From Desulfallas thermosapovorans DSM 6562 (GTDB lineage Bacteria; Bacillota; Desulfotomaculia; Desulfotomaculales; Desulfallaceae), in NCBI RefSeq assembly GCF_008124625.1, contig NZ_VNHM01000013.1:1-64000 (forward strand): a stretch of 64,000 bases of DNA, given 5' to 3'. Below are positions 1 through 64,000 of the stretch, one piece after another (position 1 is the stretch's first letter; every line of letters starts with the position of its first letter). A program made the position numbers and the translations under genes. The notes under the pieces were generated by a model, which was not told the DNA's origin, made no database searches, and saw only the letters and a list, made by a program, of their open reading frames with translations.

Positions 1-1
1 C

Positions 2-85
2 TGCCTGATAATCGCCAGTGGCAAGAAACAAAGGCTGGTTGATGAGGATATTGTTTACCAGGCTCAGCAGGAACTGGAAATTTAA
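2..85 (+). CDS. C-terminal tail of an ExeA-like AAA ATPase (partial)
   Basis: An open frame runs in from the window edge and stops at 83-85. Its 27 residues include IIASGKKQRLVDEDIV and end QQELEI, which resembles the C-terminal helix of ExeA/TniB-type ATPases that accompany transposases in Desulfotomaculum-like genomes. Too little is visible to prove the family. If right, it marks a mobile element whose far side lies close to the broken hsdM gene. Confidence 0.4.
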   Translation, partial: CLIIASGKKQRLVDEDIVYQAQQELEI

Positions 86-104
86 CTTGCGGGTGGTGTT
101 TAAT

Positions 105-365
105 ATGCCGGGAAAAAGCCTGGAAGATTATTTTGCCAGTACGGGATTTTATGATTTGCTACCGGTTGCAAAAAGCATAATGCGTGAATTGGGCTTTGGC
201 CAGGAGGAAGCGCTGGAGGCAATTTGCAAGGTAGCTGATAAAGCCAGGGTGTATCCACCTACGAAAAACCGGGCAGCTTGGTTTGCTGTTGTTTTTAAAG
301 AAAAGTTGTATGAAGCACGGGCTGATATTTTGGCTTGCAAAAAGTACAAGCGTTCATTGCTTTGA
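105..365 (+). CDS. Small hypothetical protein next to the ATPase tail
   Basis: An 86-residue frame starts at ATG 105 behind a weak GGGTGGTG and ends at 365. It is soluble and alpha-helical in appearance (for example DLLPVAKSIMRELGFGQEEAL) with a basic C-terminus (KKYKRSLL). I do not recognise a domain. It sits 19 bp after the ATPase tail, so it may be a passenger gene of the same element. An in-frame ATG at 18 would overlap the ATPase frame and has no ribosome site. Confidence 0.4.
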   Translation: MPGKSLEDYFASTGFYDLLPVAKSIMRELGFGQEEALEAICKVADKARVYPPTKNRAAWFAVVFKEKLYEARADILACKKYKRSLL

Positions 366-374
366 TTTTATTAT

Positions 375-413
375 CCGGGTACTGTCTTACGCACGGTTAC
401 CCGGCATTTTTAT
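375..413 (+). terminator. Hairpin followed by T run
   Basis: The 7-bp stem CCGGGTA (375-381) / TACCCGG (398-404) is followed by CATTTTTAT. It could terminate the small gene before it or belong to the end of the element. The remaining stretch to 538 shows nothing else I can support. Confidence 0.4.
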
Positions 414-538
414 CCTTTACGTTTTATACCTAAGGGAATTTGAGAATTTTATTTGGTGTTACCAATTTAGTTTAAGAATTTGCGTTATTTGGTTGCCTGA
501 TTGGCCTATTTTAAAACGATAATTTTTCATGAGTTAAT

Positions 539-871
539 TTGAGAATCTACAATATTTTATTCATCGATGCGTCTGGAGAAGGAAACTATGAAAAGGACAA
601 AAATCAGAACAAGCTCAGGGAACAGGATATCCAAAGGATCGTTGAGACGTATGAGAAATACGAAACAGTTGACAAGTATTCCTATGTGGCAACCATAGAC
701 GAGATTAAGGAAAACGATTACAACCTGAACATCCCGCGCTATGTAGACACCTTCGAGGAAGAGGAACTGGTTGACATGGATGCGGTGAAAGAAAACATTG
801 CCAATATTAAACGCGAGCTTCAGGAAGTGGAGCGGCAGATGGAAAGGTATTTGGAGAAGCTGGGATTGTAA
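539..871 (+). pseudogene. hsdM: HsdM remnant: C-terminal end of type I DNA methyltransferase
   Basis: From about 553 onward the frame reads as the C-terminus of a type I N6-adenine methyltransferase: ILFIDASGEG, KNQNKLREQDIQRIVETY, then NDYNLNIPRYVDTFEEEE and a coiled-coil-like tail that contacts HsdS. An intact HsdM has about 500 residues, with the SAM-binding and NPPF/Y catalytic motifs in the missing part. Only about 107 residues remain and no methyltransferase motif lies upstream. The apparent TTG start at 539 is just the first start-like codon after the break. The gene runs into hsdS 7 bp later, so the original order was hsdM-hsdS-hsdR. The adjoining ExeA-like tail suggests an insertion or deletion. 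Confidence 0.85.
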
Positions 872-878
872 GGGGAGA

Positions 879-2123
879 ATGATTTTGGATACTGCACGAT
901 TAAATCCGAATAGAAAAAATATTGCAGATATAAATGAAAAACAGGGAATCCCTCGTGGTTGGAAGCAAGTTAGATTTAAAGAATGCATTGAGATAGCAAA
1001 CGGGCAAGTGGATCCAAAGGTTGAACCTTACTGCAACATGAAGCACATCGGGCTTGAAAATATTGAAAAATTCACAGGACGTTTGTTATTTACAAAGTTA
1101 GCCAAGGACGAAAATTTAACCAGCGGAAAATATTTTTTTAACAAAGGCGATGTTCTATATGGTAAGATTCGCCCTGAGCTGAGTAAAGTGTATCTTGCTG
1201 AGTTTGAAGGTATTTGCAGTGCAGATATTTACCCAATAAGACCCAAAAAAGATATTGTTGGAAATTATTTGAAATTTTTATTGTTAGATCATAGGTTTTT
1301 TCGGTATGCCGTATCTGTTTCTACCAGGACAGGGTTGCCCAAAATAAACAGGGATGATTTAGGTGGGTTTAAAATACATGTACCCCCGATACGAGAACAA
1401 CAAAAAATTGCAAGCATCCTCTCTACCTGGGACAAAGCCATCGAGCTAAAAGAGAAATTAATTGAGCAGAAAAAAAAACGGAAAAAGGGCTTGATGCAAA
1501 GGTTGTTAACGGGTAAAGTCAGGTTACCGGGGTTCAAGGAGGAATGGATCAAACTAAAAGTAAAAGATCTAATACGAGAAGTTAATCATAGAACAACTCA
1601 AAATAACCAGTATGAAATATTATCGGTAACGAAAAATGGTATTGTGCCACAAAGGGAGCAATTCAATAAGCAGATCGCGAGTGGAAATAATACGGGTTAT
1701 AAAATAGTACGGAGATACAATTTAGTATTTAGTACAATGAATCTTTGGATGGGGAGTTTAGATGTTCTGACTACTCATGATATTGGCATAGTGTCACCTG
1801 CTTACAAGGTTTTTAAATTTATTGAGCAAAATATAACTCCGTTATATAGTAAATATTTCATGATTTCAGATCATATGATTCGTGTTTATAAGATGAATTC
1901 CGAACAAGGAGCAAGCATTGTTCGCAGAAATCTTGATATTGATGGATTACTCAGTACTATAGTAAGTATACCTCCTTTAGAAGAACAACTAGAAATATCC
2001 AAGGTATTGCAGATTTCGGATAAAGAGTTGGCACTTTTGAACTCTCAACTCGAAGCCCTCAAACAACAAAAGAAAGGCCTCATGCAAATTTTGCTCACAG
2101 GAAAAGTCCGAGTGAAGTGTTGA
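879..2123 (+). CDS. hsdS: Type I restriction specificity subunit HsdS
   Basis: HsdS (414 residues) chooses the bipartite DNA target for the methyltransferase and restriction complex. The first target-recognition domain begins near GIPRGWKQVRF. The central conserved helix is PIREQQKIASILSTWD followed by QKKKRKKGLMQRLLTGKVR. A second recognition domain follows, and the distal conserved helix (PLEEQLEISKVLQISD, KKGLMQILLTGKVR) closes the protein, so it is complete. I start at ATG 879, just after the hsdM stop and GGGGAG at 873-878. TTG 885 would give better spacing from the same site. An earlier in-frame ATG at 798 lies inside hsdM. Confidence 0.93.
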   Translation: MILDTARLNPNRKNIADINEKQGIPRGWKQVRFKECIEIANGQVDPKVEPYCNMKHIGLENIEKFTGRLLFTKLAKDENLTSGKYFFNKGDVLYGKIRPELSKVYLAEFEGICSADIYPIRPKKDIVGNYLKFLLLDHRFFRYAVSVSTRTGLPKINRDDLGGFKIHVPPIREQQKIASILSTWDKAIELKEKLIEQKKKRKKGLMQRLLTGKVRLPGFKEEWIKLKVKDLIREVNHRTTQNNQYEILSVTKNGIVPQREQFNKQIASGNNTGYKIVRRYNLVFSTMNLWMGSLDVLTTHDIGIVSPAYKVFKFIEQNITPLYSKYFMISDHMIRVYKMNSEQGASIVRRNLDIDGLLSTIVSIPPLEEQLEISKVLQISDKELALLNSQLEALKQQKKGLMQILLTGKVRVKC

Positions 2124-2154
2124 TGCTTCACTTTGCCAATTGGGAGGTGAAAAT

Positions 2155-5100
2155 ATGCCCAGAGCAAAGGATTATGATGAACGGAATATCAGCCAGCAGC
2201 CGGCCATTGAGGTGCTGAAGGCGCTGGGCTATCATTACCTGACTTCTGATCAGGCGGAAGCTATGCGGGGCAACCAGTATAATGTCATCCTGAAAGATGT
2301 GTTGGAGGAAAAGCTTCGGGAGCTTAATGATTATGAGTACAAAGGTACTACATACCGTTTCAGTGAGCAGAATATCCAGCAGGCGATCCGGGATTTGGAT
2401 GAACCTCTGACGGACGGGCTGGTGAAAACCAACGAGAAGATTTATGAATCTTTAATGTTGGGGAGAAGCTACACCGAGAATTTGCCTGACGGTTCCAAGA
2501 AATCATTCACGCTCCAGTACATCAATTGGGAAAAGGTCGAGAACAACATCTTTCACGTGACGGAAGAAGTCGTTGTCGAGAAGATGGACGGTCAAGGCAA
2601 CGCCCGCCCTGACATTGTGCTTTACGTGAACGGGATTCCTTTTGCCATGATTGAGTGCAAAAAAGCCTCCATCTCAATTGAGCAGGGCATTAGCCAGATG
2701 ATCCGCAACCAGGGTAAGGATTACATCCCGCAGCTGTTCAAGTTTGTTCAAATTGTGATGGCGACCAACAAGAACGAAACCCAGTATGCAACATGCAACA
2801 CACCAAAGAAGTATTGGGCGGTATGGAAAGAGGAAAATGAATACTGGTTGCAGGAACAAATCAGCAAAACGGTGCATCACCGCCTACCTACGAATCAGGA
2901 TAAAAACATTATTTCCCTGTTTCACCCTGAAAGATTGCTGGAGCTGGCCCGTTATTTTGTGATCTTTGACAAAAACGAAAAAAAGATTGCCCGTTACCAG
3001 CAATATTTTGCTATCAAAGAAATCCTCAAAACCGTGGAAAAGACCGACCAAAATGGCAATCGCCAGGGCGGGGTCATCTGGCATACCCAGGGTTCGGGAA
3101 AATCGCTCACCATGATGATGCTGGCGAAATACCTGCTCACGGAAATGCAAAACATCAACCCAAAAGTCATTGTGGTGACCGACAGAAAAGAGCTGGACAA
3201 ACAAATTCACCGCACCTTCAACCATACCAGGCTCAAAGCAAGCCGAGCCACATCGGGCAAGCATTTGGTTGAACTAATCAACGACAACAGGGCCGACATT
3301 GTGATGACCCTTGTTCACAAGTTTGATACAGCGGCGGTGAAACAAAAGCCGGTCCTTTCAAGAGATATTTTCCTCTTGGTGGACGAATCCCACCGGACGC
3401 AGTACGGGGAACTGCACAACAAAATGAAACAGGTCTTCCCCAATGGCTGCTACCTTGGTTTTACGGGAACGCCACTAATGAAAAAAGAAAAAAATACGAT
3501 GGTTAAATTCGGCAAACTGATCCATACCTATACGATTGCCGACGGGGTTTGTGACAAGGCGATTGTTCCGCTTCTATATGAAGGCAAAATGGTCGAACAA
3601 ACGGTGAACCGCAAAGCCGTCGACCACCGTTTGGAGATGATCACCCGTCACCTGAACGAAAAGCAAAAAGAAGAAGTAATGCGAAAGTGGAGCCGATTTG
3701 AACGCATTGCCTCCTCTGATCAGCGGATTAAAATGGTTGCTTTTGATATCAACGAGCATTTTCTGTACAATTACAAGACCAAAGGCTCTCATTTCAAAGC
3801 TATGCTGGCAACGAACAGCAAGAAAGAAGCCATCGGTTATTTTGAGGCGTTCGAAGAACTGGGCGACCTTAACTGCGCCGTGGTTATTTCTTCCCCTGAT
3901 CAGCGGGAAGGGCATCATGCGGTGGACGAAAGCAACGATGATAAAGTCCAGCGGTTCTGGAAACGAATGATGGACAAATACGGGAATGAGGAAGCCTACG
4001 AAGAAGGGATCAAGGATGAGTTTATCAACGGCGACGACATTGACCTGCTCATTGTCGTCGATAAATTGCTGACTGGTTTTGACGCCCCAAGGGCGACGGT
4101 TTTGTATGTGGATAAACCAATGAAAGAACACACCCTTTTGCAAGCCATTGCCAGGGTGAACCGCCTGTACGAAGGCAAAGACTATGGTCTTATCATCGAC
4201 TACAGAGGCTTGCTCGAAAAACTGGATGAAGCGCTGGAGATGTATTCGGGGGCTGGGCTGGAGAATTTCGACCCGAAGGACTTAAAAGGTACATTGTATG
4301 ATGTGATCAGCATCATCGGAACGCTCAGGCATTATCATACGGAGCTTGTGAACATTTTCATACCCGTGAAAAATAAAAGGGACACCGAAGAATACGAAGT
4401 TCTTCTGGAAAACGAGGAGCCCAGAGAACGCTTTTACAACATGCTCAGCCAGTTTGGGCGTCATTTGGGAATCGCCCTGGAGTCAGAAAATGTGTACAGG
4501 GCTTTAGGGCCAGAGGAACTGAATCGATATAAGAAGGATTTTAAGTTTTACCAGGAACTTCGTAAAAGCGTCAAGCTCAGGTATAGTGACACGATTGACC
4601 ACAGGGAGTACGAAGCTAAAATGCAGATGCTGATGGACAACTACATTTCGGCGGAAGAGGTCATTCGCATTACAAATCCCGTGGATATCATGAATGAGAA
4701 AGAATTTGCGGCAGAGTTAGAGCGTTTACAGTCGCCACGGGCAAAGGCGGATGCGATTCGTACTCGATTGTCCAAAAGAATTGAAACGAAATGGGATGAA
4801 AACCCGGCTTACTACAAAAAGTTTTCCGAACGGATTGAGGAAACTATACAAGCCTACAAGGACAAGCGGATCAGTGAGGGGGAATATCTTGAGCGGATGA
4901 AGGATATTTTGCGAGATTTTCGCTCAGGGTCTTCGGTTTTCACTTATCCCGATAATATTCGAAAGAATCCCAATGCCCAGGCCTTTTATGGAGTGACTCA
5001 TGAAGTGATTCGGGAAGAGAGTGCATGTTATATAGTAAATGATGATATCATGGGTGAACTGGCACTAAAGGTCACAAAAATTATTGAGGACAATAGCAAA

Positions 5101-5259
5101 GTGGACTGGCATGACAATGCAGAGGTTCATAATCGCATTGCTCAGGAACTGGATGATTTGCTGTATGACTTTGCCAGGGAACACGGTTTGGAACTGGATT
5201 TTGATCAGATTGATAGAATCATTGAAAGCGTCAAGACGGTTGCTTTGAGACGATATTAA
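2155..5259 (+). CDS. hsdR: Type I restriction endonuclease subunit HsdR
   Basis: HsdR (1034 residues) is the ATP-driven translocase and nuclease of type I systems. The N-terminal PD-(D/E)xK nuclease is visible as PDIVLYVNG then IECKK near residues 152-170. The superfamily 2 motor follows: Walker A HTQGSGKS near 310, the DEAD-like box VDESH near 408, GFTGTP near 440, and the late motif ARVNRL. Length is normal and no frame break is seen. The start is ATG 2155 behind GGGAGGTG at 2141-2148. Without a working HsdM the R subunit would normally have no restriction activity, because type I cleavage needs the M2S core. Confidence 0.95.
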   Translation: MPRAKDYDERNISQQPAIEVLKALGYHYLTSDQAEAMRGNQYNVILKDVLEEKLRELNDYEYKGTTYRFSEQNIQQAIRDLDEPLTDGLVKTNEKIYESLMLGRSYTENLPDGSKKSFTLQYINWEKVENNIFHVTEEVVVEKMDGQGNARPDIVLYVNGIPFAMIECKKASISIEQGISQMIRNQGKDYIPQLFKFVQIVMATNKNETQYATCNTPKKYWAVWKEENEYWLQEQISKTVHHRLPTNQDKNIISLFHPERLLELARYFVIFDKNEKKIARYQQYFAIKEILKTVEKTDQNGNRQGGVIWHTQGSGKSLTMMMLAKYLLTEMQNINPKVIVVTDRKELDKQIHRTFNHTRLKASRATSGKHLVELINDNRADIVMTLVHKFDTAAVKQKPVLSRDIFLLVDESHRTQYGELHNKMKQVFPNGCYLGFTGTPLMKKEKNTMVKFGKLIHTYTIADGVCDKAIVPLLYEGKMVEQTVNRKAVDHRLEMITRHLNEKQKEEVMRKWSRFERIASSDQRIKMVAFDINEHFLYNYKTKGSHFKAMLATNSKKEAIGYFEAFEELGDLNCAVVISSPDQREGHHAVDESNDDKVQRFWKRMMDKYGNEEAYEEGIKDEFINGDDIDLLIVVDKLLTGFDAPRATVLYVDKPMKEHTLLQAIARVNRLYEGKDYGLIIDYRGLLEKLDEALEMYSGAGLENFDPKDLKGTLYDVISIIGTLRHYHTELVNIFIPVKNKRDTEEYEVLLENEEPRERFYNMLSQFGRHLGIALESENVYRALGPEELNRYKKDFKFYQELRKSVKLRYSDTIDHREYEAKMQMLMDNYISAEEVIRITNPVDIMNEKEFAAELERLQSPRAKADAIRTRLSKRIETKWDENPAYYKKFSERIEETIQAYKDKRISEGEYLERMKDILRDFRSGSSVFTYPDNIRKNPNAQAFYGVTHEVIREESACYIVNDDIMGELALKVTKIIEDNSKVDWHDNAEVHNRIAQELDDLLYDFAREHGLELDFDQIDRIIESVKTVALRRY

Positions 5260-5273
5260 ACGGGTGTGATGAG

Positions 5274-5996
5274 ATGGAGATTTATCAGGTCGAGTTTGGA
5301 GGAAAGGTAATTCCGTTTGTATTAAAACGGAAACCCGTAAAAAATGTCAATCTTCACATCAAACCAGATATGACTGTTGTGGTTTCGGCAAACGGAAAAG
5401 TTCCACTTGATTTTATCCTGGGCTTTGTGAAACAGAAAGCGGCCTGGATCCTGAGAAACATTCAGTTCTTTGAAGAAGTCCAGTCGGAGGTTCATAGCGA
5501 AAAGAAATATGTGAGTGGTGAATCGTTTAAGTATCTTGGCAAACAGTATAGATTAAGGGTTGAGGAAAGTGAAACAGAGGGTGTAAAGTATTATCGCGGA
5601 TTTATTTACATGTATGTAAAAGACAAACGGGATTTCAAAAGGAAAAAAAAGCTTTTTGAGGTGTGTCTGCGGAACAGGGCAGAGATTATTTTCAACGAAT
5701 CCCTAGAAAAAATGTATGCCCTGGTTCAAAAGTACAACGTCAAAAAGCCAAAGCTGATGATTCGTACTATGAAGGCAAGATGGGGATCGTGCTTAAGGGA
5801 TTCCGGTACCATATTGCTTAATTTTGAGTTAATCAAGGCTCCAAAATACTGTATCGATTATGTGGTCTTACATGAATTGCTCCATTTTTTGTATAAAAAC
5901 CATGACCATCAATTTTATGACTTCCTTACCGTGTTGATGCCCGATTGGAAACAACGAAAAGCGATTCTTGATGAGGAAGTGGTTCGGGAAATGTAA
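5274..5996 (+). CDS. YgjP-like zinc metallopeptidase (DUF45)
   Basis: This 240-residue protein has the YgjP/DUF45 pattern: MKARWGSC ahead of the zinc-binding VVLHELLHFLYKNHDHQFY segment, where the HExxH motif and a downstream His would bind zinc. The family often sits beside type I restriction genes, as here, 14 bp after hsdR, so it was probably transcribed with them. Its substrate is unknown. No signal peptide is seen, so it is likely cytoplasmic. Confidence 0.88.
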   Translation: MEIYQVEFGGKVIPFVLKRKPVKNVNLHIKPDMTVVVSANGKVPLDFILGFVKQKAAWILRNIQFFEEVQSEVHSEKKYVSGESFKYLGKQYRLRVEESETEGVKYYRGFIYMYVKDKRDFKRKKKLFEVCLRNRAEIIFNESLEKMYALVQKYNVKKPKLMIRTMKARWGSCLRDSGTILLNFELIKAPKYCIDYVVLHELLHFLYKNHDHQFYDFLTVLMPDWKQRKAILDEEVVREM

Positions 5997-6046
5997 GGGA
6001 AGAGGCGTCTCCTTTGGATAAATTTGCATAACCAGAGGCAAAAAGC

Positions 6047-6091
6047 AAGAAACCCGCAATCCCTTGTGCGCCAGGGGTTTGCGGGCTTCTT
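6047..6091. terminator. Shared terminator between converging operons
   Basis: AAGAAACCCGCAA (6047-6059) pairs with TTTGCGGGCTTCTT (6078-6091), one mismatch. A-rich and T-rich flanks on both sides suit termination from both the restriction operon and the converging hydrogenase operon. Confidence 0.75.
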
Positions 6092-6133
6092 GATAAATCT
6101 TCTTGCTTTGGATAACACCCTTTCCCGGTTAAA

Positions 6134-7864
6134 TTAGAACTTGCTCCGGGGTGTATAGTGAGTGTGTAACAGGTGATGTGATTTTTCCCCCAGAGGTTCG
6201 CCCAAAAACTCCTCGTAAATTGTTTTAATGTACGGGTTTTCATGGGATTTGCGGACCTTGAGGTTTGAATCCTCCTCGTAAAGGGCCTTGGCCCTTAGCC
6301 TGCGAATTTCATTATTGACGGGTATGGGTTGCCCGCCACCGCTGACGCAGCCACCGGGGCAGCACATAATTTCTATAAAGTGATAATCGGCGCTGCCATC
6401 TTTTATTCTCTCCAGTATTTTGCGGGCGTTGCCCAGCCCGTGGGCTACGGCCACCTTGACTTCGGCGAGCCCGGGAATATCCACTGCAGCTTCCTTGACC
6501 CCTTCCAGGCCCCTCACTTCATCGAAATCAACTTTTTCCAGGGTTTTACCAGTGACCACCTCGTATACCGTGCGCAGTGCGGCCTCCATCACGCCACCGG
6601 TGGCGCCGAAGATGGTTGCGGCACCGGAATACTCCCCGAGGGGATGGTCATAATAACCATCTTCCAGGGCGGCGAAATCTATGCCGGCCTGCCGGATCAT
6701 TTTGGCCAGTTCTCTGGTGGTAATTACGTAATCCACGTCTTTAATGCCGTTATTGCTCATTTCCGGCCTGTTGCACTCGAATTTCTTGGCCGTGCAGGGC
6801 ATTACGGAAACAACCACAATATTGGCCGGATCAATGCCCTCTTTCTCTGCATAATAACTCTTCACCAGTGCCCCCAGCATCTGGTGGGGTGATTTGCAGG
6901 TGGAAATGTGAGGCAACAAATCGGGGTAGAAGTGCTCCGCGAATTTGATCCAGCCCGGGCTGCAGCTGGTTATCATGGGCAGCACGCCGCCGTTTTTCAA
7001 CCGGTGTAATAATTCATTGCCCTCCTCGATGATGGTTAAATCCGCGGCAAAGTTAGTGTCGAAAACACGGTTGAAACCCAGTTTCCTTACTGCCGTCAAC
7101 ATCTTGCCGGTGACCAGGGTACCGGGGGGGAAGCCGAACTCTTCGCCCAGGGCCGCCCTGACGGCCGGTGCATTTTGTACCACCACGAATTTATAGGGGT
7201 CGAAGATGGCCTTCCATACATCCTGGATGGATTCCTTTTCGTATATTGCACCCACGGGGCACGCCGTTATGCACTGGCCGCACATGGCGCAGGCCACATC
7301 GTTGAGGCTTTGCCCGTAAGCCGGTTCCACCCTGGTATTGAAACTTCTGTTCTGGGGAAAAATGGCGGATACCGTTTGAATCTCCTTGCATACCGTTACA
7401 CAGCGCCGGCAGAGAACGCATTTGTTCTGGTCCCTGACAATGGCAGGAGAAAGGCTGTCCACAATCCCTTTACTCTGGGCTCCGGTATATTTGATTTCAG
7501 TGATCCCCATTTCCATGGCCAGTGCTTGCAATTCACACTTCTGGTTTCTGGGGCAGGTAAGGCAGTCATCCATGGGATGGTCCGATATGATCATCTCCAG
7601 GGAAAATTTGCGGGCTCTTTTCACCCTTTCGGTGTTGGTACGCACCACCAGACCTTCACTGGCCTTGAAGGTACAGGCGGGCTGCAGATTGCGGTTGCCC
7701 TCTATTTCCACCAGGCATATCCTGCAGGCGCCTATGGCCTGTACCTCCGGAAGGTGGCACAGGGTAGGGATGCGCACGTTGACTTTTTTAGCCGCTTCCA
7801 GTAATGTGGTACCTTCTTCAACCTGGACCTTTTGGCCGTCTATGGTAAGGGTAATCATTTGCAC
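6134..7864 (-). CDS. hndD: [FeFe]-hydrogenase catalytic subunit, HndD/HydA type
   Basis: This 576-residue protein interconverts H2 and protons at the H-cluster. Domains in order: an N-terminal NuoG-like [2Fe-2S] domain (CHLPEVQAIGACRIC), a His/Cys [4Fe-4S] site (DHPMDDCLTCPRNQKC), two ferredoxin clusters (CVLCRRCVTVC, CAMCGQCITACP), then the H-cluster motifs TSCSPGW, MPCTAKKFE and IMCCPGGCVSGGGQP. All ligands are present. It ends the hndA-hndC-hndD operon, 10 bp after hndC. The layout is that of soluble NAD(P)-linked group A3 enzymes such as Desulfovibrio fructosivorans Hnd and Thermotoga HydABC. Confidence 0.95.
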   Translation of the reverse strand: MQMITLTIDGQKVQVEEGTTLLEAAKKVNVRIPTLCHLPEVQAIGACRICLVEIEGNRNLQPACTFKASEGLVVRTNTERVKRARKFSLEMIISDHPMDDCLTCPRNQKCELQALAMEMGITEIKYTGAQSKGIVDSLSPAIVRDQNKCVLCRRCVTVCKEIQTVSAIFPQNRSFNTRVEPAYGQSLNDVACAMCGQCITACPVGAIYEKESIQDVWKAIFDPYKFVVVQNAPAVRAALGEEFGFPPGTLVTGKMLTAVRKLGFNRVFDTNFAADLTIIEEGNELLHRLKNGGVLPMITSCSPGWIKFAEHFYPDLLPHISTCKSPHQMLGALVKSYYAEKEGIDPANIVVVSVMPCTAKKFECNRPEMSNNGIKDVDYVITTRELAKMIRQAGIDFAALEDGYYDHPLGEYSGAATIFGATGGVMEAALRTVYEVVTGKTLEKVDFDEVRGLEGVKEAAVDIPGLAEVKVAVAHGLGNARKILERIKDGSADYHFIEIMCCPGGCVSGGGQPIPVNNEIRRLRAKALYEEDSNLKVRKSHENPYIKTIYEEFLGEPLGEKSHHLLHTHYTPRSKF

Positions 7865-7874
7865 TCACCTTCCA

Positions 7875-9524
7875 TCAATTAGAAATTTTCACACCGGCTT
7901 TTTTCGTCAGCCTTTTACAAACGTTGGCCCGGCAACGCTTATCCCGGATATGCTCCAGGTATTCATCCTCAAAATATTTTAAAGTGGTAAGAACGGGGTT
8001 GGGCGCGGTTTGCCCCAGCCCGCAAAGGGCAGTGTCCTTGATGTTGTAACATAATTCACGCAGCCGGTCGAGGTCTTCCTCTTTGCCCCGGCCCTGGGTG
8101 ATGCGAATAAGTATTTCCAGAATGCGTTTAGTACCAATGCGGCAGGGGGGGCATTTACCGCAGGATTCGTTCTGGGTAAACTCCATGAAAAACCTGGCGA
8201 AGTCAACGATGCAGGTATCCTCGTCGGTAATAATTAACCCGCCGGAACCCACAATGGCCCCGATTTGGGCCAGTGACTCGTAATCCACCGGTATATTTAT
8301 ATATTTTTCCGGAATGCACCCGCCGGAAGGGCCTCCGGTTTGGGCCGCTTTGAACTTTTTATCCTTTTTCAACCCTCCGCCTATTTTATAGACCAGGTCA
8401 TACAACGGAGTTCCCATGGGCACTTCAACCAGCCCGGTATTTTCTATGCTGCCGGCCAGGGCGAAAACCTTGGTGCCCTTGCTTTTTTCCGTGCCAAACC
8501 GGGCGAACCAGTCGGCCCCGTTTAAAATTATGGCCGGAATATTGGCATAGGTTTCCACGTTGTTAATCAGGGTGGGGCAGCCGAAAAGTCCCTCCACGGC
8601 GGGGAAAGGCGGCCTCGGCCTGGGTTCGCCCCTCTTGCCCTCGATGGACGCCAGCAGTGCCGTTTCCTCACCACATACAAAGGCGCCGGCCCCGATTTTT
8701 ATATTTATGTCAAAGTCAAAACCGGACCCGAATATGTTTTTGCCCAGGTAATTGCGTTCCCTGGCCTGGTCAATGGCCCAGGTTAAGCGCTCGATGGCCA
8801 GGGGGTATTCAGCCCGGATATAGACGTAACCCTGGTTGGCGCCAATGGTGTACCCGGCAATGGCCATGGCCTCCAGTACGCTGTGGGGGTCACCTTCAAT
8901 AACGCTCCGGTCCATGAAAGCCCCGGGGTCGCCTTCATCCGCGTTACACACGACATATTTGGGTGTTTTTGCGGCCTGGTGGGTGAATTTCCACTTGAGA
9001 CCGGTGGGGAACCCGGCCCCCCCGCGTCCCCGCAAGCCCGAGTTAATCAGTGTTTCAATTACTTCTTCCGGGGACATGTTCAGTAGCACTTTTTCCAGTG
9101 CTTTGTAGCCGTCGCGTTCCAGGTAATCGTCAATGTTTTTGGGATCAATGAGACCGCAGTTTCTGAGCACGATTTTTTGTTGCAGTTTGAAGAAATCAAT
9201 ATCCTCCATTTTGGCAATGGCTTTGCCGGTGGCCGGGTCTTTATACATGAGCCGCTCCACCGGTTGACCCTGAACAAGGTGCTGCAGCACTATATCACCG
9301 GCATCTGCGGGGGTAAGCTTCATGTAAAGAATTCCTTCCGGGTTGACCAGAGCCAGGGGCCCCATGTTGCATGATCCCAGGCAACCCGTTTCAATTACCC
9401 TTACTTCTTCGCTTAAACCATGTTCTTTAATTTTCTCCACGATGGCGTTATAAACACCGGCACACCCGGAGGAAACACAACCGGCTCCGGCGCAAACCAA
9501 AACTTGCGCGCGCCATGATTTCAT
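7875..9524 (-). CDS. hndC: NADH-linked hydrogenase flavoprotein subunit, HndC/HydB (NuoF-like)
   Basis: This 549-residue subunit links the hydrogenase to NAD(H). It has an N-terminal thioredoxin-like [2Fe-2S] domain (CAGAGCVSSGC, ETGCLGSCNMGP), the NuoF FMN/NADH core (GRGGAGFPTGLKW, CNADEGDPGAF), and the N3-type [4Fe-4S] ligands ESCGKCPPCRIGT. Oddly, it stops soon after DKRCRANVCKRLTKKAG. The extra C-terminal two-cluster ferredoxin domain usual in electron-bifurcating HydB proteins is absent, and the 10-bp gap to hndD leaves no room for it. Electron bifurcation therefore cannot be assumed. Confidence 0.94.
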   Translation of the reverse strand: MKSWRAQVLVCAGAGCVSSGCAGVYNAIVEKIKEHGLSEEVRVIETGCLGSCNMGPLALVNPEGILYMKLTPADAGDIVLQHLVQGQPVERLMYKDPATGKAIAKMEDIDFFKLQQKIVLRNCGLIDPKNIDDYLERDGYKALEKVLLNMSPEEVIETLINSGLRGRGGAGFPTGLKWKFTHQAAKTPKYVVCNADEGDPGAFMDRSVIEGDPHSVLEAMAIAGYTIGANQGYVYIRAEYPLAIERLTWAIDQARERNYLGKNIFGSGFDFDINIKIGAGAFVCGEETALLASIEGKRGEPRPRPPFPAVEGLFGCPTLINNVETYANIPAIILNGADWFARFGTEKSKGTKVFALAGSIENTGLVEVPMGTPLYDLVYKIGGGLKKDKKFKAAQTGGPSGGCIPEKYINIPVDYESLAQIGAIVGSGGLIITDEDTCIVDFARFFMEFTQNESCGKCPPCRIGTKRILEILIRITQGRGKEEDLDRLRELCYNIKDTALCGLGQTAPNPVLTTLKYFEDEYLEHIRDKRCRANVCKRLTKKAGVKISN

Positions 9525-9539
9525 CGTAAATCACTCCCT

Positions 9540-10031
9540 TTACTCGTACTTGCTAAGAATTTCCTCAACCTTGTCAGGCTCTACCTTGGCGTATACATCA
9601 TCATTCACCAGTACCGCGGGTGCAAGGCCGCATGCTCCAATGCAACGCACTTCATCGAGGGAAAATCTTCTGTCTTGCGTGGTGCCTCCCACATGAACCG
9701 CCAGCTTTTTCTCCAGGTGTTCAACTATCTTTTGCCCGCCCTTTACATAGCAGGCGGTGCCCAGGCAAACTTTAATACTGTGCCTTCCCTTGGGCACCAT
9801 GGAGAAAAAGGAATAAAAGGATGCCACTCCGTGAATTTCATTGAGGGACATGCCCAGTCCATCGGACACCTTCTCCAGCGCTTGTCTGGGCAGGTAATCA
9901 AATAGTTTTTGTATCCGGTGCAATACCGTGATTAATTCTTTGGGGTTGCCCCGGTACTTTTCAATAACCTGGTCAACCAGCGGGTAAAGTTCTTCTTCAT
10001 TGGGAGAGCTGCACATACATGCATGACTCAT
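9540..10031 (-). CDS. hndA: NADH-linked hydrogenase subunit HndA/HydC (NuoE-like)
   Basis: This 163-residue thioredoxin-like [2Fe-2S] protein is the first gene of the operon and passes electrons between the flavin subunit and HndD. The four-Cys pattern is CLGTACYVKG and CIGACGLAPA. I start at ATG 10031 because the minus strand carries a strong AGGAGG just upstream (bases 10038-10046). A longer in-frame start at 10151 would place the ribosome site inside the gene. The N-terminal MSHACMC is an unusual cysteine-rich leader. Confidence 0.94.
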   Translation of the reverse strand: MSHACMCSSPNEEELYPLVDQVIEKYRGNPKELITVLHRIQKLFDYLPRQALEKVSDGLGMSLNEIHGVASFYSFFSMVPKGRHSIKVCLGTACYVKGGQKIVEHLEKKLAVHVGGTTQDRRFSLDEVRCIGACGLAPAVLVNDDVYAKVEPDKVEEILSKYE

Positions 10032-10085
10032 CTTCCATTCCTCCTCGTTTAATAAAATTGCTCCCGGAATTTTCCGGTTTGGAGG

Positions 10086-10136
10086 GCCCAAGCTTGGGCT
10101 TGGACCATAAAAACTCAACACCTCCCGTAGTACGGG
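10086..10136. other. Two short perfect palindromes in the hnd leader
   Basis: GCCCAAGCTTGGGC (10086-10099) is a perfect 14-bp palindrome and CCCGTAGTACGGG (10124-10136) a perfect 13-bp one. Both lie between the Rex site and hndA, so they would be in the mRNA leader. Their role is unknown; operator half-sites or mRNA hairpins are possible. Confidence 0.5.
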
Positions 10137-10272
10137 GGTAGTATTCTTCAAATACCTGCATGCACCGGTTACATAAAACCAGCATGACTTGCCGTCGCGT
10201 CAATGCCTGTAACCTTACCTTTCCCGCGATAGTGCCATCGTTTGCTAACAAATTAAATGTTTACCAATAAAA

Positions 10273-10290
10273 TTGTGCAAATATTCACAA
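10273..10290. promoter_or_regulatory. Rex (redox-sensing repressor) operator
   Basis: TTGTGCAAATATTCACAA matches the Rex consensus TTGTGAANNNNTTCACAA at 13 of 14 fixed positions. It sits 240 bp upstream of hndA. Rex senses the NADH/NAD+ ratio and typically represses NADH-oxidising hydrogenases until NADH builds up, which fits this operon. Confidence 0.8.
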
Positions 10291-10720
10291 ACTATGGTAA
10301 TATAAACCTTAAAATTATAACAAATAAATTATAGCAAATAAATTAACAAATGGTACTGGTGATATTTGCTTGATTCAGTTCAAAATCAAAGAAAGAATAG
10401 ATTTTATGTTGTGCGGAGATTGGTGACTTAAGTAGTGCGGCGTTTTATACAGCTATATTACGAAAATACTGCAGAATTATTTTGTTAATACTATTAGTTT
10501 TGCTAATACAAATCATTATATTTAATTATACTTTATAACTATAATAAAAAAAGAAAATAAAAAAAGCAATAGGTTTTTTATAAATTTAATAAAATATCTC
10601 ACAAAATGGTTGATTGTATTTGCTTTATCATGGGAGTCAGGTATCTTGTTTGCAAAATTTTTTGATAAAGCAGGATTTTTAACCGGACCGTCAAATCTAC
10701 TAACAATATAAAACTTAATC
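10291..10720. other. AT-rich spacer between divergent hydrogenase and formate dehydrogenase operons
   Basis: About 430 bp of strongly AT-rich sequence with no convincing gene. Short frames here lack ribosome sites and have biased low-complexity composition. It must contain promoters for at least the formate dehydrogenase transcript. No clear -35/-10 pair stands out. Confidence 0.5.
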
Positions 10721-10825
10721 ATGTGCTCCGAGTTTTTCTGCCTAAAGCGGATTGGCCATGGCAGTTAAGCCGTTGGGTAAAATCGGAAACGAGTTTGCCT
10801 CCCGTGGTTGGAAAGGGGCTTGTTA
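10721..10825 (+). promoter_or_regulatory. Molybdenum/tungsten cofactor (Moco/Tuco) riboswitch candidate
   Basis: The segment shares the ordered blocks of the second candidate at 18901: CTCCGAG, TAAAGCG followed by GATT, GGAAAC, GCCTCCC and GGAAAGG. Helices: GCTCC (10725-10729) with GGGGC (10815-10819), and CTGCC (10738-10742) with GGCAG (10760-10764). The block between the inner helix and GGAAAC is not clearly base-paired here, which would suit the variant proposed to sense tungsten cofactor. A terminator follows at 10908 and a formate dehydrogenase gene after that. Recognised by pattern, not by a covariance search. Confidence 0.7.
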
Positions 10826-10907
10826 AATCAGGTAGAGAATCTTTTAGGTGCATACTTTGCGCCGTGTTTTAGTGCCTGATAAATAATTTTGAGATTAACG
10901 CAAAAAG

Positions 10908-10933
10908 TCTCCGGCCATGGCTGGAGATTTTTT
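10908..10933 (+). terminator. Riboswitch-controlled terminator before fdhA
   Basis: TCTCCGGC (10908-10915) pairs with GCTGGAGA (10920-10927) around loop CATG, with one G-U pair, then six T. It lies between the riboswitch candidate and the gene, so it is the likely off-switch. Confidence 0.75.
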
Positions 10934-11038
10934 GTGTTTCCGGGTCACTTTTGTTCCAGTAACGGCGGCAGGTTCACCGGTTGCTGTGGCAAGGCAACAG
11001 ACTGCGGAGCCATTAGACTAATGAAAAGGAGTGGTTGG

Positions 11039-13729
11039 ATGGCGGAAATGGTCAACTTGACTATAAACGGTCAGCAAATCGAAGTCCCGGCAGGTACTAC
11101 GGTATTAAATGCCGCCGAGCAAACGGGCATTCACATTCCCAGGCTTTGCTATGAACCGGATCTCAGTCCCTTTGGCGCGTGCCGTTTATGCGTGGTGGAA
11201 ATCGAAGGTATGCGCAACCTGCCGGCCTCTTGTGTAACCACGGTAACCCCGGGTATGGTTGTGCAAACCCATTCGCCGGCAGTAATTGAGGCCAGGCGTA
11301 CCATATTGGAATTATTGATCGCCAATCACCCCCAGGATTGCCTTACCTGCGAGAAAATGGGGGACTGCAAGCTGGCTCAATACTGTTATGAATACGGCGT
11401 CAAGACAACTCCCTTTGACGGGGAAAAACATGATTATGCCATTGAGGAAAGCAACCCCTTTATTGTTCGCGACCTGAACAAGTGTATTTTGTGCGGCAAG
11501 TGTATCCGGGCCTGTGCCGAGATAACCGGCAAGAATAACCTGGACTTTGCCTACCGTGGTTTTAATACCAAGGCCACCACATTTTATGATGTACCCTTTG
11601 TGGAATCGGATTGTGTTTTCTGCGGCAACTGTGTTTCGGTATGCCCCACCGGGGCACTGGCCGAAAAACAGATCAAGGGCAAGGCCAGAAACTGGGAATT
11701 GCAAAAGGTGAGGACCACCTGCCCATTTTGCGGTACGGGCTGCAGTTTCGACCTGTGTGTTCATGACGGTCGCGTGGTGGGGGTTAAATCAAGCCCGGAC
11801 GGTACGGTAAACAGCCGTGCCCTGTGCATTAAAGGAAGGTTCGGCTGGGACTTTATTTATAGCGATCGCCGGCTCACTACCCCTTTAATTAAACGCAACG
11901 GTAATTTCGAGCCCGCTTCCTGGGACGAGGCGTTGGATTTGATTGCCGCCAGGCTAAGCGAAATAAAAAACAGGTATGGTGCCGATTCCTTTGCCGCCCT
12001 CAGTTCGGCCAGGTGCACCAATGAAGAGAATTACCTGGTGCAGAAATTTACCCGGGGGGTGATGGGCACAAATAACGTGGACCATTGTGCCCGTACCTGA
12101 CACGCTCCCACGGTGGCCGGTCTGGCCACTTCTTTCGGCAGCGGCGCAATGACCAACTCAATTTCGGAAATTGAGCAGGCTGAACTGTTATTATTGATAG
12201 GTACCAATACCACCGAAGCACACCCGGTTATTGGTTATAAAATGAGGCAGGCAGCCCGCCGGGGGGCAAAACTGATTGTTGTGGACCCGCGGCGGATAGA
12301 ACTGGCGGAGGAAGCTGATTACTGGCTGCGTATCCGGCCCGGTAATGATATTCCCTTCCTGAACGGGTTAATGCACATCATCATTAAAGAAGGGCTTTAT
12401 GACCGGGCCTTTGTGGAAGAGCGAACCGAGAATTTTGAGGCGCTGAAGGAAACCGTTGAGAAATATACCCCGGAATACGTGTCCGGTTTGACCGGTATAC
12501 CGGTGCAGGATTTGTATGACGTGGCCCGTCTCTATGCCGGTACCGACAAGGCGATGATTTTTTATACCCTGGGTATTACCGAGCACGTATGCGGGACAAA
12601 CAATGTCATGAGTATTGCCAACCTGGCCATGCTCACCGGCCACCTGGGACGCCCGGGCACCGGGGTGAACCCGATACGGGGTCAAAACAACGTGCAGGGT
12701 GCCTGCGACATGGGGGCGCTGCCCAATGTGTTTACAGGCTACCAGAAGGTGATTGACCCGGCAGCCCGGGAAAAGTTCGAGAAGGCCTGGGGCGTATCCC
12801 TGTCCGGTGACATTGGGCTGATGATTCCCGAAATGTTCGATAAAGCCAACTCCGGTGAGCTGAAAGCAATGTATATCCTGGGTGAAAATCCCGTGCTCAC
12901 TGACCCCAACAGCAATCATATCCGCTCCGGCCTGGAGAAGTTGGAGTTTTTGGTGGTGCACGAGCTGTTTCTGACCGAAACCGCGGCATATGCCGACGTA
13001 GTATTGCCCGCCGCCAGTTTTGCCGAAACCGATGGCACCTTTACCAATACCGAGCGCCGGGTGCAGCGGGTCAGAAAGGCGATTGAGCCGCTGGCGGGCA
13101 AAACCAACTGGCAGGTAGTGGCCGAGCTTTGCACAAAGATGGGCTATCCCGCAAATTACAGCAGTGCGGAGGAAATTTTCAATGAAATGGCCTCCCTTAC
13201 GCCCTCTTATGCCGGTATCAGTTATGCCCGGATAGAAGAAAAGGGCATCCAGTGGCCGTGTCCCACCGCCGATCACCCGGGTACGCCGTATTTGCACGCC
13301 AACACATTTGTCCGGGGCAAGGGCCTGTTCCAGTCCATCGAGCATATTCCGCCTGCGGAAATGCCGGACCAGGAGTATCCCTTGCTGTTGTCCACTGGCC
13401 GCATATTATACCACTACAACGTAACCACGCCTTATTCCGCCGCCATAAACAGCATGTGGTCGGAGGAATACGCCGAGGTTAACCCCGAGGATGCCGCCCG
13501 TTTGGGGCTGAATACCGGCGACACCGCCAGGGTCACTTCCCGGCGCGGGGAAGTGACCACCAAAGTACAGGTTACCGACCGGGTACCCCCGGGGATGGTG
13601 TGGATGTCCTTCCACTACGGGGATACTCCCACCAATGCCTTAACCAGCGATGCCCTTGATCCGGTGACCAAAACCGGTGAATATAAAGTATGTGCCATTA
13701 AAATGGAGAAAATGCAGGAGGCAGTATAA
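11039..13729 (+). CDS. fdhA: Selenocysteine formate dehydrogenase, molybdenum/tungsten subunit with NuoG-like N-terminus
   Basis: This 896-residue enzyme interconverts formate and CO2. N-terminal part: [2Fe-2S] domain (residues 1-80), His/Cys [4Fe-4S] site (NHPQDCLTCEKMGDC) and two ferredoxin clusters (CILCGKCIRAC, CVFCGNCVSVCP). From about 227 comes the bis-MGD domain with its own cluster CPFCGTGC. The in-frame TGA at 12098-12100 falls in VDHCART-U-HAPTVAGL, exactly where FdhF/FdhA proteins carry catalytic selenocysteine (residue 354), and the frame continues intact to 13729. The architecture matches Moorella-type FdhA. Start ATG 11039 follows AAAAGGAG at 11024-11031; a longer frame from 10889 overlaps the terminator and is rejected. 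Confidence 0.95.
12098..12130 (+). promoter_or_regulatory. SECIS element for selenocysteine insertion
   Basis: After the UGA, GGTGGCC (12112-12118) pairs with GGCCACT (12124-12130) around loop GGTCT (12119-12123). The Escherichia coli fdhF SECIS has the same GGUCU loop, also 18 nt after its UGA. That is the site bound by SelB. Confidence 0.9.
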
Positions 13730-14761
13730 ATGAGAAAAATCCCTGTTGCTGAAGCGGTGGGTACAACACTGTGCCATGACATCACCCGTATCGTCCCCGG
13801 TCAGGAAAAGGGGCGCGCCTTTAAAAGGGGGCACGTTATCACACCCGCGGATATTCCAAAGCTTCAGGATCTGGGGAAGGAGCATATTTTTGTCTGGGAA
13901 AAAGGTGACGACCTGGTGCATGAGGACGAGTCTGCTTTGCGCCTGGCCCGGCATGCCGCCGGGCCGGGCCTGGAGTGGGGCGAGCCCAACCAGGGCCGGG
14001 TCAATCTCCGGGCCACATGCGACGGGCTGCTCAAAGTGCAGGTGGACAGGCTAAATATGCTGAACAACCTGGACGGGGTGATCATGTCCACCCTGCACAA
14101 TAACCGGTCGGTGGCGGCAGGCCAGAACGTAGCCGGGACCAGGGTTATTCCCCTGGCCATTGAACGGCATATTCTGGAACAGGCTGAGGCCATCAGCAGC
14201 CGGCCCGGGCCGTTAATCTCGGTTAAACCCTTCCGGTCCCTCTGGGTGGGTATTGTCACCACGGGCAGTGAGGTGTATACCGGGCGTATCCAGGACGGGT
14301 TTTGCAGTGTTTTGAAACAGAAAACAGCTCCTTACGGCGCCAGGGTGCTGGGACAGGTTATTGTGCCCGATGACCCCGGTATAATTTCCATGGAAATACG
14401 CCGGTTTGTTGGTGAAGGGGCGGAGCTGGTTCTGGTGACCGGCGGTATGTCGGTGGATCCCGATGATGTTACCCCCACCGGTATCAGGGGTACCGGTGCC
14501 GAGGTTGTTTTTTACGGCGCGCCGGTGCTGCCCGGGGCCATGTTTATGATGGCTTATCTCGGCCATGTGGCTGTTTGCGGGTTGCCCGGGTGTGTCATGT
14601 TTAACAAGGCCACGGTATTTGATATTGTGCTGCCCCGTATATTTGCCGGGGAGCGCTTGAGCCGCGGGGATATGGTCGCCCTGGGGCACGGTGGCTACTG
14701 CCAGGAATGCGCTGACTGCCGTTACCCGGATTGCTCCTTTGGCAAATCAGCCATGGTTTAA
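13730..14761 (+). CDS. Molybdopterin-binding (Mog/MoeA-like) protein with Cys-rich tail, formate dehydrogenase copy
   Basis: This 343-residue protein starts at ATG 13730, directly after the fdhA stop, with AGGAGG inside the end of fdhA. The C-terminal half is a MoaB/Mog fold: TTGSEVYTGRIQDGF, then VTGGMSVDPDDVTPTGI and the GAPVLPGAMFMMAY, GLPGC segments that bind molybdopterin. It ends in a cysteine-rich tail, CQECADCRYPDCSFGK (CxxCxxCx4C), which could bind zinc or an Fe-S cluster. A close paralogue lies at 19147. The role is probably cofactor handling or delivery to FdhA. Exact activity is unknown. Confidence 0.85.
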   Translation: MRKIPVAEAVGTTLCHDITRIVPGQEKGRAFKRGHVITPADIPKLQDLGKEHIFVWEKGDDLVHEDESALRLARHAAGPGLEWGEPNQGRVNLRATCDGLLKVQVDRLNMLNNLDGVIMSTLHNNRSVAAGQNVAGTRVIPLAIERHILEQAEAISSRPGPLISVKPFRSLWVGIVTTGSEVYTGRIQDGFCSVLKQKTAPYGARVLGQVIVPDDPGIISMEIRRFVGEGAELVLVTGGMSVDPDDVTPTGIRGTGAEVVFYGAPVLPGAMFMMAYLGHVAVCGLPGCVMFNKATVFDIVLPRIFAGERLSRGDMVALGHGGYCQECADCRYPDCSFGKSAMV

Positions 14762-14776
14762 ACGGGGGAAATTAAA

Positions 14777-15982
14777 ATGCTGACAAATGTAACCCTTGAA
14801 GAGGCCTGTGAACTCATTACCGGCAACCTTATTCCCTTGCCCGGGCAATCCGTGGCACTGGCAGAGGCCGCCGGCCGCGTTTGTTACCAGGATATTTATG
14901 CCGCCCGTGATTTGCCTCCCTGCAGCCAGTCGGCGGTGGATGGTTATGCCGTGGCGATGGGAGATGAGGTTTGTAACCAATTTCAATTAAAAGGCAATCT
15001 TGGGCCGGGTGATTACCCGGATTTTTCCCTGGCACCGGGCCAGGCCGCCGGTGTGGTTACCGGCGGGCCGGTTCCCCCGGGCACCCGGGGTGTTATACCC
15101 TGGGAGTTTGCCGAAGTAAAGGGTGAGTATATTACCACCACCAAAGCTCTAAATCCCGGCGATAATATCAAGCCCCGGGGAGAGGACTTCCGCCGCGGTG
15201 ATATTGTCGCCCGGCGCGGTAATATCGTTGGACCAGGGCTGGTGGGTGTCCTGGCTGCTTGCGGTAATGGTAAAGTAAAGGTCTTTGCCCGGCCCAAAGT
15301 GGCTGTTTTAGGCCTGGGGCGTGGAATTGTGCCCTATCACGCGGTGCCCGCTCCGGGCGAAACCAGGGACTGTAACGGCCCGGTTCTGGAGGTCCTTGCC
15401 AGGCGTGAAGGCGCCGAAGTGCTGGGGGTGGAGACAGCTGGCCATATGGAGTCGGCCGGGGGCAGGGAATGTCTAAAAAAGCTGCTGCGGAAGGCTGATG
15501 TGGTTATAACCACCGGCGGTGCGGCTTCGGGCGCTTACGACCAGGCCCTCGATTTAATCAGGCAAACCGGGGCACGGGTTTTGTTCTGGGGGGTCAGGAT
15601 TAAACCGGGCAGCCACAGCGGGGCTGCAGTACTTGATTCCAGGCTGATTGTTTCGTTGTCGGGTAATCCGGCCGCCTGTGTGGTGGGTTATCACCTGCTG
15701 GTCGCCCCGGCGCTGCGCGCCCTGCAGGGGCTGGACCCGCAACCGGCGCGTTTTGACGCGGTATGTAAAAACCGGTGGCCTAAAAAAGGCGGGACCCGCA
15801 GGTTTGTAAGGGGCTATATTTCCAGGAATCAAAATCAATGGCAGGTTAACTTTCTACCGGGACAGAAGTCCAGCATGCTCCGCTCTTTAATCGACTATAA
15901 CGCTTTAATTGATTTGCCCGCCGGGCACCCGCCCGTAGAAGAAGGACAAAGGGTATCGGTCATTCCCCTGTTTACCCTTTAA
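14777..15982 (+). CDS. moeA: Molybdopterin molybdenumtransferase MoeA
   Basis: This 401-residue protein inserts molybdate into adenylated molybdopterin. It shows the MoeA order: N-terminal LPPCSQSAVDGYAV, the beta-barrel domain with VTGGPVPPGT and the GDNIKPRGEDFRRGD motif, the MPT-binding TTGGAASGAYDQ region, RIKPGSH, and SLSGNPAACVVGYHLL, then a C-terminal domain. It starts 15 bp after the previous gene with GGGGGAAA upstream, so fdhA, the molybdopterin-binding gene and moeA probably form one operon under the 10721 riboswitch. Confidence 0.93.
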   Translation: MLTNVTLEEACELITGNLIPLPGQSVALAEAAGRVCYQDIYAARDLPPCSQSAVDGYAVAMGDEVCNQFQLKGNLGPGDYPDFSLAPGQAAGVVTGGPVPPGTRGVIPWEFAEVKGEYITTTKALNPGDNIKPRGEDFRRGDIVARRGNIVGPGLVGVLAACGNGKVKVFARPKVAVLGLGRGIVPYHAVPAPGETRDCNGPVLEVLARREGAEVLGVETAGHMESAGGRECLKKLLRKADVVITTGGAASGAYDQALDLIRQTGARVLFWGVRIKPGSHSGAAVLDSRLIVSLSGNPAACVVGYHLLVAPALRALQGLDPQPARFDAVCKNRWPKKGGTRRFVRGYISRNQNQWQVNFLPGQKSSMLRSLIDYNALIDLPAGHPPVEEGQRVSVIPLFTL

Positions 15983-15984
15983 AA

Positions 15985-16013
15985 GCGTGCCTGTTCGGTT
16001 CCCTTGGGCACGC
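15985..16013. terminator. Hairpin after moeA
   Basis: GCGTGCC (15985-15991) pairs with GGCACGC (16007-16013), just after the moeA stop. It is followed by CATCTTTAG, a weak T run. Confidence 0.55.
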
Positions 16014-16017
16014 CATC

Positions 16018-16081
16018 TTTAGTACTTTAATCCCCTGGCGCTTAACATAAATATGGTAGCATAATTCCTTAAAGTACTAAA
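16018..16081. repeat. 13-bp perfect inverted repeat
   Basis: TTTAGTACTTTAA (16018-16030) and TTAAAGTACTAAA (16069-16081) are perfect inverted copies 38 bp apart, in the space between converging moeA and modC. Either a second terminator structure or terminal repeats of a tiny element. Confidence 0.65.
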
Positions 16082-16124
16082 ACAGATCCGGGCTGTGCTG
16101 GATAAGGCCACGGCCCGAATCTGT
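16082..16124. terminator. Long hairpin between converging moeA and modC
   Basis: ACAGATCCGGGC (16082-16093) pairs with GCCCGAATCTGT (16113-16124), 11 of 12 positions. It probably ends the modABC transcript and/or the moeA transcript. The next 90 bp to modC show nothing further. Confidence 0.6.
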
Positions 16125-16213
16125 TGTTGCTATTTTGCCCATAGTGGTAGCTCCCTTTTCCGGCGTAGCAAGCTTAACTGCGGTTGTTTTGATATGTCTC
16201 TGCAAAAAATAAC

Positions 16214-16897
16214 TTAACAGCTAAAACTGGAGGCCCGGGGTATCTGTGTCAAACCGGTGCCTGGTAATCCCTTGTTCAATGTTAATATCTCATCCCCCAA
16301 AAAGCCTGCATCATCTTCATCGTGAGATACAATAACAAAGGGAATTTGCCATAGTGTGTGGATGTCTTTGAGCTCCCGCCTGAGTTTTATCTTGGAGTTT
16401 TTATCCAGCGCGCTGAACGGCTCGTCCAATAGCAGTAATTCCGGCTGTATCGCCAGCGCCCTGGCCAGGGCCACCCGCTGTTTCTCGCCGCCGGACAGGT
16501 GTCGCGGGTAACGGTCCTTTAGGTGCCCCACTCCGAAGGAGTCCAGTAAATCCAAGGCGTTCACCGGGGCGCCGGCAAGGCGTTGTTTGCTGTTTTTTAA
16601 ACCATACATGACGTTTTGCTTGACGGTCATGTGGGGAAACAGGGCATAATCCTGGAACAGGTAGCCCACGTTTCTCTTTCTGGTGGGGATATTGATTTTA
16701 TCCGCCGAGGAATAAAGGGTTCTGCCATTTAGGCGGATAATACCCGACGTGGGTTTGCGCAGCCCGGCCAGGCAATGCAGGACCGTGGTCTTGCCGGCCC
16801 CGGAGGGTCCCCACAGCACCAGGATACGATTGTCCAGCTTTAGTTCCAGGTTTAATTCAAAGTGCCATAATTTTTTAACAATCCTGGCTTCAAGCAT
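16214..16897 (-). CDS. modC: Molybdate ABC transporter ATPase ModC (short form)
   Basis: The 227-residue ATPase drives molybdate uptake with ModB and ModA. Walker A is GPSGAGKTT, signature LSGGEKQR, Walker B LLLDEPFSALD, and the switch His lies in IVSHDEDD. It stops after the nucleotide-binding domain. The C-terminal TOBE/molybdate-binding domain of classical ModC (about 350 residues) is missing, so no molybdate feedback through that domain is expected. It is the last gene of modA-modB-modC. Confidence 0.88.
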   Translation of the reverse strand: MLEARIVKKLWHFELNLELKLDNRILVLWGPSGAGKTTVLHCLAGLRKPTSGIIRLNGRTLYSSADKINIPTRKRNVGYLFQDYALFPHMTVKQNVMYGLKNSKQRLAGAPVNALDLLDSFGVGHLKDRYPRHLSGGEKQRVALARALAIQPELLLLDEPFSALDKNSKIKLRRELKDIHTLWQIPFVIVSHDEDDAGFLGDEILTLNKGLPGTGLTQIPRASSFSC

Positions 16898-16914
16898 TGT
16901 TGTATCACCGTAAA

Positions 16915-17586
16915 TTAAAATTTTTGTTTCTTGGCCCAGCGGTTGACCCAGTAAATAACCAGGAAGCTGAAAACCGTAATTATGGCCACCAGGGTCCGGG
17001 CTGTGCCGTCATCACCGGATTCCACGGCAAAGTAAATGGCCAGGGGAATGGTCTGGGTCTGGCCTGGGATGTTGCCCGCCACCATCAATGTAGCCCCGAA
17101 TTCCCCCATGGCCCGGGCAAAGGAAAGCACCACTCCGGCCAGAATGCCGGGCCAGGCCAGGGGCAAGGTGATGGTGAAAAAAATTCTGATTTCACTGGCA
17201 CCCAGTGTCCGGGCCGCCTTTTCATAATTAACATCCACGCTTAGAAAAGCTCCCTTGGCGCTCTGGTACATCAGGGGAAAGGCCACCACGGTGGAGGCCA
17301 ACACCGCCGCCCACCAGGTAAAAATAAGGGTTAATCCCAGGCCGGCCAGGGTATGCCCCAGCAAGCCGTTTTTGCCGATGATCATCAAAAGACCATACCC
17401 GATGACCGAGGGGGGTAGCACCATGGGCAAGGTAATCAGGGCTTCCAGCACATCCTTGCCGGGAAACTCCAGGCGGGAGAGAAGTCTGGCCAGGGGCAGG
17501 CCGGTGATTAAAACCACCGTGACGGCAATCAGGGCCACCCTGATGGAAAGGAACACCGGAAACCAGTCATTTAATTGCACAAACAT
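16915..17586 (-). CDS. modB: Molybdate ABC transporter permease ModB
   Basis: This 223-residue membrane protein has about five or six hydrophobic segments and the EAA-type cytoplasmic loop (YEKAARTLGASEIRIFFTITLPL) that docks to ModC. Length and pattern (LPPSVIGYGLL near the middle) are typical of ModB/CysT permeases. It begins 1 bp after modA ends, so the genes are cotranscribed. A tungstate permease is hard to exclude on sequence alone. Confidence 0.9.
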   Translation of the reverse strand: MFVQLNDWFPVFLSIRVALIAVTVVLITGLPLARLLSRLEFPGKDVLEALITLPMVLPPSVIGYGLLMIIGKNGLLGHTLAGLGLTLIFTWWAAVLASTVVAFPLMYQSAKGAFLSVDVNYEKAARTLGASEIRIFFTITLPLAWPGILAGVVLSFARAMGEFGATLMVAGNIPGQTQTIPLAIYFAVESGDDGTARTLVAIITVFSFLVIYWVNRWAKKQKF

Positions 17587-17587
17587 A

Positions 17588-18382
17588 TTATGGTGCCTTT
17601 AATTCTCCGGGGTTTTTAAAACCGTACCGGGCAAATATTTCCCTTGCTTCCGGACCGTCAAGGAAATTCATAAATGCCTCTGTTGCCGCTTGCTGTTTGG
17701 TGTTCTTGATGATGGCCATGGGGTAGACGATGGGTTTATGTGTATCTGCCGGAGCCGCCGCCAACACTTTGATATTATCGCCCATCAGTGCATCTGAATG
17801 ATAAACCAGCCCGGCATCCACGTTTCCGGTTTCCACATAGGTCAGCACCTGGCGCACATCTTTGGCCAACACCAGCTTGGGTTGGATGGCATCCCACAGG
17901 CCCATGCCGGTCAGCGCCTCCCGGGCATACTTGCCGGCGGGTACTGACTCCGGCGCACCGATGCTGATTTTGTTGACCTGATCCCCGGTGAGCTCATCAA
18001 AGCCGCTCAAGGGGCTGTCTTTGCCTGCAATGAGGACCAGTTCGTTGCCCAGTAAATCGCTCCTGGAATCCTCAATAATGAGCCCTTTCTCTTCCAGGGC
18101 ATCCATTTGGGATTGGCCTGCGGAAATAAACAGGTCCACCGGAGCTCCTTCCTCAATCTGTTTTTGCAGGGCGCCCGACGATGCGAAGTTATAAGTGAGG
18201 GTAACATTTGGATTTTCCCTGGTATACACTTGCTCGATTTCCCTGGCTGCATCCTGCAGGCTTGCTGCCGCAGAAACGGTGAGATTGATTTTTTCGCTGC
18301 TATCGTTGTCGCCGCAGCCGGTGAGGACAAGTAGAAGGATAAACATCCCCAAAGGTAATAGCAGTAGTCTCTTCATCTTCAT
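17588..18382 (-). CDS. modA: Molybdate-binding lipoprotein ModA
   Basis: This 264-residue extracellular solute-binding protein has a lipoprotein signal (a basic KMKRLLLL start, hydrophobic stretch and LTGC lipobox). The mature part opens with VSAAASLQDAAREIE and contains FASSGALQKQIEEGAPVDLFIS, the ModA oxyanion-binding pattern. GAPESVPAGKYAREAL and DAGLVYHSDA are also family motifs. It is the first gene of modABC, which supplies the molybdenum enzymes on both sides. Confidence 0.93.
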   Translation of the reverse strand: MKMKRLLLLPLGMFILLLVLTGCGDNDSSEKINLTVSAAASLQDAAREIEQVYTRENPNVTLTYNFASSGALQKQIEEGAPVDLFISAGQSQMDALEEKGLIIEDSRSDLLGNELVLIAGKDSPLSGFDELTGDQVNKISIGAPESVPAGKYAREALTGMGLWDAIQPKLVLAKDVRQVLTYVETGNVDAGLVYHSDALMGDNIKVLAAAPADTHKPIVYPMAIIKNTKQQAATEAFMNFLDGPEAREIFARYGFKNPGELKAP

Positions 18383-18900
18383 TGCATAACCCCCTTCGTA
18401 ATTTTACAGCAATGTTATTGGTTGGTTGACAAGTATTTTTCCAGGCGCAACAAGACATAACAACTGACAAATTGACTTGTTTGTAGCATTGTTGGGCGCA
18501 GTCTTTGAATGCGTTCAAGGTGGTATTGCGAAACACAACGTAACAAAACATATCATAACGTAACTATGCTGGTAATAATAAGGCACTTGTGATTAGTTTG
18601 TCAAGATATTTTTGTAATGTTTTGAACAGTGACGATATCCGTCTAAGATTTGTAATAAATGGGTGTTCCGATTTGGTTAGCCAGGAGAAAGTGGCGTGTC
18701 GTTTCGATACAATAGTGCCAAAATGGATCTATTGGCCGGCCGGGTATAATGCGGAATTCAAACATGTTGAGAATTGTTTGTCGAGCAAGAAAATATATGG
18801 CGGGCAATAGGGGAACGTGTCCTGAGCCTGGTTGTATTGTTTATTTGGCATGGGTCTTGCATATTACTATACACAGACTAACAACCAACAACAATATGAT
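18383..18900. other. Spacer between modA and the second riboswitch
   Basis: No credible gene; the one open frame (18589-18810, plus) lacks a ribosome site. Upstream of modA the octamer AACGTAAC occurs twice (18537-18544 and 18557-18564), exactly 20 bp apart, about two helical turns, as expected for a regulator binding one face of DNA. Which regulator is unknown. Confidence 0.4.
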
Positions 18901-19003
18901 AACTGCTCCGAGCCAGGTATGTCTAAAGCGATTGCTATGATGGCCTGGCCGGCAGGGTTCGCTGGGAAACCGGCGGGCCTCCCAGTGCGGAAAGGAGTAC
19001 AGT
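18901..19003 (+). promoter_or_regulatory. Molybdenum cofactor (Moco) riboswitch
   Basis: Matches what I know of the MOCO RNA motif: an outer helix ACTG-CTCC (18902-18909) with GGAG-TA-CAGT (18994-19003), an inner helix GCCAGG (18912-18917) with CCTGGC (18944-18949), loop block TAAAGCGATT, then GGGAAACCGGCGGG, GCCTCCC and GCGGAAAGGAG. A terminator follows at once and the downstream genes are a molybdopterin-binding protein and a molybdenum hydroxylase. Confidence 0.82.
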
Positions 19004-19024
19004 AATATACTTTTGGTCTATCAA

Positions 19025-19064
19025 AGGCCGGGGTGCTGTATCTTTACCGCATTCCGGTCTTTTT
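19025..19064 (+). terminator. Terminator of the Moco riboswitch
   Basis: A 12-bp stem with three G-U pairs (19025-19036 with 19049-19060, core CCGGGGTGC / GCATTCCGG) ends in a T run (to 19064). It lies 22 nt after the aptamer and 82 bp before the gene, as for an OFF switch acting by early termination. Confidence 0.75.
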
Positions 19065-19146
19065 GTTTGCGTTTGGGGAATATTTCATGGACAGCTTGTG
19101 AAATATATCCTATTCTGTTTGCGTTTTGGCGAAGGGGGAGAAAACT

Positions 19147-20172
19147 GTGAAAGCGGTTCCGGTACAGGAGGCAGTGGGGATGGTGCTTTGCCATGACCTT
19201 ACCGAAATTGTGCCCGGCAAGGTTAAAAAGCCGTTATTTAAAAAGGGCCATGTGGTGAAGCCCGAGGATATTCCCAGGTTGCTGGACATTGGTAAAGAGC
19301 ATCTTTATGTGTGGGAAATGCGCGAAGGGATACTGCACGAAAATGAGGCGGCGCAGCGCATGGCCGCGGCGGCCGCCGGTGAAGGAGTTTATTTAACGGA
19401 GCCCAGTGAGGGCAAAGTTAGCCTGGTGGCCGCCATGGATGGGCTGCTGAAGATTAATTCCAGTGCCCTTTCTTTGGTTAATGAACAGGAACAGGTCATG
19501 TTTGCCACCTTGCACTCCAACCAGCTTGTTAAAAAGGACCGGGTGGTGGCCGGTACACGCATTATCCCGCTGGTAATTGATGAAAAAATCATCACCGGCG
19601 TGGAGCACATATGCCGGGATTCCTTTCCCTTAGTGGAGGTAAAGCCGTTAAAAGCTATGCGGGTTGGTCTGGTTACCACCGGCAGCGAGGTGTACAGCGG
19701 GCGTATCCAGGATAAGTTTGGTCCCGTGGTGACAGCTAAACTGGCCCAGTGGGGCAGTGAAGTTACCAGGCAGATTCTGGTGTCCGACAGTATAGATATG
19801 ATTGTGACTGCCATTAATGAGTTAATCCGAGAGGGGGTAGATATGATCCTGGTAACCGGCGGGATGTCGGTGGACCCCGATGATGTAACGCCCGCGGGGG
19901 TGGTTGCCGCCGGGGGGCGCATAATCAGTTACGGTGCACCCGCTCTACCGGGGGCCATGTTCATGATGGCTTATATCGGCGAATTACCGGTAATGGGCCT
20001 TCCCGGGTGTGTTATGTATCATAGAAGCAGTATTTTTGATTTAATAGCACCGCGGGTTCTGGCAGGGGAAAAAATCTCGCGCCGGGATATTGCCGTTCTG
20101 GGTTATGGCGGGCTGTGTTCCAACTGCAGCCAGTGCCGTTTCCCCGACTGCAGTTTTGGCAAAAGCATTTAA
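19147..20172 (+). CDS. Molybdopterin-binding (Mog/MoeA-like) protein with Cys-rich tail, aldehyde oxidoreductase copy
   Basis: A 341-residue paralogue of the gene at 13730, sharing VPVQEAVGMVLCHDLTEIVPG, TTGSEVYSGRIQDKF, VTGGMSVDPDDVTPAG, GAPALPGAMFMMAY and the tail CSNCSQCRFPDCSFGK. Start GTG 19147 follows GGGGGAG at 19134-19140; a TTG at 19126 precedes that site. It is the first gene after the Moco riboswitch and 63 bp upstream of the aldehyde oxidoreductase, so each of the two molybdenum enzymes here has its own copy. That suggests enzyme-specific cofactor handling. Confidence 0.86.
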   Translation: MKAVPVQEAVGMVLCHDLTEIVPGKVKKPLFKKGHVVKPEDIPRLLDIGKEHLYVWEMREGILHENEAAQRMAAAAAGEGVYLTEPSEGKVSLVAAMDGLLKINSSALSLVNEQEQVMFATLHSNQLVKKDRVVAGTRIIPLVIDEKIITGVEHICRDSFPLVEVKPLKAMRVGLVTTGSEVYSGRIQDKFGPVVTAKLAQWGSEVTRQILVSDSIDMIVTAINELIREGVDMILVTGGMSVDPDDVTPAGVVAAGGRIISYGAPALPGAMFMMAYIGELPVMGLPGCVMYHRSSIFDLIAPRVLAGEKISRRDIAVLGYGGLCSNCSQCRFPDCSFGKSI

Positions 20173-20235
20173 TGCGACGCCGGCAATGTATTTGGCCGGT
20201 TTAGCGCAAGACTATTAAAATAGGAGGTTAAGTTA

Positions 20236-23013
20236 ATGATTAAGAAAAAGCTTAACATCAACGGTGCCAGCATGTCGCTGGTTGTTGACCCGGAAGCCCT
20301 TCTGGTGGATGTTATCCGGGGACAGCTGCACCTTACCGGTACCAAGGTGGGCTGCGGCAAGGGCCAGTGCGGCGCCTGTTCGGTGATTATGAACGGCAAA
20401 GTTATCCGTTCCTGTATCACCAAAATGAAAAGGGTACCCGATGAGTCCATTATCACCACCATTGAGGGCATTGGCACCCCCACCAATCTCCATGCTCTCC
20501 AACTGGCCTGGGTCAAGCACGGTAGCGCCCAGTGCGGTTTTTGCGCCCCCGGCTTTATAGTTTCCGCCAAGGCGCTGCTGGACGAGAATAACAATCCCAC
20601 CAGGGAAGAGGTGCGGGACTGGTTCCAGAAGCATAAGAACGTTTGCCGCTGCACGGGGTACAAGCCCCTGGTGGATGCCGTGATGGATGCCGCCCGCCTG
20701 GTGCGCGGTGAAATTACCGCAGCCGACCTGGAGTTTCAAATGCCGGAAGATGGTAAAATCCTGGGCACCGATTACCCGCGTCCCTCGGCGATTGGTAAAG
20801 TTACCGGTACCATTGATTACGGCGCTGACTTTGGCCTGAAAATGCCTCCGGGCACTTTACGGCTCAAGCTGGTTCAGGCCCAGGTTTCCCACGCCAAGAT
20901 TTTATCCATAGACACCTCCGAAGCGGAAAAAATGCCCGGTGTTTATAAAGTGGTTACCTATAAAGATGTCAAGGGCAAAAACCGTATCAACGGCCTTAAC
21001 CTCCCCGGCAATAAGGGGGACAGCTACGACCGTCCCATACTGTGCGATGAAAAGGTATTCCAGTTTGGCGACGCCATTGCCATTGTTTGTGCCGATACCG
21101 AAGCCCACGCCCAGGCCGCGGTGGAAAAGGTCCATGTGGAGCTGGAAGTGCTGCCGGCTTACATGAGTGCCCCTGCCGCCATGGAGCCCGATGCCATTGA
21201 AATTCACCCCGGTACTCCCAACGTTTATTTCAGGCAGTACAACATCAAGGGTGAGGATACCGCTCCCCTGATGGAAAAGGCGGACGTGGTGGTATCCATG
21301 GAAGACCTGTATGTTGGTCGCCAGCCCCACCTGCCCATTGAGCCCGACGTTGCCGCCGCTTATTATGACGAAAACGGCAACCTGCAAATCCTGTCCAAGA
21401 GTATCGGTCTGGACCTCCACGCCGCTATGATAGCTGAAGGCCTGGGCCTGGAGGCCGGTAAAAACCTGTTCCTGTCCCAGTTCCCCGGTGTGGGCGGCAC
21501 CTTCGGTTACAAGTTCAGCCCCACCATTGAAGCGCTGGTGGGAGTGGCAACCATGGCCACCGGTAAACCCTGCTTCCTGAACTTTGATTATTACCAGCAA
21601 ATTATTTACACCGGCAAGCGGTCGCCCTTCTTTGTGGACATTAAATTTGGCGCCAATAAGGATGGCAAGATTAATGCCATGGAATACAACTATGCTGTTG
21701 ACCACGGCCCGTACTCCGAGTTTGGTGACCTGCTTACCGTGCGGGGAGTCCAGTTCATCGGCGCCGGTTACGGTATACCCAACATCAGGGGGGTTGGTTA
21801 CACGGTTTGCACCAACCATGCCTGGGGCTCCGCCTTCAGGGCTTACGGTTCACCCCAAAGCCTGTTTGCCTCCGAGACCCTGATGGATGTGCTGGCTGAA
21901 AAACTGGGCATGGATCCGCTGGAGCTGCGTTATATTAACGCCTATCGTCCCGGCGATACCAACCCCTCCGGTCACGAGCCCGAGGTATATTCGATGGTTC
22001 CGTTGCTTGACGCCATCCGGCCCAAGTACCAGGAAGCCCTGAAGAGGGCCAAGGAAGAATCCACCCCCGAGAAAAAACGTGGTGTCGGTATATCCGTCGG
22101 TGTTTACGGCTGCGGCCTGGACGGCCCGGACAGTGCCGAAGTGTGGGTGGAACTGCTGCACGACGGCAGAGTCCAGGTGAGCACCAACTGGCAGGACCAC
22201 GGCCAGGGGGCTGACATGGGATTGCTGGCCACTGCCCATGAAACACTGCGGCAAATGGGTATTACGCCCGATCAAATCAAGCTGGTCATGAACGATATGA
22301 ACCTGGCTCCGGCCGGTGGCCCGGCTGGCGGCAGCCGTTCCCAGGTGGTTGTGGGCAACAGTGTGGTAAACGGCTGCGAGCAGCTGGTGAACGCCCTGCG
22401 CAAAGATGATGGCACCTTCATGACCTACGACGAAGCGGTAGCCAAAGGCATCCCCACCAAGTATGTGGGCAAGTGGAGTGCAGCCGCCGCCAACTGCACC
22501 GACTGCGATGATAAAGGACAGGGCAAACCCTTCTCGGTCTACATGTACGGTGTATTTTTGGCCGAAGTGGAAGTGGACACCACCACCGGCAAGACCCGGG
22601 TGGTGAAAATGACCATGGCCGCCGACGTGGGTGAAGTTATCAACAAGACAGTTCTGGACGGGCAAATTTACGGCGGTTTGGCCCAGGGTATCGGCCTGGC
22701 CCTGAGCGAGGACTTCGAAGACCTCAAGAAGCATACCACCATGGCCAACTGCGGTATTCCTTACATCAAGGATATCCCGGACGACATGGAAATTATCTAT
22801 GTGAACTACAAGCGCGAGCACGGCCCGTACGGTGCTGCCGGGGTGGGTGAACTGCCCCTGACCTCCCCCCATGCCGCCATTTGCAATGCCATTTACAACG
22901 CTTGCGGCGTGCGGATCACCCAGTTACCGGCCCGGCCCGAGAAAGTGCTGGCCGGCTTGCAGGGTAAAGAAATTCCCGTGGTTAAGCGGCCCATTAAAGA
23001 CCCGGCTTATTAA
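20236..23013 (+). CDS. Mop-type aldehyde oxidoreductase (xanthine oxidase family), single chain
   Basis: A 925-residue molybdenum hydroxylase, close in length and plan to Desulfovibrio gigas aldehyde oxidoreductase (907). N-terminal plant-type [2Fe-2S] domain: GCGKGQCGACSV. Second helical [2Fe-2S] domain: CGFCAPGF and CRCTGYKPLV. The molybdopterin domains follow, with the active-site Glu in GVGELPLTS near residue 872. There is no FAD domain, so electrons leave through the Fe-S clusters. The start ATG 20236 follows TAGGAGG. The substrate could be aldehydes or an N-heterocycle. The neighbouring cluster argues for the Desulfovibrio aldehyde-oxidising type. Confidence 0.92.
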   Translation: MIKKKLNINGASMSLVVDPEALLVDVIRGQLHLTGTKVGCGKGQCGACSVIMNGKVIRSCITKMKRVPDESIITTIEGIGTPTNLHALQLAWVKHGSAQCGFCAPGFIVSAKALLDENNNPTREEVRDWFQKHKNVCRCTGYKPLVDAVMDAARLVRGEITAADLEFQMPEDGKILGTDYPRPSAIGKVTGTIDYGADFGLKMPPGTLRLKLVQAQVSHAKILSIDTSEAEKMPGVYKVVTYKDVKGKNRINGLNLPGNKGDSYDRPILCDEKVFQFGDAIAIVCADTEAHAQAAVEKVHVELEVLPAYMSAPAAMEPDAIEIHPGTPNVYFRQYNIKGEDTAPLMEKADVVVSMEDLYVGRQPHLPIEPDVAAAYYDENGNLQILSKSIGLDLHAAMIAEGLGLEAGKNLFLSQFPGVGGTFGYKFSPTIEALVGVATMATGKPCFLNFDYYQQIIYTGKRSPFFVDIKFGANKDGKINAMEYNYAVDHGPYSEFGDLLTVRGVQFIGAGYGIPNIRGVGYTVCTNHAWGSAFRAYGSPQSLFASETLMDVLAEKLGMDPLELRYINAYRPGDTNPSGHEPEVYSMVPLLDAIRPKYQEALKRAKEESTPEKKRGVGISVGVYGCGLDGPDSAEVWVELLHDGRVQVSTNWQDHGQGADMGLLATAHETLRQMGITPDQIKLVMNDMNLAPAGGPAGGSRSQVVVGNSVVNGCEQLVNALRKDDGTFMTYDEAVAKGIPTKYVGKWSAAAANCTDCDDKGQGKPFSVYMYGVFLAEVEVDTTTGKTRVVKMTMAADVGEVINKTVLDGQIYGGLAQGIGLALSEDFEDLKKHTTMANCGIPYIKDIPDDMEIIYVNYKREHGPYGAAGVGELPLTSPHAAICNAIYNACGVRITQLPARPEKVLAGLQGKEIPVVKRPIKDPAY

Positions 23014-23082
23014 TGGAGCGAACTGCGGTAAAAATGGCCAAGGCATTACTAAACCAACTTGTATCCTGGTGATGTTCCAAAA

Positions 23083-23108
23083 TGCAGGCGGGCATAAGCC
23101 CGCCTGCA
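23083..23108. terminator. Perfect 11-bp hairpin after the aldehyde oxidoreductase
   Basis: TGCAGGCGGGC (23083-23093), loop ATAA, GCCCGCCTGCA (23098-23108). The T run is delayed (AATATTTTT after 6 bp). It may partly terminate or protect the upstream mRNA so that the enzyme is made in excess over the maturation genes that follow. Confidence 0.6.
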
Positions 23109-23230
23109 CCAGGAATATTTTTCACAATCTATACCCCTTCACTTATAGATTCACCTAAGGCGAATTGGAAAATAATTGTTCCAGTTTGTTTTAGGCTTCT
23201 TATGTTTATACCGGAAATGGTGGGATAATA

Positions 23231-25552
23231 ATGGATCAGAAACGAATAGTGGAATTTGAACAAAAATGTACCCAGGAACTTCCCCCGGCCTGTGTAACGG
23301 CCTGTCCCGTGCATATGGATGCCAGGGGGTTCGTGGCGGAAGTGAAGGCCGGTAATTTTGACCGGGCCTGGCAAATTTACAGAAAAAGCGTTAATTTTGC
23401 CGGAATTGTCGGACGAATTTGTGATCACCCCTGCCAGGCCGCCTGCAAGCGGCAGGAAGCAGGGGAAGCCATCGCCATAGGTGCCCTGGAAAGTGCATGC
23501 GCCCGGATGAACCTGGCGCCGGGGGGCAAGGTTATCCAGGCGGCTAAAAAGGATAAACGGGTGGCGGTGGTGGGCGCGGGGCTGAGCGGTTTGGGAGCAG
23601 CCTTTGATTTGGCCCGGAAGGGTTACGGTGTGACGGTTTTTGAGGCCACGGACCGTTTGGGCGGCCGGCTGTGGGAGTTTCCGGCGGAGGTTTTACCGCG
23701 GCGGGTCATAGAGGAAGAAACCGCCGTATTGCATGAAATGGGTGTTGATTTCAGGTTCAACACGGTGGTGGGACAGGCTGTTTCCCTGGCGGAATTATGC
23801 CGGCAGTTTGACGCTGTTTGCTTGGCTACGGGAAAGATACCCGAAAATATTCCGGGTCTGCCAGTGGAACAGGGAAAACTGGTGGTTGACCCGGTTTCCC
23901 TGGCCACCGGTCTGGATGGAGTCTTTGCCGGGGGCAGCATATTGCGCGGTACAGAGTATTCCCCCATTAATTCCCTTTCCGAGGGCGGGCGGGCCGCCAC
24001 ATCCATTGATCGCTACTTGCAGCAAGTTTCCCTCACTGCCGTCCGGGAAAACGAAGGACCTTACCAGACCCGGCTTTTTACCAGTACCAAGGGGGTTGAA
24101 CCCCTTCCCGCCGTTGTGCCGGCCGATCCCGCGCAGGGCTATACCCGGGAGGAAGCTATCAGGGAAGCCGGGCGCTGTCTTTTGTGCCAGTGCCTGGAGT
24201 GTGTAAAGGTTTGTCCTTATCTGGAACACTTTAAAGGCTACCCCAAAAAATATGTCCGGCAGATCAGCCATAACCTGAAAATGAAACTGGGGAACCATGA
24301 AGCCAATATTTTAATTAATTCCTGCAGCCTGTGCGGCCTCTGCCAGGAAGTCTGTCCCCAGGGTTTCAATATGGCCGACCTGTGCCTGGAAGCCCGGACC
24401 GAGATGGTCCAAAAGGGGAAAATGCCGCCTTCCGCCCATGATTTTCCCCTCCGGGACATGGAATTCAGCAACAGCGAACTGTTTGCGCTGGCCCGCCACC
24501 AGCCGGGGTATGAAACCAGCAGCTATGTGTTTTTCCCGGGCTGCCAGCTGTGCGCCTCGGCCCCGGACCACGTGGAGAAAGCATATGATTATTTAATGGA
24601 TAAACTGGCCGGTGGGGTAGGCCTGATGCTGCGCTGCTGCGGCGCCCCGGCCCAGTGGAGCGGGCGGGCCGAGCTGTTTAATGCGGAGCTTGAAGATATT
24701 AAAGGACAGTGGCAGCAAATGGGCAGCCCAAAGCTGATCCTGGCCTGCTCCACCTGCTACCAGATGTTTAAGCAGTACCTGCCCGGGGTGGATATTGTAT
24801 CCCTTTGGGAATTGTTTGACCAGCTGGGTTTGCCCGAAATGGATGTACAGCGGCAGCCGGGAGTGGTGGCTGTACATGACCCCTGCACCACCAGGCACGA
24901 AAAACATATTCACACCAGTGTTCGCAATATATTGCAGAAACTGGGCATTAATATTGAGGAATTGCCCACCACCGGTGAAACCACCGAGTGCTGTGGTTAT
25001 GGTGGTCTGATGTGGTTTGCCAACCGGAATGTGGCCAGGGATACGATAAAACGGCGCATTGGTGAAAGCCCTGCCGATTATGTGGCCTATTGTGCCATGT
25101 GCCGGGATAATTTTGCCGCCGGGGGCAAGAAAACCTATCACTTGCTTGATTTTATTTACGGTGAAGCGGACGCAGCTTCGCCCTTGACCCGCGGGCCCGG
25201 CTACTCACAGCGGCGGGAAAACAGGGCCAGGCTTAAAAGTAAATTGCTCAAAAATGTTTGGGGGGATAATGTGGCGAAACCGGAAAACTCGTATGAAGCA
25301 ATCAAGCTGGTTATTCCCGGCCAGGTAAGCGAAATTATGGATGAACGTCTTATCTTGAAGGAAGATATACAAAAGGTGATTGAACATGCCGAGAAAACAG
25401 GCAAAAAGATATTTAACCGCAACAGCGGCCATATTTTAGCCTGTTTCAGGCCGGTAAGCGTTACCTACTGGGTGGAATACACCCGGCAGGGGGATGATTT
25501 TTACGTTCACAACGTTTATTCGCACCGGATGGAAGTGGCGGGTAACAGTTGA
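23231..25552 (+). CDS. Flavin and iron-sulfur oxidoreductase: GltD-like plus heterodisulfide-reductase-like domains
   Basis: A 773-residue fusion. Residues 1-90 are the Cys-rich GltD/DPD N-terminal domain (CVTACPVHMDARGF, ICDHPCQAACKR). About 110-300 is an FAD domain opening with VAVVGAGLSGLGAAFDL. Then come ferredoxin-type clusters (CLLCQCLECVKVCPY, CSLCGLCQEVCPQGFN) and two CCG-like Cys regions as in HdrD/GlpC (GCQLCASAP with RCCGAP, then HDPCTTRH with ECCGYGG). The last 130 residues hold a small extra domain. It corresponds to the iron-sulfur protein beside mop in Desulfovibrio vulgaris (DVU1558, from memory). It is probably the electron partner of the aldehyde oxidoreductase; the true acceptor is unknown. 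Confidence 0.82.
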   Translation: MDQKRIVEFEQKCTQELPPACVTACPVHMDARGFVAEVKAGNFDRAWQIYRKSVNFAGIVGRICDHPCQAACKRQEAGEAIAIGALESACARMNLAPGGKVIQAAKKDKRVAVVGAGLSGLGAAFDLARKGYGVTVFEATDRLGGRLWEFPAEVLPRRVIEEETAVLHEMGVDFRFNTVVGQAVSLAELCRQFDAVCLATGKIPENIPGLPVEQGKLVVDPVSLATGLDGVFAGGSILRGTEYSPINSLSEGGRAATSIDRYLQQVSLTAVRENEGPYQTRLFTSTKGVEPLPAVVPADPAQGYTREEAIREAGRCLLCQCLECVKVCPYLEHFKGYPKKYVRQISHNLKMKLGNHEANILINSCSLCGLCQEVCPQGFNMADLCLEARTEMVQKGKMPPSAHDFPLRDMEFSNSELFALARHQPGYETSSYVFFPGCQLCASAPDHVEKAYDYLMDKLAGGVGLMLRCCGAPAQWSGRAELFNAELEDIKGQWQQMGSPKLILACSTCYQMFKQYLPGVDIVSLWELFDQLGLPEMDVQRQPGVVAVHDPCTTRHEKHIHTSVRNILQKLGINIEELPTTGETTECCGYGGLMWFANRNVARDTIKRRIGESPADYVAYCAMCRDNFAAGGKKTYHLLDFIYGEADAASPLTRGPGYSQRRENRARLKSKLLKNVWGDNVAKPENSYEAIKLVIPGQVSEIMDERLILKEDIQKVIEHAEKTGKKIFNRNSGHILACFRPVSVTYWVEYTRQGDDFYVHNVYSHRMEVAGNS

Positions 25553-25634
25553 TGAAGGGGAACTAATGATCAGGGGATATACCCCTTTACGGGAGCGCCC
25601 CAGTATATAAATATCCCGATAAGGATGTGAAATA

Positions 25635-25844
25635 GTGGCCGAAAAGGAAGTCCAGGCGGAATCTATATATGAATGTCTCAAATGTAACTTGCCCATGACG
25701 CCGGGCAAGGTTACCGTGTCCTATATGGGCAGTAGCTTTCCGGTGGAACTGTTGAAATGCCCCGGGTGCGGGCTGGTCTTGATTACCGAGGATTTGGCCC
25801 TGGGCAAGATGCTGGAAGTGGAAAAGACCCTGGAAGACAAGTAG
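25635..25844 (+). CDS. Small zinc-ribbon/redox protein, DVU_1557-like
   Basis: A 69-residue protein with two CxxC pairs (YECLKCNLP and LKCPGCGLVLI), as in rubredoxin-like or zinc-ribbon folds. GTG start at 25635 behind AAGGAT. Size, cysteines and neighbours match the family NCBI calls DVU_1557 redox protein, which always accompanies Mop-like enzymes (from memory). Metal content and function are unproven. Confidence 0.75.
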   Translation: MAEKEVQAESIYECLKCNLPMTPGKVTVSYMGSSFPVELLKCPGCGLVLITEDLALGKMLEVEKTLEDK

Positions 25845-25856
25845 GGAGTGAAGGTG

Positions 25857-26600
25857 ATGGAATCCGCTGTATCATGTCCCATGTACGAAGGAAAGCCCAT
25901 CCGGGATGTAACCGGGGATACCATCCGGCCGGGCGGGTTTACCTTGACGGACCGGGCACTTGCTTTATGCTCCTTTGCTGCCGGGGCCAGAGTGTTGGAC
26001 GTTGGCTGCGGTGCCGGTGCCACGGTGGAATACTTGATAAACAACCACCAACTGGATGCTGTGGGGGTGGATCCCTCCCCGGCGCTGCTGGAGCAGGGGC
26101 GCCGGAGGTGCCCCGGCCTGCCCCTTATGGAGGGGGCCGGGGAAAACTTGCCCTTCAGGGACGGCGAAATGGATGGTGTACTGGCGGAATGTACCCTGAG
26201 TGTAATGGAAAACCCGGACCGGGCTTTGGCCGAGTGCTGCCGGGTGCTAAAAAGCGGCGGCTGGCTGGTGGTGACCGATGTCTATGCCCGTAACCCGGCG
26301 GGGGTGAGCACACTGCACGAATTACCCCTGGAGGGATGTCTTAAGGGTGCCATGTCCATTGATGAGCTACTACAAAAGATCAAAGCCCGGGGCTTTGAGG
26401 TGGTTTTGTGGGAAGACCATACCAGGCTGCTGGGTGAGCTGGTGGCCGGTCTGATCCTGGCCCATGGTTCCATGGCTGCATTCTGGGGCTGTGTGACAGG
26501 TGATTCCGTTGCCTGCGGGGATATTCAGAATGCGGTGCGTAAGGCCCGGCCGGGTTATGTTTTGGTCCTGGCCAAAAAGGTGGCAACCGGTAAGGAGTGA
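25857..26600 (+). CDS. SAM-dependent methyltransferase, DVU_1556/TrsM-like
   Basis: A 247-residue class I methyltransferase: motif I VLDVGCGAGATVEYL, motif II VGVDPSPALLEQG, motif IV EMDGVLAECTLSVMENPD and post-motif GGWLVVTDVYARN. The N-terminus has a distinctive YEGKPIRDVTGDTIRPGGF segment. Start ATG 25857 lies 8 nt after GGGAG (25844-25848); GTG 25848 sits on that site. It is 12 bp from the zinc-ribbon gene. The substrate is unknown; location points to a role in maturing or supporting the aldehyde oxidoreductase. Confidence 0.8.
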   Translation: MESAVSCPMYEGKPIRDVTGDTIRPGGFTLTDRALALCSFAAGARVLDVGCGAGATVEYLINNHQLDAVGVDPSPALLEQGRRRCPGLPLMEGAGENLPFRDGEMDGVLAECTLSVMENPDRALAECCRVLKSGGWLVVTDVYARNPAGVSTLHELPLEGCLKGAMSIDELLQKIKARGFEVVLWEDHTRLLGELVAGLILAHGSMAAFWGCVTGDSVACGDIQNAVRKARPGYVLVLAKKVATGKE

Positions 26601-26601
26601 A

Positions 26602-27063
26602 ATGGATATGAATGATGAGATGATGCGCATGCTGGAGCTGTACCAGCAGGGGTTTAACTGCAGCCAGATACTGCTGGCCCTGGGGTTGGAGCACCGGGGT
26701 GAAGATAATCCCGGTTTGATTCGGGCCATGACGGGCCTGGGCGGCGGGCTGGGGTTTTCCGGTAAGACCTGTGGTGCCCTCACCGGTGGTGTTTGCCTGC
26801 TGAGCCTGTACGCGGGCAGGGGTGCGCCGGAGGAGAAAGAGCATGATGAGCTATTATTGATGATTGACGAGCTGGTGCAGTGGTTTGAAGGGGAAATCGG
26901 TCAGCATTACGGTGGTATAAACTGCGGGGATATTCTGGGTGACGACCTGGCGGAAAAGGTGGTTTCCCCCCAGTGCAGCAGTATTGTTATTGAAACATAC
27001 AACAAAATAAAAGAAATAATGCTTGACCACGGGATCGAACTGTCCGGTGAAAAAAATGACTGA
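26602..27063 (+). CDS. C-GCAxxG-C-C family redox protein, DVU_1555-like
   Basis: A 153-residue protein with the family pattern: GFNCSQILLALGL, then GLGGGLGFSGKTCGALTGG, and late Cys in GINCGDIL and SPQCSSI. The conserved cysteines suggest a metal or redox centre. ATG 26602 follows AAGGAG and overlaps nothing; ATG 26608 is an alternative. A longer frame from 26500 lies inside the methyltransferase and is rejected. Proteins of this family are common in selenium- and molybdenum-using anaerobes, function unknown. Confidence 0.82.
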   Translation: MDMNDEMMRMLELYQQGFNCSQILLALGLEHRGEDNPGLIRAMTGLGGGLGFSGKTCGALTGGVCLLSLYAGRGAPEEKEHDELLLMIDELVQWFEGEIGQHYGGINCGDILGDDLAEKVVSPQCSSIVIETYNKIKEIMLDHGIELSGEKND

Positions 27064-28456
27064 GGCGGGGCGTGTCCTGGCGGTGACGGAAAGTCTTTGC
27101 CCCCATTGCCTGGCTAAAATTCCCGCCCGGCGGGTGGCCCGGGGAAACCACGTTTATTTGGAAAAGGAATGTCCCGAGCACGGCAGTTTCAAGGTGGTTA
27201 TCTGGCGGGGAGAGCCCTCTTTCGAGTCCTGGTCCAGGCCGAAAATCCCTGCGGTGATTAATGTTCCCTTAACCCGGGTGGAGCGGGGATGTCCCTTTGA
27301 CTGCGGTCTCTGTCCCGACCACCGCCAGCATACCTGTACTGCGGTGTTGGAGGTGACTGGCCGCTGCAACCTGCACTGTTCATTTTGTTTTGCCGGTTCC
27401 GGTGGTGGTGCTGCTCGGGATCCCGACCCCGGGGTGATCAGGGGCTGGTACCGTACCCTGCTGGACGCTGGTGGACCCTATAACATCCAGCTCTCCGGCG
27501 GTGAACCCACCATGCGTGACGACCTGCCCGGTTTGGTGTCCATGGGCCGGGATATGGGGTTTAGCTTTATCCAGCTGAACACCAACGGCCTGCGGCTCAG
27601 CCGGGAGCCGCGGTTTTTTGAAGAATTGCAGCGGGCTGGCCTGGCCTCTTTATTTCTGCAATTTGACGGAACGGAAAGCGAGATATACAGAAAGCTGAGG
27701 GGCCGTGATTTACTGGCGGACAAGCTGGAGACAATCCGGCTGTGCGGGGAACTGGGCATCGGTGTTATCCTGGTGCCCACCGTGGTGCCGGGGGTCAATG
27801 ACCATAATATCGGGGATATTATTGACCTGGCCCTGGAACATTTACCGGTGGTGCGGGGGGTGCACTTCCAACCCGTGAGCTATTTTGGCCGCTATCCCCA
27901 GCCGCCCTCCGATGACATGCGCATTACCCTGCCCGAGGTTATCAGCAATATTGCCCGGCAGACCGGGGGACGGATCAAGGTGGAAAATTTCCGGCCGCCG
28001 GGCTGTGAAAACGCCCTGTGCTCCTTCCACGGAAATTTTATTTTAATGCCCGGCGGGACTTTGATGCCCACCACCCGGCATGAAACAAACCAGAACACAA
28101 GTTGCTGCTGTACGCCCGAATTGGCGGTGGAGGGGTCCAGGAAATCCAGGAAGTTTGTGGCGAACCACTGGTCGGCCAGCCGGCCCGTCCCTGTTCAAAA
28201 GTCATGCAGTTGCGGCGGCGGTGGCATGGAGGAGTTTATACGAACCGATAGCATGGATCTTTTCCTGGCCAGGGCCAAAACCCATACCCTTTGTATTTCG
28301 GGCATGGCCTTCCAGGATGTGTGGAACGTTGACCTGGAGCGGGTGAAGGACTGCTGCATCCACACGGTTTCCCCCGCCGGCAAGCTGATACCCTTTTGTG
28401 CCTATAATATTACCGATAGCCAGGGCAGATCAATTTACAGGGGGCGTGCCGATTGA
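27056..28456 (+). CDS. Radical SAM protein, TrsS-like with Tes-type N-terminus
   Basis: A 466-residue radical SAM enzyme. The N-terminal Cys module (LCPHCLAKIPAR, ECPEHGSF) leads into ERGCPFDCGLCPDHRQHTC, then the SAM cluster motif CNLHCSFCF and the SGGEPTMR glycine motif. The N-terminal arrangement recalls archaeal Tes/MJ0619 proteins. The C-terminal part adds many cysteines (SCCCTPE, SCSCGGGG, CCIHTV) for auxiliary clusters. ATG 27056 overlaps the previous stop by 8 nt. In related clusters this protein can contain selenocysteine (radical SAM (seleno)protein TrsS, from memory); here I see only Cys codons. Substrate unknown. Confidence 0.83.
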   Translation: MTEAGRVLAVTESLCPHCLAKIPARRVARGNHVYLEKECPEHGSFKVVIWRGEPSFESWSRPKIPAVINVPLTRVERGCPFDCGLCPDHRQHTCTAVLEVTGRCNLHCSFCFAGSGGGAARDPDPGVIRGWYRTLLDAGGPYNIQLSGGEPTMRDDLPGLVSMGRDMGFSFIQLNTNGLRLSREPRFFEELQRAGLASLFLQFDGTESEIYRKLRGRDLLADKLETIRLCGELGIGVILVPTVVPGVNDHNIGDIIDLALEHLPVVRGVHFQPVSYFGRYPQPPSDDMRITLPEVISNIARQTGGRIKVENFRPPGCENALCSFHGNFILMPGGTLMPTTRHETNQNTSCCCTPELAVEGSRKSRKFVANHWSASRPVPVQKSCSCGGGGMEEFIRTDSMDLFLARAKTHTLCISGMAFQDVWNVDLERVKDCCIHTVSPAGKLIPFCAYNITDSQGRSIYRGRAD

Positions 28457-29823
28457 TTACCAAAACACCTTTGGAACAGTGGATTTTAAATAAAATAACC
28501 GCCTCCGCCGGGTTCAGGTCTCAAGGGCATGCGGGTGGGCTGACCCGCGGCCTCATTGAAAGTTACCAGCTGGCCAAATTGAAGGAAACCGTGGCCCTGG
28601 CCCGGGGAAAAAGCCTTTTTTACCGGGCCGCCCTGGCCGGCTTTACCCCGGATAAAATAAAATCGCTGCGGGACCTGTCCGGCCTCCCCTTTACCACGGC
28701 AGAGGATATCAGGCAAAACCCGTTGCGGTTTTTGTGCTGTTCCCAGGATGATATCAAGCGGGTAGTTACCCTGGAAAGCTCGGGTACCACGGGGATGCCC
28801 AAAAGGATTTTTTTCACCGCCGCCGACCAGGAACTGACCAGGGATTATTATCATCACGGCATGACCGTGGTTAGCCGGCCCGGTGATAGGGTGATAGTGC
28901 TGCTCCCCTGTGAGCGGCCGGGCAGTGTGGGCGATCTGTTTGCGGAAAGCGTGCGGCGCATGGATGTGGTGCCCGTGCGGCATGGTATTGTAAGGGATCC
29001 CGGGTATACCCTGGAGGTAATGGCCAGGGAGCGGGTTGATACGCTGCTGGGGATACCGACCCAGGTGCTGGCCCTGGCTTGTCATGAACCACCGGGCCAG
29101 GATAAATTCGGCCTGAAGATCAAAAATGTGATCCTTAATACCGACCATCTTTCCCGGGCCATCATCCACCGTATTACAGAAAGGTGGCACTGCAGGGTTT
29201 TCAACCAGTATGCCATGACTGAAATGGGATTGGGGGGCGGCCTGGAATGCGCGGCGCTGGCGGGTTACCACATGCGGGAGGCCGATCTGCTCTTTGAGAT
29301 AATTGATCCTGTCACCGGCGCTGTGCTGCCCGACGGCCAGGAGGGGGAAATTGTCTTTACCACCTTGACCCGCAGGGGGATGCCATTAATCCGCTACCGC
29401 ACGGGAGATATGGGCAGGTTTATCCCCGGGCCGTGCCCCTGTGGTACCGTGCTGAAGCGCATGGCCCCGGTGCGGGACCGGGTCAGGGGGCGGATTCCCC
29501 TGGCCGGAGGAGGATTCCTCAGTATGGCGGTGTTGGATGATGCTTTATTTGCCACTCCAGGGGTGCTGAACTTTAAGGCCGATATTTTGCCGGGCAGCGG
29601 CACGGATTGCCTGGCTGTCAAAGTCCATTTGGCGGGCTGGGCCGGAGAAGAACTGGCGGTATTGATTCAAAAAACACTGCTTGCCGTTCCCGTGATTGCT
29701 GAAAATGTCAAACAGGGAGCTTTAACCGTGGCCCCCGTTGAAATTGACAGGTCCGGGGAACTGTGGCCGCCGGCCAAACGATTAATCCGGGATTTGCGCA
29801 ACAATGGTGACCGTCCGGCGTAA
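28453..29823 (+). CDS. AMP-forming acyl-CoA-ligase-like protein, DVU_1553-like
   Basis: A 456-residue member of the adenylating superfamily, nearest in look to phenylacetate-CoA ligases: P-loop-like LESSGTTGMPKRIFF, QYAMTEMGLGGG, and RYRTGDMGRFIPG then MAPVRDRVRGRI. TTG 28453 overlaps the stop of the radical SAM gene by 4 nt, so the two are translationally coupled. Whether it makes a CoA thioester or only an acyl-adenylate is not visible. Its constant linkage with an aldehyde oxidoreductase suggests activation of the acid product, or of a cofactor precursor. Confidence 0.82.
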   Translation: MITKTPLEQWILNKITASAGFRSQGHAGGLTRGLIESYQLAKLKETVALARGKSLFYRAALAGFTPDKIKSLRDLSGLPFTTAEDIRQNPLRFLCCSQDDIKRVVTLESSGTTGMPKRIFFTAADQELTRDYYHHGMTVVSRPGDRVIVLLPCERPGSVGDLFAESVRRMDVVPVRHGIVRDPGYTLEVMARERVDTLLGIPTQVLALACHEPPGQDKFGLKIKNVILNTDHLSRAIIHRITERWHCRVFNQYAMTEMGLGGGLECAALAGYHMREADLLFEIIDPVTGAVLPDGQEGEIVFTTLTRRGMPLIRYRTGDMGRFIPGPCPCGTVLKRMAPVRDRVRGRIPLAGGGFLSMAVLDDALFATPGVLNFKADILPGSGTDCLAVKVHLAGWAGEELAVLIQKTLLAVPVIAENVKQGALTVAPVEIDRSGELWPPAKRLIRDLRNNGDRPA

Positions 29824-29896
29824 TATTTTTGTTGGCTGCTGAATGGATAATTAACTCCGTGATAAAAAAGTACTGAATTTACGGGGGTGCGATTAT

Positions 29897-30946
29897 ATGG
29901 TTAAAATATTCAAGGATGTGCTGCAGCTACTGGAACAGGGTGAAAGTGTTGTATTGGCCACCATACTGGCCAGTTACGGCTCCACTCCGCGTACGGCGGG
30001 TTCTAAAATGATTATCCACCGGGATGGCTCAATTACCGGCACCATCGGCGGTGGTTTGGTGGAGGCAATGGTCATCAAGCAGGCCGCCCGGGTTTTGGAG
30101 GAAAGAAAGGCCCTAATCAGGGAGTTTAACTTGGACAGTAAAAGCGCCGGGCAAATGGACATGATCTGCGGTGGCCATTTAAAGGTATTGCTTGATTATT
30201 TGGACGCGGGTAATGGAAAGCTGGTGGACACATATCGTAAACTGGGAGAAGCTATGGCCGCCAGGCAAAAGGCTGTGCTGATCACCCCGGTGCCCGGGGG
30301 CGAGGCCGGGGAACCCGCCGGGCGCCAGTGCCTGGTGGTGGCGGGCTCCGCCCCTGTGGGCACATATCTTCCTCAACCGGGCGAAACAGAGCAATTGCTG
30401 AGCCTGGCTGATAGCCGTTATCCCCAGGTGGTGGCGGTGGGGGACCGCAGTTTTTTGGTGGAGCAAACGGGGGATTACGGCACCGTCTATATTTTTGGCG
30501 CCGGTCATGTGTCATTGCAGGTGGCCCGTTTGGCCAAAACGGTGGACTTTCGTACCGTTGTACTGGATGACAGGGAGGAGTTTGCCAACCGGGAGCGGTT
30601 CCCCGAGGCCGACCGGGTGGAGGTACTGCCCACTTATGATGTAGACATGGCGGAATTGGGTGTTGACGAGGATAGTTATGTGGTTATCGTAACCAGGGGC
30701 CATGCCCATGATAAAACAGTGCTGGCCCGGGCACTGCATTCTCCGGCCTGCTATATAGGTATGATCGGCAGCAAAAGCAAGCGGGATAACATCTACAGGA
30801 GGCTGGAAAGCGAGGGTTACGACAAGGCCAGGCTGGCCCAGGTATACAGTCCCATTGGTTTAGCCATCAAGGCCGAAACTCCCGAGGAAATTGCGGTGAG
30901 CATCGTGGCCGAATTGATCAAATGCAGAGCGGAGCGTATGGCATGA
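29897..30946 (+). CDS. xdhC: XdhC/CoxI-family molybdenum cofactor maturation protein
   Basis: A 349-residue protein with the XdhC_CoxI N-terminal domain (ATILASYGSTPRTAGSKMII, GTIGGGLVEAMV) and the C-terminal Rossmann domain (VYIFGAGHVSLQVARLA, VVIVTRGHAHDKTVLARAL, YIGMIGSKSKR). XdhC proteins receive Moco, help add the equatorial sulfido ligand and load xanthine-oxidase-family enzymes, which fits the Mop protein upstream. It ends with a 4-nt overlap with the next gene. Confidence 0.93.
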   Translation: MVKIFKDVLQLLEQGESVVLATILASYGSTPRTAGSKMIIHRDGSITGTIGGGLVEAMVIKQAARVLEERKALIREFNLDSKSAGQMDMICGGHLKVLLDYLDAGNGKLVDTYRKLGEAMAARQKAVLITPVPGGEAGEPAGRQCLVVAGSAPVGTYLPQPGETEQLLSLADSRYPQVVAVGDRSFLVEQTGDYGTVYIFGAGHVSLQVARLAKTVDFRTVVLDDREEFANRERFPEADRVEVLPTYDVDMAELGVDEDSYVVIVTRGHAHDKTVLARALHSPACYIGMIGSKSKRDNIYRRLESEGYDKARLAQVYSPIGLAIKAETPEEIAVSIVAELIKCRAERMA

Positions 30947-32070
30947 GTAATATAGCTGCGGTGGTGCTGGCGGCCGGTTATTCATCCCGCATGGGTGAAT
31001 TCAAGCCCCTGCTGCCCCTGGGAGAAAACACCGCTTTAGCCAGAGCGGTGCATTTATTTCAAGCTGCCGGTATAACCCGGTTGCTGGTGGTGACAGGTCA
31101 CCGGGCGGCAGATCTGCGGCCTGTGCTGGAGAAACTGGAGGTGCCCGGGGTGCATAACCCGGACTACCACCTGGGTATGTTTTCTTCGATCCGGGCCGGA
31201 GTGGCCGGCTTGCCGCCCCGAACGGAGGCTTTCTTTTTACTGCCCGTCGACCATGCCCTGGTGCGGGTGCAAACCGTTAAATCATTGCTGCGCAGGCGAC
31301 GTAAAAGTGGGGCGGATATTATATACCCCTGCTTTGCCGGGGAGCGGGGCCACCCGCCATTGATATCTGCAAAATATACCGGAGAGATACTGAGTGCTCC
31401 TGCCGGTGGTAACCTGCGGCAAATCCTTGCCCGGCACGAAGCCGAATCCCTGGATGTGGAGGTGGCCGACCGGGGTGTGGTGCTGGATATGGATACCCCA
31501 AAAGATTATCAAAATCTTTTGCAGCGGGCCGAGAACATCGATATCCCCGACCCACGGGAATGTGAAGCCATCCTGCGTATTGCCGGGACCCCCGACCGGG
31601 CGGCCGCCCATGGCCGGGCGGTGGCGGAACTGGCCGTAGCCCTGGGGGCGGAACTTAATCGGCGCGGGTATCAATTGCGGCTGGACTTGATTGAAGCAGC
31701 AGGCCGGCTGCATGATATGTGCAAAGGAAGGCCCCGGCATGCCGCGGTGGGGGCGGAACTGCTGGCTGCCATGGGTTTCCCCCGGGTAGCTGAAATTGTG
31801 GCCTGCCACATGGGGGAAGGCTTGCCCGCCGGTACCCGGATCGGGGCCAAACACCTGGTTTATTTGGCGGACAAGCTCCTGTGCGGCGACAGGCCGGTTA
31901 CCCTGGAAGAAAGATTTTGGGGTTCCATGGAACGTTTTGCCGCAGAACCTGATGTTAAGCAGGCGATACAGGAGCGCTGGCTCCGGGCGGAGTTGCTCAA
32001 GGGACAATTGGAACGGGTACTGGGTGTGCAACTTGATACATGGCTAAAGGGTTGGCGCAGGGGGGTATAG
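30943..32070 (+). CDS. Molybdopterin nucleotidyltransferase-like and HD-domain fusion, DVU_1551-like
   Basis: A 375-residue two-domain protein. Residues 1-190 are a MobA/MocA-type nucleotidyltransferase: VVLAAGYSSRMGEFKPLLPLG, LLVVTGHRA, LPVDHALV. About 200-375 is an HD-like domain: AAGRLHDMCKG, ACHMGEG and HLVYLADKLLCGD. MocA makes the cytosine dinucleotide form of Moco used by xanthine-oxidase-family enzymes, so that is a reasonable role for the first domain. The HD domain may hydrolyse a nucleotide intermediate. ATG 30943 overlaps the xdhC stop (ATGA). Confidence 0.85.
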   Translation: MSNIAAVVLAAGYSSRMGEFKPLLPLGENTALARAVHLFQAAGITRLLVVTGHRAADLRPVLEKLEVPGVHNPDYHLGMFSSIRAGVAGLPPRTEAFFLLPVDHALVRVQTVKSLLRRRRKSGADIIYPCFAGERGHPPLISAKYTGEILSAPAGGNLRQILARHEAESLDVEVADRGVVLDMDTPKDYQNLLQRAENIDIPDPRECEAILRIAGTPDRAAAHGRAVAELAVALGAELNRRGYQLRLDLIEAAGRLHDMCKGRPRHAAVGAELLAAMGFPRVAEIVACHMGEGLPAGTRIGAKHLVYLADKLLCGDRPVTLEERFWGSMERFAAEPDVKQAIQERWLRAELLKGQLERVLGVQLDTWLKGWRRGV

Positions 32071-32077
32071 GTGGCAG

Positions 32078-32692
32078 ATGAAACCGGTGGTGATTTATCT
32101 GGTACGGCACGGTGCCATTGATACCGGCCGGGAAAGGCGCTTCATCGGCCAGATTGACCTGCCGCTGTCCAGTGGCGGGGTCCGGCAGGCGGAAAAATTA
32201 AGGGACCGGCTGGCGGGTGCCAGTCTGGCCGGGATATACTGTAGTGATCTCACCCGGTCACTGGAGACAGCCCGGATAATTGCAGCGGAGCACCCGGTGC
32301 CCCTTGTGGCCGACGCGGATCTACGGGAAATATCCCTGGGGGCATGGGAAGGGCTCAGTTTTGCGGAAATAAACCGCCGTTATCCCGCGGAATTTGCCAG
32401 GCGCGGCGACGACATCGCCGGTTACGTTCCCCCGGGCGGTGAAAGTTTTGCAAGCTTTGGCCGGCGTATCATGACAGCCTTCAACCGGCTGGTGGAACAG
32501 GCCAATCGCGATATACTGATTGTGGGCCATGCCGGGGTAAACCGGGTTATTATCAGCCGGCTTTTGGGGGTGCCTTTGCATAATATTTTTTACATAGGTC
32601 AGGATTACGCCTGTTTAAACATTATTTGCCGGGAGAAGGGAAAATACAAAATAAAGTTATTAAATAGCACGGAGCATCTTCAGGCCGGTTGA
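32078..32692 (+). CDS. Histidine-phosphatase-family protein (CobC-like)
   Basis: A 204-residue phosphoglycerate-mutase-fold phosphatase: VRHGAIDTGRERRFIG carries the catalytic RHG, YCSDLTRSLETA the second Arg, and LIVGHAGVNR the late His. It resembles alpha-ribazole phosphatase, but no cobalamin genes are nearby. It begins 7 bp after the NTP-transferase gene, so it belongs to the same operon, and a nucleotide or cofactor phosphate is a likelier substrate. It is the last gene before the terminator at 32684. Confidence 0.82.
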   Translation: MKPVVIYLVRHGAIDTGRERRFIGQIDLPLSSGGVRQAEKLRDRLAGASLAGIYCSDLTRSLETARIIAAEHPVPLVADADLREISLGAWEGLSFAEINRRYPAEFARRGDDIAGYVPPGGESFASFGRRIMTAFNRLVEQANRDILIVGHAGVNRVIISRLLGVPLHNIFYIGQDYACLNIICREKGKYKIKLLNSTEHLQAG

Positions 32693-32711
32693 TAGATTAC
32701 CGGCTTTTTTT
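32684..32711 (+). terminator. Terminator of the aldehyde oxidoreductase cluster
   Basis: GCCGGT (32684-32689) pairs with ACCGGC (32699-32704), followed by seven T. It overlaps the phosphatase stop codon and closes the operon. Confidence 0.85.
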
Positions 32712-32752
32712 GAGCAGAATCCGGGCAATCCAGTAAAATTGCTACCAGTTCT

Positions 32753-32837
32753 CTTTCAACCTTATATGCATGCCTTTCCGGGGCACAAAACGTCATGAAA
32801 GAATTTCTTTCAGAGTTTCAACACCCGGTACCAAAGT
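32753..32837 (-). repeat. Dispersed intergenic repeat, copy 1
   Basis: Shares CTTTCAACCTTATATGCATG, GGGCACAAAACGTCATGAAA, the near-palindrome GAAAGAATTTCTTTC and TTTCAACACC with three other copies (35750, 42573, 52309). The family is described in the findings. The rest of 32712-33049 holds a small hairpin (AGTTTG / CAAACT, 32834-32855) and no gene. Confidence 0.8.
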
Positions 32838-33049
32838 TTGCTCTTCGAACAAACTCTACAAATGTTCTCCCCGAGCTCGCTTGTGTTGATAAAATATGAA
32901 TGATATGCTATTGATAGCTATGCATGTAAATGGCGGGGCGTTTATAGTTCGTTTAATAAATTTAAAATGATGGCTAGTGTTAAACCGGCCGGTAGCCGGT
33001 ACAGGGTAGTATAATTTATAGTTTTTGGGGGTTGGCAGGGGGGATATTT

Positions 33050-33985
33050 TTGAAGGAAGACCGGTCTTTGACGCCTAAAGAAGTGGCCGGGATTTTGAAA
33101 ATTGCCAAGAACACAGTTTACGAACTGGTTAAAAGGGGCGAGCTTCCGGCATACAGGGTGGGCCGGAAAATAAGGATTGAACTAAATGATGTGCTGGCGT
33201 ATAAACAGCAAGGTAAAAGGAGCGGTTTTTTCCCCGCACCGGGTCCGTCCCGGGAATTACCGCCTGTGGAAAGAATGGCCGGTCACGTGGTTGTCTGCGG
33301 GCAGGATGTTTTGCTGGATATACTGGCCCGGCATCTGGAGAAATACCCCGGGGGAAAGCGTGTTTTCAGGTATCACGTGGGTAGTTTCGCGGGTCTGACG
33401 GCCCTTTATCATGGTCAAGCCCATATGGCGGCCATTCATCTTTGGGACGGTGATTCGGGGAAATATAATGTTCCTTTTGTGCGCCATATGCTACCCGGTG
33501 TCCCTGCGGTGATTATACACCTGGCCTGCCGGATGCAGGGCTTTTACGTGGCCGAAGGCAATCCGCATCATATCAACCACTGGAGGGATTTGACCAAACC
33601 AGGGGTCCGCTTTATAAACCGGGAAAAGGGCTGCGGCACCCGGGTTTTACTTGACGAGCAGTTGAGGTTGCAGGGCATCGACCACAAAGCCATCAACGGT
33701 TATGAGAATGAAGAGACATCACATTTGGCCGTGGCCAGCACCGTGGCCAGGGGTGAAGCCGATGCCGGGCTGGGTAACGAAAAGGCCTCGCTGCAGGTGC
33801 GGGGGATAGATTTTGTTCCCATGCAGAAAGAACGTTATGAGCTGGTTATCAAAAAAGAGGATTTGGAAAAACCCGAGTACCGGGCGGTATTGGATATTGT
33901 TTGTTCACCTTTATTTAAGTCGGAACTGCAGGGGCTTGGGGATTATGATTTAACCGAAACCGGTACCATAGTAGCAGAAACTTGA
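33050..33985 (+). CDS. DNA-binding protein with MerR/excisionase HTH and periplasmic-binding-like domain
   Basis: A 311-residue protein. Residues 1-55 form an excisionase-type winged helix (LTPKEVAGILKIAKNTVYEL, GELPAYRVGRKIRI, NDVLAYK). From about 80 to the end is a solute-binding-like domain (FAGLTALYHGQAHMAAIHLW, FINREKGCGTRVLLDEQL, HLAVASTVARGEADAGLG), the PBP_like type. Such proteins are often called molybdate-responsive regulators, and this one follows the molybdenum enzyme cluster. TTG 33050 is chosen because GGGGGG (33038-33043) precedes it. The ligand is inferred only from family and position. Confidence 0.82.
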   Translation: MKEDRSLTPKEVAGILKIAKNTVYELVKRGELPAYRVGRKIRIELNDVLAYKQQGKRSGFFPAPGPSRELPPVERMAGHVVVCGQDVLLDILARHLEKYPGGKRVFRYHVGSFAGLTALYHGQAHMAAIHLWDGDSGKYNVPFVRHMLPGVPAVIIHLACRMQGFYVAEGNPHHINHWRDLTKPGVRFINREKGCGTRVLLDEQLRLQGIDHKAINGYENEETSHLAVASTVARGEADAGLGNEKASLQVRGIDFVPMQKERYELVIKKEDLEKPEYRAVLDIVCSPLFKSELQGLGDYDLTETGTIVAET

Positions 33986-34209
33986 TTAAAAGGGGCATTT
34001 AAACACGAAACGCGGATCAGTAAATTTAGATAAAACTGATTTTTTTTATTATAAAGTTGTTCGAAAGGCAGGCTTTGGTGCCAGGTGCTCCCAGGGTTGA
34101 AAGATAAAAATCTTTCCATACCGGCCCCTTTTAAGTGCCTTTTTTTTCTGTTCATATTTTTGAAGGTAGTAGAGATACTATTTTTAACAATAAAAAAGGA
34201 GGTTTGTTT
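33986..34209. other. Spacer with a small hairpin
   Basis: No gene. GAAAGAT-AAAA-ATCTTTC forms a 7-bp hairpin near 34098-34115, preceded by GGTGCCAGGTGCT; together these look like a decayed copy of the dispersed repeat. AAAAAGGAGG just before 34210 is the ribosome site of the next gene. Confidence 0.35.
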
Positions 34210-34380
34210 ATGCCCAGAATCAAATGTTCTGTAAAGGGCTGTTTATACCAGGAGGGTTCCGAGTGCAGAGCTTCCAGCATCCAGGTCAAGCCCACCAACC
34301 CGGATCTGATGACCAGTGTTACCGATGATACCGCTTGCCAGACCTTTAAGCCCCGCACATCCATGATTGAAGACATCTAG
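34210..34380 (+). CDS. DUF1540 small Cys-rich protein
   Basis: A 56-residue protein with four cysteines (IKCSVKGCLYQ, SECRASS, TACQTF), the DUF1540 pattern common in Clostridia and spore-formers. Start ATG 34210 follows AAAAAGGAGG; a longer frame from 34135 is rejected. Probably metal-binding, function unknown. Confidence 0.87.
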   Translation: MPRIKCSVKGCLYQEGSECRASSIQVKPTNPDLMTSVTDDTACQTFKPRTSMIEDI

Positions 34381-34398
34381 GACAAGCTATTTTATGAT

Positions 34399-34423
34399 AA
34401 CGGCACTCTTCATGGGTGCCGTT
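34399..34423. terminator. Terminator between converging genes
   Basis: AACGGCAC (34399-34406) pairs with GTGCCGTT (34416-34423), then TGTTAT. It follows the DUF1540 gene and faces the end of the amidohydrolase gene. Confidence 0.7.
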
Positions 34424-34490
34424 TGTTATAGTAATAGTAAACATGATGGAAGCACGGGGGCACGGGGACGGTTCTCCTGCGGCCCTGCCC

Positions 34491-35711
34491 CTATACGGGT
34501 TGAAAAACATACTCAATGTTGCGCAGGTTATTGATGTCTCCCAGGGGGTCCCCGGAGACGGCAATCATGGCGGCGGGGTTGCCCGGGGCGATGCGGCCCC
34601 AGTTAAGGCCCAGTACGCGGGCGCTGTTAATTGTGGCGCAGCGTATTATTTCTTCCGGTGTAAGCCCCGCCTGCCGGTACAGAGCCAGCTCTTGCCGGTA
34701 ACTGTAACCGTGCCGTACACCCGAGGCGCCGGAGTCGGTGCCCACACCGAGGGTAACACCCAAATTGCGGGCTTCATTGATCATAGCTAACTGCCGGTCC
34801 ACCGTTTTGGCGATTACATAATTGTCCTGGTTGGGGGCCGGGTGGAGACTGGTTAACTGGGCGGCCACCGGTACCACGGTGGGAATCCAGGCCACCTGTT
34901 TTTCGGCCATTAGCTTCAGGGTGTCCCGGCTTAAAAAGTAACCGTGCTCGACCGTGTTTACTCCGGCTTTTACGGCCAGGGCCACGGCTTCATCCGAGCT
35001 GGCATGGGCCATTACGCCCAGTCCCAGGTTGCGGGCACCTTGCACAATGGCGGACAGTTCTTCATACGTATATTGCACCGGTCCCACCCGGGAGTATTCC
35101 TTAAAGCTGACCACGCCCGAAACAAGTACTTTGATCTGGTCCACCCCATGCCGGGCCAGTTGTCCAAGGGCGCTGTCCAGCATTTCGGCCGGTACGCCCC
35201 GGCCAAGAAAGGAGCCATATTTTCGGGGCTTGCGCAGCGCCCAGCCCGAAGCCCGGATTACAGGCCCGGTTAATTCACCGCTGGCCACAAGTTCCCGGTA
35301 ACGCAAGGCAATTCCCGGCCTGTCTCCCCCGTCCCGCACTGCCAGTATACCGTGCCGGACAGTATCCCACAGTTGGGTGCTGATCTGAGTGTGTAATTCG
35401 CCGGGTTGTTCCCAGCGGCGGCGGGCGGTCGCAAAATCCAGCCCGTCCAGGGCCAGGTGCACATGGCAATCCGCCAGGGGTGGTAAGATCGTTAAACTGC
35501 CCAGGTCCAGGAAGGTGGTTTGGCGGTTTGGTTGTTTAAACCTGTAGGGGTCGTCCTTTGTCCCGGTAATTGCTGCTATCCGTCCCTCCTCCAGGTAGAT
35601 GCTTAAAGGGCCGGGGTTGGTTGGCCCGCCGCTGGTTCCTTCCATATCACCGGCTATGGTGCCGGTGTTGATGATGTAATTTTGTGTTTTATCAATTTTT
35701 ATTAGTTGCAT
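34491..35711 (-). CDS. Amidohydrolase-family protein (imidazolonepropionase-like)
   Basis: A 406-residue metal-dependent hydrolase. The metal ligands are visible in order: LADCHVHLAL (HxH), KVLVSGVVSF near a possible bridging Lys, GVMAHASSDEAV, NTVEHGYFL and the catalytic Asp in GVGTDSGASG. No signal peptide. It stands alone on the minus strand, so context gives no substrate; cyclic amides, peptides or imides are typical for the group. Confidence 0.85.
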   Translation of the reverse strand: MQLIKIDKTQNYIINTGTIAGDMEGTSGGPTNPGPLSIYLEEGRIAAITGTKDDPYRFKQPNRQTTFLDLGSLTILPPLADCHVHLALDGLDFATARRRWEQPGELHTQISTQLWDTVRHGILAVRDGGDRPGIALRYRELVASGELTGPVIRASGWALRKPRKYGSFLGRGVPAEMLDSALGQLARHGVDQIKVLVSGVVSFKEYSRVGPVQYTYEELSAIVQGARNLGLGVMAHASSDEAVALAVKAGVNTVEHGYFLSRDTLKLMAEKQVAWIPTVVPVAAQLTSLHPAPNQDNYVIAKTVDRQLAMINEARNLGVTLGVGTDSGASGVRHGYSYRQELALYRQAGLTPEEIIRCATINSARVLGLNWGRIAPGNPAAMIAVSGDPLGDINNLRNIEYVFQPV

Positions 35712-35749
35712 ACCTTTAATCTAACACTGCTAATTTATTTAATCAATCC

Positions 35750-35868
35750 CGGGTGCCAAAGGGTTACTCTGAACATGCCGGTACAGGTAATGAAGCCTGC
35801 AAGAAATTCTTTCACAAAGCTTTGTGCCCTGGAAAGGCATGCATATAAGGTAGACCAACAAAATTTAA
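35750..35868 (+). repeat. Dispersed intergenic repeat, copy 2
   Basis: Contains CCCGGGTGCCAAAG, AAGAAATTCTTTCACAAAG, TTTGTGCCCTGGAAAGGCAT and GCATATAAGGT, in the same orientation as copy 4. Diverged more than the others at its left part. Confidence 0.72.
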
Positions 35869-36045
35869 CTAAAGTGAAAATTATAAAAATATTGCCACAA
35901 CACCATTGGTATGTTAAAATTAATGACGTATTGGGCGGTATCCCTTGGAACCGCACCGCTTGTTTGGGGTTACCGGGTTTTTAAAATCCTGGTTAACCAG
36001 AACAATTTCGGTATTTTTATCATTCTATTATATGTTTATAGTAAA

Positions 36046-36168
36046 CGAAACGGTTAAAGCTGCCCGTTTCATGGAATAATTTATTTCAATCTCCGCTTGG
36101 AGCCGCCAGGACCGAGACGGGTTACAATAGGGTTGTTCATGCCCTTCGGACTTGTCCGGAGGGTTTTT
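36046..36168 (+). promoter_or_regulatory. Structured leader and terminator upstream of panC
   Basis: GAAACGG and CCGTTTC around 36047-36070 can pair, CTCC-GCTT-GGAG follows, then CCCTTCGGA (36142-36150) pairs with TCCGGAGGG (36155-36163) and is followed by TTTTTAT. No gene ends here, so the terminator is a candidate attenuator for panC-panD. A pan-type RNA element is possible but I cannot confirm its consensus. Confidence 0.5.
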
Positions 36169-36210
36169 ATATTCTTCGTAGACAATGATCATAAGGAGTT
36201 GTGCCCAGTC

Positions 36211-37056
36211 ATGCAGGTTTGCCGTACTATCAATGAAATCAGAGAGTTTACAGACAGAGCAAGGACTGTGAGAAAAACCGTGGGTTTGGTGCCCACCATG
36301 GGCTATTTTCATGAAGGACACCTTAATTTAATGCGGGAAGCAAAGAAAATTTGTGACTGTGTGGTGGTTTCCCTTTATGTAAACCCGCTCCAGTTCGGAC
36401 CCAGGGAGGATTTGGCGGAATACCCCCGGGACTTTGAACGGGATTGCGCCCTGGCCGAGTCGGTGGGTGTGGATGCCATTTTTGCCCCGGATGATGATGA
36501 AATGTACCCGGCAGGATACAACTCCTATGTGGAGGTAAGTGGAATAACGGATAAACTCTGTGGTCTATCCCGGCCCGGCCATTTTCGCGGGGTAACCACC
36601 GTGGTAACCAAACTTTTTAATATTGTTCGGCCCGACCAAGCCTTTTTTGGGCAAAAGGACGCCCAGCAGGCCATGGTTATAGAAAAAATGGTCCGGGATT
36701 TAAACATGAACCTGGAAATCATTACCCTGCCTATTGTGCGGGAGGCGGACGGTCTGGCTATGAGTTCGCGTAATGTTTACTTGAGCGAGGAGCAGCGCCG
36801 GGCGGCGCCGGTGCTTTACCGCAGCCTTTGTGCGTTTAAGGCTGCCGTGGACAGCGGTGAGAGAGATGTTGCCAAACTGCGCCGTGGTATCGAGGAAATG
36901 ATTTTATCCGCTCCCGGTGCCCAAATAGATTATATTGAAATATTATCGGTGCCGGATCTGGAAACAGTTAATACATTGACCGGTAAATGCATTGCCGCTC
37001 TGGCAGTACGTTTTGGCAAAACCCGGCTTATTGATAATATGGTTGTGGAGGTGTGA
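36211..37056 (+). CDS. panC: Pantothenate synthetase PanC
   Basis: A 281-residue enzyme joining pantoate and beta-alanine with ATP. Family motifs: LVPTMGYFHEGHLNLM (HIGH-like), VVVSLYVNPLQFGP, FGQKDAQQAMVI, LPIVREADGLAMSSRNVYLS. ATG 36211 lies 12 nt after AAGGAG (36193-36198); the open frame continues upstream without a better start. It is followed 3 bp later by panD. No panB is in the window, so pantoate must come from genes elsewhere. Confidence 0.95.
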   Translation: MQVCRTINEIREFTDRARTVRKTVGLVPTMGYFHEGHLNLMREAKKICDCVVVSLYVNPLQFGPREDLAEYPRDFERDCALAESVGVDAIFAPDDDEMYPAGYNSYVEVSGITDKLCGLSRPGHFRGVTTVVTKLFNIVRPDQAFFGQKDAQQAMVIEKMVRDLNMNLEIITLPIVREADGLAMSSRNVYLSEEQRRAAPVLYRSLCAFKAAVDSGERDVAKLRRGIEEMILSAPGAQIDYIEILSVPDLETVNTLTGKCIAALAVRFGKTRLIDNMVVEV

Positions 37057-37059
37057 CCA

Positions 37060-37440
37060 ATGTTATTAACCATGTTTAAATCCAAAATTCACCGTGCGGT
37101 GGTTACCGAGGCCAATTTGAATTATGTGGGCAGTATTACCATAGACGAGGCTTTGATGGAAGCGGCCGATATATTGCCTAACGAAAAGGTTCAGGTGGTA
37201 AACAATAACAACGGTGCCCGGCTGGAAACCTATGTCATACCAGGCCCCCGGAACTCGGGAGTAATCTGCCTGAACGGGGCCGCGGCCAGGCTGGTGCAGC
37301 CAGGTGACACCGTGATCATAATTACTTATGCTGTTATGGACCGTAATGAAGCACGCAATTTTACACCGACGGCGGTTTTGGTGGATGAGCATAATAAAGT
37401 AATCCGCGTGATGGATGAAAAACATGGCGAAACGGCTTAG
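37060..37440 (+). CDS. panD: Aspartate 1-decarboxylase PanD
   Basis: A 126-residue proenzyme that makes beta-alanine from aspartate. The self-cleavage site is in [10 protein letters not shown], where the Ser becomes the pyruvoyl group. [15 protein letters not shown] and the [14 protein letters not shown] segment are typical. ATG 37060 follows GGAGG at 37049; ATG 37072 is a possible alternative and matches other PanD N-termini (MFKSKIHRA). Supplies the substrate of PanC next door. Confidence 0.95.
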
Positions 37441-37520
37441 ACGCCTTTTTGACCTGGTTTTCGGTATTCCTTGCTTTCACACCGGGCCGGTAAATTCCCT
37501 ATCTGATAAAAAACATTTTG

Positions 37521-37550
37521 TTGAGATAAAGCGAAATGTGAGTGTATAAT
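37521..37550 (+). promoter_or_regulatory. Likely nadABC promoter
   Basis: TTGAGA (37521-37526) and TATAAT (37545-37550) with an 18-bp spacer, 83 bp before nadA. Confidence 0.6.
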
Positions 37551-37632
37551 TGAGAGAGTGTATTATTGAGTATATAATTATGAAGTAATAATTCACGCTG
37601 GCTAAAACTCGCTGTTACCAAGGAGTGATTAT

Positions 37633-38553
37633 GTGCCTGATGCTGCCGATTTAAAACAATTGACGGACGAAATAACGCGGCTTAAACAGCAGCGCAATGC
37701 GATTATTTTAAGTCACGTATACCAACCGCCCGAAATACAGGAAATTGCCGATCTGGTGGGTGATTCCCTGGAGTTGTCCCGCCGGGCCGCTGCCACCGAA
37801 GCCAGTGTAATTGTTTTTTGCGGGGTGCATTTTATGGCCGAGAGCGCAGCCATATTGTCGCCCCAAAAGACGGTATTACTGCCCGAAGTGCAAGCGGGTT
37901 GCCCCATGGCGGACACTATCACGGCAGAGGCGCTGCGGGCCAAAAAAGCTGAGTTGCCCGGTGCGCAGGTGGTTTGTTATGTAAATACATCCGCGGAAGT
38001 AAAGGCGGAATGCGATATTGCCTGTACCTCAGCCAACGCCGTGCAAGTGGTGGCCTCTTTACCTGCTGACCGGCCGGTTTTGTTTGTGCCCGACAAAAAC
38101 CTGGGCCGGTATGTGGCCAAGCAATCCGGGCGCAAGATGCATATTTGGGACGGTTGTTGCCATATCCATGACCGGCTCACTGCAGGTGATGTGCTAAAAG
38201 TCAAGTCCTTGCACCCGCAGGCGCTGGTACTGGTGCACCCCGAGTGCCGCCCCGAGGTGGTGGAACTGGCTGATCACGTGGCCAGCACCACCGGTATGCT
38301 GCGGTTTGCCGGGGAAAAACCGGCCGGGGAATATATTGTGTGCACCGAAAAGGGTATATTGCACCAGTTTAACAAACAATACCCCGGTAAAAAGTTTTAC
38401 CCCGCTTCCGACAAGCTTGTTTGCCGGGATATGCAGTCCACTACCCTGGAAAAGGTGCTCAAGGCACTACAAACCCTGGAGCCGCAGGTAACCGTTGCGG
38501 GGGAAATCAGGGAACGTGCCCTGCAGTGTCTGGAAAGGATGCTGGCGGTATAA
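37633..38553 (+). CDS. nadA: Quinolinate synthase NadA
   Basis: A 306-residue [4Fe-4S] enzyme condensing iminoaspartate with dihydroxyacetone phosphate. Motifs: ILSHVYQPPEIQEIADLVGDS, FCGVHFMAESAAIL, LPEVQAGCPMADTI, CYVNTSAEVKAECDIACTSAN, VHPECRPEV and SDKLVCRDM; the cluster cysteines fall in the second to last of these. GTG 37633 follows AAGGAG. First gene of nadA-nadB-nadC, the anaerobic route to NAD. Confidence 0.95.
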   Translation: MPDAADLKQLTDEITRLKQQRNAIILSHVYQPPEIQEIADLVGDSLELSRRAAATEASVIVFCGVHFMAESAAILSPQKTVLLPEVQAGCPMADTITAEALRAKKAELPGAQVVCYVNTSAEVKAECDIACTSANAVQVVASLPADRPVLFVPDKNLGRYVAKQSGRKMHIWDGCCHIHDRLTAGDVLKVKSLHPQALVLVHPECRPEVVELADHVASTTGMLRFAGEKPAGEYIVCTEKGILHQFNKQYPGKKFYPASDKLVCRDMQSTTLEKVLKALQTLEPQVTVAGEIRERALQCLERMLAV

Positions 38554-38689
38554 TGATTTAATTTCATCAAAAGGATTTTTTATTGGTATTGCTTTGTGGA
38601 CATTGCCGGGCAACATGCGGGTATGTCCCCTTTCTTTATTGCCGCGGCTCTCAACTCTGGAGCCTGTGGATAAAATGGAGGGTTTGCCA

Positions 38690-40270
38690 GTGGCCAACCA
38701 CTATATTATGAATTTCAACACCCGGGACCTGCCCAGATATAACACCGACTATGTTATCCTGGGCAGTGGTATCGCCGGGTTTTTCACCGCCCTTTTGGCC
38801 GGCCGGCTGGGGGCCGGGGTTACCGTACTTACCAAACAAAGTATTTTGGACAGCAACACTGACAAGGCCCAGGGTGGTATAGCCGCTGTTATGGACAACG
38901 ATGACTCGCCGGAACTGCATTACCATGACACGCTCCGGGCGGGCGCCGGGCTGTGTGACAGGGGGGCGGTGCGCATCCTGGTTAACGAAGGGCCGCGCCG
39001 GGTTTTGCAGCTCATCGATATGGGCGCCCGCTTTGATGTGGAGGGCGGGCGCCTGGCCCTTACCCGGGAGGGGGCGCACAGCTGCCGGCGCATATTGCAT
39101 GCCTGCGGCGACGCCACGGGTGCCGAGATACAGCGGGTGCTGAACAACCAGGCCCTGGCGGAGCAGAATATCGAGGTGTTGGAACGTCATATTGCCATTG
39201 ATCTTTTGGTTAAGGATAATGTTTGCCACGGGGTGCTGGCCTATGATTGTGAAACCTGCAGTCTGGAGGTTTTCCAAAGCCGGGCCGTGGTTTTGGCCAC
39301 CGGTGGTTTGGGACAGCTTTACGAGCACAGCACCAACCCCGAGGTGGCCACCGGGGACGGCATTGCCATGGCTTACCGGGCCGGTGCCGAAGTGATGGAT
39401 ATGGAGTTTTTGCAATTTCACCCCACCGTGCTGAACCTGCCCGGTGCACCGCGTTTTCTGATTTCCGAGGCCGTGCGGGGCGAGGGGGCTTACCTGCGCA
39501 ATGACCGGGGTGAGCGTTTCATGCCCGGATACCATGAGTTGGCTGAGCTGGCACCCCGGGATATTGTGGTGCGGGCCATTTTGCAGGAAATACATAAGGG
39601 CTCCCGGGGCGTATTTCTCGATTTAAGCCACCTGGACAGTGAGATGGTATTGCGCCGGTTTCCCAATATCAACCGTACTTGCTTGAGATACGGGCTTGAT
39701 ATTACCCGGGATATGTTGCCGGTGGCCCCGGCCGCCCATTATATGATGGGTGGTGTAAAAACCAATTATTTTGGAGAAACCAGTGTGGAGCGGCTTTATG
39801 CCTGCGGCGAGGTGGCCTGCCAGGGGGTGCACGGGGCCAATCGCCTGGCCAGTAATTCGCTATTGGACGGGCTGGTGTTCGGCGGTCGCATCGTGGAGCG
39901 TACCGCCGGGCTTTGGCGGGAAAAGGCGGGCTCCTGGCCCGGTTTTGCCTCGGAATTGCCCGAGCCTGCGGAGCCCGTTGATTACCACGGGCTGCGGGAT
40001 GAACTAAAGGCCCTGATGAGCCGGTACGTTGGCCCGCTGCGCAGCCGGGAAGGTTTGGAAAAGGTGCTTGGCTTTATGGATGGATATGCCGGGCTGGAAA
40101 ATAGCGCCGCTCCCACCATGCTGGCCGCCGAAACACGTAATCGTTTACTGGTTTCCCGCCTGGTGGCGGAATCAGCGTTAATGCGCACCGAGAGCAGGGG
40201 CGGTCATTTTCGCCAGGATTACCCCGTATCCCGCAATAGCTGGCAAAAGCATATTATTATGCGCAAATGA
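38690..40270 (+). CDS. nadB: L-aspartate oxidase NadB
   Basis: A 526-residue flavoprotein making iminoaspartate for NadA. FAD-binding YVILGSGIAGFFTALLAG, KAQGGIAAV, the AHYMMGGVKTN substrate region and GANRLASNSLLDGLVFG are typical. GTG 38690 is chosen because GGAGG lies at 38677-38681; ATG 38675 sits on that site and a longer frame back to 38495 overlaps nadA. Under anaerobic conditions fumarate or another acceptor replaces oxygen. Confidence 0.94.
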   Translation: MANHYIMNFNTRDLPRYNTDYVILGSGIAGFFTALLAGRLGAGVTVLTKQSILDSNTDKAQGGIAAVMDNDDSPELHYHDTLRAGAGLCDRGAVRILVNEGPRRVLQLIDMGARFDVEGGRLALTREGAHSCRRILHACGDATGAEIQRVLNNQALAEQNIEVLERHIAIDLLVKDNVCHGVLAYDCETCSLEVFQSRAVVLATGGLGQLYEHSTNPEVATGDGIAMAYRAGAEVMDMEFLQFHPTVLNLPGAPRFLISEAVRGEGAYLRNDRGERFMPGYHELAELAPRDIVVRAILQEIHKGSRGVFLDLSHLDSEMVLRRFPNINRTCLRYGLDITRDMLPVAPAAHYMMGGVKTNYFGETSVERLYACGEVACQGVHGANRLASNSLLDGLVFGGRIVERTAGLWREKAGSWPGFASELPEPAEPVDYHGLRDELKALMSRYVGPLRSREGLEKVLGFMDGYAGLENSAAPTMLAAETRNRLLVSRLVAESALMRTESRGGHFRQDYPVSRNSWQKHIIMRK

Positions 40271-40380
40271 CAGGTATCCTGGGCTAGAGTTTAATATTAC
40301 CATACATCCATGCCGTGAGCGACACCGGCAGAAGGATGAAAATTACCTAACGTTATTTTCAGAACAGGAAGGCGGGTTTA

Positions 40381-41244
40381 ATGTATATTAACGAAGGTTA
40401 TATAAACGATCTTGTCAGTCGCGCTTTGGTTGAGGACATCGGTTCTGGTGATTTGACCACGGACAGCATTGTACCAGGCGATCTAGAGGTGACCGGTTTT
40501 ATTAAAGCGAAGCAGGATGGTGTGGTGGCCGGTTTACCCGTGGCCCGGGCGGTGTTCCGCTGCCTGGATGCCGACCTGCATTTTGCACCCCGGGTGGCGG
40601 AAGGGGCCAGGGTCAAGGCCGGTGATGTGCTGGTGCAGCTAAGCGGGCGGGCCCGAACCATACTTACCGGGGAACGGTTGGCCCTTAATTTTCTGCAGCG
40701 CCTGTCGGGGATAGCCACCGCCACGGCAGAACTGGTGGAAAAGGTGCGGGATTACCCGGTGCGCATCGTGGATACCCGTAAAACCACCCCGGGCCTGCGT
40801 TTACTAGAAAAATACGCTGTCCGGGTGGGGGGCGGGCATAACCACCGCTTGGGCTTGTTTGATGCCGTGCTGATTAAAGATAACCATATCCGGGTAGCCG
40901 GTGGTATTAAACAAGCTGTGGAAAGGGCCCGGGCCCGGGTGCCCCATACCGCTAAAATAGAGGTGGAAACCGAGGATCTGGACGGCGTCAAGGAAGCCCT
41001 GGAGGCGGGAGCCGATATCATTATGCTGGATAACATGGACACCGGTACCATGACCCGGGCCGTGCGACTGGCCAATGGCCGGGCGCTGGTGGAGGCTTCC
41101 GGGTGTATCAACGCCCAAACCGTTGAGGCGGTGGCGGCCACCGGGGTGGATATCATTTCGGTGGGGGCACTGACCCATTCCGCCACTGCGCTGGATATCA
41201 GTTTGGATGTAGGGGAGCTTAAACCCATGCCCGTAAAAGCTTAA
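40381..41244 (+). CDS. nadC: Nicotinate-nucleotide pyrophosphorylase NadC
   Basis: A 287-residue enzyme turning quinolinate and PRPP into nicotinate mononucleotide. Motifs: DLTTDSIVP, AGLPVARAVF, ERLALNFLQRLSGIAT, VDTRKTTPGLR, KYAVRVGGGHNHR, IKDNHI, VEVETEDL and LDNM. AGGAAGG precedes ATG 40381. It lies 110 bp after nadB, with no terminator seen between them. Confidence 0.95.
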   Translation: MYINEGYINDLVSRALVEDIGSGDLTTDSIVPGDLEVTGFIKAKQDGVVAGLPVARAVFRCLDADLHFAPRVAEGARVKAGDVLVQLSGRARTILTGERLALNFLQRLSGIATATAELVEKVRDYPVRIVDTRKTTPGLRLLEKYAVRVGGGHNHRLGLFDAVLIKDNHIRVAGGIKQAVERARARVPHTAKIEVETEDLDGVKEALEAGADIIMLDNMDTGTMTRAVRLANGRALVEASGCINAQTVEAVAATGVDIISVGALTHSATALDISLDVGELKPMPVKA

Positions 41245-41363
41245 ACGTAAACCTTTGCAAATGTTGTGGTTGACAATGATTCTGGTGAGAATTACAATTA
41301 ATTTGATCGCTGCATGGCTTAATATAACATGTTGCGGGTGCGGCAAAATGGAGTGGGCAAATT

Positions 41364-42335
41364 ATGAAGGGCACTATAGTGCAAATTTTAAAGCAGAGCG
41401 GTGATTGGGTTTCCGGGGAATACCTGTGCCGGGAGCTTGGTGTATCCCGCACGGCGGTGTGGAAACATATCCGAAATCTGCGGGAGGAAGGTTACGACAT
41501 CGAGGCCCGGGCCAACCTGGGGTATCGCCTGCGCAGTGTGCCCGATGTTCCTTATCCCGGGGAGGTTGCCGAGGGGCTGGGCACCGCAGTGATGGGCAGC
41601 CGGATTGAATACTTTGTTGATTTACCAACCACCAACGACGAGGCCAAAAAGCTGGCCCGGGCGGGCTACCCCGAAGGTACGGTGGTGGTGGCCGAAACCC
41701 AGAGCGGCGGTAAAGGCAGGATGGGGCGGTTTTGGTTTTCACCCCGGGCCAGGGGGTTGTGGTTTTCTGTGATATTGCGCCCGCCGGTCAATTTAGTGGA
41801 AACCCCCCAGATGACCATGGTGGCCGCCGTGGCGGTGGCGCTGGCGGTTCGGGAGCACACCGGGGTTGCGGCGGGCATTAAATGGCCCAATGATTTGCTG
41901 GTAGAAGGCAAGAAGCTGTGTGGTATACTGGTGGAACTAAACGCTGAAATCGACCGGGTCAATTTTATGGTGGCGGGCATTGGTTTAAATATAAATATTG
42001 ACAGCAAACAATTCCCCCCCGAGCTGGTGGGTATAGCCACATCTTTAAAAATTGAGACCGGGCGTCATATACCCCGGGTGCCTGTGCTGCGGGTGCTGCT
42101 GCAATCTTTGGAAATCTGGTACCAGCGCTGGTTGCAGGAGGGGTTTGCACCTGTACTGGAGAAGTGGCGGGAATTATGTGTTACTCTGGATTGCCCGGTT
42201 ACCGTACATACTATTAAAGGCAGCTATGCCGGCCACGCCCTGGATGTGGACGAAACCGGGGCGCTGCTGGTGCAAAGGACTGACGGTACAGTGGAGCGCC
42301 TGGTGGCGGGGGAGGTGTCGCTGCGAAAAAGATAA
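41364..42335 (+). CDS. birA: Bifunctional biotin protein ligase and repressor BirA
   Basis: A 323-residue protein. Residues 1-60 form a winged helix (VSGEYLCRELGVSRTAVWKHIRNL, then the wing) so this is the DNA-binding type. The ligase domain has TNDEAKKLA, TQSGGKGRMGRFWFSP, IKWPNDLLVEGKKLCGILVE and the C-terminal SH3-like domain. It attaches biotin to carboxylases and, when charged, should bind the operators found here before bioY, the ytrA operon and bioB. Confidence 0.95.
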   Translation: MKGTIVQILKQSGDWVSGEYLCRELGVSRTAVWKHIRNLREEGYDIEARANLGYRLRSVPDVPYPGEVAEGLGTAVMGSRIEYFVDLPTTNDEAKKLARAGYPEGTVVVAETQSGGKGRMGRFWFSPRARGLWFSVILRPPVNLVETPQMTMVAAVAVALAVREHTGVAAGIKWPNDLLVEGKKLCGILVELNAEIDRVNFMVAGIGLNINIDSKQFPPELVGIATSLKIETGRHIPRVPVLRVLLQSLEIWYQRWLQEGFAPVLEKWRELCVTLDCPVTVHTIKGSYAGHALDVDETGALLVQRTDGTVERLVAGEVSLRKR

Positions 42336-42394
42336 GCATAAGGTTCCATGTCATTGTTAAAAAGACTGTAAGCCAGCGCGGACTTGTATAAAAT

Positions 42395-42422
42395 TACCGC
42401 TTTGTTAGGCGGTAGTTTTTAA
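42395..42422 (+). terminator. birA terminator
   Basis: TACCGC (42395-42400) pairs with GCGGTA (42409-42414), then GTTTTTAA. Confidence 0.75.
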
Positions 42423-42425
42423 TAG

Positions 42426-42467
42426 TTGAATAGTTAACCTGTTCGGCTTGCCGGGTTAACTATTCAA
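42426..42467. promoter_or_regulatory. BirA operator upstream of bioY
   Basis: TTGAATAGTTAACC (42426-42439) and GGTTAACTATTCAA (42454-42467) are perfect inverted copies with a 14-nt spacer. The core GTTAACC-N14-GGTTAAC fits the BirA consensus TTGTTAACC-N14/15-GGTTAACAA. Confidence 0.82.
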
Positions 42468-42572
42468 ATGCGCTATATTGCTGTCGCGTTCAGTTGTTGC
42501 CCTTCTCAGTTGGTGCTACCCAATTGGGTAGCACCACCAGGTGCCGGGTGCCTACCGGTTGCAGGTCAAAGG

Positions 42573-42656
42573 CTTTCAACCTTGTATGCATGCCCTTTCC
42601 AGGGCACAAAACGTCATGAAAGAAATTCTTTCTGACTTTCAACACCTGACACCAAA
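42573..42656 (-). repeat. Dispersed intergenic repeat, copy 3
   Basis: Closest to copy 1: CTTTCAACCTTGTATGCATG, AGGGCACAAAACGTCATGAA, GAAAGAAATTCTTTC and CTTTCAACACC. It lies in the bioY leader between the operator and the gene. Confidence 0.82.
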
Positions 42657-42705
42657 AACTGGTTTTATCAACCATGATAGTTCGAAAAAAGGGAGTGTAT
42701 GCAAA

Positions 42706-43281
42706 TTGAGCAAGTTAACACCGCGGGACATGGCCCTGGTGGCCATGTTTGCTTCACTGGCTGTGGTGGCCGCGCTTTTGTTTCGTTTTTTTGGCGGTAT
42801 GATTGTGCCCTTTAGCCTGATGCCCTTTGTAGCGCTGCTGGCCGGGGGGCTATTGGGGGCCAGGCTGGGGGCGCTGAGTATGGGTATTTATGTGCTGATG
42901 GGGGTGCTGGGCTTACCGGTATTTGAAAAACCGCCCTATGGAGGACCGGCCTATATTCTATCCCCCACCTTCGGTTTTTTGCTGGGATTTATTTTAGCCG
43001 CCCTGGTGACGGGTTTGGTCTTGCATGGCCGGACCGATGCCGGCCCGGTGCGCCTTTCCCTGGCCATGCTGGCGGGCCTGGCCATGATTTGGGTTGTGGG
43101 ACTACCGTATCTATATGTAATATTGAATTTCTATATGGGTCAATCCTATGATCTGGCAAAAATTATAACGCTCTTTTTTGTTCCTTTTATAGGTTTTGAT
43201 TTGCTTAAAGTACTGGCGGCCGGGGTGCTTATACGTGCAGTGGGGGCGCGCTTGCCGGTGCTTAGGGCACAGGGGAACTGA
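42706..43281 (+). CDS. bioY: Biotin transporter substrate-binding membrane protein BioY
   Basis: A 191-residue membrane protein with about six hydrophobic segments and the BioY signature GGLLGARLGALSMGIYVLMGVLGLPVF, then FGFLLGF. It is the S-component that binds biotin for an ECF transporter. TTG 42706 is chosen because GGGAG (42690-42694) precedes it; the frame upstream runs through the repeat element and is not real. Confidence 0.92.
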   Translation: MSKLTPRDMALVAMFASLAVVAALLFRFFGGMIVPFSLMPFVALLAGGLLGARLGALSMGIYVLMGVLGLPVFEKPPYGGPAYILSPTFGFLLGFILAALVTGLVLHGRTDAGPVRLSLAMLAGLAMIWVVGLPYLYVILNFYMGQSYDLAKIITLFFVPFIGFDLLKVLAAGVLIRAVGARLPVLRAQGN

Positions 43282-43303
43282 TGGATATAATGTGATCATA
43301 TAA

Positions 43304-43325
43304 CCCCGGAACACCGGGGCTTTTT
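43304..43325 (+). terminator. bioY terminator
   Basis: CCCCGG (43304-43309), loop AACA, CCGGGG (43314-43319), then CTTTTTC. Confidence 0.85.
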
Positions 43326-43543
43326 CATGTCCGGTATTTCGGGATCAGGTTGATGGTTTTTGGTTTTTTATGGTTAACAGCAACGAAACAGTAAAGGTGA
43401 ATTGGCATTACCGGGCGCAGGATTATGTAACCCATGGTCCCGTTGCGCCGCTGAAAAAACAATGCTATCATAATTCCGGCGGCTTTTGCGATTGTCAATT
43501 GCCGGTTCACAATTTCACCGGGGCAGCCCGGCGGAGGATAAAA

Positions 43544-44239
43544 ATGGCACACAGAGTACTGGTTGTTGACGATGAAAAATCGATAGTCAGGCTTGTAACC
43601 TTTAATCTTGAAAAGGAAGGTTTTATACCCCTGGAGGCTTACAACGGCAGGGAAGCACTGCGCCTGGTGGAAGAGCAAAACCCGGATCTGGTGGTACTGG
43701 ATTTAATGCTGCCGGGATTGGACGGGCTGGAAGTTTGCCGCCGCATTCGCCAGGCGGGTCACGGGATGGGGGTAATTATGCTTACCGCCAAAGACCAGGA
43801 AATAGACAGGGTACTGGGTTTGGAACTGGGAGCCGATGACTATATCACCAAACCCTTTAGCCCGCGGGAACTGGTGGCCAGGGTCAAGGCGGTGCTCCGG
43901 CGGACAGCGGCCCGCCAGGAATACACACGGTCCGGAGAGATAATTAAAACCGGTGCTCTGGTTATTGACGCCGGCAAATATGAAGTGAAAGTCGACGGTA
44001 AACCGGTGGAACTTACCCCGAAGGAATTTGAACTGCTGAACTTTTTAGCCAGGAACCCCGGCAAGGTTATGAGCAGGGACGTGCTTTTGGACAACATCTG
44101 GGATTATGCCTTCAGCGGTGATACCAGGATTGTTGATGTGCACATAAGTAATATACGGGAAAAAATTGAGCCCAGTCCCAAAAACCCGGTGTATATAAAG
44201 ACGGTAAGGGGAGTGGGCTACAAATTCAGGGGAGATTAA
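43544..44239 (+). CDS. phoB: Phosphate response regulator PhoB/PhoP type
   Basis: A 231-residue OmpR-family regulator. Receiver domain VLVVDDEKSIVRLV with phospho-acceptor Asp53 in VVLDLMLPGLDG and Lys in ITKPFSPREL; C-terminal winged helix (ELTPKEFELLNFLARNPGKV, DTRIVDVHISNIREKIE, VRGVGYKF). ATG 43544 follows GGAGG at 43533-43537; the frame back to 43370 has no better site. Pairs with the kinase 9 bp downstream and faces the pst operon. Confidence 0.92.
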   Translation: MAHRVLVVDDEKSIVRLVTFNLEKEGFIPLEAYNGREALRLVEEQNPDLVVLDLMLPGLDGLEVCRRIRQAGHGMGVIMLTAKDQEIDRVLGLELGADDYITKPFSPRELVARVKAVLRRTAARQEYTRSGEIIKTGALVIDAGKYEVKVDGKPVELTPKEFELLNFLARNPGKVMSRDVLLDNIWDYAFSGDTRIVDVHISNIREKIEPSPKNPVYIKTVRGVGYKFRGD

Positions 44240-44248
44240 ATATAACCG

Positions 44249-46033
44249 GTGTTAAAATTCAAGCATTTAAGATGGAAGTTTACCGTCACCTGTGTCGGTC
44301 TGGTGATACTCTCCATGCTGGTCCTGGGGGTTTACCTGCTGCATTCCCTGGAGAAATACTATTATCATAATTTGGAGAACAAATTAACAACCCAGGGTAA
44401 ATTAATATCCCGCCATGTTGAGGGTATGACCGGAGGCTTGAATCTGCCCGTAATGGAAAGAATGGTGGAACAGTTCAGCAGCGATGTTAACGCCCGGGTA
44501 ACCATCATTGATGCAAAGGGCGTTGTGCTGGGGGATTCCGAAGAAGATGCCGGGCAGATGGAGAACCACCTGACCAGGCCGGAGGTGCAGCAGGCCCTGG
44601 CCGGGGGAACCGGTATGGCAATTCGTTACAGCAGCACCTTGAACAGTGATATGATGTACGTGGCCGTGCCCGTTATGGCCGGTGGTGAAACAACCGGCTT
44701 TGTGCGCCTTGCGGTTTCCCTGGCGGCAACCAGGCAGGCCTTGTTTAACCTGTGGTCGGCGGTGCTGCTGGCTATTTTGCTGGCTGTATTGATAACGTTG
44801 CCGGTAACCCTGACCCTGGGTAAAAAGGTAACCCAACCGCTGGAATCCCTCATTGTCTTTGCCAGGCGTATTTCCGGCGGTGATTACGACCACCGGGTCA
44901 GCATCAAGAGCAGTGACGAAATCGGGGAGCTGGCCGGCACTCTGGATGATATGGCCGCAACCATTAAGGAGCAGGTGCGCCAGGTTACCGAGGGTAAAAA
45001 TAAACTGGAAGCGGTACTGGCCAGCATGACCAGCGGTGTCATTTTTGTCGACAATAAAGGCCAAATAAACCTTGTCAACCCGGCTGCGGAGAATTTTCTT
45101 GCTTTCATGACACCCGGGGGAGCGGGTATACCCCATACCGCTTCTGTTCGACACCCGGAGCTATCCGCGGCAATAGACGAGGCCCTAAAGACAGGCAGGA
45201 TTGTGGAACGACAAATTAAAATACTTGTTCCCCGGGAAACTGTCCTTGAGGTGATCATATCTCCCTTTTTAGGTGAAGAAGGACAATTAAACGGGGTTGT
45301 GGCTGTGCTACACGATATTACCCGTATCAGGAAGCTGGAAAAAATACGCACGGAATTTGTCGATAACGTTTCCCACGAGTTGAAAACACCGGTTACGGCC
45401 ATCAAAGGGTTCACCGAGACGCTCCTGGACGGGGCCATGCACCAGGAAGAGACCTGCCGGGAGTTTATAGAAATTATTGACCATGAAGCCGGGCGATTGA
45501 GCCGGCTGATTCAAGATTTACTGGACCTGTCCAGAATTGAGTATAACCGGGTGCAGGCCCGGTTTGAAATAATTAACCTTGTGCCGGTTATTCACCAGAC
45601 CGTACTTAAACTGCGGGGATACGCGGAGAATAAGGGATTGGAGTTAATCCTGGATCTGCCCGGAAAGGACGTGCCGGTTCGGGTGGACAGGGATATGATT
45701 GAACAAGTATTATTAAACCTTGTTGACAACGCCGTGAAGTATACACCGCCCCGGGGCCGGGTCAAAATAGAGCTTGCTGAAGCAGCAAACCAGGTTACCG
45801 TGTGGGTGCGGGATACCGGTGCCGGTATACCCCAGGAGGATTTGGACCGGGTTTTTGAAAGGTTTTACCGGGTGGACAAAACCAGGAGCCGCGCTCTGGG
45901 GGGAACCGGTTTGGGGCTCAGTATCGTTAAACATATTATCGATTTGCACGGGGGTACCGTGGGGGTTTATAGCACACCGGGCATTGGTTCCAACTTTTAT
46001 TTTACGCTGCCCAGGGGGGCAGATAAAAAGTAG
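44249..46033 (+). CDS. phoR: Phosphate sensor histidine kinase PhoR
   Basis: A 594-residue membrane kinase. TM1 about 10-31, an extracytoplasmic sensor domain, TM2 about 166-187, HAMP, a PAS domain, then HisKA with the phospho-acceptor His near 376 (NVSHELKTPVTAIKGF), and the ATPase domain (NLVDNAVKYTPPRG, DTGAGIP, GTGLGLSIVKHI). GTG 44249 is 9 bp after phoB. The gene order with pst genes opposite supports phosphate sensing. Confidence 0.93.
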   Translation: MLKFKHLRWKFTVTCVGLVILSMLVLGVYLLHSLEKYYYHNLENKLTTQGKLISRHVEGMTGGLNLPVMERMVEQFSSDVNARVTIIDAKGVVLGDSEEDAGQMENHLTRPEVQQALAGGTGMAIRYSSTLNSDMMYVAVPVMAGGETTGFVRLAVSLAATRQALFNLWSAVLLAILLAVLITLPVTLTLGKKVTQPLESLIVFARRISGGDYDHRVSIKSSDEIGELAGTLDDMAATIKEQVRQVTEGKNKLEAVLASMTSGVIFVDNKGQINLVNPAAENFLAFMTPGGAGIPHTASVRHPELSAAIDEALKTGRIVERQIKILVPRETVLEVIISPFLGEEGQLNGVVAVLHDITRIRKLEKIRTEFVDNVSHELKTPVTAIKGFTETLLDGAMHQEETCREFIEIIDHEAGRLSRLIQDLLDLSRIEYNRVQARFEIINLVPVIHQTVLKLRGYAENKGLELILDLPGKDVPVRVDRDMIEQVLLNLVDNAVKYTPPRGRVKIELAEAANQVTVWVRDTGAGIPQEDLDRVFERFYRVDKTRSRALGGTGLGLSIVKHIIDLHGGTVGVYSTPGIGSNFYFTLPRGADKK

Positions 46034-46056
46034 ACAGGTAGCTGGATTGAATAAGT

Positions 46057-46090
46057 AAGAGGCGGCTTGGGAAAGAAAAGCCTGCCTCTT
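46057..46090. terminator. Shared terminator between phoR and pstS
   Basis: AAGAGGCGGCTT (46057-46068) pairs with AAGCCTGCCTCTT (46078-46090), one unpaired base, flanked by A-rich and T-rich sides. Suits both converging transcripts. Confidence 0.75.
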
Positions 46091-46188
46091 ATTGTATTTA
46101 TTCTGACCTTGCCGGTGCGGCATGTTGCCCGGGACAAAAGCTGTAGATTTCTTACAGGTCATTTGTACCGGTAACCTGCCTGTATTAT

Positions 46189-47064
46189 TTATTTTACGGG
46201 AATGTAGCCGGCTTCCTCAACTATGGCCTGCCCTTCGGCACTGAACCCGTAATCCAGGTAAGCTTTGGCAACGCCCCGGGCTTCACCGGCGGTATACATG
46301 TTCAGGTTCCGTACGATGGGATACTCCTTGCTCTTGGCGGTTTCCAGGGTAGGTTCTACGGGGCTGCCGTCTTCAGCACTTACAGGCACTGCTTTAACGG
46401 AGCTGTTTACAAAGGCCAAACCGCAGTAACCGATGGCTGTTTCCTCCTGGGCAATAGAATTGACCATGGCGGCGTTGGAAGCAGTTTTCCGGGCGCCGGC
46501 AGCAAATTCTTCATTTTCAAGGACATGCTCCTTGAAAAATTCGTATGTGCCGGAGCTGCTGTCCCTGGTATAAACCAAAATTTCCGCGTCGTCACCGCCC
46601 ACGTCCTTCCAGTTGGTGATCTTGCCGGTAAAGATATCCTTTAACTGGGCCAGGCTGAGGGTTTTTACGGGGTTGTCCGGGTGAATGATCACAGCCAGGG
46701 CATCATAGCCCACCACATATTCCTTAACTTCACCGTCAATTTGTTCCCTTTCCGAGTCTTTGATTTCCCGGGAGGCCATGGCAATTTCCGTGGTGCCGTT
46801 TATTAGCGCTGCAATTCCGTTACCCGAGCCCGTGCCCGAGATAATCACTTCAGCTTCCGGGTGAATTTCATGAAATGCTTCTGCCCAACCCTGAGCAATG
46901 GGGGTTACTGTGGTGGAGCCGTTTATCTGTAAAGAACCGCTTAAGGCCGCATCGTTTTGCTGTACATTTCCTGCATTGCTTCCGCCGCCGCAGCCGGATG
47001 CCATAGCCGCCGCCAGTATCAAAACCACCAGTAACCAGGACGCGCGTAACAGTTTTTTAAACAT
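46189..47064 (-). CDS. pstS: Phosphate-binding lipoprotein PstS
   Basis: A 291-residue phosphate-binding protein with a lipoprotein signal (FKKLLRASWLLVVLILAAA, lipobox MASGC). Mature motifs INGSTTVTPIAQGWAEAF, SGTGSGNGIAAL, and TRDSSSGTYEFF hold the phosphate ligands. It is last in the minus-strand series pstC-pstA-pstB-phoU-pstS, separated from phoU by 125 bp, whereas pstS usually comes first. It may have its own promoter (TATATT at about 47111-47116 on the minus strand). Confidence 0.93.
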   Translation of the reverse strand: MFKKLLRASWLLVVLILAAAMASGCGGGSNAGNVQQNDAALSGSLQINGSTTVTPIAQGWAEAFHEIHPEAEVIISGTGSGNGIAALINGTTEIAMASREIKDSEREQIDGEVKEYVVGYDALAVIIHPDNPVKTLSLAQLKDIFTGKITNWKDVGGDDAEILVYTRDSSSGTYEFFKEHVLENEEFAAGARKTASNAAMVNSIAQEETAIGYCGLAFVNSSVKAVPVSAEDGSPVEPTLETAKSKEYPIVRNLNMYTAGEARGVAKAYLDYGFSAEGQAIVEEAGYIPVK

Positions 47065-47189
47065 GCTGATCTCTCCCCTTTTCTTTTTTACTAAACTTTC
47101 TTTTAATCAATATAGCAGACAGTTTTTTAGCGGGATTAAAGTATTTGTAAATTAAGTAAATCTAAGGTTAAAGTTTATGGGGCAACGTT

Positions 47190-47849
47190 TTAGGATTCAT
47201 TTAGTTCAAGTCGTTCCCCGGTAATCATATAGATAATCCATTCGCTTAAATTGGTGGCATGGTCGCCGATACGTTCCAGGTACCTGGCAATGAACAAAAG
47301 GTAGGTGGCCTGTTTAACATTCCCTGGGTCCCTGGTCATCAGTTCAACCAGTTCATTGAATACTTTATGATACAGAATATTGATCTCATGATCGTGCATG
47401 GCGGCCTTAAGGGCCAGGTTGCGGTCCTGGTTCACGTAGGCGGTTAAATTCTCCCTTACCATTTGCATGGCCAGCTCCGCCATGCGCGGCACATCCACCA
47501 GCGGCTTGATAAATGGTTCGCTGCCCAGCTGCAGAACAACCTTGCCGATGTTGCAGGCGTAATCGCCCATTCTTTCCAGGTCGGTGTTGATTTTCAGTGC
47601 GGTGCCGATAAACCTGAGGTCCCGGGCCATGGGCTGCTGCAGTGCCAGCAGTGATAGGCACCTGCTCTCAATGGCCAGTTCCAGGCGATCAATTTTTTCG
47701 TCGTCCATAACCACTTTTTCCGCCAGGTCCAAATCCTGGTGTTTTAAAGCCACCACCGCCATATCAATGGCGTTTTCAACCAGTTTGCCCATTTGCAGTA
47801 TATCGTTTCTTAAATTGCTTAACTGTTCTTGAAAAGATTCCCTTGCCAT
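47190..47849 (-). CDS. phoU: Phosphate transport regulator PhoU
   Basis: A 219-residue all-helical protein with two PhoU repeats: DILQMGKLVENAIDMAV with DLAEKVVMDDEKIDRLE, and later MAELAMQMVRENLTAYVN with HDHEINILYHKV, and the family ending ARYLERIGDHATNLSEWI. It passes the Pst transport state to PhoR and keeps Pho genes off in phosphate. Located 15 bp after pstB. Confidence 0.95.
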   Translation of the reverse strand: MARESFQEQLSNLRNDILQMGKLVENAIDMAVVALKHQDLDLAEKVVMDDEKIDRLELAIESRCLSLLALQQPMARDLRFIGTALKINTDLERMGDYACNIGKVVLQLGSEPFIKPLVDVPRMAELAMQMVRENLTAYVNQDRNLALKAAMHDHEINILYHKVFNELVELMTRDPGNVKQATYLLFIARYLERIGDHATNLSEWIIYMITGERLELNES

Positions 47850-47864
47850 GCCGAAAGTCTCCTT

Positions 47865-48620
47865 TTAGCCGAACCTGCCGGTAATATAGTCTTCGGTGTG
47901 CTTTACCCGCGGGGCGGTAAATATGGTATTGGTCATGCCATATTCAATTAGCTCGCCGTTAAGGAAAAAACCTGTAAAATCAGAGACCCGCGCCGCCTGC
48001 TGCATATTATGGGTAACAATGACTATGGTATAATTCTCTTTTAACTGGTGGATCAGATCTTCCAGTTTAGCGGTGGAAATAGGGTCCAGGGCCGAGGCGG
48101 GCTCATCCATCAGTATTACCTGCGGGTCCACTGCCAGAACCCTGGCGATCACCAGCCTTTGCTGCTGTCCTCCGGATAACCCCAGGGCTGGTTTGTGCAG
48201 CCGGTCCTTTACCTCATCCCAGAGGGCGGCTGCCCGCAAGCTGTTTTCCACGATTTCATTTAAGGTGTTTTTGTTTTTATGGCCGTGAATACGCGGGCCG
48301 TAGGCTATGTTATCGTAAACGGACATGGGGAAAGGATTGGGTTTTTGAAAAACCATACCGATTTTTTTGCGTAATTCCACCGGGTCTACCCCGGCGGCAT
48401 AAATGCTATTACCGTCCAGCAACACTTCTCCCTCTATTCTGGTGCCGTCAATGACATCATTCATCCGGTTCAAGGTGCGTAAAAAGGTGGATTTGCCGCA
48501 ACCCGAGGGGCCGATTAAAGCTGTGACCTTGTTTTCCTTAATTGGCAGGCTGACATTAATTAAAGCTTGAAATTCTTTGTAATACAGGTTAAGGTTTCTG
48601 GTTTCCATTTTATTGCCCAT
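47865..48620 (-). CDS. pstB: Phosphate ABC transporter ATPase PstB
   Basis: A 251-residue ATPase: Walker [13 protein letters not shown], then LNRMNDVI, Q-loop [18 protein letters not shown], signature LSGGQQQRL, Walker [13 protein letters not shown], His switch [14 protein letters not shown]. The [14 protein letters not shown] ending is typical of PstB. ATG 48620 is used; ATG 48608 is also possible. Confidence 0.96.
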
Positions 48621-48648
48621 GTAATTTAATCACCCTTTAACATTTTCA

Positions 48649-49497
48649 TTACCGCATTCGTTTCAGCCTCATTCTTGTGCGGATGGCCACCGCCACCAGA
48701 TTCATGGCACCCACCATGGCCAGAAGAACCAGTGCGGCCCCGAAGGCCATATGCTGGGATACATTGGGCACTTCCGTGGATATGGCATAAAGGTGGTACG
48801 GCAGCGCCATCACCTGGTCATATATTGAACCGGGCAATCCGGGGGTGTAAATCACCGCCGCGGTAAACATAATGGGCGCTGTTTCCCCCGCCGCACGGCC
48901 GATACCTAAAATGGTGCCGGTGAGTATGGAGGGTAAGGCTGTGGGCAGCACCACCCGGCGCACCGTCTGCCACCGGGTGGCCCCCAGGGCCAGGCTGGCA
49001 TGCCGGTAATCGTCCGGAACCGCCCGCAGTGCTTCCTCGGCGGTGGAAATAATTACGGGCAGGGTTAAAATGCCCAGGGTGAGGGCACCGGCAGCCAGGG
49101 ATTGCCCCAGGCCCAGCGCCAGCACGAACATGCCCATACCGAACAGCCCGTACACCACCGAGGGTACCCCGGCCAGGTTGATAATGGCTATCCTGACCAG
49201 CCGGGTGAAAAGGTTTTCCCGGGCATATTCCACAAGGTAAATCGCGGTACCGATGCCCAGGGGCAGTGCCACCAGCACGGTTCCTGTAGTAAGGGCCAAA
49301 GTGCCGGCAATGGCCGGAAAAATCCCGCCCTCGGTGAGAAATTTGCGCGGTGGCTGGGTTAAAAATTCCCAGGTCAGGGCGGGCCAGCCTTTCCAAACCA
49401 AATACCCATTAATGGCCACCACCGGAATTATGGCCAGAAAAGTCAACGCCGCCAGTGCCCCGAAACCTGCCTTTTCCTTTAACCGTTTGCTCATCAT
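48649..49497 (-). CDS. pstA: Phosphate ABC transporter permease PstA
   Basis: A 282-residue permease with six hydrophobic segments and the docking loop ALRAVPDDYRHASLALGATRWQTV. GIGRAAGETAPIMFTA and LPYHLYAIST are PstA marks. It starts within the last 4 bp of pstC (ATGA overlap), so the pair is translationally coupled. Confidence 0.95.
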   Translation of the reverse strand: MMSKRLKEKAGFGALAALTFLAIIPVVAINGYLVWKGWPALTWEFLTQPPRKFLTEGGIFPAIAGTLALTTGTVLVALPLGIGTAIYLVEYARENLFTRLVRIAIINLAGVPSVVYGLFGMGMFVLALGLGQSLAAGALTLGILTLPVIISTAEEALRAVPDDYRHASLALGATRWQTVRRVVLPTALPSILTGTILGIGRAAGETAPIMFTAAVIYTPGLPGSIYDQVMALPYHLYAISTEVPNVSQHMAFGAALVLLAMVGAMNLVAVAIRTRMRLKRMR

Positions 49498-50393
49498 GAT
49501 GAAGCGCCCCTTTTATGCATTGAAGTTTTGGCAAAGATTAAATCAGTTATTAAATTGATTACAAAGGTAATGGTGAATAATATTATGCCCAGCCCGAACA
49601 AAGCCTGGTAGTGCAGGCCCCCCCGGACCGTTTCGCCCATTTCCGCGGCTATGTCCGCAGTTATGGTGCGCACCGGGTCAAATATGGAATGGGGGATAAT
49701 CATGGCGTTACCGGCCACCATCAATACCGCCATGGTTTCACCGATGGCCCGGCCCAGGCCCAGCATGGAGGCGGCCAGTAATCCCGAGCGGGCGCCGGGC
49801 AGCACGATTTTGACCGTGGTTTCCCACCGGGTGGCCCCCAGGGCCAGGGAAGCCTCCCGGTATTCACGGGGCACCGCATCCAGTGCATCCTCTGATATGC
49901 TTACCACCGTGGGCAGTGCCATGATGGCCAGCACCAGTGATGCGGTAAAGGCCGAAAGGGCGCTGGGCAGGTTAAAAAGGTCCTTGATCAAGGGGGCCAG
50001 CACCGTTAATCCCAAAAAACCGTAAACCACCGAGGGGATGCCGGCAAGCAGCTCGATGATGGCCTTGGAAATCTCCCGGACGTTGCGGGGTGCCACTTCG
50101 GCCAGGTATACCGCTATGCCGATACCGGCCGGTATGGCTATCATGCCGGCCCCCAGTGTCACCACGATGGAGCCGGCAATCATGGGCAGCGCCCCGAAGG
50201 AAGGCGGGTCCGAAGCGGGCAGCCATGTGGTGCCAAAGACAAAATCCAGCACCCCGGTGTGGGTAAAAACACCGATACCCTCCCGGAACAGCAAGAAAAA
50301 GATGAGCAGGAGTATCAATATGGATGTTCCTGCGGTTAAGCCCAGTAGATATTTAATGCCCTTTTCGTAGTACTGGAGTAAACTTGTCCTCAT
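49494..50393 (-). CDS. pstC: Phosphate ABC transporter permease PstC
   Basis: A 299-residue permease with six hydrophobic segments, GIPSVVYGFLGL, docking loop ALDAVPREYREASLALGATRWETTV and GLGRAIGETMAVLMVAGN. First gene of the minus-strand pst operon. Confidence 0.95.
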   Translation of the reverse strand: MRTSLLQYYEKGIKYLLGLTAGTSILILLLIFFLLFREGIGVFTHTGVLDFVFGTTWLPASDPPSFGALPMIAGSIVVTLGAGMIAIPAGIGIAVYLAEVAPRNVREISKAIIELLAGIPSVVYGFLGLTVLAPLIKDLFNLPSALSAFTASLVLAIMALPTVVSISEDALDAVPREYREASLALGATRWETTVKIVLPGARSGLLAASMLGLGRAIGETMAVLMVAGNAMIIPHSIFDPVRTITADIAAEMGETVRGGLHYQALFGLGIILFTITFVINLITDLIFAKTSMHKRGASS

Positions 50394-50797
50394 CGGGGAA
50401 CCTCCAAACCAGATGTGTATTCCTCCCGGCCCTGGCCGCCTGTGCCTGTTGCCGGTTCTTTATTACTTTAGCAAACCATTATTAAGGGCACATGGACGGT
50501 TTGTAAGTTTTGTAAACCTGTCATTTAATTTTCATTAAACCTGCTTTAGCCGGTATAACCAGTGGCGGTTTTCTTTATTGGGGTGCGATTATATATTGGT
50601 CTAGATATGCAATGCATTTAACTGTGATATTGGAGATATCATGGAAGTCGTTTATGAGACGGACAGACAGTTCAAAGAGGGTAATTAAATTGAAAGAGAG
50701 TGGGGGGCTTGGGTACGTTAATAAATGGAATGTGCACTCATAACACCAAAACCCCTGTACCAAGTTTTACATGGCTTCGGGGGTTCTGGTAGTAAAG
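50394..50797. other. pstC upstream region
   Basis: No convincing gene. CTGTCAT (50518-50524) and TTTTCAT (50529-50535) repeat at 11 bp, as in Pho boxes, but lie in reverse orientation to pstC, so this is only a weak PhoB-site candidate. Near 50750-50790 AACCCC and GGGGTT can pair and may end the small gene that follows. Confidence 0.35.
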
Positions 50798-51067
50798 CTA
50801 GACTGCTCTCAAATCTGTTACTTTTAAGTCTATTTGGTAACCGAGGCGATTCAAGTAGCTTCGACAATCTTCCCAGGTGATGCCGAATGCTTTTACGTCG
50901 GCAAGGCCCAAACGACTGGTAATATCTTTTAGGTTTTCGTAATCTTTTTCGTCAAAATCAGCCTCCATCATGGAATTTTCGGCCCAATCTATAAGTTCGG
51001 CCTGAGTGATACGATGATTAAGATAATCAATGATTTTTTGGGCTATATGCTTGCGTGTAATAATCAT
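50798..51067 (-). CDS. Conserved small protein of unknown function
   Basis: An 89-residue acidic, helical protein (for example LIDWAENSMMEADFDEKDYE and ITWEDCRSYLNRLGY). ATG 51067 follows AAGGAG on the minus strand and overlaps the stop of the tiny gene upstream (ATGA), so the two are translationally coupled. I recall similar unnamed proteins in thermophilic Firmicutes. A toxin-antitoxin or small regulatory pair is possible, but no such domain is recognised. Confidence 0.7.
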   Translation of the reverse strand: MIITRKHIAQKIIDYLNHRITQAELIDWAENSMMEADFDEKDYENLKDITSRLGLADVKAFGITWEDCRSYLNRLGYQIDLKVTDLRAV

Positions 51068-51168
51068 TTCGTTTCTCCTTTTACTTCGTAAAAATATCGG
51101 CGGCCACCATTGGGAGGATTGATCCGGGAACCAAACTTCTTCTCATTTTCTTTACGTTTTTGGGACAT
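51064..51168 (-). CDS. 34-residue basic peptide gene coupled to the gene at 50798
   Basis: Reads MSQKRKENEKKFGSRINPPN then GGRRYFYEVKGETK. It starts at ATG 51168 (minus strand) behind AGAGG and ends in ATGA, sharing 4 bp with the next start. Strongly basic with glycine/proline turn, so it may bind nucleic acid. Too short for routine gene calling. The coupling to the downstream gene is the main support. Confidence 0.6.
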   Translation of the reverse strand: MSQKRKENEKKFGSRINPPNGGRRYFYEVKGETK

Positions 51169-51502
51169 GCTAAAAACCTCTTGTTTTTAGTGATTATATC
51201 TAGTGCGGTGATCTCTGTCAATAATAACCATTTATGCAAATATCTATGGCTGTACCACCAATTAATTCAACTGTCTTTTTGGTTGCCAAGTCAGCGGTAT
51301 AAATGGATGCTGCTGTTTCTTTTTAAGTGGGGGTGGGGCGCTCCAAAAGAGCGGGAGTTGCCTTTAACCGGCTCGGTTTAATGCCGGGTTTTTTATATTG
51401 CAGTTCCTGTACCAATTCTTCTTTATTGCGCAAGGGCACTGGTTTTTGATAAAATTGGCATAGTTCTTGGTAGCGATATAATGGAAAAGAGGGGAACTGC
51501 CG
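51169..51502. other. Spacer before coaX with terminator
   Basis: CCGGC (51368-51372) pairs with GCCGG (51383-51387) and is followed by GTTTTTTA, a plausible terminator on the plus strand; GCGCTC-CAAAA-GAGCG lies just before it. No gene ends here, so these could form a leader. Nothing else is seen. Confidence 0.4.
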
Positions 51503-52273
51503 GTGATACTGGTATTTGATGTGGGTAACACTAATATTGTGCTGGGTGTTTTTAAAGGACGGGAACTGGTGGAAAACTGGCGGCTGTCATCTGCCCGGCA
51601 CCGTACTGCTGATGAGTACGGGATGTTGTTGAAAGATCTGTTTGAAACGTCCGAGGTTTCCATGGGTGATATCAGGGCTGGCGTTTTATCTTCGGTGGTG
51701 CCGACTATAAATCCGGTGCTGGAGCAAACCTGCCAGAGATACTTCGGAATTGTCCCCCATACGGTGGGGCCCGGTACTAAAACCGGAATGCCCATCAAAT
51801 ATGAGAACCCCCGGGAGGTGGGGGCGGACCGCATTGTCAATGCCGTGGCAGGTTATGACAAGTACGGTGGCCCATTGATCATCGTGGATTTTGGTACTGC
51901 CACCACCTTTTGTGTCATATCGGCCAAAGGAGAGTACCTGGGCGGAGCCATTGCCCCCGGTATTGGCATATCCACCGAAGCCTTGTTTGCCCGGGCCGCC
52001 AAACTGCCCCGGGTGGAACTGGTCAAACCTCCTTCAGTAATAGGCAAGAACACGGTGAACAGCATGCAGTCCGGCATATTATACGGTTTCGTGGGACAAG
52101 TTAACGAGATTGTGCGCCGGATTAAAGATGAAACCGGCGGCAACCCCCTGGTGATAGCCACCGGTGGCCTGGCCGAGTTGATTGCCAGCGAAACGCCCGC
52201 CATTGACCGGGTGGACAGGGATTTAACCTTATACGGGCTGCGCATTATATACGAGCGCAACTGTTTGCGCTAA
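51503..52273 (+). CDS. coaX: Type III pantothenate kinase CoaX
   Basis: A 256-residue kinase for the first step of CoA synthesis. Motifs: [15 protein letters not shown] (phosphate 1), [34 protein letters not shown] (phosphate 2), [11 protein letters not shown] and [17 protein letters not shown] 51503 follows GAGGGGAA. It complements panC-panD in the same window. Confidence 0.95.
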
Positions 52274-52308
52274 GCCGCATTTTACTTTTGCCTTGGTGCC
52301 GCAGCTTT

Positions 52309-52403
52309 GGCGCCGGGTGTTGAAAGCCTGAAAGAAATTCTTTCACGACGTTTGGTACCCCGGAAAGGCACGCATATAATGTTGAAAGTCTTCGACTTTC
52401 AAC
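52309..52403 (+). repeat. Dispersed intergenic repeat, copy 4, with terminal hairpin
   Basis: GGCGCCGGGTGTTGAAAG, GAAAGAAATTCTTTC, ACGACGTTTGGTACCCCGG and AAAGGCACGCATATAA match the reverse of copies 1 and 3. It ends in a perfect hairpin GTTGAAAGTC-TTC-GACTTTCAAC (52381-52403). Confidence 0.8.
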
Positions 52404-52510
52404 ATTGCAACGCCCGGCAGACACCACCTGAGGCCGGTACCAGGTGGGTATGCAAAATCACGCTGGATGGTTTACGAGTGCTTAGCTGGTGAGTATTAAA
52501 TGTTATTATC

Positions 52511-53557
52511 ATGAGGATGAAGAACTTGGGTGAAAAGTTGACTTTATCAAACACTCAGCAACCAGTCCATTTTAAAATAGGCCATGTTCCCATCGCCAAT
52601 CCCGTGGTGGCGGCGCCCATGGCGGGGGTGACCGACCGGCCTTTTAGAATACTGGCTGCCGAACATGGCTGCGGCCTGGTTTATACTGAGATGATCAGTG
52701 ACCAGGCCCTTATTTACGGTAACCCCAAAACCAATATTTTGCTGGATTGCAGCGGTGAAAAGGGGCCCATATCCGTGCAGATATTCGGCAGCCAGGTGGA
52801 ATACATGGTCCGGGCGGCGGAGATTGTGGCGGGCCGGGGGGCGGATATTATTGATATTAACATGGGCTGTCCCACCCCCAAAATAGTGAAAAACGGTGAA
52901 GGTGCGGCGCTGATGCGCAATCCCGAACTGGCGGCCCGTATTGTGGCGGCGGTGGTGGACCGGGTGGACTGCCCGGTGACAGTGAAAATGCGCAAGGGCT
53001 GGGATGCCTCATCGGTAAACGCGGTGGAATTTGCCCGGCTGGTGGTGCGGGCCGGGGCATCCGCGGTGGCGGTGCACGGCCGCACCCGGGAGCAGTTTTA
53101 CAGCGGTGAGGCCGACTGGGATATTATCCGGCAGGTGCGGGAGGCTGTGGATGTGCCGGTAATCGGCAACGGGGACGTGCGCACCCCCCGGGATGCGGAG
53201 CGCATGCTGCGGCAAACGGGCTGCCAGGCCGTGATGATCGGCCGGGCGGCTGCAGGCAATCCCTGGATCTTCAGCCGTACCTTGCATTATTTGGCCACCG
53301 GCCAGCTACTGCCCGAGCCCACCCCCCAAATGCGGCGGGAAACTGCCATCCGGCATTATAAGCTGCTGGTGGAGACCAAGGGGGAGGACATGGCCAACCG
53401 GCAGATGCGCAAGCACCTGGCCTGGTATACCAGGGGACTGCGCGGAGCGGCCGCCCTGCGGGCGCGGATTAACCAGGGCTGCAGTTATAAGTTTTACACC
53501 GAGGAGTTTTGGGAACTATTACAACTGGAGCAATGTATGAAGTCCCACCCAAAATAG
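52511..53557 (+). CDS. dusB: tRNA-dihydrouridine synthase DusB
   Basis: A 348-residue FMN enzyme reducing uridine in tRNA. Motifs: VVAAPMAGVTDRPFR, CGLVYTEMIS, DINMGCPTPKIVKNGEGAAL with the catalytic Cys, VTVKMRKGW, VHGRTREQFYSGEADW, IGNGDVRTP, MIGRAAAGNPWIF. Several starts are possible (52511, 52517, GTG 52529); none has a strong ribosome site. AAGTCCCACC / GGTGGGACTT (53540-53568) forms a 10-bp stem over its stop codon. Confidence 0.94.
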   Translation: MRMKNLGEKLTLSNTQQPVHFKIGHVPIANPVVAAPMAGVTDRPFRILAAEHGCGLVYTEMISDQALIYGNPKTNILLDCSGEKGPISVQIFGSQVEYMVRAAEIVAGRGADIIDINMGCPTPKIVKNGEGAALMRNPELAARIVAAVVDRVDCPVTVKMRKGWDASSVNAVEFARLVVRAGASAVAVHGRTREQFYSGEADWDIIRQVREAVDVPVIGNGDVRTPRDAERMLRQTGCQAVMIGRAAAGNPWIFSRTLHYLATGQLLPEPTPQMRRETAIRHYKLLVETKGEDMANRQMRKHLAWYTRGLRGAAALRARINQGCSYKFYTEEFWELLQLEQCMKSHPK

Positions 53558-53624
53558 CGGTGGGACTTGAAAGGGTAAAAGCACCAAATATTTGATACTA
53601 TCTAACACAGGATTTTTTTGTCTT

Positions 53625-54077
53625 TTAATTTTTCTCATCTACTATAATATCATCTGCTGTAATCACAGTAGCATCCCCGTCGTTCTTGATTATAAATTCG
53701 CCAATAACAGTCTTGCCGTCAACGTCATACAGATTGATTTTGCGGTTTTTACCAGCCCTGCTACGATGCTGTTCCAAAGCTTCTTCTGGCGTTTTAGGCA
53801 TCGGCAAGTTCAGGTCCACAGATCGAACGTACCCAAAAGTACCGTCCTCGCCAATTGCCTCAATTAGATCCGGCTCCGTGTCTGGAGAAGTGGCATATAG
53901 TGAAGAGCCATACGTTTGACCATTCTCGTTCGTCTGATAGTAAGGAGTGGGAGCGAGGTCTTGTTTGGTAAATGTGTTAGCTATTGCAGGTCCAAAACCA
54001 ACCGATCCCGTTACTATGCCAACAACAAGGGCAGCACCGGTGATTACTGTTCGTATCCCAAGTGGCTTAAGAAACAT
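53625..54077 (-). CDS. Exported hypothetical protein
   Basis: A 150-residue protein with an N-terminal signal or anchor (LGIRTVITGAALVVGIVTG) and a soluble acidic remainder (SPDTEPDLIEAIGEDGTFGYV, then KNRKINLYDVDGKTVIGEF). ATG 54077 follows AGGGG on the minus strand; GTG 54086 sits on that site. I do not recognise a named family. Confidence 0.72.
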   Translation of the reverse strand: MFLKPLGIRTVITGAALVVGIVTGSVGFGPAIANTFTKQDLAPTPYYQTNENGQTYGSSLYATSPDTEPDLIEAIGEDGTFGYVRSVDLNLPMPKTPEEALEQHRSRAGKNRKINLYDVDGKTVIGEFIIKNDGDATVITADDIIVDEKN

Positions 54078-54156
54078 TTTATTCACCCCTAATGATTAAT
54101 AGCTAATGCTTGGATTCTTACCTGGCGTTTTTAATGTAAAGCCGCTGCCATTACTT

Positions 54157-54456
54157 TCACTGGTAAAGCTTTTTTTTAAACATCCTTAAGACAAATTTAT
54201 ATAGATAAATTAGGGAGCTTGTTAAAATTAAAATAACAAAAATTAATTGTGTGCCGCTTGTAATTACGCCAGTTTTAAATATAACTATATTTGGCGCTTC
54301 GCTTGGTGCTAGATTTGAATACAACATTAAAAGTGGTGCGAATACATAGCTAATTGAAATTAATATTGATTCAGGAGATAGAATTAAAGAACCAATAATT
54401 ATGAGTAGCCATATTGTGCATATATGGTTTAATATTCTCCTTATCAATTTTGGCAT
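54157..54456 (-). CDS. Small membrane protein of unknown function
   Basis: A 99-residue, low-GC frame with three hydrophobic stretches (about 12-45 and 70-88) and a basic end (MFKKKLYQ). AAAGGGGA precedes ATG 54456 on the minus strand. It follows the same strand as the exported protein. The 310 bp from 54457 to 54766 carry the BirA-type and YtrA-type sites listed separately. Confidence 0.55.
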   Translation of the reverse strand: MPKLIRRILNHICTIWLLIIIGSLILSPESILISISYVFAPLLMLYSNLAPSEAPNIVIFKTGVITSGTQLIFVILILTSSLIYLYKFVLRMFKKKLYQ

Positions 54457-54646
54457 TCCCCTTTGTTCTTCTTTGTTAAATAATTGGTTGCAAAAACGAT
54501 AAAGCTACACCCGCATTAAATACACTTATGTTAAAGACGCATGAACCCTGGTTTTTGTTCCCATTTTTCAAAAATATTTAAAAGTACACTTGGTAGATGA
54601 TTAACCTTCTAACTATGCAAATACATGGCGGTTAAAATCACCTTTA

Positions 54647-54678
54647 TTGTTAACCATAATTATTTTTTAGGTTTACAT
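54647..54678. promoter_or_regulatory. BirA-type operator upstream of the ytrA operon
   Basis: TTGTTAACC (54647-54655), 14 nt, GGTTTACAT (54670-54678). It is nearly the same as the bioB operator at 59592, with similarity over about 50-60 bp. It ends 6 bp before the -35 box of the ytrA promoter. Confidence 0.7.
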
Positions 54679-54684
54679 CTTCTA

Positions 54685-54714
54685 TTGACATCAAAGCAAA
54701 AACCGTAGTATAGT
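54685..54714 (+). promoter_or_regulatory. ytrA operon promoter
   Basis: TTGACA (54685-54690), 18-bp spacer, TATAGT (54709-54714). The -10 box lies inside the inverted-repeat operator. Confidence 0.75.
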
Positions 54715-54742
54715 ACATTACATAGGTAATGTACTATACTAC
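54705..54742. promoter_or_regulatory. 17-bp perfect inverted-repeat operator (YtrA type)
   Basis: GTAGTATAGTACATTAC (54705-54721), loop ATAG, GTAATGTACTATACTAC (54726-54742). It covers the -10 box and start site, 24 bp before the regulator gene, so it is almost certainly the autoregulatory site. Confidence 0.88.
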
Positions 54743-54766
54743 TAGCAGGGACCGGGAGGTAATCGT

Positions 54767-55159
54767 TTGCTGCTGGATACAGACAGTCTGAAGCCGATTT
54801 ATGTCCAGATTGCAGAATGGCTGGAAATGGAGATTTTAAACGGCAACATTGCGAGCGATGAAAAAATATATTCCCAGAACCAATTGGCGGACATATTTAA
54901 CGTCAACCCGGCCACCGCAGCCAAAGGGTTGAACATTTTGGCCAACGAAAAACTCTTGTACAAGAAAAGAGGGCTTGGCATGTTTGTATCTTCCCACGCC
55001 AGAGAGGCCATACGCAGCAAACGAATAAAACGCAATTTAAAGCAACTGGTGTTGGAGCTGGTCGCCGAAGCAAAGCGCCTGGACGTCAGTAAGGAAGACC
55101 TAATTGACATGCTGATAGAGGCTGAACTTCAAGCAACGGAGGAGGGGGGTTCACAATGA
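54767..55159 (+). CDS. GntR-family regulator, YtrA subfamily
   Basis: A 130-residue repressor: PIYVQIAEWLEMEILNGNI, then NQLADIFNVNPATAAKGLNIL and KKRGLGMFVSSHARE, followed by a short helical tail. YtrA proteins lack a large ligand domain and control neighbouring ABC exporters in response to cell-envelope stress. TTG 54767 is 10 nt after GGGAGGT. It overlaps the ATPase gene start by 4 bp. Confidence 0.92.
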   Translation: MLLDTDSLKPIYVQIAEWLEMEILNGNIASDEKIYSQNQLADIFNVNPATAAKGLNILANEKLLYKKRGLGMFVSSHAREAIRSKRIKRNLKQLVLELVAEAKRLDVSKEDLIDMLIEAELQATEEGGSQ

Positions 55160-56058
55160 ACGTTGTTGATTGCAGCGGGCTGACAAAAACATTCGGGCGA
55201 ATCACGGCGGTCAATAACCTGTCTTTCACACTGGCACCCAATAAAATCACCGGACTAATCGGACGAAACGGCGCCGGAAAGTCCACACTTTTGAAGATGA
55301 TTGCCGGATACCTGCTCCCTAATTCAGGCATTATTCAGGTTTTCTCGGAAAACCCATTCAACAATATCAAGGTTTCCGCCAACATGATTTTTGTGGATGA
55401 AAACATGGTCTTGCCGGCAACAATGAATCTCGGCGAAATTCTGGAATCCGCAGGTCACTTCTATGCCCATTGGGATCATAAATTGGCCGTGGGACTGTTT
55501 ACATACTTCAATCTGCATCCCGGGCAATATCACAGCAAGCTTTCCAAAGGTATGCGCAGCGCCTTTAATGCGATTCTCGGCCTCGCCGCCCGCTGTCCGC
55601 TGACCATTTTTGATGAGCCCACCACCGGCATGGACGCGGCGGTGCGAAAAGATTTTTACCGTGCACTGTTAAAAGACTTTATACAGTATCCGCGCACCGT
55701 AATTCTATCCAGTCACTTATTGAGTGAAATCATCGACATTTTAGATGATCTTCTACTGATCAAGGACGGCGAAAAATGCCTGCATATGCCTATCGATGAG
55801 TTGAAAGAATACGCCGTTGGACTGCAGGGCAAAGAGGAAACTATTGCGGAGATGGCTGATAAAGCCGAGGTCTTGTACCGGAAAAAGCTGGGGAAGGACA
55901 GCGTGTATATGGCCGTCCGCAATCAATTTACAGAAGAGGAACTGCAAAAGGCCCGCCTCGAAGGCGTGGCGATTTCACCGGTGGCCGCCGACGATCTTTG
56001 TATGTACCTGACAGCGCGAAACAAAGGAGGGATAGATGATGTCTTTGACCGAAACTAG
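55156..56058 (+). CDS. ABC transporter ATPase, YtrB-like
   Basis: A 300-residue ATPase: Walker A GLIGRNGAGKSTLLKMI, a degenerate signature (LSKGMRSAFN), Walker B LTIFDEPTTGMD, His switch LSSHLLSEI. The C-terminal extra region is typical of the YtrB group. It overlaps ytrA and the permease gene, so the operon is tightly coupled. Substrate unknown; peptide antibiotics are common for this group. Confidence 0.9.
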   Translation: MNVVDCSGLTKTFGRITAVNNLSFTLAPNKITGLIGRNGAGKSTLLKMIAGYLLPNSGIIQVFSENPFNNIKVSANMIFVDENMVLPATMNLGEILESAGHFYAHWDHKLAVGLFTYFNLHPGQYHSKLSKGMRSAFNAILGLAARCPLTIFDEPTTGMDAAVRKDFYRALLKDFIQYPRTVILSSHLLSEIIDILDDLLLIKDGEKCLHMPIDELKEYAVGLQGKEETIAEMADKAEVLYRKKLGKDSVYMAVRNQFTEEELQKARLEGVAISPVAADDLCMYLTARNKGGIDDVFDRN

Positions 56059-56788
56059 CATACTTGCCGTGGCGAAAACGCAGTATCACTACAAAACAAA
56101 AGCCCACGCAGGCCTGTTTTTCACCCTGGTTGCAGTGCAGTTGCTGGCGTTTCTCTTATCCCTTAATGGCGTGGGCGGCTCCTCGGGGGGGAGCAGTCAG
56201 GGCATATCTTACACCATAAAATATGTCACCGGCGATGTAATCATCATCTTTACTTTAATCTGGGCTTTCAGTATCGGAATCAGTATGGCCAACAACGGTT
56301 TTAAAACGGATTTTACCTTTGTTTCAAACCGGCTGAGCAGCCACCTTTCCAGCCTGGCCTTACTGCTCACCGCCGCCGTCATCGCCGGGGTTACCGCTAC
56401 ATTGTGCGGCTTGCTGTTGCGTGTGGTCATGTTCTTTTCCCATGGCGGTGTGGATGCCGGCCCCGCTTTTTGGATTGCGCCGCCGGCTTTGCTAAGCGGT
56501 ATCTTCGCCGCCACCCTTTATGCAGCGCTTCTCAGCATCACCGGGTATCTCACCGGCATGCTGACGCAACGGCACCCTGCTTTTGTCGTGCTGCTACCGG
56601 GGCTGTTTTTGGGCACATTGTTTGTGGAGGCTCGAAGTACCGGCCAGGCCCGGACACTAATCAGCGCTATTGAGTTTTTTTCCAAAGAAGGTTCCCATGC
56701 GCTCTTCGCCCTAAAAGTTGTTCTTGTATCGGCCATCGTTTTTGGATGTGTTATTCTGTTTTTCAATAGAATGGAGGTCCGGAAATGA
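56036..56788 (+). CDS. ABC transporter membrane protein
   Basis: A 250-residue protein with six hydrophobic segments (for example FFTLVAVQLLAFLLSL, LALLLTAAVIAGVTATL). ATG 56036, behind AAAGGAGGG, overlaps the ATPase end by 23 bp. No named family beyond ABC-2-like permeases. Confidence 0.82.
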   Translation: MMSLTETSILAVAKTQYHYKTKAHAGLFFTLVAVQLLAFLLSLNGVGGSSGGSSQGISYTIKYVTGDVIIIFTLIWAFSIGISMANNGFKTDFTFVSNRLSSHLSSLALLLTAAVIAGVTATLCGLLLRVVMFFSHGGVDAGPAFWIAPPALLSGIFAATLYAALLSITGYLTGMLTQRHPAFVVLLPGLFLGTLFVEARSTGQARTLISAIEFFSKEGSHALFALKVVLVSAIVFGCVILFFNRMEVRK

Positions 56789-57498
56789 TATTGGTGGCTT
56801 TGTTGATAAACCTGCTGGTTCTATTGTTAATTATCATTTCGCTTGTTGCCTTCAGCAAAGTCCGCATTTCCCTGGGTAAGACCCGCCTGGTGGTCGGCTT
56901 CTATATGGTCATTTTATTTGTATCCGTTCCTGTGTATTATGCGATTGCGGAACCCGGTACGCCGGAGCCGGTCGAAATCGTTGAGATCGGGCCGGGACAG
57001 TATTCTTATCAAGACTCCCGGATCAATGCGTTTTACGATGCGTTCTATGAAGGCCGGTTGAACGATTACGAAGGCGCGGAGATCATTGCCCGGTGGAGTT
57101 TTGATTATCAGGGAGAACGCCTGAAAATAACAGCACCGGATTATGAACGGTATTCTATTCCGATTAACGTGGAGAGAAAGGATGTCTGCGACAGCAAGCT
57201 GGAGGTATTCAGCTACGTACCAAAATTACCAAACCGTTTAACGCTGGCTAATCCGCCTGATATCCGGCTGCAAGACAATCAGTTGGAAATACTTCAGCCG
57301 GAAAAAATTCATCACGAAGCGGCCCGGTTTTATCATGACTTCACCATGGCTCAGTTTACCGGCAGGGGTTATTCTATGGATAGAATGGGAATGGACTACT
57401 CCTCTAGTGATATGGTTATCTATCTGCAAATACCGGAAGACCTCCTGATTGATACGGACGATAGCACGGAACACAAAATTCATTTTTTAAATGAGTAG
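56785..57498 (+). CDS. Membrane-anchored hypothetical protein of the ytrA operon
   Basis: A 237-residue protein with two N-terminal membrane helices (about 3-24 and 35-56) and a 180-residue outside domain starting near PGTPEPVEIVEIG. ATG 56785 overlaps the permease stop (ATGA). Probably an accessory part of the exporter. Function unknown. Confidence 0.75.
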   Translation: MILVALLINLLVLLLIIISLVAFSKVRISLGKTRLVVGFYMVILFVSVPVYYAIAEPGTPEPVEIVEIGPGQYSYQDSRINAFYDAFYEGRLNDYEGAEIIARWSFDYQGERLKITAPDYERYSIPINVERKDVCDSKLEVFSYVPKLPNRLTLANPPDIRLQDNQLEILQPEKIHHEAARFYHDFTMAQFTGRGYSMDRMGMDYSSSDMVIYLQIPEDLLIDTDDSTEHKIHFLNE

Positions 57499-57637
57499 TC
57501 CAGATTTCGGAACACCAAAGAAAATGATGGGGCAACTTTATATCTGGCATTGGGCGTAAGGATAAGATTTTAAATGTGCCACTGTAAAAAGCTTATCTGC
57601 GCTGAAATTTTTTTAGCCTATTTAGGGAGGTGGGCAA

Positions 57638-57865
57638 ATGGGCTTTTATTGGGCAGGATTCATCTTCTGGCTACTAATTGGTGTTGCTCTATTTTTATTT
57701 GTTTACGGACTATGGAAAAAATCCTGGAAGGCGCTATTTATAAGTGGTATGGCTTTTTTACTACCAATGCTTTATTTTAGCGGTTTTGAGAGCTGGTTTA
57801 GGTTACTAGCACTTGTTCCTTTGATTCCTTTTGTTCTTGCATATTATACAAAAGAAAAAGCCTGA
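57638..57865 (+). CDS. Small membrane protein of unknown function
   Basis: 75 residues with three hydrophobic segments, starting at ATG 57638 behind AGGGAGGTG. Low GC like its neighbours. Possibly cotranscribed with the ytrA operon 139 bp upstream. Confidence 0.68.
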   Translation: MGFYWAGFIFWLLIGVALFLFVYGLWKKSWKALFISGMAFLLPMLYFSGFESWFRLLALVPLIPFVLAYYTKEKA

Positions 57866-57950
57866 ATCATAATATTTAAAGGTATTCGGAACAGGGAAAT
57901 TTAAAGCTAATTGTGCAAGGAAAAGGCCAAATGAGCTTAAAGGGGGGAAT

Positions 57951-58970
57951 TTGAAAAATATGCTTAGAGGTTGTGGCAAAATATCGCATTTGCCAATAAT
58001 TATTCTGATGGTTTTATCTTTATTGATTATAGCTACGCTAACTTCTTGTTCAAGTGCGGCCTGGAAAGTAAAAAGCCAGCTGGATAATCCCACTCAAATA
58101 GAATCATATGATCATTACCTATATTTTTTAGACAATTATTCAACAATAAAAATGTATGACCAGGGGGAAATTTATGACCTTACAGCCTGGATACCTGAGG
58201 AACAGGAAATTATACAGGAAGCCATAGAAGATTTTTCTGTGGTAAGTCCTCTAAAATTAGCGGTTTTAAATTGCCAATATGAACAGGGTGTCGTACAAGA
58301 ATCTACTCTCAACTTAATTGATGTTGAAAAGAAAGAGATAAAAAAAATCTTCTCTGCGCAAGAGTACTTTAATTCATTAGATGTGGATCAAAAAGGTAAT
58401 TTTTATTTATCTTCCGCAAAGCAGGTGTTAAGAATAACACCCGAGGGTAAAGAAAATGTAATTTTCAATTTTGAAAATCTGCCATCAAACCAACGTCAAC
58501 AAGATGCATATTTCAGTAAACTTTTTGTGGGTAAAAATGATCATCTTTTTGTTGTTTTAGAAAAAAGAGCACATGATGATTCCAGCATAAATGTTTTAGA
58601 GATAAATAGCAGCGGGGATATAATGAATTCATATAACCCTCAAGATATTCTTAAAAACCGGTACTCTCCTTGGACTTTGGCATTAAAGTATGAAGATAAT
58701 TCGTTGTTTTTCCGTTCCGGAGGAAAATTATACAAGTGGGGTATACCTGGCCTTCCTAACGACTTACAAATGCTTTTTAATATAGATATAAATGATATTC
58801 ATTATTGGGAAGTAATAGATTTGATTAAAACGAATGATGGGGAATATGTTTTACTGGTTACAGATTCAGATACGGGAATTTCCACAGAGGTATGGAAACT
58901 AGTGAAAATGGGCAGGCCGATAGTCAATTTTGTTAGCACTGAAGTCACCAGGGATTGGAATAAAAACTAA
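57951..58970 (+). CDS. Putative lipoprotein with repeated beta-strand-like segments
   Basis: A 339-residue protein. An N-terminal hydrophobic stretch ends in a lipobox-like LTSC. The body has repeating short strands with aromatic and Asp/Gly turns (HYLYFLDNYSTIKMYDQGE, QKGNFYLSSAKQVLRITPEG, NSLFFRSGGKLYKWG), as in beta-propellers. TTG 57951 or ATG 57960 after AGGGGGG; I cannot decide. No known family; GC is clearly lower than in the surrounding metabolic genes, suggesting transfer. Confidence 0.7.
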   Translation: MKNMLRGCGKISHLPIIILMVLSLLIIATLTSCSSAAWKVKSQLDNPTQIESYDHYLYFLDNYSTIKMYDQGEIYDLTAWIPEEQEIIQEAIEDFSVVSPLKLAVLNCQYEQGVVQESTLNLIDVEKKEIKKIFSAQEYFNSLDVDQKGNFYLSSAKQVLRITPEGKENVIFNFENLPSNQRQQDAYFSKLFVGKNDHLFVVLEKRAHDDSSINVLEINSSGDIMNSYNPQDILKNRYSPWTLALKYEDNSLFFRSGGKLYKWGIPGLPNDLQMLFNIDINDIHYWEVIDLIKTNDGEYVLLVTDSDTGISTEVWKLVKMGRPIVNFVSTEVTRDWNKN

Positions 58971-59042
58971 AAAGAGGAGAAAGGAGTTGCGTGAGATTGC
59001 TACCGAGGCTAGCTTGACCGAAACAGGTTCGGGCAGGCCTTT

Positions 59043-59528
59043 TTGCATCTGGCCGAAAGGAAAAAAAGGGGTAATGAAGCAGAGCTATTGGTAATAAACG
59101 GTGCAAAAATACAAGCATTGCAGCATGAATATCACATGACCATGGGCGGTGTAGTGCAGCATATCAAAGGAAACGCGTATAACAAAGCCATTTATGATGT
59201 GTTTTTAGCACATAAAGGCAGCAAGGTGGAAGCTCCCGCTAGTTACTCCTGGCAGGTTAACATGGACCTACCCGGAGCCTATTATAAATTGGGACAATAT
59301 GACTTTTTGGATTTGGATGGTAACAGTATACAACGATTTGATATTTATGGTTTGATTAATGCTCATCCCGCCGAAATTTTGGTCGGGTTCCCCGAGATTT
59401 TGCTTTACGATGCTTCTGCCAACCAATGGTTTTTGTTTAGCGACACTGCAAAGCAGTCCATTGACCAGTTAATATTTACAGCCACAAAAAACGGTTTTCA
59501 AACAGTTATAAGCAATACGGTTGTGTGA
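59043..59528 (+). CDS. Hypothetical protein, uncertain start
   Basis: A 161-residue frame without recognised domain (…AYNKAIYDVFLAHKGSKVEA, then LINAHPAEILVGFPEILLYD). No good ribosome site precedes any start; the TTG at 59043 is only the frame limit. It may be the 3' part of a broken gene. Downstream, GATGCCACTTGGGCAGCC and GATGCCACTCTTGCAGCC form an imperfect tandem repeat of period 20 (59527-59564). Confidence 0.45.
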   Translation: MHLAERKKRGNEAELLVINGAKIQALQHEYHMTMGGVVQHIKGNAYNKAIYDVFLAHKGSKVEAPASYSWQVNMDLPGAYYKLGQYDFLDLDGNSIQRFDIYGLINAHPAEILVGFPEILLYDASANQWFLFSDTAKQSIDQLIFTATKNGFQTVISNTVV

Positions 59529-59591
59529 TGCCACTTGGGCAGCCTGGATGCCACTCTTGCAGCCGGCTGCCGTGTCCGTTAAATAACTTTA

Positions 59592-59623
59592 TTGTCAACC
59601 ATAATAATTTTATAGGTTTACAT
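59592..59623. promoter_or_regulatory. BirA operator 1 upstream of bioB
   Basis: TTGTCAACC (59592-59600), 14 nt, GGTTTACAT (59615-59623). Matches the BirA consensus in both halves. Confidence 0.82.
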
Positions 59624-59669
59624 CTCCTATGCACTTTGGTAATATCTAATAAGGGTTTTTGCCTGGCAA

Positions 59670-59701
59670 TCGTTAACCCCATTTTGCAAACCAGTTAACA
59701 T
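59670..59701. promoter_or_regulatory. BirA operator 2 upstream of bioB
   Basis: TCGTTAACC (59670-59678), 14 nt, AGTTAACAT (59693-59701). Weaker than operator 1 but with the same spacer, 78 bp further on, about 100 bp before bioB. Confidence 0.6.
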
Positions 59702-59798
59702 TATGCATGGGTAATAGATGTTTTATATTGATCCACTGGAAAACAGTTGAAAATATTACTAATGCGGCTATCAAAATAGTAACCGAGGAGGAGTCCAT

Positions 59799-60776
59799 TT
59801 GCTGGAACAGCTAAAAGTAAAAATTACAGATGCCTTGCCAATAAGTAAAGAAACGGCAATGGAACTTAATCAATTGACCGGTTTAGAAATCTATGATTTG
59901 GTGAGCCTGTCCGGCAGGGTTACCCGTGAGCATTTTCCGGAAAACAGGGTGGATTTGTGTTCCATTATTAACGCCCGGTCAGGCCATTGCAGTGAAAATT
60001 GCACATTTTGTGCCCAATCATCCCACTATCATACCAATGTGCAAACTTACCCCATGTTGAGTCCTGAAAAGATTTTGAGTTACGCAATTAAAGTAGAGTC
60101 TTCGGGGGTGCAGCGGTTTTCCATGGTTACCAGCGGCCGGGGTATTTCCGACCGTGACCTGGAAACAGTGCTGGAAACCCTTGTGCTCTTACGCCGGGAA
60201 ACTAATCTTGACCTGTGCGCTTCCCTGGGTATTATTAACGAAAAACAGGCGTCCATGCTTGCGGAAGCGGGATTATCCACCTACCACCATAACCTGGAGG
60301 CGTCGCCCGGCTATTTTAATCAAATTTGTACCACCCATACATACCAGGAAAGGGTGGAGACCATACTGGCCGCCCAAAAAGCCGGTTTGCGGGTGTGTGT
60401 CGGTGGCATACTGGGCCTTGGGGAATCCCCGGTACACCAGGTTGAATTGGCCTTGGAATTGCAAAAACTGCACATTGATTCTGTGCCCCTGAACTTTTTA
60501 AACCCTATACCGGGGACGCCGCTCCAAAACCAAAGGATCTTATCTCCCCTGGAAATATTACGGGCCATAGCTGTTTTCCGGCTGGTGCTGCCCCGGGCGG
60601 TGTTGCGCCTTTGCGGCGGTAGAAAAGAAGGTTTACGCCGCCTTCAACCCCTGGCTTTTTTAGCCGGGGCAAATGGGCTTATGGTGGGTGATTATTTAAC
60701 TACCAGCGGGGAAACAATTCAAGAAGATTTACGCATGCTCCAGGATCTTGGTTTTTTAAATGTGCAAACAATATAA
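59799..60776 (+). CDS. bioB: Biotin synthase BioB
   Basis: A 325-residue radical SAM enzyme adding sulfur to dethiobiotin. The SAM cluster motif is CSENCTFC (Cys 64, 68, 71), with further family marks SGRGISDRD, STYHHNLEASPGYF, LNFLNPIPGTPL and a late LRLCGGRKE with the [2Fe-2S] Arg region. TTG 59799 follows GAGGAGGAG. No other bio synthesis gene is nearby, so dethiobiotin comes from elsewhere. Confidence 0.95.
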   Translation: MLEQLKVKITDALPISKETAMELNQLTGLEIYDLVSLSGRVTREHFPENRVDLCSIINARSGHCSENCTFCAQSSHYHTNVQTYPMLSPEKILSYAIKVESSGVQRFSMVTSGRGISDRDLETVLETLVLLRRETNLDLCASLGIINEKQASMLAEAGLSTYHHNLEASPGYFNQICTTHTYQERVETILAAQKAGLRVCVGGILGLGESPVHQVELALELQKLHIDSVPLNFLNPIPGTPLQNQRILSPLEILRAIAVFRLVLPRAVLRLCGGRKEGLRRLQPLAFLAGANGLMVGDYLTTSGETIQEDLRMLQDLGFLNVQTI

Positions 60777-60793
60777 ATTTTTGATACACAGTA

Positions 60794-60835
60794 AAACGGT
60801 CTACTTGCTGTTGGTGAGTAGACCGTTTCTTTTGT
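60794..60835 (+). terminator. bioB terminator
   Basis: AAACGGTCTACT (60794-60805) and AGTAGACCGTTT (60817-60828) form a perfect 12-bp stem, followed by CTTTTGTTTT. Just after it, AATATGCCACGAG occurs twice in tandem (about 60853-60879). Confidence 0.88.
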
Positions 60836-60986
60836 TTTCTAAGGTTCTACTGTAATATGCCACGAGAATATGCCACGAGCCCCTGGCTCCGGTGGTTATA
60901 ACTAAGAACGGCGAAGCCGGCTGCAGGAGTTAATTCACTAAATAACCGCTTCCCTTAAAACGCTTTAGAGCTGTGAATGAAATTTA

Positions 60987-61003
60987 ATACCCCTATGGGG
61001 TAT
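60987..61003. promoter_or_regulatory. CsoR/CstR-type palindromic operator, distal copy
   Basis: ATACCCCTATGGGGTAT is a perfect palindrome around a central A. Operators of this form bind CsoR-family repressors (copper-sensing CsoR, persulfide-sensing CstR). A second copy lies at 61138. Confidence 0.68.
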
Positions 61004-61094
61004 TGTTATAATGAATTAACATCCAGCAAGCCCATGCCCAAAAAGCTGCACAAATTTCTTTCATAAATACATCAAATAAGGGCTTAAAAACATT

Positions 61095-61124
61095 TTGACA
61101 AATATGCCTGTCTAGCTGTATAAT
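61095..61124 (+). promoter_or_regulatory. Strong promoter of the oxidoreductase gene
   Basis: TTGACA (61095-61100), 18-bp spacer, TATAAT (61119-61124): both boxes are perfect consensus. Confidence 0.85.
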
Positions 61125-61137
61125 TAAATCAAAAATT

Positions 61138-61153
61138 ATACCCCCAGGGGTAT
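61138..61153. promoter_or_regulatory. CsoR/CstR-type palindromic operator, proximal copy
   Basis: ATACCCCCAGGGGTAT sits 13 bp after the -10 box, over the expected transcription start, ideal for repression. Extended symmetry ATTATACCCC / GGGGTATATAAT. Confidence 0.72.
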
Positions 61154-61175
61154 ATAATGAAAGGTGGTTTGAGAC

Positions 61176-62639
61176 ATGGCTTCTTTTTACATTAAGACCA
61201 ATCGGGTATTCAACTCAGTCAGGAAATACAGCTGGATGTTTGTCCCGCTGGTGGCTTTTGGCGGGTTATGGTTCCCCAAACTGGGCTTGCTGATTATACC
61301 GCTTATGCTGACCCTGGCTGTAATGGCTTTTTTGAAGGGCAAATACTGGTGTGGCAATATCTGTCCCCACGGCAGTTTGTTTGATTTTATCATTATGCCC
61401 CGCGGGGCAAATAGAAAAATACCTGCTTTTATGAAACACAAATTAATGGCTGCGGCAGTGTTTACCTGGTTCATGTACATGATGATTAGCCGTTTGATTA
61501 AAGTATTTGCCATTTATGGCAGCGCCAGTTTTCTCGATAAGCTGGGATACATTTTTGTCATGAACTATCTGGTGGTAACCATTGTGGGAACAATCCTGGC
61601 CTTTAGTATCAGTCCTCGGGCATGGTGTAATTTTTGCCCTATGGGAACGCTGGAAATACTCACTTACAAGCTTGGAAAGCTACTGCGCCTCAACAGGAAG
61701 ACCGACGCAAAAGTAACTATAGCCAGCAAAGAAATGTGTCACACTTGCGGTAAATGTTCCCGGGTTTGCCCCATGCAGCTAACTCCCTACCTGGAATTTT
61801 CGGAGAAGAACCAGTTTGATAACGAAGCATGCATACGGTGTTCCACTTGCGTTCATAATTGTCCAGCGGGCATCCTGTCGCTGAGCAATGAATCAGAGGC
61901 TCTCCGGCTTAAAGAGGAAACTGATATTGACGGTTACAGGGAAAGAAGAAAAATTGCCGCGAGTATCAGTCAAATTAGAAAACTTACCGGTGATGTAAAT
62001 GAGTATACTTTTAAGATGATTAAACCCAAGAAGTTGGATTATAAACCGGGGCAGTTCATACTGGTTAAAATCAGTGAGCAGCCCAAAATGTTCAGGGCCT
62101 ATTCAATTTCATCCTGCAAAAAAGACGGGACGGAAGTTAAGGTTTCGGTAAAATATACGCCCGGTGGCTTTGGCTCACAAATACTCTTTGATACTTTTAA
62201 AGAGGGAGATCTGGTTGAGCTGGAAGGGCCTATGGGGAAAGAACTGGTGGTCAATAAAAATTCAGATAATTTCCTTTTGGTGGCCGGCGGAATAGGCATA
62301 ACGCCGTTTGTGCCGGTAGCAGGGGATATCGTTAAAAATTCAAATAACGAAAAGAATGTCAAGCTGGTTTATGGCGTTAATAGAGCAAAAGAGCTGATTT
62401 ACGATGACCACTTCAGTACACTGCAGTCCCAGAGCAGTAAATTTGAATATATCAAGGTGGTGGCGAACGATAAGGACTGGTCCGGTAAACGGGGATTTGT
62501 TACCGATGTTATTAAAGAGTTGAATTTAAAAGGTTATAAAGTTTATATGTGCGGTCCTAAACCGATGATTAACGCCTCCTTGAAGGTCCTGCACGGTGCA
62601 GGCGTTGAACCGGAGAATATCTACTATGAAAGTGCTTAA
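61176..62639 (+). CDS. NapH-type iron-sulfur membrane protein fused to a ferredoxin-NAD(P) reductase module
   Basis: A 487-residue fusion. Residues 1-165 hold four membrane segments with NapH-like Cys motifs (CGNICPHGSLFD, CNFCPMGTLE). About 185-235 has two ferredoxin clusters (CHTCGKCSRVCP, CIRCSTCVHNCP). From 255 comes an FNR-like module: FAD motif RAYSISS, VAGGIGITPFVPV for the pyrophosphate, and YMCGPKPMINASL for NAD(P). Start ATG 61176 follows AAAGGTGG. It likely moves electrons between NAD(P)H and a membrane or sulfur acceptor. The operators suggest response to copper or reactive sulfur. Confidence 0.85.
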   Translation: MASFYIKTNRVFNSVRKYSWMFVPLVAFGGLWFPKLGLLIIPLMLTLAVMAFLKGKYWCGNICPHGSLFDFIIMPRGANRKIPAFMKHKLMAAAVFTWFMYMMISRLIKVFAIYGSASFLDKLGYIFVMNYLVVTIVGTILAFSISPRAWCNFCPMGTLEILTYKLGKLLRLNRKTDAKVTIASKEMCHTCGKCSRVCPMQLTPYLEFSEKNQFDNEACIRCSTCVHNCPAGILSLSNESEALRLKEETDIDGYRERRKIAASISQIRKLTGDVNEYTFKMIKPKKLDYKPGQFILVKISEQPKMFRAYSISSCKKDGTEVKVSVKYTPGGFGSQILFDTFKEGDLVELEGPMGKELVVNKNSDNFLLVAGGIGITPFVPVAGDIVKNSNNEKNVKLVYGVNRAKELIYDDHFSTLQSQSSKFEYIKVVANDKDWSGKRGFVTDVIKELNLKGYKVYMCGPKPMINASLKVLHGAGVEPENIYYESA

Positions 62640-62650
62640 AAATCTAGCAC

Positions 62651-62694
62651 AAAACCCCACACGTAACATTAAATGTTATCTGTGGGGTTTTTTG
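62651..62694 (+). terminator. Terminator of the NapH-FNR gene
   Basis: AAAACCCCACA (62651-62661) pairs with TGTGGGGTTTT (62681-62691); an inner TAACAT / ATGTTA helix stacks on it. Ends in a T run. Confidence 0.88.
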
Positions 62695-63021
62695 CTATAA
62701 TAATGGCTTACACATTAGCGATAAGCAGAAAATTTTCAAAATAATATCGAATTTAACTTGCATAGCAGCGCTGTCATGAGCACCATGTCCTTTGCATAAT
62801 AATTAGCTTGTCATAAGACGAAAAGTTTCCGGTTGGATGCGAGAAAGTTATCGATTTGAAGACCCCACCCGCCCTGTATGCGGCGAAACTCATTTTTTCT
62901 CCGAACTTCTGACGTTTACGTTAATCAACACGGTATCAACCGCTAATAGTAAAATATTCAGGCCGGCAATAAGCTTGAAGTTCTTCTTTGACTTGCCGGG
63001 CCTGTGCTGTTAAAATGTAAC
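62695..63021. other. Spacer with possible coding remnant on the minus strand
   Basis: No complete gene. On the minus strand, 63010 to 62936 reads TAQARQVKEELQAYCRPEYF then TISG and a stop, with protein-like composition but no start or upstream domain. It may be the tail of a decayed gene. Confidence 0.35.
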
Positions 63022-63041
63022 TGTACACAATATTGTGCACA
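63022..63041. promoter_or_regulatory. 20-bp near-palindrome upstream of the HTH gene
   Basis: TGTACACAATATTGTGCACA is symmetrical except for one base pair on each side. It lies 60 bp before the regulator start, so it is a candidate autoregulatory operator. Confidence 0.6.
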
Positions 63042-63101
63042 GGTTATCCTGGTGATATGGTTAAACTTTTAATCGTCGCAATCACTGGCGGGGTAGAGGA
63101 C

Positions 63102-63635
63102 ATGGATTTAATACGTATCGGCGATAAAGTGATAAGCAGGCACAAAATAGATAATTTTATTACGGAGATTTTAGAGCTGCGGTCCATGGGGTTATCTCAG
63201 ACCGATGTGGCGGCCCGGCTGGGCATAGACCGTACCCTGGTATCACGCCTGGAAAACTTGGGCGAGGTGCGCAAGGGCAAAAGTGTGGCCGTGATCGGTT
63301 TTCCCATTGCCAATCGTGACGAGTTATATGCTTTAATGCGGGACGAGGGTGTTGATTATGCACTGTTAATGAGTGAAGCGGAGCGCTGGGATTTTGTCAA
63401 GCAAAAAAGCGGCATAGAACTTTTTAATTCCATTATGGAACTGATTGCTTTGGTGCATTCCTATGATCAGGTGGTGGTTATAGGATCGGGCAAGAGGATT
63501 AAAATTTTGCGGGCTACGTTGGATAAGGAAGTGATAGGGCTGGAAATAGGCGATTCGCCCATCCAGGAAGATAAGTACGTTGATCCGGCGGAATTGGCGG
63601 CGGTGATCAGGGCCATTAAAGGAGGAAAGGTTTGA
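63102..63635 (+). CDS. Helix-turn-helix transcriptional regulator
   Basis: A 177-residue protein. The HTH near 20-50 is RSMGLSQTDVAARLGIDRTLVSRLE, like XRE/Cro-type domains. The rest (SVAVIGFPIANRDELYALM, VVVIGSGKRIKIL) looks like an alpha-beta sensor domain that I cannot name. ATG 63102 follows TAGAGG; a frame back to 63033 includes the palindrome and is less likely. It overlaps the next gene by TGATG, so it probably controls it. Confidence 0.75.
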   Translation: MDLIRIGDKVISRHKIDNFITEILELRSMGLSQTDVAARLGIDRTLVSRLENLGEVRKGKSVAVIGFPIANRDELYALMRDEGVDYALLMSEAERWDFVKQKSGIELFNSIMELIALVHSYDQVVVIGSGKRIKILRATLDKEVIGLEIGDSPIQEDKYVDPAELAAVIRAIKGGKV

Positions 63636-64000
63636 TGAATACATTTGCGTTCATGATTCACCCTTTGGATATAAGTGATTTTGCCCGTAAGTTCGGACTG
63701 CTGGGTAAATTGCCGCCCCGTCTGCTGGAGGGTTTGTTTAAATATGCACCGCCCATTAAGGTATCCAAAATCACCGGTGTCTATTCGGAGCATGCCCGGG
63801 CGGAAGGGTGGTTTGTAGCTTGTCCCATTACCGCCCGCTTGATGATGGAATTACCTGAGGAATTTGTTATAAACAAAATTATAAAAACCGGTAAACTGGC
63901 CCAGAAGATGGGAGCTAAAATACTGGGACTGGGCGCCTTTACCTCGGTGGTGGGGGATGCCGGTATTACCGTGGCCAAAAACCTGGATATTGCTGTCACC
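63635..64000 (+). CDS. Dehydrogenase-like protein of the COG5322 type (partial)
   Basis: The first 122 residues are visible, starting at ATG 63635 behind GGAGG inside the regulator. Features: FAFMIHPLDISDFARKFGLL, PPIKVSKITGVYS, FVACPITARLMMELP and LGLGAFTSVVGDAGITVAK. This resembles predicted shikimate/amino-acid dehydrogenase-like and acyl-ACP-reductase-like proteins whose Rossmann domain would come next. The window ends before the nucleotide-binding motif. Confidence 0.7.
   Translation, partial: MNTFAFMIHPLDISDFARKFGLLGKLPPRLLEGLFKYAPPIKVSKITGVYSEHARAEGWFVACPITARLMMELPEEFVINKIIKTGKLAQKMGAKILGLGAFTSVVGDAGITVAKNLDIAVT

Follow-up and report, generated by a model that had tools for sequence, protein, structure and literature searches.

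Why should a molybdopterin aldehyde oxidoreductase (AOR) share one run of genes with a methyltransferase, a radical SAM enzyme and an AMP ligase? The question is raised by positions 18901-32711 of the window analysed here, a stretch of 64,000 nucleotides from Desulfallas thermosapovorans DSM 6562, in which eleven genes follow a Moco riboswitch, all on the plus strand (Table 1). The riboswitch score and the common strand bear out the run as the first-pass annotation had drawn it, as does the spacing: between 25635 and 29823 the intergenic gaps are 3 and 1 base and are followed by overlaps, and behind a gap of 73 bases after 29823 there is a 25-base overlap at 30922. Reading of the sequence placed the best trsS start at ATG 27056 and that of the C-GCAxxG-C-C gene at ATG 26602; for the first gene GTG 19147, preceded by GGGGGAG, is a possible alternative to TTG 19126.

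Table 1. Features of the riboswitch-led run, with positions in the window.
Feature	Position	Strand	Evidence
Moco/tungsten riboswitch aptamer	18894..19013	+	RF01055; 69.3 bits vs gathering score 36
MoeA/MoaB-like molybdopterin-binding protein, Cys-rich C-terminus, facultative	19126..20172	+	PF00994; 26/46 loci
AOR, orthologue of D. gigas MOP	20236..23013	+	NF045668; 1SIJ 1349 bits
Dicluster flavoprotein: FAD, two [4Fe-4S], two CCG (HdrB-type)	23231..25552	+	NF045663; both CCG motifs 68/68
DVU_1557 zinc ribbon, 69 aa, end -LEDK-stop, proposed carrier	25635..25844	+	NF045645; EDK tail 119/119
DVU_1556 family SAM methyltransferase	25848..26600	+	NF045667
DVU_1555 family C-GCAxxG-C-C redox protein	26602..27063	+	NF045669; start read from sequence
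TrsS, Tes-like radical SAM enzyme	27056..28456	+	NF045646; 7TOM Z 46.2
DVU_1553 family PaaK-like AMP ligase, C-terminal Lys conserved	28453..29823	+	NF045666; K442 73/74
XdhC-family AOR maturation factor, facultative	29897..30946	+	NF045664; 38/46 loci
MocA-like NTP transferase fused to HD domain (DVU_1551), facultative	30922..32070	+	NF045665; PF12804, PF01966
Histidine phosphatase, facultative	32078..32692	+	PF00300; 34/46 loci

Nine of the eleven proteins exceed the curated NCBIfam cut-offs of the DVU_1551-DVU_1559/TrsS set, the locus that the annotation had named in Desulfovibrio vulgaris. The gene set is thus already catalogued, and the linkage was evident to the curators, who chose names like diclust_near_Sec and XdhC_rel_AOR; the models give names only, whereas the tail, pairing, fusion and co-loss described below are new here. 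The AOR and TrsS matches are full-length (1630 vs 1100 bits for NF045668 and 689 vs 490 bits for NF045646), and a domain search found Fer2, Fer2_2 and both Moco domains in the AOR. The first gene has the Pfam MoCF domain alone above cut-off. The dicluster protein contains two complete HdrB-type C-Xn-CC-Xn-CxxC motifs, with residues C438, C469/470, C506 and C509 in one and C552, C587/588, C621 and C624 in the other. A truncated ligase was considered, as NF045666 spans residues 5-344 only, and was rejected given a family median length of 444 and the conserved C-terminal lysine; from its sequence the protein looks like a complete AMP ligase. The C-GCAxxG-C-C protein had no useful match in the PDB sequence search, and the 'U' residues seen in proteins of this family were artefacts, produced by TAA/TAG codons that immediately precede the true start. 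No published function for TrsS, the ligase, the methyltransferase or DVU_1557 was found in the open-access literature, in agreement with the earlier remark that no published chemistry explains this set.

Conservation was counted in the 46 trsS loci with complete 10-kb flanks among 80 listed. The AOR, dicluster, DVU_1557 and C-GCAxxG-C-C genes are each present in all 46, and the methyltransferase and the ligase in 45 each. The XdhC and NTP transferase genes (38 each) are facultative and outside the core, and the phosphatase and the first gene were found in 34 and 26 loci. Phylogenetic profiling, which the annotation had named as a check, covered 247 genomes from a single family, which is probably Desulfovibrionaceae because the D. 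gigas AOR was found among its genomes. AOR and TrsS occur together in 163 genomes and are both absent from 72, with 12 discordant genomes (AOR only in 6, TrsS only in 6), while DVU_1557 and TrsS occur together in 166, each alone in 3. This co-occurrence supports the claim that the genes form one functional unit with the AOR and, together with the synteny, rules out chance clustering. Among the 12 AOR/TrsS-discordant genomes, contig ends cut the AOR or its neighbours in five (G331, G420, G431, G483 and G411), and no AOR match was found in G305. Genome G353 has two AOR copies, with the dicluster protein, DVU_1557 and TrsS all absent from the 20 kb fetched; G475 has the first gene, AOR and dicluster gene in order, with no DVU_1557 behind them and no TrsS match.

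DVU_1557 goes with AOR-dicluster paralogues one for one. One genome (G829) has six DVU_1557 copies, each less than 7 kb from an AOR-dicluster pair (one pair, at L157, is partly broken) and five of them directly behind the dicluster gene. In three triads (L156 and L159 in G829, L164 in G801) trsS lies elsewhere in the genome, and no trsS, methyltransferase or ligase was detected in the 20 kb fetched. Inspection of eight long open frames revealed six genomes in which DVU_1557 is fused C-terminally to the dicluster protein (L169, L170 and L172-L175), with LEDK still terminal, and two in which it is not. The fusion is also found in another phylum, in a genome (G748; 96% complete, 310 contigs) that encodes AOR, dicluster protein and DVU_1557 with LEDK, and where a TrsS match is absent at E<=1e-20. 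Synteny, paralogue pairing and fusion show that AOR, dicluster flavoprotein and DVU_1557 are a working triad, through which electrons would presumably pass.

The C-terminus of DVU_1557 is invariant. Among the 144 matches in the loci fetched, comparison of the last 50 residues leaves 119 distinct sequences, all of which end in EDK with the stop directly after the lysine (116 LEDK, 2 MEDK, 1 VEDK), in a set recruited with a profile built from tail-bearing sequences, against which tail-less relatives could score lower. Tail codons vary synonymously (76 sequences), and once the final four residues are excluded, pairs of sequences share a median of 44% identity, with a minimum of 28% (74 sequences). 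At the last three positions DVU_1557 has an entropy of 0 bits (76 sequences), as against 1.5-3.9 bits for the other ten families (39-82 sequences each); the fixed end is unique to DVU_1557 among the eleven. The EDK end is absent from seven YgiT-like Pfam relatives that score below threshold. In the predicted model the tail lies at the end of a helix (52-67), the last block having low confidence (mean pLDDT 51). The fold search returned weak matches throughout, the best being the MqsA zinc domain (Z 4.9), and LysW was not among them, an absence that carries no weight; the PDB sequence search gave weak zinc-finger matches only. No reported modification of DVU_1557 was found in the literature.

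From the association and the invariance of the tail we infer that the tail is covalently modified, by which enzymes, through which chemistry and in which order. At a probability of roughly 0.4, the DVU_1557 tail receives a group assembled by the ligase, the methyltransferase, the C-GCAxxG-C-C protein and TrsS, and thereby becomes a protein-bound carrier linking AOR with the dicluster protein. DVU_1557 would present its free C-terminus, -(L/M/V)EDK, to the PaaK-like ligase, which would activate an acid and join it to the tail. The simplest acceptor, by analogy with lipoate ligases, would be the side chain of the terminal lysine; alternatively, the ligase could activate the carboxylate of the tail itself. 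Completion of the group would then fall to the methyltransferase, the C-GCAxxG-C-C protein and TrsS. In a Tes-type step TrsS may abstract hydrogen from an unactivated C-H, the carbon radical being captured on a sulfide of the auxiliary [4Fe-4S] cluster, before a C-C or C-S bond is finally formed. Once complete, the tail could act as a redox or acyl arm reaching the two HdrB-type sites.

A precedent is offered by LysW/ArgW, which passages of PMC10433800 describe as small zinc-binding proteins that bind intermediates covalently at an invariant C-terminus, EDWGE. DVU_1557 is also a small zinc ribbon with an invariant, free C-terminus, as in carriers loaded at that end, and this end is terminal even in the fusions. 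It differs in ending in lysine, not glutamate (EDK, not EDWGE), and in having an AMP ligase instead of LysX; for this very short protein, searches of NCBIfam, Pfam and PDB sequences that went up to E 10 gave no match to LysW. Mycofactocin and PQQ, the peptide-derived cofactors, likewise involve a small protein, a radical SAM enzyme and oxidoreductases, as in the Trs set. Release of a peptide in their manner is unlikely here, since DVU_1557 is a folded subunit that occurs paired and in some genomes fused. HdrB and the lipoyl-bound sHdr systems have a protein-bound arm as partner; the dicluster protein resembles HdrB in its two complete CCG motifs, while DVU_1557 is a zinc ribbon and not a lipoyl domain.

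TrsS is a close relative of the tetraether synthase Tes/GDGT-MAS (MJ0619), with a sequence match to 7TOL at E 3.6e-88, and shares with it the fold (7TOM; rmsd 2.6, 410 aligned) and the metal ligands. The pattern named in the motif passages of PMC9433317 is found in TrsS: a rubredoxin-like CX2CX20CX2H site (C14/C17/C38/H41), an N-cluster of three cysteines and a histidine (C78/C82/C85/H88), CX3CX2C (C103/C107/C110), and the labile methionine (M416, replaced by valine in one of four divergent TrsS) near the C-cluster, whose ligands were assigned by conservation only. TrsS differs from Tes in forming its own group in a 26-sequence tree (split support 1.000), in scoring 357 bits against the 450-bit cut-off of the Tes/GDGT-MAS model NF045702, and in an extra Cys93, present in 83/83 TrsS and absent from Tes. 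Selenium was rejected as the key: at position 316 of TrsS an in-frame TGA occurs in one of 83 sequences (L052) and cysteine in only 60. The TrsS encoded in the window has cysteine there, although the D. thermosapovorans genome apparently uses Sec in a formate dehydrogenase. A separate TrsS-like clade adjoins DMSO-reductase-type molybdoenzymes in three genomes (L138, L143 and L209), where searches found neither a match to DVU_1557, ligase or methyltransferase nor an ORF with a terminal EDK (L143 covers only 5.4 kb), so TrsS-family chemistry does not need the tail. What L138 has in common with the AOR loci is limited to Moco, a CCG protein and a MoeA/MoaB-like gene.

The annotation had proposed that the methyltransferase, radical SAM enzyme and ligase build a special cofactor, a modified residue or a carrier for the oxidoreductase. 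The carrier finds specific support in the tail, and the other two options lose ground when the D. gigas enzyme, whose structure dates from 1995, is considered. In genome G319 the AOR matches the crystallised protein (1SIJ/1VLB) at 100% identity across 906 residues, and the surrounding cluster, as in the window, contains the first gene, AOR, dicluster, DVU_1557, methyltransferase, C-GCAxxG-C-C, TrsS, ligase, XdhC and phosphatase genes. According to the sections of PMC3877041 and PMC10223205 that deal with it, the enzyme was purified from D. gigas cells and has an ordinary pyranopterin cytidine dinucleotide, an equatorial oxo in place of a sulfido ligand, and activity in that state; those sections treat it as a lone enzyme, active alone in vitro, with flavodoxin as electron acceptor and putative partner. 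That a same-cluster AOR carries ordinary cytosine-dinucleotide Moco, with no odd residue in these descriptions, and that XdhC and the NTP transferase are outside the core make a special Moco or a modified AOR residue quite improbable, despite the riboswitch and Moco genes in the run and the TrsS-like clade beside DMSO-reductase-type enzymes, with the features shared at L138. The unmodified AOR favours the carrier; its activity alone, with flavodoxin, speaks against it.

A docking role of the EDK tail, with a fixed pocket of AOR or dicluster protein taking up the carboxylate and side chains while the Trs enzymes make something else, would suit the one-by-one pairing, the fusion and the predicted helix end. 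It is nevertheless rather doubtful: D/E or K/R swaps are usually tolerated in docking tails, E, D and K are constant in all 119 sequences, and the DVU_1557-TrsS co-occurrence (166 versus 6 discordant) would be left unexplained. That tie and the invariant end also count against a diffusible small molecule (a cofactor, an electron carrier or the true AOR substrate) made for a triad in which DVU_1557 is an unmodified redox protein. We regard this as unlikely, although ligase, methyltransferase and radical SAM enzyme do resemble a biosynthetic pathway, the Trs genes sometimes lie away from the triad in the same genome, and TrsS-like enzymes also serve loci without DVU_1557. Membrane-spanning lipids, which Zeng and co-workers proposed as products of bacterial Tes homologues, are suggested by the strong relation to Tes and its conserved ligands and by Lgt genes beside other Tes-like branches (L139, L141). 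Such a role for TrsS is very improbable given its separate group, its score below the Tes cut-off and its linkage to AOR in 46/46 loci. The Tes-like loci L139, L140 and L141 belong to a different branch, with Lgt, dehydrogenase and aminotransferase genes as neighbours. Modification of the DVU_1557 tail into a carrier has to accommodate the tail-less TrsS-like loci, the LEDK-tailed genome lacking a TrsS match (G748), the missing LysW match and the low-confidence tail model. It is favoured by tail invariance, pairing, fusion, TrsS ligand conservation, the core genes present in 46/46 loci, and co-occurrence with TrsS, including their joint absence in G475.

In its widest form the proposal is more tentative: DVU_1557 could be an apo-protein on which AMP ligase, methyltransferase and TrsS assemble a protein-bound cofactor of a new class. 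In sulfate reducers, acetogens and other anaerobes this arm, built on -EDK, would link a molybdenum hydroxylase with HdrB-type clusters by transferring electrons or acyl groups. There are consequences for climate proxies, as the counting procedure described in part of PMC8941075 takes bacterial Tes homologues with E<1e-50 as candidate brGDGT makers, and TrsS passes this value and may possibly be among those counted; AOR-linked TrsS should not be read as lipid genes. Passages of PMC9433317 place GDGT-MAS homologues in bacteria not known to make such lipids. If the carrier proposal is true, the textbook AOR works with a partner protein that had gone unrecognised and that bears a prosthetic group of a new kind, and the role of one large branch of bacterial tetraether-synthase homologues would be testable in Desulfovibrio vulgaris.

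The first-pass annotation had described a riboswitch-led run of genes confined to the plus strand, and the window indeed holds a Moco riboswitch followed by eleven plus-strand genes. Nine of the eleven proteins exceed curated cut-offs in an NCBIfam profile search, a tenth has a MoCF domain, and a histidine phosphatase closes the run; the family names agree with the Desulfovibrio vulgaris set DVU_1551-DVU_1559 named in the first-pass annotation. The genome assembly comprises 2.96 Mb in 48 contigs.

Positions of the gene cluster, its surroundings and related radical SAM genes at other loci (L-numbers)
Feature	Position	Strand
Moco-riboswitch-led cluster, 11 genes	18894-32692	+
MoeA/MoaB-like first gene of the cluster	19126-20172	+
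Type I restriction HsdR	2140-5259	
NADH-dependent [FeFe] hydrogenase A6 with NuoF- and NuoE/HoxE-like genes	6134-10151	-
Second Moco riboswitch	10714-10834	
Region of this riboswitch and the NuoG-like/formate dehydrogenase alpha gene	10714-13729	
In-frame TGA of that gene	12098-12100	
ABC transporter set with type-11 solute-binding protein	16214-18382	-
HTH and PBP-like domain protein	33032-33985	+
TrsS-like genes adjoining DMSO-reductase-type genes	L138:9145-10464; L143:823-2124; L209:5746-7110	
Tes-like genes near an Lgt-type diacylglyceryl transferase gene	L139:9767-11221; L141:9219-10688	
trsS of Desulfocicer vacuolatum	L052:3218-4711	

The second riboswitch precedes a gene whose in-frame TGA (context ART-U-HAPTV) makes it most likely a selenocysteine formate dehydrogenase, with the hydrogenase genes divergent from it. 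Judged by position, the ABC transporter set before the cluster would be of the molybdate type, and the HTH protein after it is possibly a molybdate-sensing regulator.

A contig scan with the radical SAM enzyme TrsS found 206 relatives, the best 80 of which came from Bacillota, Desulfobacterota-type deltaproteobacteria, Chloroflexi, Campylobacterota and one spirochaete; the closest named relative among these 80 is from Desulfotomaculum copahuensis (72% over nearly the whole protein). Flanks of 10 kb were complete at 46 of these loci, and there the aldehyde oxidoreductase (AOR), the HdrB-type dicluster flavoprotein, the zinc ribbon DVU_1557, the C-GCAxxG-C-C protein and TrsS were each present in all 46, and the methyltransferase and the ligase each in 45, while XdhC (38), the NTP transferase (38), the phosphatase (34) and the first gene (26) were less frequent. 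The core is therefore a seven-gene module, to which the ordinary Moco-maturation genes are optional. Counts for all 80 loci, which include loci cut by contig ends, were 68, 71, 74, 79 and 80 for the first five families, 73 and 78 for methyltransferase and ligase, and 61, 58, 46 and 40 for the optional genes. The window's gene order is the commonest, with all eleven genes so ordered in 18/81 loci.

The expected association with the oxidoreductase was borne out for TrsS in a family of 247 genomes (AOR E<=1e-200, TrsS E<=1e-60). AOR, TrsS and DVU_1557 were each found in 169 genomes (TrsS over the cut-off in 166); AOR and TrsS occurred together in 163, each alone in 6 and neither in 72 (Fisher p 1.8e-47, uncorrected for relatedness within this one family). 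DVU_1557 and TrsS coincided in 166 genomes, with 3 and 3 alone, and all three were found in 162. In the phylum that the window comes from, 249 genomes were scanned, and AOR (17 over the cut-off), TrsS (15) and DVU_1557 (17, by PF24292) occurred together in 14 of them. Two further genomes (G617, G613) miss one of the three, the gene being cut near a contig end, and in G624 the AOR is cut and the TrsS match is distant only. G748 has AOR and DVU_1557 and gave no TrsS match in this search.

The first-pass annotation proposed a special cofactor, a modified residue or a carrier for the oxidoreductase, and the D. gigas enzyme speaks against the first two. The AOR of G319 matches PDB 1SIJ at all 906 residues (100% identity), and the cluster around it holds every core gene plus XdhC and the phosphatase; no NTP transferase was found within the 48 kb examined. 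The crystallised enzyme, purified from D. gigas cells, carries the ordinary pyranopterin cytidine dinucleotide with an oxo ligand where others carry sulfido, and its catalysis is independent of a sulfido ligand (PMC3877041, PMC10223205). In the portions of these reports available to us, the crystallographers describe no trace of the Trs enzymes (TrsS, ligase and methyltransferase) on either Moco or AOR. Attention thus shifts to the other module members.

Among these, DVU_1557, a 69-residue zinc ribbon, has an invariant end. LEDK closed 76/76 members from the first loci, and each of 119 distinct sequences from all loci fetched ends in EDK with the stop codon immediately behind it (LEDK 116, MEDK 2, VEDK 1, the last in a G829 locus with broken trsS and ligase). 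The four tail codons vary synonymously and the remaining sequence has a median pairwise identity of 44% (minimum 28%). End-position entropy is 0 bits, against 1.5-3.9 bits per position in the other cluster families, none of which has a comparable fixed end. The tail is also found with the divergent AOR branch (1135-1240 bits), and it remains last in fusions of DVU_1557 with the dicluster protein (6/8 long open frames examined, and G748). Given this invariance and terminal position, DVU_1557 needs exactly this end, and needs it free. In two fusions (L173, L174) the first CxxC pair is CxC and LEDK is kept: the tail is better conserved than the metal site. The parent fold is YgiT-like (a weak match, Z 4.9 to MqsA); seven sub-threshold relatives lack this end. 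Separately, the first-gene protein has a Cys-rich stretch with FGK at its C-terminus; FGK forms the last three residues in 14/39 family members, so that this C-terminus too is conserved in part.

G829 has six DVU_1557 copies, each no more than 7 kb from an AOR-dicluster pair of its own and, in five cases, immediately 3' of the dicluster gene; no Trs enzyme genes were found in the 20 kb covering each of three triads (L156 and L159 in G829, L164 in G801). DVU_1557 therefore resembles a subunit of each AOR triad, and the Trs enzymes can act in trans for more than one triad. G475 has an AOR-dicluster pair without DVU_1557, and its genome gave no TrsS match. Both HdrB-type CCG motifs are conserved in 68/68 dicluster proteins.

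The combination of this tail with an AMP ligase, a methyltransferase and a radical SAM enzyme that activates C-H bonds led us to propose, with a probability of about 40%, that these enzymes build or attach a group at the EDK tail. The group would remain on DVU_1557, since pairing and fusion mark this protein as one that is not consumed. DVU_1557 would then resemble LysW, described as a zinc-binding carrier holding its substrate at an invariant C-terminus (PMC10433800), with no homology between the two detected by sequence search. The HdrB-like partner suggests, speculatively, a thiol/disulfide-like or otherwise redox-active arm.

Several points keep our estimate this low. TrsS-like proteins beside DMSO-reductase-type enzymes (L138, L143, L209), near which no EDK protein was found, show that TrsS-family chemistry is able to serve molybdoenzyme loci differently, so the Trs enzymes may instead act on Moco or the CCG protein. 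The tail without TrsS in G748 also weighs here, and the EDK end may serve docking.

TrsS is the nearest bacterial relative of GDGT-MAS/Tes in this analysis (E 3.6e-88 to 7TOL). Its predicted structure (mean pLDDT 89) superposes on 7TOM across 410 residues (Z 46.2, 2.6 A), the next best being MoaA at 21.8. Conserved features shared with Tes are a rubredoxin-like motif (CX2CX20CX2H), the Cys3His of the N-cluster, the radical SAM motif and the labile Met, a variant of which reportedly remained active in GDGT-MAS/Tes; Cys 93, 321 and 432 are invariant as well, and 447 and 349 nearly so. The D. vacuolatum gene has an in-frame TGA at the Cys316 position. In an unrooted tree of 26 sequences, a split with support 1.000 separates every AOR-linked TrsS, even the divergent members, from Tes, the DMSO-reductase-linked clade and the Lgt-linked proteins. 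The DMSO-reductase-linked clade, beside molybdoenzymes of about 728 residues in three genomes, is a second molybdoenzyme-linked Tes-family system, and L138 also carries NrfD, a CCG protein, MoeA, MobB and a MoeA/MoaB-like gene. The Lgt-linked genes are better candidates than TrsS for membrane-spanning lipids in bacteria.

As the first-pass annotation had supposed of the chemistry, searches of the open-access literature yielded no paper dealing with DVU_1557, with the ligase or with the methyltransferase. DVU_1559 appears as AOR in the protein tables of two papers, and a review, as far as its text was available, mentions TrsS solely as a selenoprotein (PMC13188914). Since the families have curated entries and names, the list of genes is already on record, and the novelty lies in the mechanism.
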